Shown here: positions 1 through 32,812 of the stretch, piece after piece
How positions within the stretch are numbered: position 1 is the stretch's first letter
Layout: every line of letters starts with the position of its first letter
Assembly (NCBI GenBank): GCA_015234115.1
Contig: JADFWP010000029.1
Location: 1-32,812 of the forward strand
DNA from: Magnetococcales bacterium
Lineage (GTDB): Bacteria; Pseudomonadota; Magnetococcia; Magnetococcales; Magnetaquicoccaceae
Direction of reading: 5' to 3'
DNA: 32,812 bases
The notes under the pieces: model-generated
The model's input: only the letters and a program-made list of their open reading frames with translations
Databases searched by the model: none
What the model was told of the DNA's origin: nothing
Translations under genes and position numbers: made by a program

Positions 1-166
1 CCTGACCGATGCCCTACGCCGTCATACGGTGGCAACGGGGGTGCTGAATAGTTACGTTTTTTTTTGGATTCTCTCTTGCCGAATGCCCGCCATGTTTGCT
101 ATTCATGAAACCAGATACTTGGCATCTCCCATGACAAACTCCTAATGGACTGGATTCACAAACGAC

Positions 167-586
167 ATGAACACCCTGATCGTTGACGACATTCCGGAAA
201 ATCGCGCCCTGCTGGCCGATATCCTGAAACCCTTTTCCCAGTGCGACGTGGCGACCAACGGCGTCGAGGCAGTAGAAATTTTCGAGGCGGAACTGGTCGA
301 TGGCAACCCTTACGACCTGGTGTTGCTCGACATCATGATGCCGATCATGGATGGCCAGGAGGCGCTGAAACGAATGCGCGCCCTGGAAGAGCACTATCAA
401 GTCCATGAAGAAAACCGCACCGCGATCATCATGGTGACCGCGGTCGATGCCATGTCGGAAATCTCCGAGGCGTTCGACACCGGAGGATGCACCGATTATC
501 TCAACAAGCCCATCACCCGTGGCAAACTGCTGGTCAAACTGGCCGAACACGACCTGATCAGCAAGGAGTGGTGGAAAACCTCCTGA
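167..586 (+). CDS. Single-domain CheY-like response regulator
   Basis: This 139-residue protein is a stand-alone receiver domain with no output domain. The acidic pair D7/D8, the phosphoacceptor D55 in LLDIMMP, T91 and the K114-P115 pair are all present, so it should be phosphorylatable. Such proteins normally act through protein-protein contacts, for example on a motor, a kinase or a diguanylate cyclase. No cognate kinase lies in the window and the left neighbour is cut off. It converges on the secretion operon, and a strong palindrome lies between the two. The ATG at 167 has only a weak upstream purine stretch, but no better in-frame start is visible. The family is certain; the partner and output are unknown. 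Confidence 0.9.
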   Translation: MNTLIVDDIPENRALLADILKPFSQCDVATNGVEAVEIFEAELVDGNPYDLVLLDIMMPIMDGQEALKRMRALEEHYQVHEENRTAIIMVTAVDAMSEISEAFDTGGCTDYLNKPITRGKLLVKLAEHDLISKEWWKTS

Positions 587-611
587 ACCGCGATCACGAC
601 GAGATATCCCA

Positions 612-675
612 CCATGGAAAGAAAAGAGGGGGTTTGGGGGACGAATCCCCCAAACCCCCTCTTTTCTTTCCATGG
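612..675. repeat. Perfect 30-bp inverted repeat (GC-rich palindrome, 4-nt loop)
   Basis: The left arm at 612-641 and the right arm at 646-675 are exact reverse complements around the loop CGAA. The core GGGGGA-CGAA-TCCCCC is flanked by AAAGAGGGGG-type sequence. It sits between two converging genes, so it could fold in both transcripts and act as a bidirectional transcript end, although no U-run follows. A related, longer copy lies at 12192-12336, so this is probably a dispersed repeat family rather than a simple terminator. Confidence 0.9.
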
Positions 676-704
676 TTTGCCATGGCTGCTGCACGATACA
701 CGAA

Positions 705-2510
705 TCAGCGTTCCCGGAACGCCTTGTCGATGGAGGCGTAGATCGGCTTGAGCATATACTCCATCAGGGTCTTGGAACCGGTGTGGATATCCGCCTGCAC
801 CGCCATGCCGGGCAGCACCTCATTGACGCCAGGCACACTGCCCACATGGGCCTGATGAAGACGGATCACCCCCTTGTAATAGGGCGCGGGATCCGCCGGA
901 TCCTTGAAGGTGGTGGCCGACATCGATTCCAACACTCCATCGATGCCGCCATAGCGTGAAAAATCATAAGTGGTCACCTTGACGGTCACCCTCTGACCAA
1001 CCTTGACATGTCCCACGTCGCGAGTGGTGATGCGGGTTTCGACCCGCCGGGTGGTCTCCACCGGGACAATCTCGGTCAACAGCCCGCCAGGCGGCACGAT
1101 GCCACGCAACGTCTCCATTTGCAGATTCTTGATCATGCCGCGCACTGGCGCGCGCACGTCAAGTCGTTCCACACGATTCCTCTGACGCAGCATGCCCTCT
1201 TGCAACTGACTCAATTCGGAAGAGAGCGACCCCATCTCTTTGATGGCATCCTGACGCACCTCGTCATCGAAGGAGGTGAGTTGCTTGTTGGCCTCGTCGA
1301 GTTCCTTCTGGGCCGTGACCATCTCGCCCCGTATATTTTCCAGATCCCCGTTGACCCGAATCCGGTCCCGTTCGCTGCTCAAGACCACCAGCCGGGAAAT
1401 CACCCCCTTGGCCAATCCGGCCTGGCGCATATCGACCTCTTCATTGGACAGACGCAGTTGTTTTTGCAAAGAATCCCGTTGCTGGGTCAGGTTGGCCAGA
1501 CGGGTGTGGCGTTGTTCCATTTTGGCCCACAACACGGCGCGACGACTGGAACGTAAAGCGCGTTGGGAGGCCAGCAACTGATTCTGATCCCGGATCAACT
1601 GGCCAAACTCGGCAGGAATCCGACTGAAATCCGGTTCCTTGTCTTCCAGGAAAGCACGGTTGCGGAGGATTTGCGCCTCCAGTCCGGACTGACGCGCACG
1701 CATCTGATTGAATTCAGCCAGAGCCAGTTCCGGAGCCATCTGGAACATCACCTGCCCGTTTTCGACCAGTTCCCCCTCCTTGACCAGGATCGTCTTGACG
1801 ATGCCCCCTTCCAGATGCTGGATATGTTGCACCGGCCCCGAGGGCATGACCTCACCCGAAGTCGAAGCCATCTCCTCCAGTCGTGAAAAAGAGGCCCAAA
1901 TCAGGAACAGCACCAATGACGTGGCCATGAAAATCAAGGCCATGCGCACCAGTTCGGAGAGACCGGACTCTTCCAGCACCACGGACTGGGCCAGATAGCG
2001 CCGCTGCTTGCTCCCCTGTTTCATGGTCTTGGCCACCTTTTTGTCCGGTTTCAGGACATCGGGATCCACGGGAAGAGGTTCCGGCATGGGAGTCGGCGCG
2101 GCAGGCGCGGCGGGCGCAGCAGGCGCGGCGGGCGCAGCAGGCGCGGCAGGCGCAGCAGGCGCGGCAGGCGCAGCAGGCGTGGCAGGGGCGGCGGGCGTTT
2201 TGGGTTCCTCTGTACCCAAACCGGCAGGCGCAGATTGGGAGGGCATCGGAACTGGTTTGGGAGCCGCTTGCAACAAATCCATGCCCGCTACGGGACGAAA
2301 AGACAACGAAGTCGCTGCCGGTGCAGGCGCAGATACCGCCGGTGCAGGCGCGGATGCAGGCGCTGTCGGCTCAGATGGCGGCGTCACCGTACCATCCGCA
2401 GGTTTGTCTTTCTTGAGCACCGGGCGACCGATGGCGACCACCATGGAACGGGGAGTTGGACGCCCTTGCGAAGCGGTTGTTGGCTTCTCCTTGGGATCCG
2501 GGGTTGTCAT
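705..2510 (-). CDS. HlyD-family periplasmic adaptor of a type I secretion system
   Basis: This 601-residue membrane-fusion protein should link the inner-membrane ABC exporter to a TolC-type channel. A long cytoplasmic N-terminus of about 185 residues is rich in Pro and Ala, with a PAA tandem run near residues 106-139. One membrane helix follows at about 188-208, then a lipoyl-like half-motif (HLEGGIVKTILVKEGELV), a long coiled coil, and a C-terminal beta-barrel region typical of HlyD/LapC proteins. The ATG has a good AGGAGG seven bases upstream and overlaps the stop of the preceding ABC gene (ATGA), which indicates translational coupling. Typical HlyD proteins are about 430-480 residues, and the excess is the N-terminal tail. 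Confidence 0.93.
   Translation of the reverse strand: MTTPDPKEKPTTASQGRPTPRSMVVAIGRPVLKKDKPADGTVTPPSEPTAPASAPAPAVSAPAPAATSLSFRPVAGMDLLQAAPKPVPMPSQSAPAGLGTEEPKTPAAPATPAAPAAPAAPAAPAAPAAPAAPAAPAAPTPMPEPLPVDPDVLKPDKKVAKTMKQGSKQRRYLAQSVVLEESGLSELVRMALIFMATSLVLFLIWASFSRLEEMASTSGEVMPSGPVQHIQHLEGGIVKTILVKEGELVENGQVMFQMAPELALAEFNQMRARQSGLEAQILRNRAFLEDKEPDFSRIPAEFGQLIRDQNQLLASQRALRSSRRAVLWAKMEQRHTRLANLTQQRDSLQKQLRLSNEEVDMRQAGLAKGVISRLVVLSSERDRIRVNGDLENIRGEMVTAQKELDEANKQLTSFDDEVRQDAIKEMGSLSSELSQLQEGMLRQRNRVERLDVRAPVRGMIKNLQMETLRGIVPPGGLLTEIVPVETTRRVETRITTRDVGHVKVGQRVTVKVTTYDFSRYGGIDGVLESMSATTFKDPADPAPYYKGVIRLHQAHVGSVPGVNEVLPGMAVQADIHTGSKTLMEYMLKPIYASIDKAFRER
2095..2193. repeat. 9-bp coding minisatellite (about 11 units)
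   Basis: About eleven tandem 9-bp units of the form GGCGCRGCR lie inside the HlyD-like gene and encode the Pro-Ala-Ala run at residues 106-139. Alternating GCA/GCG third-position variants suggest expansion in 18-bp steps. The unit length is a multiple of three, so copy-number changes keep the frame. Confidence 0.9.
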
Positions 2511-4687
2511 GCAAAACCTCCTGGAATTTGACGCAACACATCATCCGGCTTGCCGGAGAGACGCAGATAGCCCTGATCGAAATAAAGCACCAGATCCGCA
2601 ATCCGCACATGGCTGGGGCGATGGGTGACGATGAAAATGGTCCGTTTGCCCCGCCACTCCTTGACCACCCGGATAAAGGCCTGATCATCCTCCCAGCCGA
2701 GCGCATTGGCCGGTTCATCAAACAGCATGATGGTCGAGGGTTTCAGATAGGCGCGCGCCAGAGAGAGTTTCTGGACCATGCTGGCCGGCAACTGGGCCGA
2801 TTTCTGATCCCCGACCCGGGTCCAGAACTTTTTCGGCAGTGCCATGATTTCGTCATAGACCTGGGCCTTGCGACAGGCCTCCTCCAGATCCTCATCCGAA
2901 GCCGTGGCATGGGCCAGACGGAGATTCTGGGCAATGGTGCCGTAGAACAGACTGCACGATTGGGGCACATAAGCCACGGCATGACGCAATTCAATCACGT
3001 TCATCTGCCGGATGTCCAATCCGTCGATGCGAATGCTGCCGGCCTGCGGGGCATAAAGCCCGGCGAGCAGCTTGACCACCGTGGATTTGCCGCAGCCATT
3101 GGAACCGATCAGCGCCACCACCTGACCGGGTTCGACTTCGAAACTGACCCCCATCAGAGCGGGTTCGGCCTCCGGAACATAGCGGATGCTGACCCGGACA
3201 AAAGAGATCTGCCCCTTGAAACTCTTGATCGGTTCGATCGGGGTATACTCTTCCCGCTCAGGCACAACATTCATCAACCCATTGATCTGACTGATACTGT
3301 TCTTGACCTGCTCCAGCCGGGTCATGGCGATGAAGGCGCTCTGGATCGGCGCCAGCACCCGCCAGACCAGCACCATGGAGGCGACCAGCCCACCGGTGGT
3401 CATGGAACCATCCAACACCCGAAAAACCCCGATTCCAATCACCGCCACACCGGAGCCAACAATCAAAACTGATGAAATCGAATTGACCAGGGCATTGATG
3501 AGTGCAGTGCGAAAGTTGCTCATGGCGGCATTGGCGGACAATTGCCGGAACCGTTCCAGCCAGATCGGTTCCATGCCACCGTATTTGATGGCGCGCATCC
3601 GTCCCAGCGCCTCGACCACGAACTCCTGTTTGCGACTGGTGGCGCGACGGGAACGGGCCTCCTCACGCGCCACGACCGGCATCATCACCATCCACAATGC
3701 CACGAACAGCGCCATGGTCACCATGGGAATCAATGCCAATGGTCCGCCAAGCATGGCGATCACCACAAAAAACACAATGGAAAACGGCAGCTCGAAAAAG
3801 ACCATCATCAAAGGACCGGTGAAAAACTCGCGCACCGAGTCGAAATCCTTGATGCGCGCCACCTGCGAACCGGTCGGGGCGCGTTCGGTGAAACTGGGGG
3901 TCAGGGAGAGGATACGCATGAAAATGGCATTGCTGACAATGCTGTCCATGCGCGATCCGATATACATGAGCATCTTGGTGCGCAGCTTGCGCGTCATCCA
4001 CTCGAAGGCCATGACGATGCCGATACCGATCAGCAGATAACTCAGAGTCTCGATGGAACGACTGCCCACCACCCGATCATAGACAGCCATGGTGAACAGC
4101 GGCGGCACAATCTGCAAAATGGTCACGCCAAAAGTGACCAGAAACACATAAATGACCAACTGGCGGAACCGTTCCGCCACCATGCGAACCCAGCCGAGCC
4201 GCTTCTGAATGGCGAAGCGCTCCCCCAGATCCATGGGTGTGAAAAAATAGGTGGTGCCGGACAGGGGCGCGAGCGGCAGCCGCTCCACCTGCCCTGTGGC
4301 CCCGTTGAAGACGATCCATTCGGTCATCTTTCTCTTCAGCAGCACCATGCAGGGCTGATCTGCCGGCACAAAAAGACAGGGCATCAGACGCGGATCGATT
4401 TCGCGGGGATCGAGTTGGGCCGGTCGGCTGACATAGGTCAGGTTGGCCATCATGTTGCGCAGACCGGTCAGATCCAAAGTTTCGGCGAAATGGGGCAGCG
4501 CCTCGGCCACATGACGCAAATCCCCCCGATAGCCCAAAGACATCAACAACGGAATCATGCAGGCCCCAAAATCCGACAGGCTGGCGAATTCGGCCAGCAG
4601 GCCGGTGACCGGCTGCCGGGGTCGGATCATGTAGCGGATCGAATCCAGTTCGTGATCTCCCAGCGGAGTCAGACTGCTTTCGGTCAT
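2507..4687 (-). CDS. Type I secretion ABC exporter subunit (LapB-like, with C39-like N-domain)
   Basis: This 726-residue half-transporter has three parts: an N-terminal region of about 165 residues resembling the inactive C39-like domain of RTX/LapB exporters, a six-helix transmembrane domain at about 170-445, and a C-terminal ATPase. Walker A (GSNGCGKST, about residue 529), Walker B (IMLFDEP) and the switch His (VTHRPS) are intact. The signature LSGGQ is replaced by LPASM, and the D-loop reads NALG rather than SALD. Its ATG overlaps the stop of the upstream ABC gene and its stop overlaps the start of the HlyD gene, so the three are one operon. It probably pairs with the neighbouring ABC protein, and the substrate is not encoded nearby. 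Confidence 0.92.
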   Translation of the reverse strand: MTESSLTPLGDHELDSIRYMIRPRQPVTGLLAEFASLSDFGACMIPLLMSLGYRGDLRHVAEALPHFAETLDLTGLRNMMANLTYVSRPAQLDPREIDPRLMPCLFVPADQPCMVLLKRKMTEWIVFNGATGQVERLPLAPLSGTTYFFTPMDLGERFAIQKRLGWVRMVAERFRQLVIYVFLVTFGVTILQIVPPLFTMAVYDRVVGSRSIETLSYLLIGIGIVMAFEWMTRKLRTKMLMYIGSRMDSIVSNAIFMRILSLTPSFTERAPTGSQVARIKDFDSVREFFTGPLMMVFFELPFSIVFFVVIAMLGGPLALIPMVTMALFVALWMVMMPVVAREEARSRRATSRKQEFVVEALGRMRAIKYGGMEPIWLERFRQLSANAAMSNFRTALINALVNSISSVLIVGSGVAVIGIGVFRVLDGSMTTGGLVASMVLVWRVLAPIQSAFIAMTRLEQVKNSISQINGLMNVVPEREEYTPIEPIKSFKGQISFVRVSIRYVPEAEPALMGVSFEVEPGQVVALIGSNGCGKSTVVKLLAGLYAPQAGSIRIDGLDIRQMNVIELRHAVAYVPQSCSLFYGTIAQNLRLAHATASDEDLEEACRKAQVYDEIMALPKKFWTRVGDQKSAQLPASMVQKLSLARAYLKPSTIMLFDEPANALGWEDDQAFIRVVKEWRGKRTIFIVTHRPSHVRIADLVLYFDQGYLRLSGKPDDVLRQIPGGFA

Positions 4688-6462
4688 GAGGAGGGCCTCC
4701 CGGACGGCGTGGCCGCGACCGGCGGTTTGGGCGGCACGAAAGGCGCCCGAGGAGGTTTGATCCGCAATGAACCATCCTTGAGTTCATACACCCGATCCGC
4801 GATCCGCTCCAACGATGGACGATGGGTGACCATGATCAAAGTCACCTTGCCATGCATGGATTCCAGCACGGCCTTCAATTTCTCGTCCCCCGCGCTGTCG
4901 ATGGCGGTATTGGCCTCGTCGAACAGAATGATGCGCGGCGAGGAGACCAGAGCACGGGCAATGGTGATGCGCTGCTTGATGCCACGCGGAATCGATTCAT
5001 CCGCCCCGTCATCGACCATGGTTTCAAAGCCCTTGGGCAGTTTGGAGACGAAATCCTCCAGTTGCAGCCGTTCGGCGACCTCCAGGGCCTTTTCTTCGCG
5101 TTCGGGCCGGAACATGTGAATGTTGTCCAGGATGGTCCCCTTGAAGAGCATGCCCACCTGGGGCATGTAGGCCACCTGGTTGTGCAGGGAACTCGGATCG
5201 TATTGGGAAAGATCGTATTCGTCGATGAAGACCTTGCCCCGGGTGGGACGGATCGCCCCCATCATCAGCCACAGCAGGGTGGTCTTGCCGCTCGCGCCCT
5301 GGATGGCAATGGTCTCTCCCGGATTGACCACCAGGTTGATGTCGTGCATCACCCACTTTTCAGTTGTCTGCGTCGCATTGTCCCGGCCCCGGTTTTGTTC
5401 CCCGGCCTCTTCGGGATAGGCGAAGCTGACATTTTCCATCACCAGTTTGCCTTGCACCGGCGGCAATGGCGGGGTGCCGGGAGGAACATCGGGCTTGAGT
5501 TCAAAAATGGCGGTCAGGCGCTGTTTGGCCACGCGGATGGTCTGAAACCGCGCCCAGATGGCCACCGCGCGCTGCAAGGGCTGAATGGAACGACCCGCCA
5601 GCATGCTGCACGCCGACAATCCGCCGATGGTCAACTCGTGGTTGATCACCAGAATGCTGCCAAAGGTCACCACCGCCACGGTGGTCAGTTGGGAAAAGAA
5701 AGAGCCGATGTTCTGGGCATCGGCGCTCTGCATCCCCACCTGCAACGCCCCCTGGGCACACGCCTCCTGAAGCCGCTCGTAACGCCTGAGCATCATGGCC
5801 TCCATGGCCATGGACTTGACCGCATGGATGCCGTTCAACACCTCGATGATGAAATTGATGCGGATATCATCGGCCTTCATCCGTTCCATCACCGCATGAT
5901 GCAGCCGGTCGCCGATGTACAGCGTGAAAAAGAAAAAAATAATGAAAACAACGATCGGGATCAATACCAACAATCCGGCCAGATGATAGATCATGACCAG
6001 GAAAATGGGCACGAACGGCAAATCCAGGATCACCAGCACCGCGCTGCCCGAATAGAAATCCTTGATGACGTTGAGAGCGTTCAACCGCTCCAGATGCACA
6101 CCGGATCCGGCCCGTTCAAAATCGGCCAGGTTGAGCGTCATGAGCCGTTCCATGGCGCTGACGCTGGCGTTGTGCTCAAAGCGGGCACCGAGCCAGGCGC
6201 CAATGTAGGATCGTCCCATTTTCAGGGAAGATTCCACCAGCAGGGCGACCGAAACCCCGATCAGCAGCATGCTCAGGGTGCTGCTCGCCTCGTTCTGGAG
6301 CACGCGATCATAGACCTGGAGCAACGTCAAAGGCAGCACCAGCGCCAACAGATTGAGCAGTGTGGAGACCAGCATCAGATCCCACAAGGAATCCTTGACC
6401 ACGGAAAACGGGGTCAAACGGGCCGGCCATCCCTCTTTGGAAAAAAATGCATCCTTGACCAT
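4684..6462 (-). CDS. ABC exporter subunit of the same type I system, with shortened P-loop
   Basis: This is a transmembrane domain followed by an ATPase, without the C39-like N-domain of its partner. From the ATG at 6462 it has 592 residues; an in-frame TTG at 6591 would add 43 residues that look unlike the family. The P-loop near residue 387 reads IQGASGKTT, which is two residues short of the usual GxSGSGKTT. The signature is IPRGI instead of LSGGQ. Walker B (IILFDEA) and the switch His (VTHRPS) are present. It is the first gene of the ABC-ABC-HlyD operon. The C-terminus ends in a Pro-rich tail. ATP turnover at its own Walker site is doubtful, so a structural or regulatory role in a heterodimer is plausible. 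Confidence 0.88.
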   Translation of the reverse strand: MVKDAFFSKEGWPARLTPFSVVKDSLWDLMLVSTLLNLLALVLPLTLLQVYDRVLQNEASSTLSMLLIGVSVALLVESSLKMGRSYIGAWLGARFEHNASVSAMERLMTLNLADFERAGSGVHLERLNALNVIKDFYSGSAVLVILDLPFVPIFLVMIYHLAGLLVLIPIVVFIIFFFFTLYIGDRLHHAVMERMKADDIRINFIIEVLNGIHAVKSMAMEAMMLRRYERLQEACAQGALQVGMQSADAQNIGSFFSQLTTVAVVTFGSILVINHELTIGGLSACSMLAGRSIQPLQRAVAIWARFQTIRVAKQRLTAIFELKPDVPPGTPPLPPVQGKLVMENVSFAYPEEAGEQNRGRDNATQTTEKWVMHDINLVVNPGETIAIQGASGKTTLLWLMMGAIRPTRGKVFIDEYDLSQYDPSSLHNQVAYMPQVGMLFKGTILDNIHMFRPEREEKALEVAERLQLEDFVSKLPKGFETMVDDGADESIPRGIKQRITIARALVSSPRIILFDEANTAIDSAGDEKLKAVLESMHGKVTLIMVTHRPSLERIADRVYELKDGSLRIKPPRAPFVPPKPPVAATPSGRPSS

Positions 6463-6618
6463 GACTTGGCTGTTGCTCCCAATCCTTTGTGCACACGGCG
6501 TCCCGACTGCTGATTGGATGGAGGGATTGGCCGCTGCCGAAAACGATCTTCCATCGAGGCATGGAAGTTGCACATTCTCTGCCAAGATCAACCGTCAATT
6601 CACCTTTATATCGAGTGC
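6463..6618. promoter_or_regulatory. Divergent intergenic region of the secretion locus
   Basis: These 156 bp separate the diverging ABC exporter and TolC-like genes and must hold their promoters if the chosen starts are right. A TTGACG hexamer on the minus strand near 6592-6597 could be a -35 element, but no convincing -10 follows. No operator-like dyad was recognised. Confidence 0.4.
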
Positions 6619-8382
6619 ATGCCAGTGAAACGGGGATTTCTCGCCATCACTATCCTGCTGGGGATCTTCTCCGCCGGGCCAATTCACCCGGCCCAGACCC
6701 TGACCTTGAGCGAAGCGGTGCAAGAGGCCCTGCGTGCCCATCCCAAATTCCTGGCCGCTGGCCGTGAGGTGGAAGAGACCCGTCAGAAAATGCGCCAGGC
6801 CGTGGCAGGCTACTTTCCCACCGTTGATCTCAATGTCAGCACCGGCCGGGAGTGGGTCAACACGCCGACCACGCGCGGTCTCTCCGACAGCGGCCTCACC
6901 ATGGAGCGCGGCGAAGCCGGAATGAACATTAATCAACCAATTTTTGACGGTTTCAACACGGTTCACAAAGTGGAACAGGCCAAGGCCCAGATCCAAAGCA
7001 ATGACCACGCGCTGATGGATGTGGCCGAAACCGTCACCCTGGATGTCGCGCTCTCCTATCTGGAACTCCTCAAGCAACGGATCCTGTTGGGGCTGGCCAA
7101 GGAGGCCGTCAGCACCCACACGGAAATTCTGAACAAAACACGCCAGACCGCCCAAATGGGCATTACCGCCGAAATGGATACCCGGCTGGCCGAAAGCCGT
7201 GTCGCGCTCATCGAATCGGATCTGGCTGCCAGCTTTGGAGCCTTGAAGGCCGCCGAAAGCCACTTCGAATCCCTGATCAACCTTCCGGCTTCCAGCGTAC
7301 TGGTGCCGCCGGTGATCGATCCCAGACTGCTGCCCGCCACCCGTGAAGAGGCGCTCAGAATGGCATTGGAACGCCATCCCGCCCTGCTGGCCGCACAAGC
7401 CGATCTGGAAGCGAGCCGCGCGGAAAGCAAAGCCACGGGTTCCTCGCTCTGGCCCAAGATCAGTCTGGACATGTCCGTATCGGAAAGCAACAATGCCAGC
7501 GGCAGCCGCAGCTATTCCCAGGATGCCTCGGCCATGGTGCAACTGCGCTACAATCTGTTCCGGGGCGGATCGGACAGCGCCCGACTCGAAGAGAGCGCCT
7601 TCCGCGCCGCCCGGGTCCAGGACAAACTCAACGAAACCCGACTCCAGATCGAAGAAAAACTCAATCGCGCCTGGAACGCCCGCACCGCCTCGCAAACCCG
7701 CAAGCAAAGCCTGGAAAAACATGTCGAAACCACCCAGGCCGTCAACCTGGATCACCAGGAACAACACAAACTGGGCAGCGAAACCCTGCTCGATCTCCTG
7801 AACTCGGAACACGAACTCCAATCTGCCCGACGCCTGCTGGCCGAAGAGGATTCCCAATTCCTGTCGGAATCCTACCGCCTGCTCGCTGCCATGGGAAAAC
7901 TCAAGGAGGCCCTGATCGGTGCGGATCCCACCCCGCCACCGCCGGTCCCGCCCTCGACTCCTCAAAACAGCACGCCACCGCCGGAACCGATCAAAAACAC
8001 CTCCCCGCTGGTCATGGAACCGGAAGAGGCCCTGAACGATCTGGTCCATGCCCTCTTCCAGGGCATCGAAACGGAACGGGGCCAGACCACCCCGGTCGCC
8101 ATGCGCACCCCACCCCGCCCGATTCAATACACCGTGCAGGTCGGATCCTTCCGGGATGAATCCTCAGCCATCCAGTTGATCGGCCAGTTGCAGGACAAAG
8201 GCTATGATCTCTATCTCCAGGAGATTCGCGCCCCCCCTGAACAGACCTGGTATCGCGTCTCCATTGGTCGCATGGCCAATGAAATCGACGCCCAGACCCT
8301 GCTGCAACGCTTTTCGGCCCAGGAATCCCGCTCCGGAATCATCACCACGGTGGTCAAACAGGGCGAATCGACTGCCCCGTGA
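6619..8382 (+). CDS. TolC-family outer-membrane efflux protein with C-terminal SPOR domain
   Basis: This 587-residue protein begins with a signal peptide (MPVKRGFLAITILLGIF, cleavage probably near HPAQT). Two outer-membrane efflux repeats typical of TolC/LapE follow: the first starts at LSEAVQEALRAHP and the second at REEALRMALERHPALL. After a Pro-rich linker (about residues 437-470) comes an acidic stretch and then a SPOR-type domain over the last 80 residues (YTVQVGSFRDESSAIQLI), which in other proteins binds denuded septal peptidoglycan. It should form the outer-membrane channel for the divergent ABC-HlyD exporter. The ATG at 6619 was chosen because the signal peptide begins there; further upstream in-frame codons encode nothing family-like. 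Confidence 0.92.
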   Translation: MPVKRGFLAITILLGIFSAGPIHPAQTLTLSEAVQEALRAHPKFLAAGREVEETRQKMRQAVAGYFPTVDLNVSTGREWVNTPTTRGLSDSGLTMERGEAGMNINQPIFDGFNTVHKVEQAKAQIQSNDHALMDVAETVTLDVALSYLELLKQRILLGLAKEAVSTHTEILNKTRQTAQMGITAEMDTRLAESRVALIESDLAASFGALKAAESHFESLINLPASSVLVPPVIDPRLLPATREEALRMALERHPALLAAQADLEASRAESKATGSSLWPKISLDMSVSESNNASGSRSYSQDASAMVQLRYNLFRGGSDSARLEESAFRAARVQDKLNETRLQIEEKLNRAWNARTASQTRKQSLEKHVETTQAVNLDHQEQHKLGSETLLDLLNSEHELQSARRLLAEEDSQFLSESYRLLAAMGKLKEALIGADPTPPPPVPPSTPQNSTPPPEPIKNTSPLVMEPEEALNDLVHALFQGIETERGQTTPVAMRTPPRPIQYTVQVGSFRDESSAIQLIGQLQDKGYDLYLQEIRAPPEQTWYRVSIGRMANEIDAQTLLQRFSAQESRSGIITTVVKQGESTAP

Positions 8383-8658
8383 CCTGCATGCCCGATCCAT
8401 GGTTTACGAGCACCAACCCCGGATCTCCACCTGTGCCGCCGAAATGGCAATAGAAGATCCACACAAATGAACACAGAATAAATATGAATTCCAGGTAATG
8501 CCTCCCATTTCGCGGCCAAGGATCGGCTGTGTTGTCCCTTTGATGAACAAGCATGGATTCATGGTCTGGTTTGGTGCTATCCTGTACCGAAACAAGGTGC
8601 GCGGAATACACGCACCCGGACAAACAGGCCATGAACACCGCTTTAAAGGGAACACGTC
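8383..8658. other. 276-bp intergenic region before the chemoreceptor
   Basis: No gene was found here. A short A-rich stretch near 8455-8485 reads, on the minus strand, CTGTGTTCATTTGTGTGGAT. This resembles a phrase I recall from dispersed intergenic repeats in several environmental bacteria. The gap must include the promoter of the chemoreceptor gene, but no clear -35/-10, sigma-28 or sigma-54 element could be assigned. Confidence 0.4.
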
Positions 8659-11499
8659 ATGAAAAGAAAAAAAAACCAAATTGTCTCTCTGCGTGCTTTC
8701 ATGGCCGCGCAAAGCTTGCAAAGACGACTGGGAATCATGCTCTTCCTGGCAGTACTCGGGATCTTCGCAGCCGGAGAACTGACCCTGGAATCGAAAAAAC
8801 AGGGCATGATGGAAGATCGCCAGATTAAAACCCGCCATCTGGTCGAAACCGCACACCATATCTTGCAAACCTATTACGACAAACAATCCAAAGGAGAACT
8901 CACCGCTGCCCAGGCCCAGGATGCGGCCAAATCCATGGTCAGAAACCTGCGCTACGGGGACAACGACTATTTCTGGATCAACGACCTGAATGCCAAAATG
9001 GTGATGCACCCGATCAAACCGGAACTGGAAGGCAAAGACCTCTCGGAATTCAAGGATCCGGTCGGCAAGAAAATCTTTGTCGCCTTCGTGGAGGTGGCCC
9101 AGAAGCAGGGAGCAGGGTTTGTCGATTATCTGTGGGACCGCCCAATCGCCCAGGCCACCGAACGGATTCCAAAAATATCATACGTCATGTTGTTCAAGCC
9201 CTGGGGCTGGGTGGTCGGATCCGGCATCTATGTCGATGACATCAACCAGACCTTCCTCCACGACCTGACCCACCTGGCGGCCCAACTGGTCCTGATCGCC
9301 CTGGTCCTCTTTGGGGTGGCCATGTGGATCGCCCGCACCATTCTGTACCAGGTGGGCGGCGACATCCATCCGGTGGAACACGCCGTGCGTCAATTGGCTG
9401 CCGGGGACATGACCATCCGCATCCCAAGCCGCAACAACGCCCCGGCCACCGGCATCGCCGGCGCGGTCAACCAACTGGCAGACCGGCTGGAACGGATCAT
9501 GCGCCTGATCAATCTGCACTCCGGAGGCATCACGGCCTGCGTGAGCGAATTGGTCAAAATCCGCGACATGGTGGGTTCCGATGCCGACAAATCCCTCAAA
9601 ATCGTCCAGACCGTCTCCAGCAAAAACAGCGCGCTGGCCGAAGAGGTCCAAACGATCATCCGCTCCATCAGCCAGGAGAGCGAAAGCATCGATGCCATCA
9701 CTCTGGCGGCCAGCGAGGTCTCCAGCAACATCATCACCATCGCAGCCGGCGCCGAAGAGGCCAGCGCCAATATCGCCACCATGGCCGCTGCCGCCGAAGA
9801 GATCACTTCCAATATCGATGGCGTCAACCACAGTCTGGCCAAGGTGGATGAATCGGTCAAAAACGTGGCAACCTCCATCGACGGAATCACCTCCTCCCTC
9901 GAAGAGATCAATCGCCGCTGCCAAAGCGCCAGCAGCGAATCGGAAACCGCCCACACCCATGCGCTCGGCGTGCGCGAGGTGATGAATCGTCTCTCGGCCT
10001 CGGCCCAGGAGATCGGCGATGTGGTCGATATCATCAACAACATCGCCGAACAAACCAACATGCTCGCCCTGAACGCCTCGATCGAGGCCGCCGGAGCCGG
10101 AGACGCGGGCAAAGGATTTGCCGTGGTGGCCAACGAAGTCAAGGAACTGGCCCGGCAAACCTCGGACGCCACCCGACTGATCCTGGAAAAGATCCATCGC
10201 ATCCAGGGCAACACCCGCGAGGCCGCGGAGGCCAACTCCAGCGTGGCCCAGAGCATCGAGCGCATCAACGACGCCAACCGGGAAATCACCGATTCGGTCG
10301 AACTCCAGTCCGAAGCCATGGTCGCAATCTCCAAGGCCATGGACGAAGTGGCCACGGCGGCGGGCGATGTCACCCACGCGGCGCTGGAACTGGGCAGCGC
10401 CGCCCAGGAGGTGGCCCGCGCCGCCCAGGAGGCCGCAGCCGGAACCGGCGAGGTGGCCCGCTCCGCCTCGATGGTGGCCATGGCCGCCGAAGCCATGTCC
10501 AACAAAACCCAGGATGCCCTCATCCTTTCCCAGGATATCATGACCGCGACCCAGACCACCCTGGATGCCAACAGCGCGGTGCAGAACAATATGCAGGAAG
10601 CATCGACCATCGTGGCCATGACCCGTGGTTCGACCATCCAGTTCCGGCGCATGGGGGCGGTGCTCCAGGATATGTGTGGCGCCCTCTACGCAGCCCAGGC
10701 CGAATCCGATCTGGGCAAACCATGCTTCGACATCCGTGCCGTCAAGGGAGTGTTCCTGGAATGGCACAGCCGCATGGAGCAGGCCATTTCGCTGCGTGTC
10801 CAGTGGACGCCCGATCAATGGCCCAAGCCCGCCGACTCCCCCCTGCACGGCTGGATCCAGGCCATCGCCAACACCCCCTATGGCACTGCCGATCACGTCC
10901 GCGAAACCGTGCAATTGCATGACGCCATCATCGCCAAAGCCCTGGAGGCGTTGCAGATCATCCATCAGGAGGGTCGGCCGGGACGACAGAAAGCCGATGC
11001 CAAAGTCCTCGAATACCTCACCCTGCTGCGCCGGTTCTTCGCGCTGCTGGATCGCCTCTATCTGGAAGACGGAACGGAAATCCTGGAAGAAGCGGAGTTC
11101 TTCCCCTGGACGGATCGTCTGATGACCGGCATCCACGATGTCGATGAAGACCACAAGAAACTGGTCGCCATGGTCAATCAGATCCACCGCCTGCTCAAGG
11201 AGAGCGCGGGCAGCGAGGATGTCGGCAAGGTCATCCACGAACTGGCCGCCTACACCCAGTTCCACTTTGCCCGCGAAGAACGGATGTTCGATCAGTTCGG
11301 CTATCCGGACACCGCATCACACAAGGAAAAACACCTCCGATTGCTCAACGATGTCACCGGACTGATGCAAAAGTTCGCCGCCGGCGACTTTGCCGCGCCC
11401 ATGGATCTGTTGACCTTTGCCAAGGCATGGCTGATCGAACACATCATGGGCACCGACATGCGCTTTGGCCCCTTCCTGCGGGAGAAGGGGGTGAAATGA
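8659..11499 (+). CDS. Methyl-accepting chemotaxis protein with Cache sensor and C-terminal bacteriohemerythrin
   Basis: This 946-residue receptor has a first membrane helix at about 23-42. A single-Cache (sCache_2-like) periplasmic sensor follows at about 60-200, with motifs DNDYFWINDL and WGWVVGSGIYVDD. A second helix lies near 207-230, then a HAMP region and a long signalling coiled coil whose hairpin tip (EQTNMLALNASIEAA) lies near 463-477. Residues 690-775 weakly resemble a zinc-binding CZB domain but lack several ligands. The last 130 residues are a bacteriohemerythrin with the full ligand set: DEDH, HFARE, HKEKH and HIMGTD. It should couple a small-molecule signal and oxygen or redox state to CheA. 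It appears monocistronic. Confidence 0.95.
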   Translation: MKRKKNQIVSLRAFMAAQSLQRRLGIMLFLAVLGIFAAGELTLESKKQGMMEDRQIKTRHLVETAHHILQTYYDKQSKGELTAAQAQDAAKSMVRNLRYGDNDYFWINDLNAKMVMHPIKPELEGKDLSEFKDPVGKKIFVAFVEVAQKQGAGFVDYLWDRPIAQATERIPKISYVMLFKPWGWVVGSGIYVDDINQTFLHDLTHLAAQLVLIALVLFGVAMWIARTILYQVGGDIHPVEHAVRQLAAGDMTIRIPSRNNAPATGIAGAVNQLADRLERIMRLINLHSGGITACVSELVKIRDMVGSDADKSLKIVQTVSSKNSALAEEVQTIIRSISQESESIDAITLAASEVSSNIITIAAGAEEASANIATMAAAAEEITSNIDGVNHSLAKVDESVKNVATSIDGITSSLEEINRRCQSASSESETAHTHALGVREVMNRLSASAQEIGDVVDIINNIAEQTNMLALNASIEAAGAGDAGKGFAVVANEVKELARQTSDATRLILEKIHRIQGNTREAAEANSSVAQSIERINDANREITDSVELQSEAMVAISKAMDEVATAAGDVTHAALELGSAAQEVARAAQEAAAGTGEVARSASMVAMAAEAMSNKTQDALILSQDIMTATQTTLDANSAVQNNMQEASTIVAMTRGSTIQFRRMGAVLQDMCGALYAAQAESDLGKPCFDIRAVKGVFLEWHSRMEQAISLRVQWTPDQWPKPADSPLHGWIQAIANTPYGTADHVRETVQLHDAIIAKALEALQIIHQEGRPGRQKADAKVLEYLTLLRRFFALLDRLYLEDGTEILEEAEFFPWTDRLMTGIHDVDEDHKKLVAMVNQIHRLLKESAGSEDVGKVIHELAAYTQFHFAREERMFDQFGYPDTASHKEKHLRLLNDVTGLMQKFAAGDFAAPMDLLTFAKAWLIEHIMGTDMRFGPFLREKGVK

Positions 11500-11516
11500 C
11501 CGCTACGCAACCCACA

Positions 11517-11552
11517 ATAAAAAAGGGGGAAGAGCCTGCGCTCTCCCCCCTT
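11517..11552 (-). terminator. Intrinsic terminator for the 11597-12055 gene
   Basis: Read on the minus strand, a GC-rich stem of about 13 bp with one mismatch (AAGGGGGGAGAGC against GCTCTTCCCCCTT, loop GCAG) runs directly into TTTTTTATT. This is a standard rho-independent terminator 45 bases after the stop codon of the minus-strand gene. The same stem also lies just after the chemoreceptor gene on the plus strand, but has no U-run in that direction. Confidence 0.85.
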
Positions 11553-11596
11553 CCCTGATCTGCAACATCGCAAACGAACCGCTTGACCGCAACCCG

Positions 11597-12055
11597 TCAA
11601 CCAAACCGACCCATGGCATTGGTATAGGCGGTTCTGGCCAGTTCGGTCCGGTAGTGACCGCCAGCGGATTTCACATTGTAATTGAAGAAGGTGGCATTGG
11701 CGGATTGCTGGGCCAGACGCTGCTCGAAATCCACGGTGTTCCGGGTCAACTGCGGCGGCAGGGAGTCACCGGAATGGGGCGCGTTCTTGCCCGGCTTGGC
11801 AGGCGGAGCGCGGTCGGGCATGGAATCCGAACCCGACTGATCGGTCGAAGCATCATCCGGACTCAAGGCATCCCGCAAGACATTCTCGAAATCCGGCTGC
11901 GGTGCCCGATACTCGTCCGCCGCATTGCTCCGCTGCCACGGCAGACCCGGTGTGGCCTCACTGAGCGGAGTGACCAGCTCTTGCAGATTCTGCCTGAGAT
12001 TCAGCAGATTGGCCTTGAAAGCTTCGGATGATCCGATCATTCCCACGTTTGACAC
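11597..12055 (-). CDS. Hypothetical protein, faintly FlgB-like
   Basis: A 152-residue soluble protein with no signal peptide or membrane helix. I chose the GTG at 12055 because AGGAGA lies six bases upstream; longer versions would start inside a GC-rich repeat. The order of motifs recalls the flagellar rod protein FlgB: an N-terminal helix with RQNLQELVTPLSEATPG, then EYRAPQPDFENVLRDAL, a low-complexity Pro/Ser/Asp middle, and a C-terminal helix beginning NTVDFEQRLAQQSANAT. FlgB is usually about 135 residues and sits beside flgC and fliE, which are absent here. The similarity is my own pattern reading and could be wrong. It seems to be a single-gene unit with its own terminator. Confidence 0.65.
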   Translation of the reverse strand: MSNVGMIGSSEAFKANLLNLRQNLQELVTPLSEATPGLPWQRSNAADEYRAPQPDFENVLRDALSPDDASTDQSGSDSMPDRAPPAKPGKNAPHSGDSLPPQLTRNTVDFEQRLAQQSANATFFNYNVKSAGGHYRTELARTAYTNAMGRFG

Positions 12056-12191
12056 GGTCGTTCTCCTGTCAATATTCTGACCAACTGGCGCTTCAAAAAA
12101 TCCTCTATACGCCATAGGAGCAGTTACCGTGCCGAGTTCGGCATTCGCCTGACCATTTTTTAATTTCAACCGCAACCAGCCTGAAAGATAT

Positions 12192-12336
12192 ACACTTTTG
12201 AAAAAAAAGAGGGGGTCTGGGGGATTCGTCCCCCAGGGTTTTGACTTTAAACAAAACATCTTTAAAATGTTTTGCTTTTAGAGTCAAAACCCTGGGGGAC
12301 GAATCCCCCAGACCCCCTCTTTTCTTTCAAAAGTGT
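12192..12336. repeat. 145-bp nested inverted repeat, long copy of the palindrome family
   Basis: The outer arms (ACACTTTTGAAA against TTTCAAAAGTGT) enclose a GC-rich block, GAGGGGGTCTGGGGGATTCG, and its reverse complement. Those in turn enclose a CCCAGGGTTTTGACT arm and an inner AT-rich hairpin (CAAAACAT against ATGTTTTG). Apart from a single mismatch in the outer arm and small differences in the core, the two halves are complementary over about 70 bp. The block GGGGGACGAATCCCCC is shared with 612-675. It begins 22 bases downstream of the RelA-like gene and may end its transcript. Translated stretches across it are repeat artefacts, not genes. Confidence 0.9.
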
Positions 12337-12357
12337 CCCTCACGCGTTGGGAGCGGT

Positions 12358-13599
12358 TTACCAGCCCGGTTCCGGCGATCTTCTCACCGTTTTCTTGTAG
12401 TAAAGCAGCAGATCGTTGGCAAACTCCTCCACCGAGATACCCCTTAACGAAATATAGTTACGCACGTTCTTCTTGATGATCTCAACATTGCCGGTCCTGG
12501 CCAGCAGCACATAGAACAACACCAGCAACGACGAACCCTTGTGAATCAGCTCCACCGGCGTGGTGCGGGAGGAGTCGCCAAAGATGTTTTTCATCAATAC
12601 CAGAATGACGCTCTTGTGAGCGGTCAACTCCTCACGCAAACGCTCCTCCCGATCCAGGCCAAGGCGCAAAAAGACCTCGGACAGCGAGGAAACGAAATTG
12701 TCTCGGTAGACCAAGCGGGTTTCGTAATGATCGGCAATGGCCCGATCCATGTCGCGCACCACCGCATCGTTGAGAATGAAGCTCTCCAGACGGGTCGCGA
12801 ACGCGGCCTGGAGCTGCGGATCGACCGGCTTCGGCTCCTGGGAGATGGTCGCCTCCACCAACGGCGCGGCAATGGTCGGTTCAACCGGCAGACCCGGACC
12901 CGCGGCCACAGCGCCTGCCACGCCGACGGCCGGCATCCCCGTACCCGCCATCATGGCGTTCTGGTGCAGGATCTGATCCTTGATGCGCACCAGTTCCTCA
13001 TCGGCCATTTTGAGCAGATAAGAAATCTGCGCCAGCTTGTTGACGTTTTGTCCCGGCAGTCGCGACCGCCCCAACAGCATGTCAAAGATCCCTTTGACCT
13101 CGGACCAGGAGTGTTGCAGAACGGTACGAATCTCCAGTTCCGCCTTGAGGGAACCGAAACGTTGGTATTCCGGACGGGCATACTGCTCCGGCAACAGCTT
13201 GATGTCGAACCGGCGCGTATTGATGCCGAAACGATCCTGGTCCGGGTTCTCGTGCAGAGGCTGGAAGCAATCATCCAGGGCAAATTCTTTACTGATCAGA
13301 CTGACAGCCAATTCGATATCGTCAGAAAAATAGACCACCACCCGCACGGTAATCAGATTTTCAATATCCCGCAACCGACTATAATAACCGCCTTTCTCGG
13401 TAAGCATTTTCTTCAAGGTTGGCCTGGACATCAGGTCACCCGCAATGGCGCTGATCGGCAAGGTGGTCTTGTTGAACACCTCACCCAGATTGATCAACAA
13501 TCGCTCGTTGTAGGATCGATAAAGATCAAAGCTCTCATCGTATTGATCCATGAGATTGCTGATGTGCTGGGCATGAAGAAGAGGATTTTTGGCTTCCAT
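12358..13599 (-). CDS. RelA/SpoT-fold protein with degenerate synthetase motifs
   Basis: A 413-residue protein (419 from the GTG at 13617; neither start has a good ribosome site). Residues about 70-230 follow the (p)ppGpp synthetase fold of small alarmone synthetases: a central strand LITVRVVVYFSDD, then PEYQRFGSLKAELEIRT, then VLQHSWSEVKG. Key positions differ. The usual Asp-Leu-x-Gly-x-Arg is Asn-Leu-Ile-Thr-Val-Arg, and the Gly-Tyr-x-Ser-x-His motif is FGINTRRFDIK. The C-terminal 190 residues are helical and unrecognised, joined by an Ala/Pro/Gly-rich linker. It lies directly downstream of the pst operon terminator with its own promoter. It may sense nucleotides, or use another substrate, rather than make (p)ppGpp. 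Confidence 0.8.
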   Translation of the reverse strand: MEAKNPLLHAQHISNLMDQYDESFDLYRSYNERLLINLGEVFNKTTLPISAIAGDLMSRPTLKKMLTEKGGYYSRLRDIENLITVRVVVYFSDDIELAVSLISKEFALDDCFQPLHENPDQDRFGINTRRFDIKLLPEQYARPEYQRFGSLKAELEIRTVLQHSWSEVKGIFDMLLGRSRLPGQNVNKLAQISYLLKMADEELVRIKDQILHQNAMMAGTGMPAVGVAGAVAAGPGLPVEPTIAAPLVEATISQEPKPVDPQLQAAFATRLESFILNDAVVRDMDRAIADHYETRLVYRDNFVSSLSEVFLRLGLDREERLREELTAHKSVILVLMKNIFGDSSRTTPVELIHKGSSLLVLFYVLLARTGNVEIIKKNVRNYISLRGISVEEFANDLLLYYKKTVRRSPEPGW

Positions 13600-13673
13600 G
13601 GTTCGTTCGTTCTGCACCGATCGTTCAAGGATGAATACCTGGCTCGCCTCCTCGCGGGGCGCGGCTATCGTGC

Positions 13674-13702
13674 AGTATATGCAAACTTTCGGCCGTAAAC
13701 AA
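13674..13702 (-). promoter_or_regulatory. Sigma-70-like promoter of the RelA-like gene
   Basis: On the minus strand TTGTTT (13702-13697) and TATACT (13679-13674) are separated by 17 bp. Transcription would start near 13667, about 50-70 bases before the possible start codons. The -35 element overlaps the U-run of the pst terminator. Confidence 0.5.
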
Positions 13703-13731
13703 AAAAAAAGGTGACGAAACGCGCGTCACCT
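13701..13731 (-). terminator. Intrinsic terminator of the pst operon
   Basis: On the minus strand an 8-bp stem (AGGTGACG against CGTCACCT) with a 7-nt loop runs straight into nine T residues. It lies 29 bases after the last pstB stop codon, so it closes the pst transcript before the RelA-like gene. Confidence 0.92.
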
Positions 13732-13759
13732 GCAAATCAAGAAAAATTTTTGATCCAAA

Positions 13760-14572
13760 TCAACCGTAGCGACCCTCGATATAGTCGGCGGTCTCACGAT
13801 GAGCCGGAACCACGAAAAGCTGATCGGTCGGAGCGTGCTCCACCACCCGTCCCATCAGCATGAAGATGCATTCGTCACTGGCCCGTCTGGCCTGGGCCAT
13901 GTTGTGGGTGACGATCAGAATCGAATAGCGTCCACGCAACTCCCAGATCAACTCCTCAACCGCTGCGGTCCCCCTGGGATCCAGTGCCGAGCAGGGTTCA
14001 TCCATCAGCAGAATCAACGGCTTGACCGGCAGCAAACGGGCAATGCACAGTTTCTGCATCTCCTCCAGCGACAGCCCCACCGTGGCCTTGTGATCGAGCC
14101 GGTCTTTCACCTGATCCCAAAGCAGCACCTGACGCAACGCCTCCTCGACAATGCCGTCTGCCTCGCTTCGGGCAATCCGTCCTCCTTTCTCATGGTGAAT
14201 CCGATAGCCGAACAACACATTCTCCCGAATCGAGATCGGCAGCGGATTGGGACGCTGGAACACCATGCCCACCTGCTTGCGCAGTTGCGCCAACGATACG
14301 GTGGGCGCGTGGATGTCCTGCCGGAACAGCTCGATCGTCCCCTTGATGCGAACCGACCCAAGCCGCTCGTTGATCCGGTCCACACTGCGCAGCAAGGTGG
14401 ACTTGCCGCAACCGCTGGGACCGATCAGGCTGGTGATGATCCCCTGCCTGATCTTCAGGTTGACATCGAACAGCGCCTGAAAGGTGCCATACCACAAATT
14501 GAGATCGCGGGTCTGAATGGCCAACTCCGCAGAGGAATCCGCGGACACGACCCGCTGGAATCGGGGCATCAT
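13760..14572 (-). CDS. pstB: Phosphate ABC transporter ATPase PstB, signature-degenerate paralogue
   Basis: This 270-residue protein belongs to the PstB family and should power PstCA. Walker A (GPSGCGKST, about 48-56), the Q-loop (VFQRPNPLP), Walker B (ILLMDEPCSALDP) and the switch His (VTHNMAQA) are all intact. The signature motif, however, reads LSLEE where PstB normally has LSGGQ. Its start overlaps the stop of the other pstB gene (GGATGATG) and has GGAGG upstream, so the two are translated together. A homodimer would lack both signature halves, so it very probably works with the upstream PstB, which has LSGGQ. It is the last gene of the operon before the terminator. Confidence 0.95.
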   Translation of the reverse strand: MMPRFQRVVSADSSAELAIQTRDLNLWYGTFQALFDVNLKIRQGIITSLIGPSGCGKSTLLRSVDRINERLGSVRIKGTIELFRQDIHAPTVSLAQLRKQVGMVFQRPNPLPISIRENVLFGYRIHHEKGGRIARSEADGIVEEALRQVLLWDQVKDRLDHKATVGLSLEEMQKLCIARLLPVKPLILLMDEPCSALDPRGTAAVEELIWELRGRYSILIVTHNMAQARRASDECIFMLMGRVVEHAPTDQLFVVPAHRETADYIEGRYG

Positions 14573-15345
14573 CCGAACTTTCCTCCGAGATAATCGTGCG
14601 TGCGCGGATCCACAGCCCCACCGTTGAACAGCGCCTCGGTCTCCCCGATCTCGACGCACTCCCCGTCGAGAAAAAACGCGGTGCGATCCGCCAACCGATG
14701 GGCCTGCTGCACCAGATTGGTCACCAGAATGATGGTCATCTCGGCTTTCAACTCCCGGAGCACATCCTCGATCCGCATGGTGGTCACCGGATCGACCGCA
14801 ATGGAAAATTCATCCAGCATGAGAATCTCCGGACTTTGTGACAACGCGCGGGCAATGGTCAAACGCTGCTGCTGACCACCGGACAGCAGACTCCCCAGAT
14901 GATGGAGCCGATCCTTCACCTCGTCCCACAATGCGGCACGCCGCAGACAACGCTCCACCCGTTCATCCAGCTCCGCCCGACTCCCGGCAGTACCCGCCAG
15001 ACGCGGTGCCAGCGCCACATTGTCGTAAACCGTCAACGGCAACCCCACAGGCAGAGGAAAGACCACGCCGATCTTGCGACGCAAGGCATAGACATTGCGC
15101 CACGAACGGGTATCGATCCCGTTGATGCGGATCGATCCGCTCACGCGCATGTTGGAACGCATCTGATCCATGCGGTTGACGGCATTCAGAAACGAGGTCT
15201 TGCCGCTGTTGGCGGGTCCGATGATGCCAAAAATCTCATGCGCGCGCACCTCCAGCGCCACCTGACGCAGCACCGGCCGGTTGCCGTAGGAGATGGTCAG
15301 ATCCCTGACCTCGATCTTGTTGTGCCCGCTCCGGTCATCTACCAT
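14569..15345 (-). CDS. pstB: Phosphate ABC transporter ATPase PstB, Q-loop/H-loop-degenerate paralogue
   Basis: This 258-residue PstB-family protein keeps Walker A (GPANSGKTS, about residue 42), an exact LSGGQQQRL signature (about 152) and the Walker B Asp-Glu (LMLDEFSIAVDP). The Q-loop glutamine is replaced by Pro (VVFPLPVGLP, about residue 98). The switch histidine is replaced by Asn (VTNLVQQA, about residue 208). These residues normally position water and sense the gamma-phosphate, so its own ATP site should be inactive. Its defects mirror those of the following pstB. The start overlaps the end of pstA by 7 bp, with AGGA upstream. Its role is in the phosphate importer, as half of a predicted asymmetric heterodimer. 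Confidence 0.95.
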   Translation of the reverse strand: MVDDRSGHNKIEVRDLTISYGNRPVLRQVALEVRAHEIFGIIGPANSGKTSFLNAVNRMDQMRSNMRVSGSIRINGIDTRSWRNVYALRRKIGVVFPLPVGLPLTVYDNVALAPRLAGTAGSRAELDERVERCLRRAALWDEVKDRLHHLGSLLSGGQQQRLTIARALSQSPEILMLDEFSIAVDPVTTMRIEDVLRELKAEMTIILVTNLVQQAHRLADRTAFFLDGECVEIGETEALFNGGAVDPRTHDYLGGKFG

Positions 15346-16208
15346 TTCTTTTTCCTGCGCAGCCGCATCCGGATCCAGATGGCCACGCTATTCATCAACA
15401 GCACGATGCCGACCAGCACCAACGCCACACCGTAAGGGAGACTCTCCGGCACATTGGGCACCTGGGTGGTGACCACGAACAGATGCAACGCCAAAGCCAT
15501 GGTCTGATCAAACACGCTGCTGGGCAAAAAAGGCAGAAACATCGCCGCGCCGGTGAACATGATCGGCGCGGTCTCCCCGGCAGCCCGGGAGACCTGGAGA
15601 ATCACTCCGGTGAGAATGCCGGTAAAGGCATTGGGCAGCACCACATGCCAGATGGTTTGCCAACGGGTGGCCCCCATGTTCCAGCAGGCTTCGCGAAACG
15701 AACGGGGCACGGATTGCAACGACTCCCACGACGACACGATCACCACCGGCAAAGTCATGATGGCCAGGGTGAGACTGGCGGCCAGGATGCTGGTTCCGAA
15801 CCGGAAAAAAACCACGAACGCCCCGACCCCGAACAGCGCATGCACAATGGAAGGAACACCGGCCAGGTTGATGGTGGCCAGTTGGATCAATCGCGTGAGC
15901 AGATTGTCCGGGGCATATTCGCTCAGGTAAATCGCCGCCGCCACCCCGAGGGGAACCGAAGCCAACAGCGAAACCGTCACCAGCCAGATGGTCCCGAACA
16001 ACGCCGGAAAAATCCCCCCTTCGGTCATGCCGTTGGTGGGATCGTGAAACAAAAAGGACCAGCTGATGATGCCGGACCCCTTCACCAGCAAGGTGCCCAC
16101 AATCAGCACGACCGGCACAATCAAAAAAAACAGCATGACCCCGAACAGAAACTGCACACGCTTCTGGATCCGTTCGTTCTTGTGATTGATCAGGGTTGGC
16201 CCGAACAT
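15339..16208 (-). CDS. pstA: Phosphate ABC transporter permease PstA
   Basis: This 289-residue integral membrane protein forms half of the phosphate channel. About six hydrophobic helices are visible. The cytoplasmic coupling segment that docks on the ATPase has the usual form (FREACWNMGATRWQTIWHVV), followed by SRAAGETAPIMFTGAA, a PstA hallmark. I chose the ATG at 16208, four bases after the pstC stop with AGGGATAGGA upstream; longer versions would run into pstC. It lies in the operon phoU-pstC-pstA-pstB-pstB. Confidence 0.96.
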   Translation of the reverse strand: MFGPTLINHKNERIQKRVQFLFGVMLFFLIVPVVLIVGTLLVKGSGIISWSFLFHDPTNGMTEGGIFPALFGTIWLVTVSLLASVPLGVAAAIYLSEYAPDNLLTRLIQLATINLAGVPSIVHALFGVGAFVVFFRFGTSILAASLTLAIMTLPVVIVSSWESLQSVPRSFREACWNMGATRWQTIWHVVLPNAFTGILTGVILQVSRAAGETAPIMFTGAAMFLPFLPSSVFDQTMALALHLFVVTTQVPNVPESLPYGVALVLVGIVLLMNSVAIWIRMRLRRKKKW

Positions 16209-16212
16209 GTTC

Positions 16213-17127
16213 CTATCCCTTGCGCACGCCACGCACAACAAAATCCGCAGTCATATTGATGATAAATGTAATAAAAAACAGAAAAATGCCGATCGCAAAC
16301 AGGGATTGATAATGGGACGACCCCACCGGGGTCTCCCCCAACTCTGCCGCGATGGTGGCGGTCAGGGCGCGAAACGAATCGAACACCGAAGTGGGCAGGT
16401 TGATCGAGTGTCCACTGGCCATCAGAACCGCCATGGTCTCCCCGAATCCCCGCCCCACGCCCAACAAACCCGCAGAGAGCAGACCATTCCTGGCCGCCGG
16501 CAGCACAACCTTGTAGATGGTCTGCCAACGGGTGGCCCCCAGGGCCTCGGCAGCCTCGCGATAACTGTCCGGCACTGCCTTGAAGGCATCCTCGGCAATC
16601 GAGGTGACGATGGGAGCCGCCATCAACGCCAGAATCAGCGCGGAATTGAGCACCCCAAGCCCCATGGGCACATCGAACAACGTGATGATCAGAGGATTCA
16701 TGATCGACAAGGCGATAAAACCCCATACCACCGAAGGAATGGCGGCCAGAAATTCGATCAGAATTTTCAATGTTTCCCGGGTTCGTCCAGTGGCAAACTC
16801 GGCGATGTAGATGGCCGCCCCGATGGAAAAAGGCAGACAGATCGCCATGGCCAGCACAGTCACTGCCGCAGTCCCGGCCACCATGGCCAGAATGCCGTAG
16901 GTCGGATGATGCAACGACGTGGGTCGCCACTTGGGAGAGAAAAAGAATTCTCCCACATCCATATCATGCAGGATGAAACCCAATCCCTCCCTGAAGACAA
17001 ACAAAAAAATCCCGACCACAAACACAATGGCCGAGATGCCACAGAGAAACATCACGATTTCAAACCCTTTATCGATATACCAACGGCTGTCCCTGGCATC
17101 GAGACGGGTTGCGTCACCCGGTTCCAT
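16213..17127 (-). CDS. pstC: Phosphate ABC transporter permease PstC
   Basis: This 304-residue permease partners PstA. It has an N-terminal helix (about 25-48), a periplasmic loop carrying FFFSPKWRPTS, and a core of five more helices. The ATPase-docking segment is YREAAEALGATRWQTIYKVV, and the PstC-type motif GFGETMAVLMASG follows. The ATG at 17127 is preferred over a GTG six bases earlier because GAGGTG lies at normal spacing and that GTG overlaps the phoU stop. Translation is coupled tightly to phoU upstream (2 bp apart) and pstA downstream (4 bp). Confidence 0.96.
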   Translation of the reverse strand: MEPGDATRLDARDSRWYIDKGFEIVMFLCGISAIVFVVGIFLFVFREGLGFILHDMDVGEFFFSPKWRPTSLHHPTYGILAMVAGTAAVTVLAMAICLPFSIGAAIYIAEFATGRTRETLKILIEFLAAIPSVVWGFIALSIMNPLIITLFDVPMGLGVLNSALILALMAAPIVTSIAEDAFKAVPDSYREAAEALGATRWQTIYKVVLPAARNGLLSAGLLGVGRGFGETMAVLMASGHSINLPTSVFDSFRALTATIAAELGETPVGSSHYQSLFAIGIFLFFITFIINMTADFVVRGVRKG

Positions 17128-17129
17128 GG

Positions 17130-18215
17130 TCACATCACCTCGCGACCGGTGAGAATATCCATCAACTGCCGCAATTGCACGGCCAGTTCCCGATAAATCT
17201 CCTCGTAGCGACGATTGGCCGCCAGACGATCCGCGTCATCCGGCATGAGTCCCACATCCCAGTTGAGAAAAACGGTGTGGAACGCCGGCTTGGCCACATA
17301 CGAACGCACATGGCCCTGCAAACCGATGAGAATGTCCATGCCATCCACATCCACGGCACTCAACCCCTTGGGGAGCATCCGGGACAGATCCAGCCCGATG
17401 GAACCCATGAACGCCACCGCGCCAGGATCGGGAGCAGAGGCCGGCAGCCGACCGGCACTGAAAAAACGACAATTGTTGTCATAACCCTTTCTGGACATGG
17501 CCTCGGCCATCAATCCCAAGGCACTGTTATCCTCGTCCAGAAACAGAATGTTGATCTCCCTGGGTGTCGGCATCTCGCCGGTGAGCCAAAAGACAATCTC
17601 TTCGCACAGATTCGTGGCCCGGTTCCCCACCCGTTCCAGCATGGTAAAGATAACATACAGATCAATCACATCCCGCGAAAATCCCGCACGACTGTCCCCC
17701 TCGTTGATCAAATCCCGAATCGCCTGCTCCAGTCCCCTGCCCAACTGGGCATTCATCTGGATGGTGCTCTTGGCAAGTCCGGCATTCTCCTCGACAAAGG
17801 CGGTCAGGGATTGACGCAGCATGGTCCGCGAGGCCGATGCCATGGTTTCCAGCTCCTGTTTCAGCAATCCGCCAGGCGGATTGGGCAGATCCAGGGTCTC
17901 GCGACAAATGTTCACCGCATAATCGGCAATCCGTTCCAGATCATAAATCATCCGCATGCTGGACGAAATCAGCCGCAGATGGCCCGCGCTCGGCAGGTGA
18001 CGGGCAATGAAGAAATGACACAAACGATCCAGTTCCTGACATTGACGATCCAGCGGGTAATCCATCAGGATGGTCATGTTGGCCAGGGTCTCGTTGCCGG
18101 AAAGCAGGGCCTGGACCGCATTTTTCAAGGCGAGTTCCACGCCTTCCCCCATCTCTGCGACTGCCTGGCGGATTTGATTCAGATCCTGCTGCAATCTTTT
18201 TTCATACACAGGCAT
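17130..18215 (-). CDS. phoU: PhoU fused to an inactive LMW-phosphatase/ArsC-like domain
   Basis: This 361-residue protein is longer than PhoU (about 220-240). Residues 1-215 are a two-repeat PhoU, beginning MPVYEKRLQQDLNQIR, with the metal-binding-type segments DLERIADYAVNI and MLERVGNRATNLCEE. Residues about 219-361 have the fold order of low-molecular-weight tyrosine phosphatases/arsenate reductases: ILFLDEDNSALGLMAEAM, then a SAGRLP segment and a C-terminal helix. The catalytic Cys-x5-Arg loop is lost (Cys to Asp, Arg to Leu). PhoU normally links PstB occupancy to PhoR, and the extra domain may bind phosphate as a sensor. The ATG at 18215 has GGAG six bases upstream. Confidence 0.93.
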   Translation of the reverse strand: MPVYEKRLQQDLNQIRQAVAEMGEGVELALKNAVQALLSGNETLANMTILMDYPLDRQCQELDRLCHFFIARHLPSAGHLRLISSSMRMIYDLERIADYAVNICRETLDLPNPPGGLLKQELETMASASRTMLRQSLTAFVEENAGLAKSTIQMNAQLGRGLEQAIRDLINEGDSRAGFSRDVIDLYVIFTMLERVGNRATNLCEEIVFWLTGEMPTPREINILFLDEDNSALGLMAEAMSRKGYDNNCRFFSAGRLPASAPDPGAVAFMGSIGLDLSRMLPKGLSAVDVDGMDILIGLQGHVRSYVAKPAFHTVFLNWDVGLMPDDADRLAANRRYEEIYRELAVQLRQLMDILTGREVM

Positions 18216-18350
18216 CGCGCGCTCCATCATGATCGGGGTGAGGAGGAAACCAGGCACCTCGGATTGGTTGCAAGGCATGATCGTCCCAGATCATACCAAT
18301 GACCATACACCAAAGAAAGGCCCGAAACACCCCCTGCGCGCAAACCATCC

Positions 18351-18380
18351 GACCGGCAACCGCTTGCCCGGTTACCGGTC
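18351..18380 (-). other. Hairpin between pstS and phoU
   Basis: A 12-bp stem with one mismatch (GACCGGCAACCG against CGGTTACCGGTC, 6-nt loop) lies about 65 bases after the pstS stop, in the 230-bp gap before phoU. No U-run follows. In other bacteria a stem here lets pstS, the most abundant Pst protein, be expressed above the downstream genes, and the same is inferred here. Confidence 0.6.
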
Positions 18381-18445
18381 GGATTGCCCGGTCTGCCCGA
18401 CCATCTGTCGTCTCTGCGGCAACAGACTCCCGGCCCCGAACAGGG

Positions 18446-19330
18446 TCATCTCTTCACACATTTGACCGGCCGCATGGGCGCATATCCCTTGTCGTGAATG
18501 ATGCACTGCCCGGCATCGCTCTTGATCCACTCAAGATAGGCCTTGACCTCTCCCACCGGCTCACCCTTGGTGTACATGAACAAGGGTCGCGCGATGGGAT
18601 AAAGACGAGAGACCGCATTTTCCATGTTGGCCTCCACCGGGGCGGTCTGATCGTTCCGGGCCACGGGCGGTCTCTTCACATGGGGGGAGTCGTAGGCCAG
18701 ACCACTGTAACCAATGGCGCATGGGGTCTTTTCCACCAGATCGACCACATCCTTGGATCCATGCATATCCTTGGTGCCCAGACGGAAATCCCGGCGTTCC
18801 CCGAGAATCGCCTCCTGGAAATAAAGATAGGTTCCGGAATTGTTCTGACGGCTCACCACAATGATCTGATCCCACTTGCAACCAGGCACGGTCAGACCGA
18901 GCTGACTCCATTTGGTCAGCTTGCCCTCATCGCCATAGATTTCGGCGAGCTGCTGCATGGTGATCGATTGCATGGGGTTGTCCTTGTGGACAAAAATCGC
19001 CAATGCATCATACCCCACCAGATGCTCGATGGGGCTGATGCCATTTTTCCTGGCCTCGTGCAACTCCTTGTCCTTCATGGAACGGCTGGAGTTGGCCAGA
19101 TCCACGGTTCCGTTGATCATGGCGGCGATGCCCGTGCCGGAACCGCCTCCGGTCACGGCCACCGCCACATCCGGCCTGATTTTCTGATAGGCCTCGGCCC
19201 AGGCCTGGGCCACGTTGACCAGAGTATCCGAACCTTTGTTCTGGATCATGATGCGGGCCTCGGCCGTGGCGACGAGTCCCCCCAGAATCGCGGCAAGCAG
19301 GACGACGCGGGTCGAAAGAATCAATTTCAT
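18446..19330 (-). CDS. pstS: Phosphate-binding protein PstS
   Basis: This 294-residue periplasmic binding protein starts with a signal peptide (MKLILSTRVVLLAAILGG, cleavage likely near ATAEA). The mature part shows the PstS/PstS-like order: a strand with IQNKGSDTL, the anion-binding loop TGGGSGTGIAAMINGTVD, NSSRSMKDKE, and SRQNNSGTYLYFQE. It captures phosphate and delivers it to PstCA. The ATG at 19330 has AAGGGTG upstream. A phased repeat array resembling a Pho box lies about 200 bases upstream, so it is probably PhoB-induced. The 120-residue-longer forms common in Enterobacteria are absent, as in many environmental PstS proteins. Confidence 0.95.
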   Translation of the reverse strand: MKLILSTRVVLLAAILGGLVATAEARIMIQNKGSDTLVNVAQAWAEAYQKIRPDVAVAVTGGGSGTGIAAMINGTVDLANSSRSMKDKELHEARKNGISPIEHLVGYDALAIFVHKDNPMQSITMQQLAEIYGDEGKLTKWSQLGLTVPGCKWDQIIVVSRQNNSGTYLYFQEAILGERRDFRLGTKDMHGSKDVVDLVEKTPCAIGYSGLAYDSPHVKRPPVARNDQTAPVEANMENAVSRLYPIARPLFMYTKGEPVGEVKAYLEWIKSDAGQCIIHDKGYAPMRPVKCVKR

Positions 19331-19516
19331 GCTGTGGCACCCTTGTTCTCGCACTGGATCTCCTGGACCCATGGACCCCCCATGAATCCGCCAACCCCTG
19401 ACGCTCCAACCAACGGCATGGCCCTATCCTGCAACAGAACACCCACAATTGGCAATCTCTATCCCGGCATCCCGGAGGTACGCTCATCATCCGGCATCGA
19501 CCAGGCGGCACACAGG

Positions 19517-19560
19517 ATCATGGAGAAGAAATGAATATCAGATGAAAATTGGATGAAAAA
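19517..19560 (-). promoter_or_regulatory. Pho-box-like array and -10 element upstream of pstS
   Basis: Three TTCAT elements on the minus strand start exactly 11 bp apart (plus-strand ATGAA at 19531, 19542 and 19553). This is the spacing of PhoB direct repeats. A -10-like CATGAT follows about 9 bases downstream (19522-19517), the usual geometry for a PhoB-activated promoter lacking a -35. The gap between pstS and the DUF47 gene (310 bp) otherwise holds only a hairpin. Confidence 0.6.
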
Positions 19561-19575
19561 TCACGCCCGGAGATT

Positions 19576-19608
19576 CACCTCGACCATCCGGGCAGGAGGG
19601 TCGAGGTG
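19576..19608 (-). terminator. Hairpin after the pit-DUF47 unit
   Basis: A 10-bp perfect stem (CACCTCGACC against GGTCGAGGTG, 13-nt loop) lies 33 bases after the stop of the DUF47 gene and just upstream of the pstS promoter array. There is no U-run, so termination may need Rho or be incomplete. Confidence 0.5.
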
Positions 19609-19640
19609 TCAAACCGGGATTGTGTTGCTGGCAAGACAGA

Positions 19641-20336
19641 TCAGCTGATCTGGATCACGATGTTGTGCAGCACCGAGGCGGCATCTCCCATCTTGCTCGC
19701 GATGTTGCGCAGATGACGATAGATCTCGCGCCGCTTGAGCATCTCGACCACATGAATCATGGCCTGCACCTCGGCGCCATCGGCATGGGCGCGCATCTTG
19801 GCAAGGTCGTCATCGATGGAATAGAGATTGCTCAGGGCCTTGCGATAAACCTTGTCCACATTGGACAGACATTGCAATCCCACCTGGGCATCCGGCTCGG
19901 CCTGGGCCGGAGTGGTGTCCAGTTTGGAAAAACCCCGTTGCAGGGCCGCAGCCGAATCGCGCAGCACCACGGCCATTTCCAGCATGGCATTGTCGCTCTT
20001 GATCTTCAGTGCGTCCATCTCCTCGATCACCACCCGGATCGAGGCCACCGGAACTTCCAGATTGACGATCGAACGCAGCACATCCTCCCGATCGATCGGG
20101 GTGGAAAAGGCATTGTTCAGAATATCCAGATTCTTTTCCCGCAGTTCCCGGGCCTGAGTCTCGATGACGATGATCTCATGGAACCTGGCGGTCGAAGACT
20201 CCGAAAAATAATCCACCGCAACCGACATCCCCTTGGCCAGCAAACCGGCCTGGACACCGATCAGGTCCAGAAAGGGGGGAATACGCGGAAAAACATTGTC
20301 CAGCATTTTGGTGAAGGGGGAAGAACCACCGCTCAT
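19641..20336 (-). CDS. DUF47 / PhoU-like Pit accessory protein
   Basis: This 231-residue, mostly helical cytoplasmic protein belongs to the DUF47 (YkaA/Pit-accessory) family, distant relatives of PhoU. The family phrase NAFSTPIDREDVLRSI and the C-terminal block MLKRREIYRHLRNIASKMGDA are clear. In other bacteria these proteins are encoded beside Pit and are thought to modulate it. Here it lies 68 bases after a pit gene with AAGGAG before the ATG, so the two form an operon. Two further copies lie at 21870 and 29583. Confidence 0.92.
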   Translation of the reverse strand: MSGGSSPFTKMLDNVFPRIPPFLDLIGVQAGLLAKGMSVAVDYFSESSTARFHEIIVIETQARELREKNLDILNNAFSTPIDREDVLRSIVNLEVPVASIRVVIEEMDALKIKSDNAMLEMAVVLRDSAAALQRGFSKLDTTPAQAEPDAQVGLQCLSNVDKVYRKALSNLYSIDDDLAKMRAHADGAEVQAMIHVVEMLKRREIYRHLRNIASKMGDAASVLHNIVIQIS

Positions 20337-20404
20337 GAAATTCTCCTTGGTGAACTGATCTGTATGTTGGATTCACGTCTGTCATGTTTTTTGTTCAATC
20401 CGGA

Positions 20405-21463
20405 TCAGCGCACGCCGCTGACACCCGTGATGAAGTTGGCCAGCATGTAGGTCAACCCACCCACCAGGCCGGAACCGGGAATGGTGAGCACCCAGGTGGC
20501 CAGAATCTCTTTGCCCTTGCGCCATTTGACCGCTTTGGGCTGTTCGGCCGTACCCACGCCCATGATGCTGGACGAAGCCACATGGGTGGTGGAGACCGGA
20601 GCGCCCATGGTGGCCGCACCGAAAATCACGGCGGCAGCGGTCAACTGAGCGTTGAAAGAGTGAATGGGACGGACGCGGAAGATGCCGAAGCCCACCGTGC
20701 GCACGATACGCCAGCCGCCAAACATGTTGCCTGCCGTGATCAGGGCCGCACACCAGAGGATCACCCAGGAGGGCACATGGAATTTCTCGATACTGCCGCC
20801 CAACAGCAGCGCCAGGGAGATGATCCCCATGCTCTTCTGCGCGTCATTGGTGCCGTGGGAGAACGAAAGCGCCGCAGCACTGATCCACTGAGAATACTTG
20901 AAGAACTTGTCCACTCTCGGCTTGGCGTTGGCCACCAGTCGGCGCACGATCTTCTGGAACAACCATGCGAACCAGAACCCCAATACCGGCGAAACAAAGA
21001 GGGAGAGCACCACCTTCATGACCCCGGACATTTTGCCCTTCATGATCAGATCTTCCCAACCCCACATCACGTGATTGGCACCAGCGGCAAAGATCACCGC
21101 ACCGGCGATGCCACCCACCAGGGCATGAGAGGAGGAAGAGGGCAGACCAAACCACCAGGTGAACATGTTCCAGAAGATCGACCCGAAAATGCCGCACAGC
21201 AAAATCATCAACGACATGTTGGCATTCAGATCCTTGATCGAGACGAATTTGCCGATGGTGTCGGCCACGGCCGTACCCCCGAGCAACGGCCCGATGAAGT
21301 GAAACACCCCGGTCAGCAGGGCGGCCTGGATCGGGGTCATGGCGCGCGAGGCGATGATGGACCCGGTGATGTTCGATGCGTCGTGAAAGCCATTGGTGAA
21401 GTCAAAAATCAATACCACGATAATGGCGGTCCACATCATCAACATGATTGTGCTGTTATCCAT
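20405..21463 (-). CDS. pit: Pit-family inorganic phosphate transporter
   Basis: This 352-residue permease of the PiT (PF01384) family takes up phosphate, usually as a metal-phosphate complex driven by ion gradients. The two inverted-repeat signatures are present: FTNGFHDASNITG near the N-terminus and FSHGTNDAQKSMGI in the second half. GLPSSSSHALVGG and APVSTTHVASSSIMG are the two matched re-entrant loops. GGAGAGG precedes the ATG. It is followed by a DUF47 gene and preceded by an 11-bp-phased Pho-box-like array, so it is probably induced by PhoB, which is unusual for the low-affinity Pit of E. coli. Confidence 0.96.
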   Translation of the reverse strand: MDNSTIMLMMWTAIIVVLIFDFTNGFHDASNITGSIIASRAMTPIQAALLTGVFHFIGPLLGGTAVADTIGKFVSIKDLNANMSLMILLCGIFGSIFWNMFTWWFGLPSSSSHALVGGIAGAVIFAAGANHVMWGWEDLIMKGKMSGVMKVVLSLFVSPVLGFWFAWLFQKIVRRLVANAKPRVDKFFKYSQWISAAALSFSHGTNDAQKSMGIISLALLLGGSIEKFHVPSWVILWCAALITAGNMFGGWRIVRTVGFGIFRVRPIHSFNAQLTAAAVIFGAATMGAPVSTTHVASSSIMGVGTAEQPKAVKWRKGKEILATWVLTIPGSGLVGGLTYMLANFITGVSGVR

Positions 21464-21625
21464 CGTCTCTCACCTCTCCTGACCTGTTGAGTGTTCTGTA
21501 CATTCTGTTGCCCATGGTGCGTTTCCTCTTCCTGGATGAAAATGAATGGTGCCGAAACCCCGCCTGTGGTACCTCTTCCGTTTGCTCTTCAGTTTCAATT
21601 AAGAAATAGTCAACCACATGTTTGC

Positions 21626-21680
21626 ATTTTAAAGGGAACGTATTAACGAGGAATGAAGGATTGATTAAAGATCGGTTAAA
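21626..21680 (-). promoter_or_regulatory. Four-unit Pho-box-like array upstream of pit
   Basis: On the plus strand TTAA, TGAA, TTAA and TTAA begin at 21643, 21654, 21665 and 21676, an exact 11-bp period. On the transcribed (minus) strand each unit reads TTAA or TTCA. A -10-like TAAAAT (21631-21626) follows about 11 bp after the last unit. The layout matches the array before pstS, with one extra unit. The 406-bp gap between this pit gene and the upstream DUF47 gene holds no gene, only this array and the palindromes listed separately. Confidence 0.65.
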
Positions 21681-21740
21681 AGTGACCGTCAGAAATCGCA
21701 CCATGCATCCGCCCAGGAAAAGCTCCAAAATCATCATGAT

Positions 21741-21758
21741 TATATAAGTAATTATATA
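21741..21758. repeat. AT-rich palindrome
   Basis: TATATAA and TTATATA flank a 4-bp centre, GTAA. It lies between the terminator-like hairpins and the Pho-box array and could be a weak cruciform or a protein site. Nothing more can be said. Confidence 0.4.
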
Positions 21759-21763
21759 GAACC

Positions 21764-21798
21764 AAATCATGAGGAGGAAAACCCACTCCTCATGATTT
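21764..21798 (-). terminator. Strong hairpin downstream of the phoBR-DUF47 operon
   Basis: A 13-bp perfect stem (AAATCATGAGGAG against CTCCTCATGATTT, 9-nt loop) lies about 70 bases after the DUF47 stop. A-rich ends pair with T-rich ends, so it could stop transcription in either direction. Confidence 0.55.
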
Positions 21799-21840
21799 GA
21801 AAGACACGAAACAGCCCTGATGATGCCAGGGAAGCACCGA

Positions 21841-21861
21841 TAAAAACCAAGCTGGTTTTTA
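21841..21861 (-). terminator. Small terminator-like stem after DUF47
   Basis: TAAAAACCA and TGGTTTTTA form a 9-bp stem with a 3-nt loop, starting 8 bases after the stop codon at 21870. The downstream arm supplies a T-run on the minus strand. With the larger hairpin at 21764-21798 it gives a tandem end to the phoB-phoR-DUF47 transcript. Confidence 0.5.
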
Positions 21862-21869
21862 ATCGATCC

Positions 21870-22544
21870 TTAACCGATCTGCACCACAATGGTATGCAAT
21901 ACCGAAGCGGCATCCCCCATCTTGCCGGAAATATTGCGCAGATGGCGATAGGCTTCACGACGCTTGAGAATATCCACGGTATGGATGAAGGCCGCGATAT
22001 GGGCCTCCTCTTCCCTGGAGCGGATATTTTTCACCTCTTCTTCGATGTTGAAAAGCTTGCCGAGCGCCTTGCGATAGACCAGATCCACACTGGTAGGACA
22101 TTTCATGGCCATCAGGGCATCGGGATCGGCCTGTCCCGGCTTGGAGGCCAATTTGCCATAACCCCGTTGCAGGGCGGCAGCACTCTCACGCAGCACCACC
22201 GCCATTTCCAGACAGTAATTGTCCGAAGTCACGTTCAAGGCACGCATCTCCTCGATTGCCTCGACCATCGACTCCACGGGAATTTCCAACGTGTTGATCG
22301 CCTGCAACAGATCGGACCGGTCAATCGGGGTGGAGAAGGAATCGCTCAGTTTGTCCAGATGGCGGGAGCGCAACTCCTTGGCCTTGGTTTCGATATCGGC
22401 CATGGTCTGGAAACGGATGGGATCGGGATCGGTCAGGCAATCCACGGCGTTTGCCATGCATTTGGCCAGAATTTCGGCCTGGGCGCTGATCATGTCCAAA
22501 AACGCGGGCATCGGGGGCAGAATCGCATCCAACATCTTGCTCAT
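21870..22544 (-). CDS. DUF47 / PhoU-like protein in the phoBR operon
   Basis: This 224-residue helical protein is clearly paralogous to the DUF47 protein at 19641: SFSTPIDRSDLLQAI, RESAAALQRGYGKL and LKRREAYRHLRNISGKMGDA are shared or nearly so. The ATG at 22544 has CAGGAG seven bases upstream and lies 22 bases after phoR. It is therefore co-transcribed with phoB and phoR rather than directly with pit. That position suggests a regulatory role towards PhoR or the Pit downstream, but this is inference. It lacks a signal peptide and membrane helices. Confidence 0.92.
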   Translation of the reverse strand: MSKMLDAILPPMPAFLDMISAQAEILAKCMANAVDCLTDPDPIRFQTMADIETKAKELRSRHLDKLSDSFSTPIDRSDLLQAINTLEIPVESMVEAIEEMRALNVTSDNYCLEMAVVLRESAAALQRGYGKLASKPGQADPDALMAMKCPTSVDLVYRKALGKLFNIEEEVKNIRSREEEAHIAAFIHTVDILKRREAYRHLRNISGKMGDAASVLHTIVVQIG

Positions 22545-22566
22545 GAAAATCTCCTGTTCATTGGGG

Positions 22567-23862
22567 TTAAAGGTCATCCAACCTGCTGCATCCATCCACC
22601 GCATCAGACGGGAACCGACACACAAAACGACTGCCGATGCCTGTCTGACTGACGATTTCCAATTTGCCCTGGGCACGCTCCATGGCCTCTTTCACCAGAG
22701 CCAGCCCCAGTCCACTCCCCTCCGGACAGGCCGCACCTTTCCGGCCTGTGTTGTGCTGAAACGTCACCCGGTAGTACTTCTCCGTCAACCTGGGCAGGTG
22801 ATAACTGGCGATTCCCGGACCATTGTCGGCAATGGTCAGCATGGGTCGCGCCCGTTCGTCACGACACCACATCACCCGCACCTCGGTTTGATCCGGGGTG
22901 TGGTTGACCGCATTGGCCAGCAGATTGCCCACCACGCACCGCAACAACTCCAAATTGACCCGGAAGAATGGCCCCCCTTCCATGATCAACAAAAACGCAT
23001 GGTTGCGCTCTCCGCTCAACACCGCCGCCTCGTCGATCATCTCCCGCAGAAACGGCTCCATGGCCACCACCTCAACCGGGAATCCATGCCGCAACGGCCC
23101 CAAACGCAACAACGTGGTCTGATCCTCGATCAGACTTTGCATGCGTTGGGTCTGCCGGTTCAGCAGGCCAAAGGCATGCTCCCACTGGGGCGACCCAAGC
23201 GGCAGATCCGGCAGCAACTCCAGCACCCCACGAAAAACCGTGATCGGCGTCTTGAGTTCATGGGAAATGTTATCCATGAAATCCCGCTGCTGACGGTCCA
23301 ACTGATAGCGATCCGTGATGTCGCTCACCGACACCAGCCAGAAATTCTCCTGCGCCAACCGGATGAAACGCAGTTGCAACATTCTTCCCCCATCGACCGG
23401 TGAAGGGAGATCGATGGGCCGGGTGAAATCCTCCCGGAACAGATAATCGTCCAAGACCGGTTGTCCCAACCGATGGGCAAAAGGCTTGCCCAGATCCCGT
23501 TTCTCGAAGATTCCCAACAGATGCCGCGCCGCCGGATTGCACCAGCAGAGCGCGAAACGGTAATCCAGCAGCAACACCCCGTCCGGCAAGGCATCCACCG
23601 CCTGACGCCAACGCTTGATCGTGACTTTCCAGCGTTCCCGGATGGTGGCGCCGCTCTCCAGCGCCGCGCAGAAATCGGGAGGTTCGTCCACCTCCTGCCG
23701 ACGCCCCCCCGGATCCTCTTCCCATGGGTGCCGGAAGAAAACATAAACCAGAACCCCGGGCACCACCCAGACAAACCAGGGGAGATGATTCACACTCAAA
23801 AAAATCGCAGGAGCAAAAGACAACAAAAGAATCCATGCCTTGCCGCTCCCGGAGATCATCAT
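22567..23862 (-). CDS. phoR: Phosphate-regulon sensor histidine kinase PhoR
   Basis: This 431-residue kinase has two close N-terminal membrane helices (about 8-45) with almost no periplasmic part. A charged linker and a PAS domain (about 100-190, DALPDGVLLLDYRFALCWCN) follow, then HisKA with the phosphorylation site in DNISHELKTPI, and a HATPase domain with N (NLLANAVNH), DNGPGI and GSGLGLALVK boxes. The layout is that of PhoR, which senses phosphate through PhoU and Pst rather than by itself. The ATG at 23862 overlaps the phoB stop (ATGA), so translation is coupled. It should phosphorylate the PhoB encoded just upstream. Confidence 0.95.
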   Translation of the reverse strand: MMISGSGKAWILLLSFAPAIFLSVNHLPWFVWVVPGVLVYVFFRHPWEEDPGGRRQEVDEPPDFCAALESGATIRERWKVTIKRWRQAVDALPDGVLLLDYRFALCWCNPAARHLLGIFEKRDLGKPFAHRLGQPVLDDYLFREDFTRPIDLPSPVDGGRMLQLRFIRLAQENFWLVSVSDITDRYQLDRQQRDFMDNISHELKTPITVFRGVLELLPDLPLGSPQWEHAFGLLNRQTQRMQSLIEDQTTLLRLGPLRHGFPVEVVAMEPFLREMIDEAAVLSGERNHAFLLIMEGGPFFRVNLELLRCVVGNLLANAVNHTPDQTEVRVMWCRDERARPMLTIADNGPGIASYHLPRLTEKYYRVTFQHNTGRKGAACPEGSGLGLALVKEAMERAQGKLEIVSQTGIGSRFVCRFPSDAVDGCSRLDDL

Positions 23863-24560
23863 GGCAAACTGGCGGAAAACATGTAGCCCGCCCCACGCAC
23901 GGTTTGCAGCATGCCGTCCTTGCCAAAAGGCTCCAACAGTTTGCGCAATGCACGGACATGAACATCCACCGTGCGATCCCCCACATGGACATTGCGCCCC
24001 CAGACCAGATCCAACAGTTGGTCCCGATGATAGACCCGATCCGGATGAGTGATGAAAAAGCCCAACAACCGATATTCCATGGAACTGCACCGGAGGGGCT
24101 GTTGGCCAACGCGGATGGTGTGCTGGGCGCGATTGAGCACCAGAGTGTCCAGCACCACCACCTCCTCCGTGGCCAGTGGCTCGACCCGACGCAGCGCCAC
24201 CCGGATGCGGGCAAGCAACTCCTTGGCAGAAAACGGTTTGGTGATATAATCTTCCGCACCCTGCTCCAGACCGCTCACCTTGTCCCCCTCTTCACCCTTG
24301 GCCGTGAGCATGATGACCGGAATGGTCCGGGTGGCTTCATCCTTCTTGAGCAGACGCAGATATTCCAGACCAGATACCCCCTTGAGCATCCAATCCAACA
24401 GGATCAAATTGGGGGTGATGTCGCGCAAAAGACCCTGGGCTTCATGCACGCTCGACGCTTCCAGGCTCTCGATGCCGGCATTGGCCAGAATCAGGCACAC
24501 GGTGTCCCGAATCGCCGATTCATCATCCACAATCAACACTTTGGAACGCACAGCACTCAT
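23859..24560 (-). CDS. phoB: Phosphate-regulon response regulator PhoB
   Basis: This 233-residue OmpR/PhoB-type regulator has a receiver domain (D12, D13, phosphoacceptor D56 in ILLDWML, and K in ITKPFSAKEL). The C-terminal winged helix has the recognition region DRTVDVHVRALRKLL and the family wing VRGAGYMF. GGAGG lies before the ATG. It probably binds the 11-bp-phased repeats upstream of pit and pstS. It is divergent from the CHASE kinase gene, with only about 75 bp between the starts, so the two promoters may overlap. I saw no phased repeat in that short gap. Confidence 0.96.
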   Translation of the reverse strand: MSAVRSKVLIVDDESAIRDTVCLILANAGIESLEASSVHEAQGLLRDITPNLILLDWMLKGVSGLEYLRLLKKDEATRTIPVIMLTAKGEEGDKVSGLEQGAEDYITKPFSAKELLARIRVALRRVEPLATEEVVVLDTLVLNRAQHTIRVGQQPLRCSSMEYRLLGFFITHPDRVYHRDQLLDLVWGRNVHVGDRTVDVHVRALRKLLEPFGKDGMLQTVRGAGYMFSASLP

Positions 24561-24634
24561 GGATCACTCCTCCACTCCTGGCAACAACCCGGATGCGACC
24601 GGCCCGGATTCCATGGGATGAAACCACCCACACC

Positions 24635-26818
24635 ATGAACCAACCGCCCTCTTCCTCTCCCGCGCATTTTGCTGCGCAGCTGACCCGCCGATGGTTCCAC
24701 GGGCTGCGCACCTATGGCATGATCCTGCTGGTGATGACGGCGGGGATGCTGTTTTCTCTGGCGATTTTCGTCAGCGTCCGTTCGCAGATCACCCATCATC
24801 TGTATCAGGAGTTCGAGTGGGTGGCCCAGGATCGCCATCGTGCGGTGCGCAAAGGGCTGGAATCGGCCCTGGGCGCGGTACACGAACTGAACGATCTGTT
24901 CATCTCCACGCCGGACATCCAGGCCCAGACCTTTCAGCGCGTCGCGACCCTGATCCACGCCCGCTACCCGGAAATCGAAGCCCTGCAATGGGTAAAACTC
25001 CTCCCCGCGCCAGAAAACCAACCCCCAAAAAACCAACCCAATGAACAGGCCCTGGTCACCTTTCAGGAACCGGCCACAGGCAACCCGATCCAAACGGAAC
25101 CGGACCACTATGCCATTCCCGGACGCCGCAAACTCCTGGAAGAGGCGCGCGATACGGGAAAACTGGTGATCAGCGGACGCATTCCCCTGACTCCGGACGA
25201 TCCCCAGCGTCTCGGTTTTCTCGCCGCCCTGCCGGTCTACCAACCCGAGGCCCCGCTCACCACCATTCTGGAACGGCATCGCGCCTTGACCGGCTATGTC
25301 ATCGGCATCTTCCAGTTCGCCAACCTGGCCCGCGAAGCCATCTCGATGCTGGAACCGCGCGGCGTGGAATGCATGATCCTCGATGACCAGGCCCCCGAAG
25401 AGGAACGTTATCTCCACTTCTACGCCTCTCGTCTCGCCAATCCGCCCTTCACCTTCGCGCATCCTCTGGATTGGCAACTCTGGCTCGGTCAACCCGATCC
25501 CAAGCTCACGGCCCACACCCGGCTGGGCAACCGGGTCTGGTCGATCACCTGCTCGCAAACCAACCACTTCCGCTCGGCGGAATGGTTCACTCACGGCCAC
25601 TGGGTCACTCTGCTCACCGGTCTGCTGCTCACCGGTCTGCTCACCCATTATCTGCTGCGCATCAAGACCGATCTGCTCATCCGCACCCGCATGGCGCAGC
25701 AACTGGCAGAATCCGAACGACTGTTGAGTGTGCTGTTCTACCGCTCCCCGGACATCATCCGCCTGGTGGACCGCGCCGGAGAGACGCTGCTGGTGAACCG
25801 CCATCCGGTGCCGGGAGAATACGATCCCACGAATCCCGTGCATCCCGCGCCGACCGACTTCCGGCAGGAATATCTGCGCACCCTGGAGCAGACCTTCACC
25901 CTCCAGGAGATCCACCATCTGCACCTCCGGGCCCGTGATGATCTGTGGTGGGAGGTGCGCATCGTCCCGCTGCGGGAAGAGACCGGCAGCGCCATGGCCA
26001 TGGTGGTGGCCACCGACATCTCCGAAAACAAAATGCTCGAAGAACAGGCTGCCAAGAATGGCCGCCTGGCCTCCCTGGGTCTGATGGCCGCCGGCGTTGC
26101 CCATGAAATCAACAATCCGAACAACTCCATCTATTACAACGCCAACCTGCTGGCCGACGCCTGGAGTTCCGTCAAGCCGATCCTGGATGAATATCACCGG
26201 GAGAATGGCGATTTTGCCATCTCCGGCCTCCCCTACAGCGAGATGGGCGACAAAATCCCCACCATCATCACCTGGATCATCGACAACACCGACCGCATCA
26301 AGAAAATCGTCGAACTGCTCAAGAATCTCGCCCGCAACGATTCGGGTCTCGCCAAGGAACCGGTGGATCTGGGGGCACTGGCCCATGGCACGCTGCTTCT
26401 GCTCAACAACACCATCCAGAAACACACGGATCAGTTCTCGATGCGGATTCCGGCAGATCTGCCTTTGGTGCCGGGCCACCCGCGACAACTGGAACAGGTG
26501 CTGATCAACGTGCTGGTCAATGCCCTGCAATCCCTGCCCGACCGCAGCCGCAGCGTCCATCTGGAGGCCACCACCGCGCCTTCGGGCCGGGAAGTGATCC
26601 TGATCGTCCAGGATCAGGGGCGGGGAATTCCCTCCTCCTATCTGGAAAAAATCACCGAACCCTTTTTCACCACCCGGCTGGAAAAGGGCGGAACCGGTTT
26701 GGGCCTTTCCATTTCCGCGACGATCATCAAGAATCATGGTGGCCGCCTGCGCTTCGAATCGGTCGTGAACAGCGGCACCACGGTCTTCATCCACCTGCCC
26801 TGCGCGAGAGACGCCTGA
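24635..26818 (+). CDS. CHASE-domain sensor histidine kinase (NtrB-type partner)
   Basis: The protein has 727 residues from the ATG at 24635; an ATG at 24593 would add 14, and neither has a strong ribosome site. A first helix (about 25-48) and a second (about 325-350) bracket a periplasmic domain of about 275 residues resembling CHASE (RYPEIEALQWVKLLP, LGFLAALPVYQ). A PAS-like segment follows. The H-box is in AAGVAHEINNPNNS (His near 490). An HATPase domain contains LINVLVNALQSL, DQGRGIP and GGTGLGLSIS. The response regulator starts directly after its stop codon. The signal is unknown; the neighbourhood points to phosphate or a related stress. Confidence 0.93.
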   Translation: MNQPPSSSPAHFAAQLTRRWFHGLRTYGMILLVMTAGMLFSLAIFVSVRSQITHHLYQEFEWVAQDRHRAVRKGLESALGAVHELNDLFISTPDIQAQTFQRVATLIHARYPEIEALQWVKLLPAPENQPPKNQPNEQALVTFQEPATGNPIQTEPDHYAIPGRRKLLEEARDTGKLVISGRIPLTPDDPQRLGFLAALPVYQPEAPLTTILERHRALTGYVIGIFQFANLAREAISMLEPRGVECMILDDQAPEEERYLHFYASRLANPPFTFAHPLDWQLWLGQPDPKLTAHTRLGNRVWSITCSQTNHFRSAEWFTHGHWVTLLTGLLLTGLLTHYLLRIKTDLLIRTRMAQQLAESERLLSVLFYRSPDIIRLVDRAGETLLVNRHPVPGEYDPTNPVHPAPTDFRQEYLRTLEQTFTLQEIHHLHLRARDDLWWEVRIVPLREETGSAMAMVVATDISENKMLEEQAAKNGRLASLGLMAAGVAHEINNPNNSIYYNANLLADAWSSVKPILDEYHRENGDFAISGLPYSEMGDKIPTIITWIIDNTDRIKKIVELLKNLARNDSGLAKEPVDLGALAHGTLLLLNNTIQKHTDQFSMRIPADLPLVPGHPRQLEQVLINVLVNALQSLPDRSRSVHLEATTAPSGREVILIVQDQGRGIPSSYLEKITEPFFTTRLEKGGTGLGLSISATIIKNHGGRLRFESVVNSGTTVFIHLPCARDA

Positions 26819-28276
26819 ATGAACGACACTCCACTCACCGGCATGCCGCCGGTCTTTCTCGTGGACGACGAGGAACACGTACTCAACAGCCTGAGCCTCT
26901 TTCTGCGCGGTTCCGGCTTCAAGGAGGTGGTCACGGTGCAAGACAGCCGCGACCTCATGCCGTTGATGCTGCGTCAGAAGGCCATGACCGTGATCCTCGA
27001 TCTCTTCATGCCCAATCTTTCGGGCATCGAACTGCTGCCCGAGATCATCCGTCATTTCCCCGAAGTGCCGGTGGTGGTGGTCACCGCCTCCCAGGAGGTG
27101 GAAACCGCCGTCACCTGCATGCGGGAAGGGGCGTTCGACTATCTGGTGAAACCGGTGGAACGGACCCGTTTTGTCACCAGCGTGCGCCGCGCCGTGGATA
27201 CCTTCCTGTTGCGCCAGGAGGTCCACGCCCTGAAGAGCTACCTCATTCATGGCGGCCTCAACCACCGGGAGGCGTTTGGTCGCATTCTCACCAACTCGGC
27301 CCAGATGCGAGGCATCTTTCAATACATCGAGGCCGTGGCCGGCAGCGGCGAGACCATCCTGATCACCGGCGAAACCGGCGTGGGCAAGGGATTGTTGGCC
27401 GAAGCGGCCCACCGGGTCAGCGGACGTACCGGCGGCTTCATTTCGCTCAATGTCGCCGGACTGGATGACACCCTCTTTTCCGATACCCTCTTCGGCCATC
27501 GCAAAGGGGCCTTTTCCGGGGCCGACAGCAACCGGGAAGGATTGGTGGCCCGCGCGGCCGGAGGCACCCTGTTTCTGGACGAAATCGGCGATCTGAAGGC
27601 GGCCTCCCAGGTCAAACTGCTGCGACTGTTGCAGGAGCAGAGCTATTACCCCCTTGGCTCCGATGTGCCCAAACTGAGCAGCGCCCGCATTGTCGCCGCC
27701 ACCAACAACGATCTGCGCAAAATGGTGGCAAACGGTGAGTTCCGGCAGGATCTCTACTACCGCCTCACCTCGCACCGGGTCGAAATCCCCCCCCTGCGGG
27801 AACGGACCGAAGATATTCCGTTGCTGTTGGGATTCTTTACCCAGGAAGCGGCCCGGGCCATGAACAAAGCCGTGCCCAACACCCCGCCGCAACTGCTTAC
27901 CCTGCTGGCAGCCCACCATTTCCCCGGCAACGTGCGGGAGCTGCGCGCCCTGATCTTCGATGCCGTGGCGCGCCATCCAGCGGGTCCCACCCTCTCCATG
28001 GAGAGTTTCCACCAGGCGATCCGCGACCACAACCAGCCGACCGGCGCCCCAACCGACCGGAACCCGCAGGAGAACAGCGCCTCCCCATCCGGAATGTTCT
28101 CTTCCGGGCAGTTTCCAACGCTGAAGGATGGAATCGATGCCATGGTCCACGAAGCCATGCGTCGCGCCAACAACAATCAAGGGATCGCGGCGACCCTGCT
28201 GGGCATCACCCGCCAATCCCTGAACCGGCGACTCATGAATATGCGTGCGAAACAATCGTCCCTCGACCTGGAGTAG
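26819..28276 (+). CDS. NtrC-family sigma-54-dependent response regulator
   Basis: This 485-residue protein joins a receiver (D16, D17, phosphoacceptor D61, K in LVKPVERT), an AAA+ sigma-54 activation domain and a Fis-type helix-turn-helix. Walker A is GETGVGKG. The sigma-54 contact loop is GAFSGA, a known variant of GAFTGA. Walker B is GTLFLDEIGD, and the arginine-finger region FRQDLYYRL is present. The DNA-binding helices (QGIAATLLGITRQSLNRRL) lie at the C-terminus after a Pro-rich linker. The gene begins at the base after the kinase stop. The downstream gap carries repeated 10-mers and a sigma-54-like promoter, so it probably controls the DUF47-DUF47-pit-ppk2 genes. Confidence 0.95.
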   Translation: MNDTPLTGMPPVFLVDDEEHVLNSLSLFLRGSGFKEVVTVQDSRDLMPLMLRQKAMTVILDLFMPNLSGIELLPEIIRHFPEVPVVVVTASQEVETAVTCMREGAFDYLVKPVERTRFVTSVRRAVDTFLLRQEVHALKSYLIHGGLNHREAFGRILTNSAQMRGIFQYIEAVAGSGETILITGETGVGKGLLAEAAHRVSGRTGGFISLNVAGLDDTLFSDTLFGHRKGAFSGADSNREGLVARAAGGTLFLDEIGDLKAASQVKLLRLLQEQSYYPLGSDVPKLSSARIVAATNNDLRKMVANGEFRQDLYYRLTSHRVEIPPLRERTEDIPLLLGFFTQEAARAMNKAVPNTPPQLLTLLAAHHFPGNVRELRALIFDAVARHPAGPTLSMESFHQAIRDHNQPTGAPTDRNPQENSASPSGMFSSGQFPTLKDGIDAMVHEAMRRANNNQGIAATLLGITRQSLNRRLMNMRAKQSSLDLE

Positions 28277-28684
28277 GGGTGCAGCAATTGCTGATAATAT
28301 ATCATTCTGCTGCACCCTCTGCCAACCAGAAAAGAAGGCTGTCACCCTTTTTCCCACCTCCCTGTGAATCAGGGGGGTACAGATCAGCATTCAATAATAT
28401 TCCAATAAACCGATTCCCCGCTTTCCCCCGCCAACCTCTTTGACAAATCGACACGGGTGCAGCTTTTTCTGCACCTCATCAATTTGCTGCACCCAGCCAC
28501 CCAGAGAAAAAACTCCTGCCTGATCACCCCCCCTTGACAGCCTCAACGCCAGCACAGACGCCATACAGCACCATTTTCCAGGTAGAATATTATGCTGCAC
28601 CCCTTGCCCATCCACCATGCAGCATTTCGATAAACGCCCAGCCAAACCCCTCCCCCCAAACCGCAGCAAAATTTGCTGCACCCC
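28277..28684. repeat. Cluster of TGCTGCACCC repeats (candidate activator sites)
   Basis: The 10-mer TGCTGCACCC occurs exactly five times in 408 bp: on the minus strand at 28277-28286, and on the plus strand at 28308-28317, 28485-28494, 28593-28602 and 28674-28683. A sixth half-site pair at 28455-28475 reads GGTGCAG-CTTTTT-CTGCACC. Several copies sit in dyads (28277-28317 and 28663-28679). The 566-bp gap 28277-28842 has no credible gene. The position between an NtrC-like gene and a sigma-54-like promoter suggests upstream activator sequences for that regulator. Confidence 0.75.
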
Positions 28685-28735
28685 TGAAAAATTCTCAAAT
28701 CCGGCCAAATGATCATACAACATATTGAAATTGAA

Positions 28736-28757
28736 CTGTTTTATCCTATTAAAACAG
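28736..28757. promoter_or_regulatory. Perfect dyad next to the sigma-54-like promoter
   Basis: CTGTTTTA and TAAAACAG flank a 6-bp centre and end two bases before the -24 element. It could be an operator for a second regulator or an IHF-like flexible AT-rich site, but no family can be assigned. Confidence 0.45.
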
Positions 28758-28759
28758 CA

Positions 28760-28775
28760 TGGCCCGCATCTTGTA
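28760..28775 (+). promoter_or_regulatory. Sigma-54-like promoter for the DUF47-pit-ppk2 genes
   Basis: TGGCCCGCATCTTGTA matches the -24/-12 consensus TGGCACG-N4-TTGCA in spacing and in most bases. The GG at -24 is intact and the -12 GC is GT. Transcription would start near 28787, giving a leader of about 56 bases. The nearest candidate activator repeat is about 80 bp upstream. Confidence 0.6.
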
Positions 28776-28842
28776 GTATAAGAGAGCATGGCAGGGGCGT
28801 TGCAGCCTCCCCCGATTTCCTCAAACCCGAGAGAGTCACACC

Positions 28843-29520
28843 ATGCCCAACCAGTCTTTCCTGTTGTTTGGAAAGAGCATGAACCTGGAAAAACAGATCG
28901 ATGAGTTTCTCAATCTGCTCTCCGAGGCCAATATTCTGTTTCGGGCCGGCATTGGACTGTATCTGGAAGAGACACCAGGAGGAACACGTTTTCAGGCACG
29001 ACTGCAACTGCTCAAACACCACGAACGGGAACTGGACACCCTGAGCCGTTTTATCGAGGCCCAGTTGCGCGCCCAACCGATTGTACCGGATCTGCGTGGA
29101 GATGTGCTGCAACTGCTCGAACAACTGAGCCGGTTGCAACGGCTGCTGGCCAAGAATCTCATGGAATTCGACGCCGAATGCCCAGCCATTCCCACGGATC
29201 TCCATCCCCGGTTCCTGGAGTTGAGCCAGTCGGTCTCCATGGCCGTGGAGATCTGCATCGAAGCGGGACACACCTTCTTCCACGAAACCGAACATGTGGG
29301 AGAGTACTTGAGCAAGGTGGCCTTCTACGAAAAAGAGGCTGACAAATTCGCCATGGGACTGGTCAAGTCGATCTTTGCCAATGAGACCATCACCCTGGCC
29401 GAAAAGATTCACATCCGCCGTTTCGTGGAAAAGGTGGATGAACCCGCCAACAAGGCGGAAGAGATCGCGGCATGGCTGGCCATCTTCTTTATGAGAAGGG
29501 CGCCCATGACCCCGGCATGA
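28843..29520 (+). CDS. Divergent PhoU/DUF47-like protein
   Basis: A 225-residue all-helical cytoplasmic protein. Its segments KHHERELDTLSRF and YEKEADKFAMGLVKSIF match the repeated E/D-x3-D metal-binding helices of PhoU and DUF47 proteins, but the rest is far from the other DUF47 copies in the window. The ATG at 28843 has GAGAG nine bases upstream. It is the first gene after the sigma-54-like promoter, 62 bases before a canonical DUF47 gene, and so probably belongs to the same operon as Pit. Its likely role is in controlling the Pit transporter or in phosphate signalling; that is inference from family and context. Confidence 0.85.
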   Translation: MPNQSFLLFGKSMNLEKQIDEFLNLLSEANILFRAGIGLYLEETPGGTRFQARLQLLKHHERELDTLSRFIEAQLRAQPIVPDLRGDVLQLLEQLSRLQRLLAKNLMEFDAECPAIPTDLHPRFLELSQSVSMAVEICIEAGHTFFHETEHVGEYLSKVAFYEKEADKFAMGLVKSIFANETITLAEKIHIRRFVEKVDEPANKAEEIAAWLAIFFMRRAPMTPA

Positions 29521-29582
29521 GTTCAAACAGGCCGTAAAACAAACCACAGCAATCCATCAACATCACAGCAGGAGAATTCAAC

Positions 29583-30278
29583 ATGGGCGGATCCAGCACA
29601 GGCTTTTCCAAACTCACCAACCGCGTCTTCCCCCGCATGCCCAACTTCTACGGGCTGATCCTCGAACAGTGCGCCCTGGCCGACCAGGCCGCCGCCCTGC
29701 TCGAAGAGTATGTGCAAACCGGCAACAAATCCCGCGCCGACCAGATCCTGAAACTGGAGCAGGATGCCGAAACCCTGCGTCAGCGCAACCTGGATGTGCT
29801 CAAGAACGCCTTCGCCACCCCCATGGACCGCGAAGACATCTATCGCGCCTACATGACCGTGGACTGCATCATCAGCTATGCCCACAACATCGTCTCCGAG
29901 ATGGATGCGCTGAACATCAAGACCGACAAGTACATCACCGACATGACCGCCGCCCTGCGCAACGCCGTGGAGACCCTGAGCGCCGGTTACAAGAAACTCG
30001 CCACCTCCCCGGCCGACTCCGACAAGGATGCCCAACTGGTCGGTCAGGCCCGCAAGACGATCGAAAAAACCTTCCGCGCCGCCCTGGCCCAACTCTTCCA
30101 GGGTGACAAGTATGTCCAGATGATGCAACAGAAACAGGATGGCGCCGAGGCCCAGGCCATGAGCTACGTCCTGGACATCTTCAAACGCCGTGAGATCTAC
30201 CGTCACCTCTTCGATGCCGCCATCGACATGGGCAATGCCGGCAAGGTGCTGCACGATATCGTGGTCCAGGTCGCCTGA
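29583..30278 (+). CDS. DUF47 / PhoU-like Pit accessory protein
   Basis: This 231-residue helical protein has the family phrases NAFATPMDREDIYRAYM and DIFKRREIYRHLFDAAIDMG and closely parallels the protein at 19641. GCAGGAG lies at normal spacing before the ATG. It is followed after 106 bases by a pit gene, the reverse of the pit-DUF47 order in the minus-strand module. It is probably an accessory or regulator of that Pit. Confidence 0.92.
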   Translation: MGGSSTGFSKLTNRVFPRMPNFYGLILEQCALADQAAALLEEYVQTGNKSRADQILKLEQDAETLRQRNLDVLKNAFATPMDREDIYRAYMTVDCIISYAHNIVSEMDALNIKTDKYITDMTAALRNAVETLSAGYKKLATSPADSDKDAQLVGQARKTIEKTFRAALAQLFQGDKYVQMMQQKQDGAEAQAMSYVLDIFKRREIYRHLFDAAIDMGNAGKVLHDIVVQVA

Positions 30279-30384
30279 TTCGAACCTTAAAGGACAGGCC
30301 GGTGCCAGGGCTTTGAGGCCCGGCCATACTCCTTGCAAACCCCAGTATCGAAGCGCACCTTGCCAGGAATCAATACGGAGTCAC

Positions 30385-31428
30385 ATGGATACCAGTCTCA
30401 TTCATACTCTGATGTGGACGACCATCATCGTCGTTCTGATATTCGACTACACCAACGGCTTTCACGATGCCTCCAACATCATCGGCACCATCATCGCCTC
30501 CCGCGCCATGACGCCGATCCAGTCCGTGCTCGTGGTGGCCACCTTTGAAATGCTCGGACCCATGCTGGCCGGAACTGCCGTGGCCAACACCATCGGCAAG
30601 TTCATCACCATCGGGGATCTGCCCGCCAACATCTCCATCATCGTGCTCCTGTGGGGCATCTTCGGGGCCATCTTCTGGAACCTGCTCACCTGGTGGGTGG
30701 GTCTGCCCTCCTCCTCCTCCCATGCGCTGGTGGGTGGACTGATGGGGGCCGTGATCATGGCCGCAGGCGCCGATCATGTGATGTGGGGCTTCAAGGAGTT
30801 CTTCGCCACCGGCAAGATGGGCGGCGTGGCCAAGGTGGTGCTGTCGCTGATCCTGTCGCCGATCCTCGGCTTTGTGGTCGGCTTCCTGTTCAACAAACTG
30901 GTCGGCTTCGTGCTGCTGCCGTTCAGCCCCAAGGCCAACACCTGGCTCAAACGGTTCCAGTATCTCAGTGCTGCCAGCCTCGCCTTCTCCCACGGCTCCA
31001 ACGACGCCCAGAAAAGCATGGGTATCGTCACCCTGTGTCTCGTTCTGGGCGGCGCCCTCCCCAAATTCGATGTGCCCTTCTGGGTCATCGTCGCCTGTGC
31101 GGCCTGCATCACCCTCGGGATCCTCTCGGGTGGCTGGCGCATCGTGCGCACCGTCGGCTTCGGCATCTACAAGGTGCGTCCGCAACACGCCTTCTCGGCA
31201 CAACTCACCGCCGGTACGCTGATCTTCGGCGCCGCGCTCTGGGGCGCCCCGGTCTCCACCACCCACGTCGCCAGCTCCGCGATCATGGGTGTGGGCACCT
31301 CCGATCGTCCCAAAGCGGTCCGCTGGGCCAAGGCCTCCGAGATCGTCAGCACCTGGGTGATCACCATCCCCGGCTCGGGTGCGGTCTCCGCCCTCACCTA
31401 CTGGGTCTTCGCCACGCTGGTCTACTAG
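30385..31428 (+). CDS. pit: Pit-family inorganic phosphate transporter (second copy)
   Basis: This 347-residue permease is a close paralogue of the Pit at 20405. Both signatures are present (YTNGFHDASNIIGT and FSHGSNDAQKSMGI), as are GLPSSSSHALVGG and APVSTTHVASSAIMG. Starts further upstream would overlap the DUF47 gene; the ATG at 30385 has CGGAG just before it. It is followed by a stem-loop and then polyphosphate kinase 2, suggesting that the phosphate taken up may be fed into polyphosphate metabolism. Confidence 0.96.
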   Translation: MDTSLIHTLMWTTIIVVLIFDYTNGFHDASNIIGTIIASRAMTPIQSVLVVATFEMLGPMLAGTAVANTIGKFITIGDLPANISIIVLLWGIFGAIFWNLLTWWVGLPSSSSHALVGGLMGAVIMAAGADHVMWGFKEFFATGKMGGVAKVVLSLILSPILGFVVGFLFNKLVGFVLLPFSPKANTWLKRFQYLSAASLAFSHGSNDAQKSMGIVTLCLVLGGALPKFDVPFWVIVACAACITLGILSGGWRIVRTVGFGIYKVRPQHAFSAQLTAGTLIFGAALWGAPVSTTHVASSAIMGVGTSDRPKAVRWAKASEIVSTWVITIPGSGAVSALTYWVFATLVY

Positions 31429-31445
31429 ATTTGTCGGCTCTCTTC

Positions 31446-31473
31446 GGTGGAGGCGACGCCTGTCGCCTCCACC
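31446..31473 (+). other. Perfect 12-bp stem-loop between pit and ppk2
   Basis: GGTGGAGGCGAC and GTCGCCTCCACC flank the 4-nt loop GCCT, 18 bases after the pit stop. No U-run follows, so it may partly stop transcription, protect the upstream mRNA end, or mark a processing site that sets the pit:ppk2 ratio. Confidence 0.65.
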
Positions 31474-31563
31474 AATCCCACAAAAAAACCATGGCCATTT
31501 GATCCCATGGATGATAAAATCCCCGCCAGATCTTTCTTCTCACTTTCCTTGGGAGAGCGCCCT

Positions 31564-32454
31564 ATGTCCAGTTCGAAGCCCGAAGACTCCAAAAAAGCCG
31601 ACGACACCCACACCAAGCACCGCCATCATTCAAGTACCCGCGACAAGGAGATCGTCCTGGGAACCGGGAGTCAAAAGGCCAAGCGGTCCGCTCAACCCAA
31701 ACTCAAAAAGATGTCCGAGGCCGAATACCTGAAAATCATCAACCCGCTCCACATCGAGCTGGTCAAGATGCAGAATTGGGTCAAGGAAAACGGTCACAAG
31801 ATCATCGCCATCTTCGAAGGCCGCGACGCCTCGGGCAAGGGTGGCACCATCAAACGGGTCATCGAACACTTGAACCCGCGCGGCTGCCATGTCATCGCCC
31901 TGGAAAAACCCACGGACCAGGAACGCAGCCAGTGGTATTTCCAACGCTATGTCAAGCACCTCCCCTCGGCAGGCGAAATCCATCTCTTCGACCGCAGCTG
32001 GTACAACCGTGCCGGCGTGGAACGGGTCATGGGATTCTGCACCAAGGATCAGGTCAAAGAGTTTTTGCGCACCGTGCCCGAATTCGAACGGCAACTGGTG
32101 GCCTCGGGGATCATTCTGTTCAAGTTCTACTTCTCGGTGAGCAAAGAGGAACAACTGCGCCGCTTCAACAGCCGCCAGAACGATCCCCTCAAACAGTGGA
32201 AACTCTCCCCGGTCGATAAAGAATCCCAGGACAAATGGGATGACTACACCAAGGCCAAAGAGGATATGTTCTTCTACTCCTCGACCGAACAGTGTCCCTG
32301 GACCATCATCAAGTCCAACGACAAAAAACAGGCGCGCATCAACACGATCAAATATCTGTTGAGCAGCCTGCCCTACACCGGCAAAAATTCCGAACTGCTC
32401 GACTACGACAAACGCGTGGTGCGTACCGTCTTCGAAGAGATCGGCATCGACTGA
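31564..32454 (+). CDS. ppk2: Polyphosphate kinase 2 (PPK2 family)
   Basis: This 296-residue protein is a single-domain PPK2, which transfers phosphate between polyphosphate and nucleotides. Walker A is in FEGRDASGKGGTIKR, and the lid and Walker B region carry the family phrase DRSWYNRAGVERVMGFC. The C-terminal part matches (PWTIIKSNDKKQARIN). The N-terminal 50 residues are charged and low in complexity. I chose the ATG at 31564 because GGGAGA lies eight bases upstream; an ATG at 31507 is possible. The direction (NDP-to-NTP synthesis or polyphosphate synthesis) cannot be read from sequence alone. It lies downstream of pit, consistent with a phosphate storage module. Confidence 0.95.
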   Translation: MSSSKPEDSKKADDTHTKHRHHSSTRDKEIVLGTGSQKAKRSAQPKLKKMSEAEYLKIINPLHIELVKMQNWVKENGHKIIAIFEGRDASGKGGTIKRVIEHLNPRGCHVIALEKPTDQERSQWYFQRYVKHLPSAGEIHLFDRSWYNRAGVERVMGFCTKDQVKEFLRTVPEFERQLVASGIILFKFYFSVSKEEQLRRFNSRQNDPLKQWKLSPVDKESQDKWDDYTKAKEDMFFYSSTEQCPWTIIKSNDKKQARINTIKYLLSSLPYTGKNSELLDYDKRVVRTVFEEIGID

Positions 32455-32480
32455 TCGGTCTGCAAACGACCCGATTCCAT

Positions 32481-32524
32481 CCGCTGTCTCCGCACGGTCA
32501 TTCCAAACCGTGCAGAGACAGCGG
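32481..32524 (+). terminator. Long hairpin after ppk2
   Basis: An 18-bp stem with one mismatch (CCGCTGTCTCcGCACGGT against ACCGTGCaGAGACAGCGG) and an 8-nt loop starts 26 bases after the ppk2 stop. It lacks a U-run, but it is the only strong structure at the end of the unit and probably marks the 3' end of the message. Confidence 0.6.
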
Positions 32525-32812
32525 CCTGTTCCAACCTCAAACCCCTTCTTTAAAAGAAGTCAGCATCCTTATCCGGAATGCCCACAACATAAAAATACGC
32601 CCATGCCCCGTCCGTGCCGCCCTTTCCTCCCCCCTGGCACCCCTCTCCCCCATGATGACCTCCGAACGGCGATGCTGACTCGTGACACCGCCCCCCGCAA
32701 TCCATCCATCACCCCCCCCCAAAAAAAACGATTCGCAACGCAAAACATCCACTTTTTGTTTCTTTTTTCAGGCATGTGCTGTATACTATTCGCAAGGTCA
32801 ATAGATAGCATC
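32525..32812. other. Right-hand intergenic sequence with homopolymer tracts
   Basis: No gene was recognised. It contains C-rich, Pro-codon-like stretches and a run of nine C followed by eight A at 32712-32728. Weak minus-strand reading frames across it have no family features. The next gene probably lies beyond the window. Confidence 0.5.
32759..32787 (+). promoter_or_regulatory. Possible sigma-70 promoter reading out of the window
   Basis: TTTCTT (32759-32764) and TATACT (32782-32787) are separated by 17 bp. The -10 is good and the -35 weak. The driven gene would lie beyond base 32812. Confidence 0.3.

Follow-up and report, generated by a model that had tools for sequence, protein, structure and literature searches.

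Two-component control of sigma-54 promoters is exemplified by NtrB-NtrC and AtoS-AtoC, in which a histidine kinase is paired with a receiver-AAA+-HTH_8 regulator and the promoter region combines upstream palindromic half-sites, an IHF-like block and a -24/-12 element. Sigma-54 promoters carry GG at -24 and GC at -12 at a fixed spacing. Phosphate-uptake genes are served by another two-component system, PhoR-PhoB, and the Pho box reads CTGTCAT-N4-CTGTCAT. In DUF47-pit (orfA-pit) operons, a PhoU-like DUF47 gene precedes a phosphate transporter. A further association of a sigma-54 regulator with phosphate is QseF, a response regulator that the accessible text of PMC3162934 lists with sulphate and phosphate stress, assigning it to outer-membrane protein production, not to phosphate transporters; the accessible text of PMC12316311 also cites work concerning nitrogen regulators and polyphosphate in E. 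coli. The locus described here resembles each of the three systems: a kinase and regulator of NtrC/AtoC build, half-sites, an IHF-like block and a -24/-12 element stand before a DUF47-pit operon, with a PhoB-like gene adjacent.

Gene content and control region

The window, meaning the whole analysed stretch of 32,812 nucleotides from a Magnetococcales bacterium (GCA_015234115.1, contig JADFWP010000029.1), carries the genes and sites collected in Table 1. The identities given in an earlier note were upheld by Pfam for the kinase, the receiver-AAA-HTH_8 regulator, both DUF47 genes, PHO4 (pit) and PPK2. Comparison with relatives indicates that the kinase may truly start at the in-frame ATG at 24635. 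The regulator combines a receiver domain (PF00072) holding the phospho-acceptor Asp within VILDLFMPN, an AAA+ domain (PF00158, E=1.1e-54) whose GAFSGA loop is a Ser variant of the GAFTGA type, and a C-terminal Fis-type HTH (PF02954), features that place it among the NtrC-family sigma-54 activators. The best NCBIfam models are AtoS for the kinase and AtoC, then NtrC, for the regulator, with scores far below the family cut-offs (AtoC, 324.7 bits against 714; NtrC TIGR01818, 303.1 bits against 558.6), leaving the regulator outside both equivalogs.

Table 1. Coordinates of genes and control elements within the window
Feature	Position	Strand	Basis or remark
CHASE-PAS-HisKA-HATPase sensor kinase	24593-26818	+	Pfam
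NtrC-type response regulator, GAFSGA loop, helix ITRQSLNRR	26819-28276	+	Pfam; alignment
Extra inverted half-site module	28277-28317		Adjoins regulator stop; elsewhere in G003 and G008 only
Three-half-site module (palindrome and third half-site)	28455-28494	+	Kept in 10/10 promoters
Middle half-site	28593-28602	+	Found in 6/10 promoters
Additional inverted ATGCTGCAT site	28617-28625	-	
Proximal half-site	28672-28683	+	Its CTGCA begins 84 bp ahead of TGGC
IHF-like YAAN4TTG block	28718-28728		In 8/10 promoters
-24/-12 (sigma-54-type) element TGGCCCGCATCTTGTA	28760-28775	+	TGGCCCG-N4-TTGTA
DUF47a (PhoU_div), first gene of operon	28843-29520	+	Pfam
DUF47b (PhoU_div)	29583-30278	+	Pfam
pit, phosphate transporter (PHO4)	30385-31428	+	Pfam
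Hairpin 3' of pit	31446-31473	+	Terminator-like in G001 and G002; window copy not called terminator
Sigma-70-like promoter candidate before ppk2	31492-31520	+	Promoter scan
ppk2 (TIGR03707)	31564-32454	+	NCBIfam; probably separate unit

Between the regulator stop at 28276 and the DUF47a start at 28843 lies a non-coding gap (28277-28842), in which no known RNA was matched in Rfam up to E 0.5. Five exact copies of the 10-mer TGCTGCACCC, at 28277 (-), 28308 (+), 28485 (+), 28593 (+) and 28674 (+), and a one-mismatch copy at 28455 (-) all fall inside this gap, confirming the five copies first read there. Comparison of orthologues identifies TTTGCTGCACC as the conserved core of the sites. The earlier note had described dyads; the sites are real, but in place of simple dyads they comprise lone half-sites and a palindrome to which a third half-site is added.

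Conservation across Magnetococcales

The DUF47a search returned 24 rows in 16 of 61 genomes, and the ten rows at 65% or above were treated as orthologues (within the genus G000-G006, G009 and G010; from another family G026); the proteins are 65-83% identical at six named loci (L073-L078), all in Magnetococcales MAGs. Each of the ten promoters carries TGCAG, CTGCA and CTGCA at offsets 0, +11 and +29, the first reading CGCAG in G003 (one mismatch). The proximal CTGCA stands 84 bp before TGGC-N7-TTGTW in eight promoters and 82 bp in two, while the distance from the third half-site of the module to the proximal half-site is 189-194 bp in eight, 179 bp in G004 and 79 bp in G026. The YAAN4TTG block, which we take to fit the IHF core consensus, lies 41-42 bp upstream of TGGC and is missing from G006 and G026. 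The gap alignment is mostly diverged, with 86 of 491 columns shared by eight or more of the nine sequences.

Conservation in relatives, proposed earlier as a check, extends beyond the ten orthologous promoters to the full order kinase-regulator-gap-DUF47a-DUF47b-pit-ppk2, present in six genomes including that of the window; in G009, the contig ends within ppk2. The association of the sites with the DUF47a promoter holds even when the regulator is not directly upstream: in G001, G002 and G004 the operon is convergent with the regulator, and in G026 regulator and operon are on different contigs, the array standing before DUF47a in all four. Beside the G004 regulator, no kinase relative was found. 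Another DUF47-like gene separates the kinase from the PhoB-like gene in G001 and G002 (L045 and L044) and is oriented divergently from the kinase.

In the orthologous regulator of G026 (L048, 8220-9632), the phospho-acceptor Asp of the receiver is gone (VVLEPYSEN), and its 14 kb stretch yielded no kinase relative, although the DUF47a promoter retains the array. In G008 (88% complete), the order is kinase-regulator-ppk2 with the module between regulator and ppk2 (L046), GAFPGA replaces GAFSGA in the regulator, and no DUF47a orthologue was found, the best row reaching 31%; this circuit has probably decayed after loss of its target. The DUF47b-pit pair of G008 adjoins a type-2 regulator. In G007 (57% complete), the searches returned no close regulator and no close DUF47a.

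Genome-wide occurrence and paralogous circuits

Without mismatches, the three-half-site module matches eight times in the 11 genus genomes, every time at a DUF47a promoter; with up to two mismatches there are 48 matches, most of them scattered, against 8 for the control. Across 48 genomes of the order, the exact module matches ten times (control 0), with nine matches at DUF47a promoters and one elsewhere (G015:C508), and the proximal half-site plus promoter matches 12 times (control 0), nine at DUF47a promoters; the G004 promoter escapes this second pattern because its -12 is TTGTT. Occurrence in the genomes searched is near-exclusive to the DUF47a promoter. The other three half-site and promoter matches lie directly 3' of paralogous regulators with helix ISRQSLNRR in another genus (G011, G012 and G015). 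There (L214 in G011; L213, 9016-9631, in G012; L216 in G015), the half-site and promoter precede an open reading frame beginning MSRKAKQLD, which looks like an IS630-type transposase.

Inspection was extended to the 14 non-orthologous DUF47 rows, many of which neighbour a kinase together with an NtrC-type regulator from the same subfamily, and to 20 stretches that were chosen mainly for regulator and pit/DUF47 matches sharing a contig and are therefore no random sample. Among the kinase N-termini scanned, CHASE was found in both orthologues, fell below the cut-off in the G011 paralogue and was not found in the other three of the four paralogous kinases; the sensors therefore differ.

Helix and operator classes largely match, the ITRQSLNRR-type segment being presumably the recognition helix. 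Nine regulators in the alignment carry ISRQTLNYR, in most cases with the operator TGAAAAANNNTTTTCACCCC, which has eight matches in 7 of 11 genus genomes (control 0), all at ISRQTLNYR-type loci; the G004:C46 match adjoins a paralogous DUF47 gene, with the regulator on another contig. The G007 and G008 paralogues have helix ISRQTLNYR yet half-sites ending CTTGCACCC, and G014 and G016 have helix ITRQSLNRR with GCTGCAC half-sites. The G019 regulator shares the helix of the window's regulator, and no array was found within 1.5 kb of it or in the 48-genome scans for the module and for half-site plus promoter. An operator could be placed in 11 of the 14 paralogous promoters, at 83-85 bp from the -24 element in eight, 73 bp in two and 94 bp in one, values about one helical turn apart and comparable to within about 1 bp, the difference between the anchor letters of the operator types; one extra operator match (G016) and one extra -24 match (G010) were dropped for their negative distances. 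Paralogous regulators with another DNA-binding helix thus appear mostly to pair with another operator at the same spacing, a match that is suggestive rather than proof because few independent clades contribute. A contig of G018 (C136; L210), on which no NtrC-type gene was found, carries a DUF47-pit unit twice in tandem, accompanied by TGCAGCA/TGCTGCA sites and TGGYCYCGRAATTGTA elements.

Surrounding phosphate locus and the binding regulator

On the minus strand, divergent from the CHASE kinase, positions 13760-24560 form a phosphate super-locus comprising a PhoB-like regulator (TIGR02154, 293.4 bits, just below the cut-off of 296.2), a second kinase (PAS-HisKA-HATPase), pit2, ABC ATPases, a PBP_like_2 (PstS-like) gene, a PhoU plus LMWPc protein, pst permeases, a DUF47-like gene at 21870-22541 (19 bits, under the 24.4 cut-off) and a gene at 19641-20336 with no NCBIfam match, DUF47-like in our reading. 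The neighbouring pst, pit2 and PhoB-like genes place the putative sigma-54 circuit inside a larger phosphate locus. Elsewhere in the window, positions 8659-11499 encode a chemoreceptor with Cache and C-terminal hemerythrin domains.

The gap contains no Pho-box match, and the window contains three at 3 mismatches against a chance mean of 2.94; Pho-box control of the DUF47a operon was rejected. The proposed separation from PhoBR stands as far as the gap is concerned, and is weakened by the PhoB-like regulator, second kinase, pst and pit2 genes immediately divergent.

Given this neighbourhood, the array and the sigma-54-like promoter might be real and yet be bound by another NtrC-type paralogue or by the PhoB-like regulator, which we consider unlikely. 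Pointing that way are seven matches to the regulator at E<=1e-60 in G000, the PhoB-like gene next door, the unlinked G026 regulator without its receiver Asp, and the G018:C136 sites on a contig where no NtrC-type gene was found. Against it, the operator class mostly shifts with the helix of the neighbouring regulator, the three cross-genus half-site and promoter matches immediately follow regulators whose helix matches, and the Pho box is missing from the gap.

Promoter class

The TGGCCCG-N4-TTGTA element of the earlier note was located at 28760-28775 (Table 1); a second TGGC-N7-TTGTA match falls on the minus strand within DUF47b. The -24 GG and the element spacing are kept in all ten orthologous promoters, whereas the -12 G precedes T and not C, reading TTGTA in nine, TTGTT in G004 and TTGC in none; a canonical -12 TGC is seen near other regulators of Magnetococcales. 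The rpoN gene is present in G000 and in 45 of 49 genomes, with no match in G004 (77% complete).

The non-canonical -12 GC and the TATA-like bases 3' of the -12 element in most orthologues would suit a sigma-70 start, with TTGTAGTATAAG as an extended -10 and the half-sites serving a repressor or an ordinary activator. We hold this to be very improbable, since TGGC and TTGT hold the sigma-54 spacing in 10/10 promoters, the regulator retains GAFSGA, and paralogous DUF47 promoters show the same distance between the operator and a TGGC-type -24 element. A sigma-70 promoter was also the finding that the earlier note would have counted against itself; the scan of the gap returned no sigma-70-like site on the plus strand and one on the minus strand, and a sigma-70 start for DUF47a was rejected.

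Clustering of the repeats

Across 2000 shuffles of the gap, the 10-mer occurred 0.003 times on average and at most once, against five observed, and the 7-mer TGCTGCA 0.23 times on average and at most three times, against six observed; its density is 10.6 per kb in the gap and 0.34 per kb in the remaining window. The source genome (3.31 Mb, 161 contigs, 77% complete) contains 13 TGCTGCACCC copies, and the reversed-pattern control gives 7; the eight copies outside the gap are at chance level, so the 10-mer is not common genome-wide in the way that would have told against the original reading. Chance clustering was excluded by the shuffles and the uniqueness in the genome. A chance or mobile-repeat cluster with no regulatory role, to which the further short repeats in the gap might be credited, is scarcely credible beside the shuffles, the genome uniqueness and the spacing kept in 10/10 promoters.

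ppk2 and the extent of the operon

The ppk2 product scores 378 bits against TIGR03707 (cut-off 301.8), placing it in PPK2. By eye, a hairpin follows pit in all eight pit-ppk2 gaps compared, and in G001 and G002 a T-run accompanies it; the pattern search recovers six of the eight, its minimum loop excluding these two genomes. Upstream of ppk2, TGG[CA][CT]A-N17-TANAAT occurs in 7 of 9 genomes, including that of the window, and TTGCAT-N17-GATAAT in G001 and G002. In G008, ppk2 comes after the regulator, and the interval yielded no DUF47 or pit gene. The hairpin, the sigma-70-like promoter and the G008 order make it probable that the sigma-54 promoter does not drive ppk2, or does not do so alone, and that ppk2 has a promoter of its own; the hairpin and candidate promoter would therefore limit the sigma-54 operon to DUF47a-DUF47b-pit. 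The dedicated two-component sigma-54-type switch first proposed is well supported by conservation for DUF47 and pit, but ppk2, originally included in it, is probably separate.

Proposed mechanism and implications

Taken together, the sequence comparisons make it likely that DUF47-DUF47-pit is under the control of an NtrC-type sigma-54 activator that receives its input from a CHASE histidine kinase, and judging from these target genes the circuit would serve phosphate. The gap would be the control region of the sigma-54 promoter. The CHASE-domain kinase would phosphorylate the adjacent response regulator, which would bind TTTGCTGCACC half-sites, the predicted bound sites in the gap being the TGCTGCACC sites. 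In the predicted layout, the palindrome and third half-site lie about 190 bp upstream of a proximal site, often with a middle site, and the proximal half-site stands a constant 82-84 bp upstream of the -24 element. The DNA may be looped by IHF or another bending protein, bringing about activation rather than repression as the AAA+ ring of the activator opens sigma-54 polymerase at 28760-28775, with a transcript start predicted near 28786.

If so, a second, separate signal would govern bulk phosphate uptake beside pst, the PhoB-like system and ppk2. The related operator classes with their fixed spacing also provide a natural series for studying change in NtrC-type DNA specificity. More tentatively, and with less than even confidence, duplicated units of kinase, sigma-54 activator, operator and DUF47/Pit may have changed helix and operator together while keeping a spacing of about 84 bp plus or minus whole turns, the window copy acting as a phosphate-storage switch beside PhoB that answers a signal other than phosphate starvation. 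Such a switch would be relevant to polyphosphate-rich magnetotactic cocci. The accessible text of PMC6783814 describes several Pit genes per genome in some Magnetococcales, common polyphosphate granules, and PPK2 without PPK1 in the order, which makes phosphate-storage control a question that the circuit would render testable.

Comparison with known systems

The earlier note did not recognise phosphate control through a sigma-54 activator and CHASE kinase as described. No description of sigma-54 control of DUF47-pit appeared in open-access titles and the opening lines of abstracts, a search outside which most subscription papers fall; the words phosphate, phosphorus, Pit and DUF47 are absent from the sigma-54 regulome of Desulfovibrio (PMC4641369), and the accessible texts of PMC12316311, PMC5193443, PMC3616915 and PMC8871633 hold nothing on pit under sigma-54. 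Among 59 named DUF47 loci outside Magnetococcales, three with less than 350 bp upstream, none had a strict -24/-12 element upstream or a regulator relative in the stretch, and a spread of the sigma-54/DUF47 link beyond the order was rejected on this survey; type-2-like elements would escape it because the pattern is strict at -12.

The window circuit departs from PhoR-PhoB in regulator and promoter class, PhoB being OmpR-type and the window gap having no Pho-box match. Unlike NtrB-NtrC and AtoS-AtoC, it has a DUF47-pit target, a palindrome with a third half-site, a -12 reading TTGTA and a CHASE sensor.
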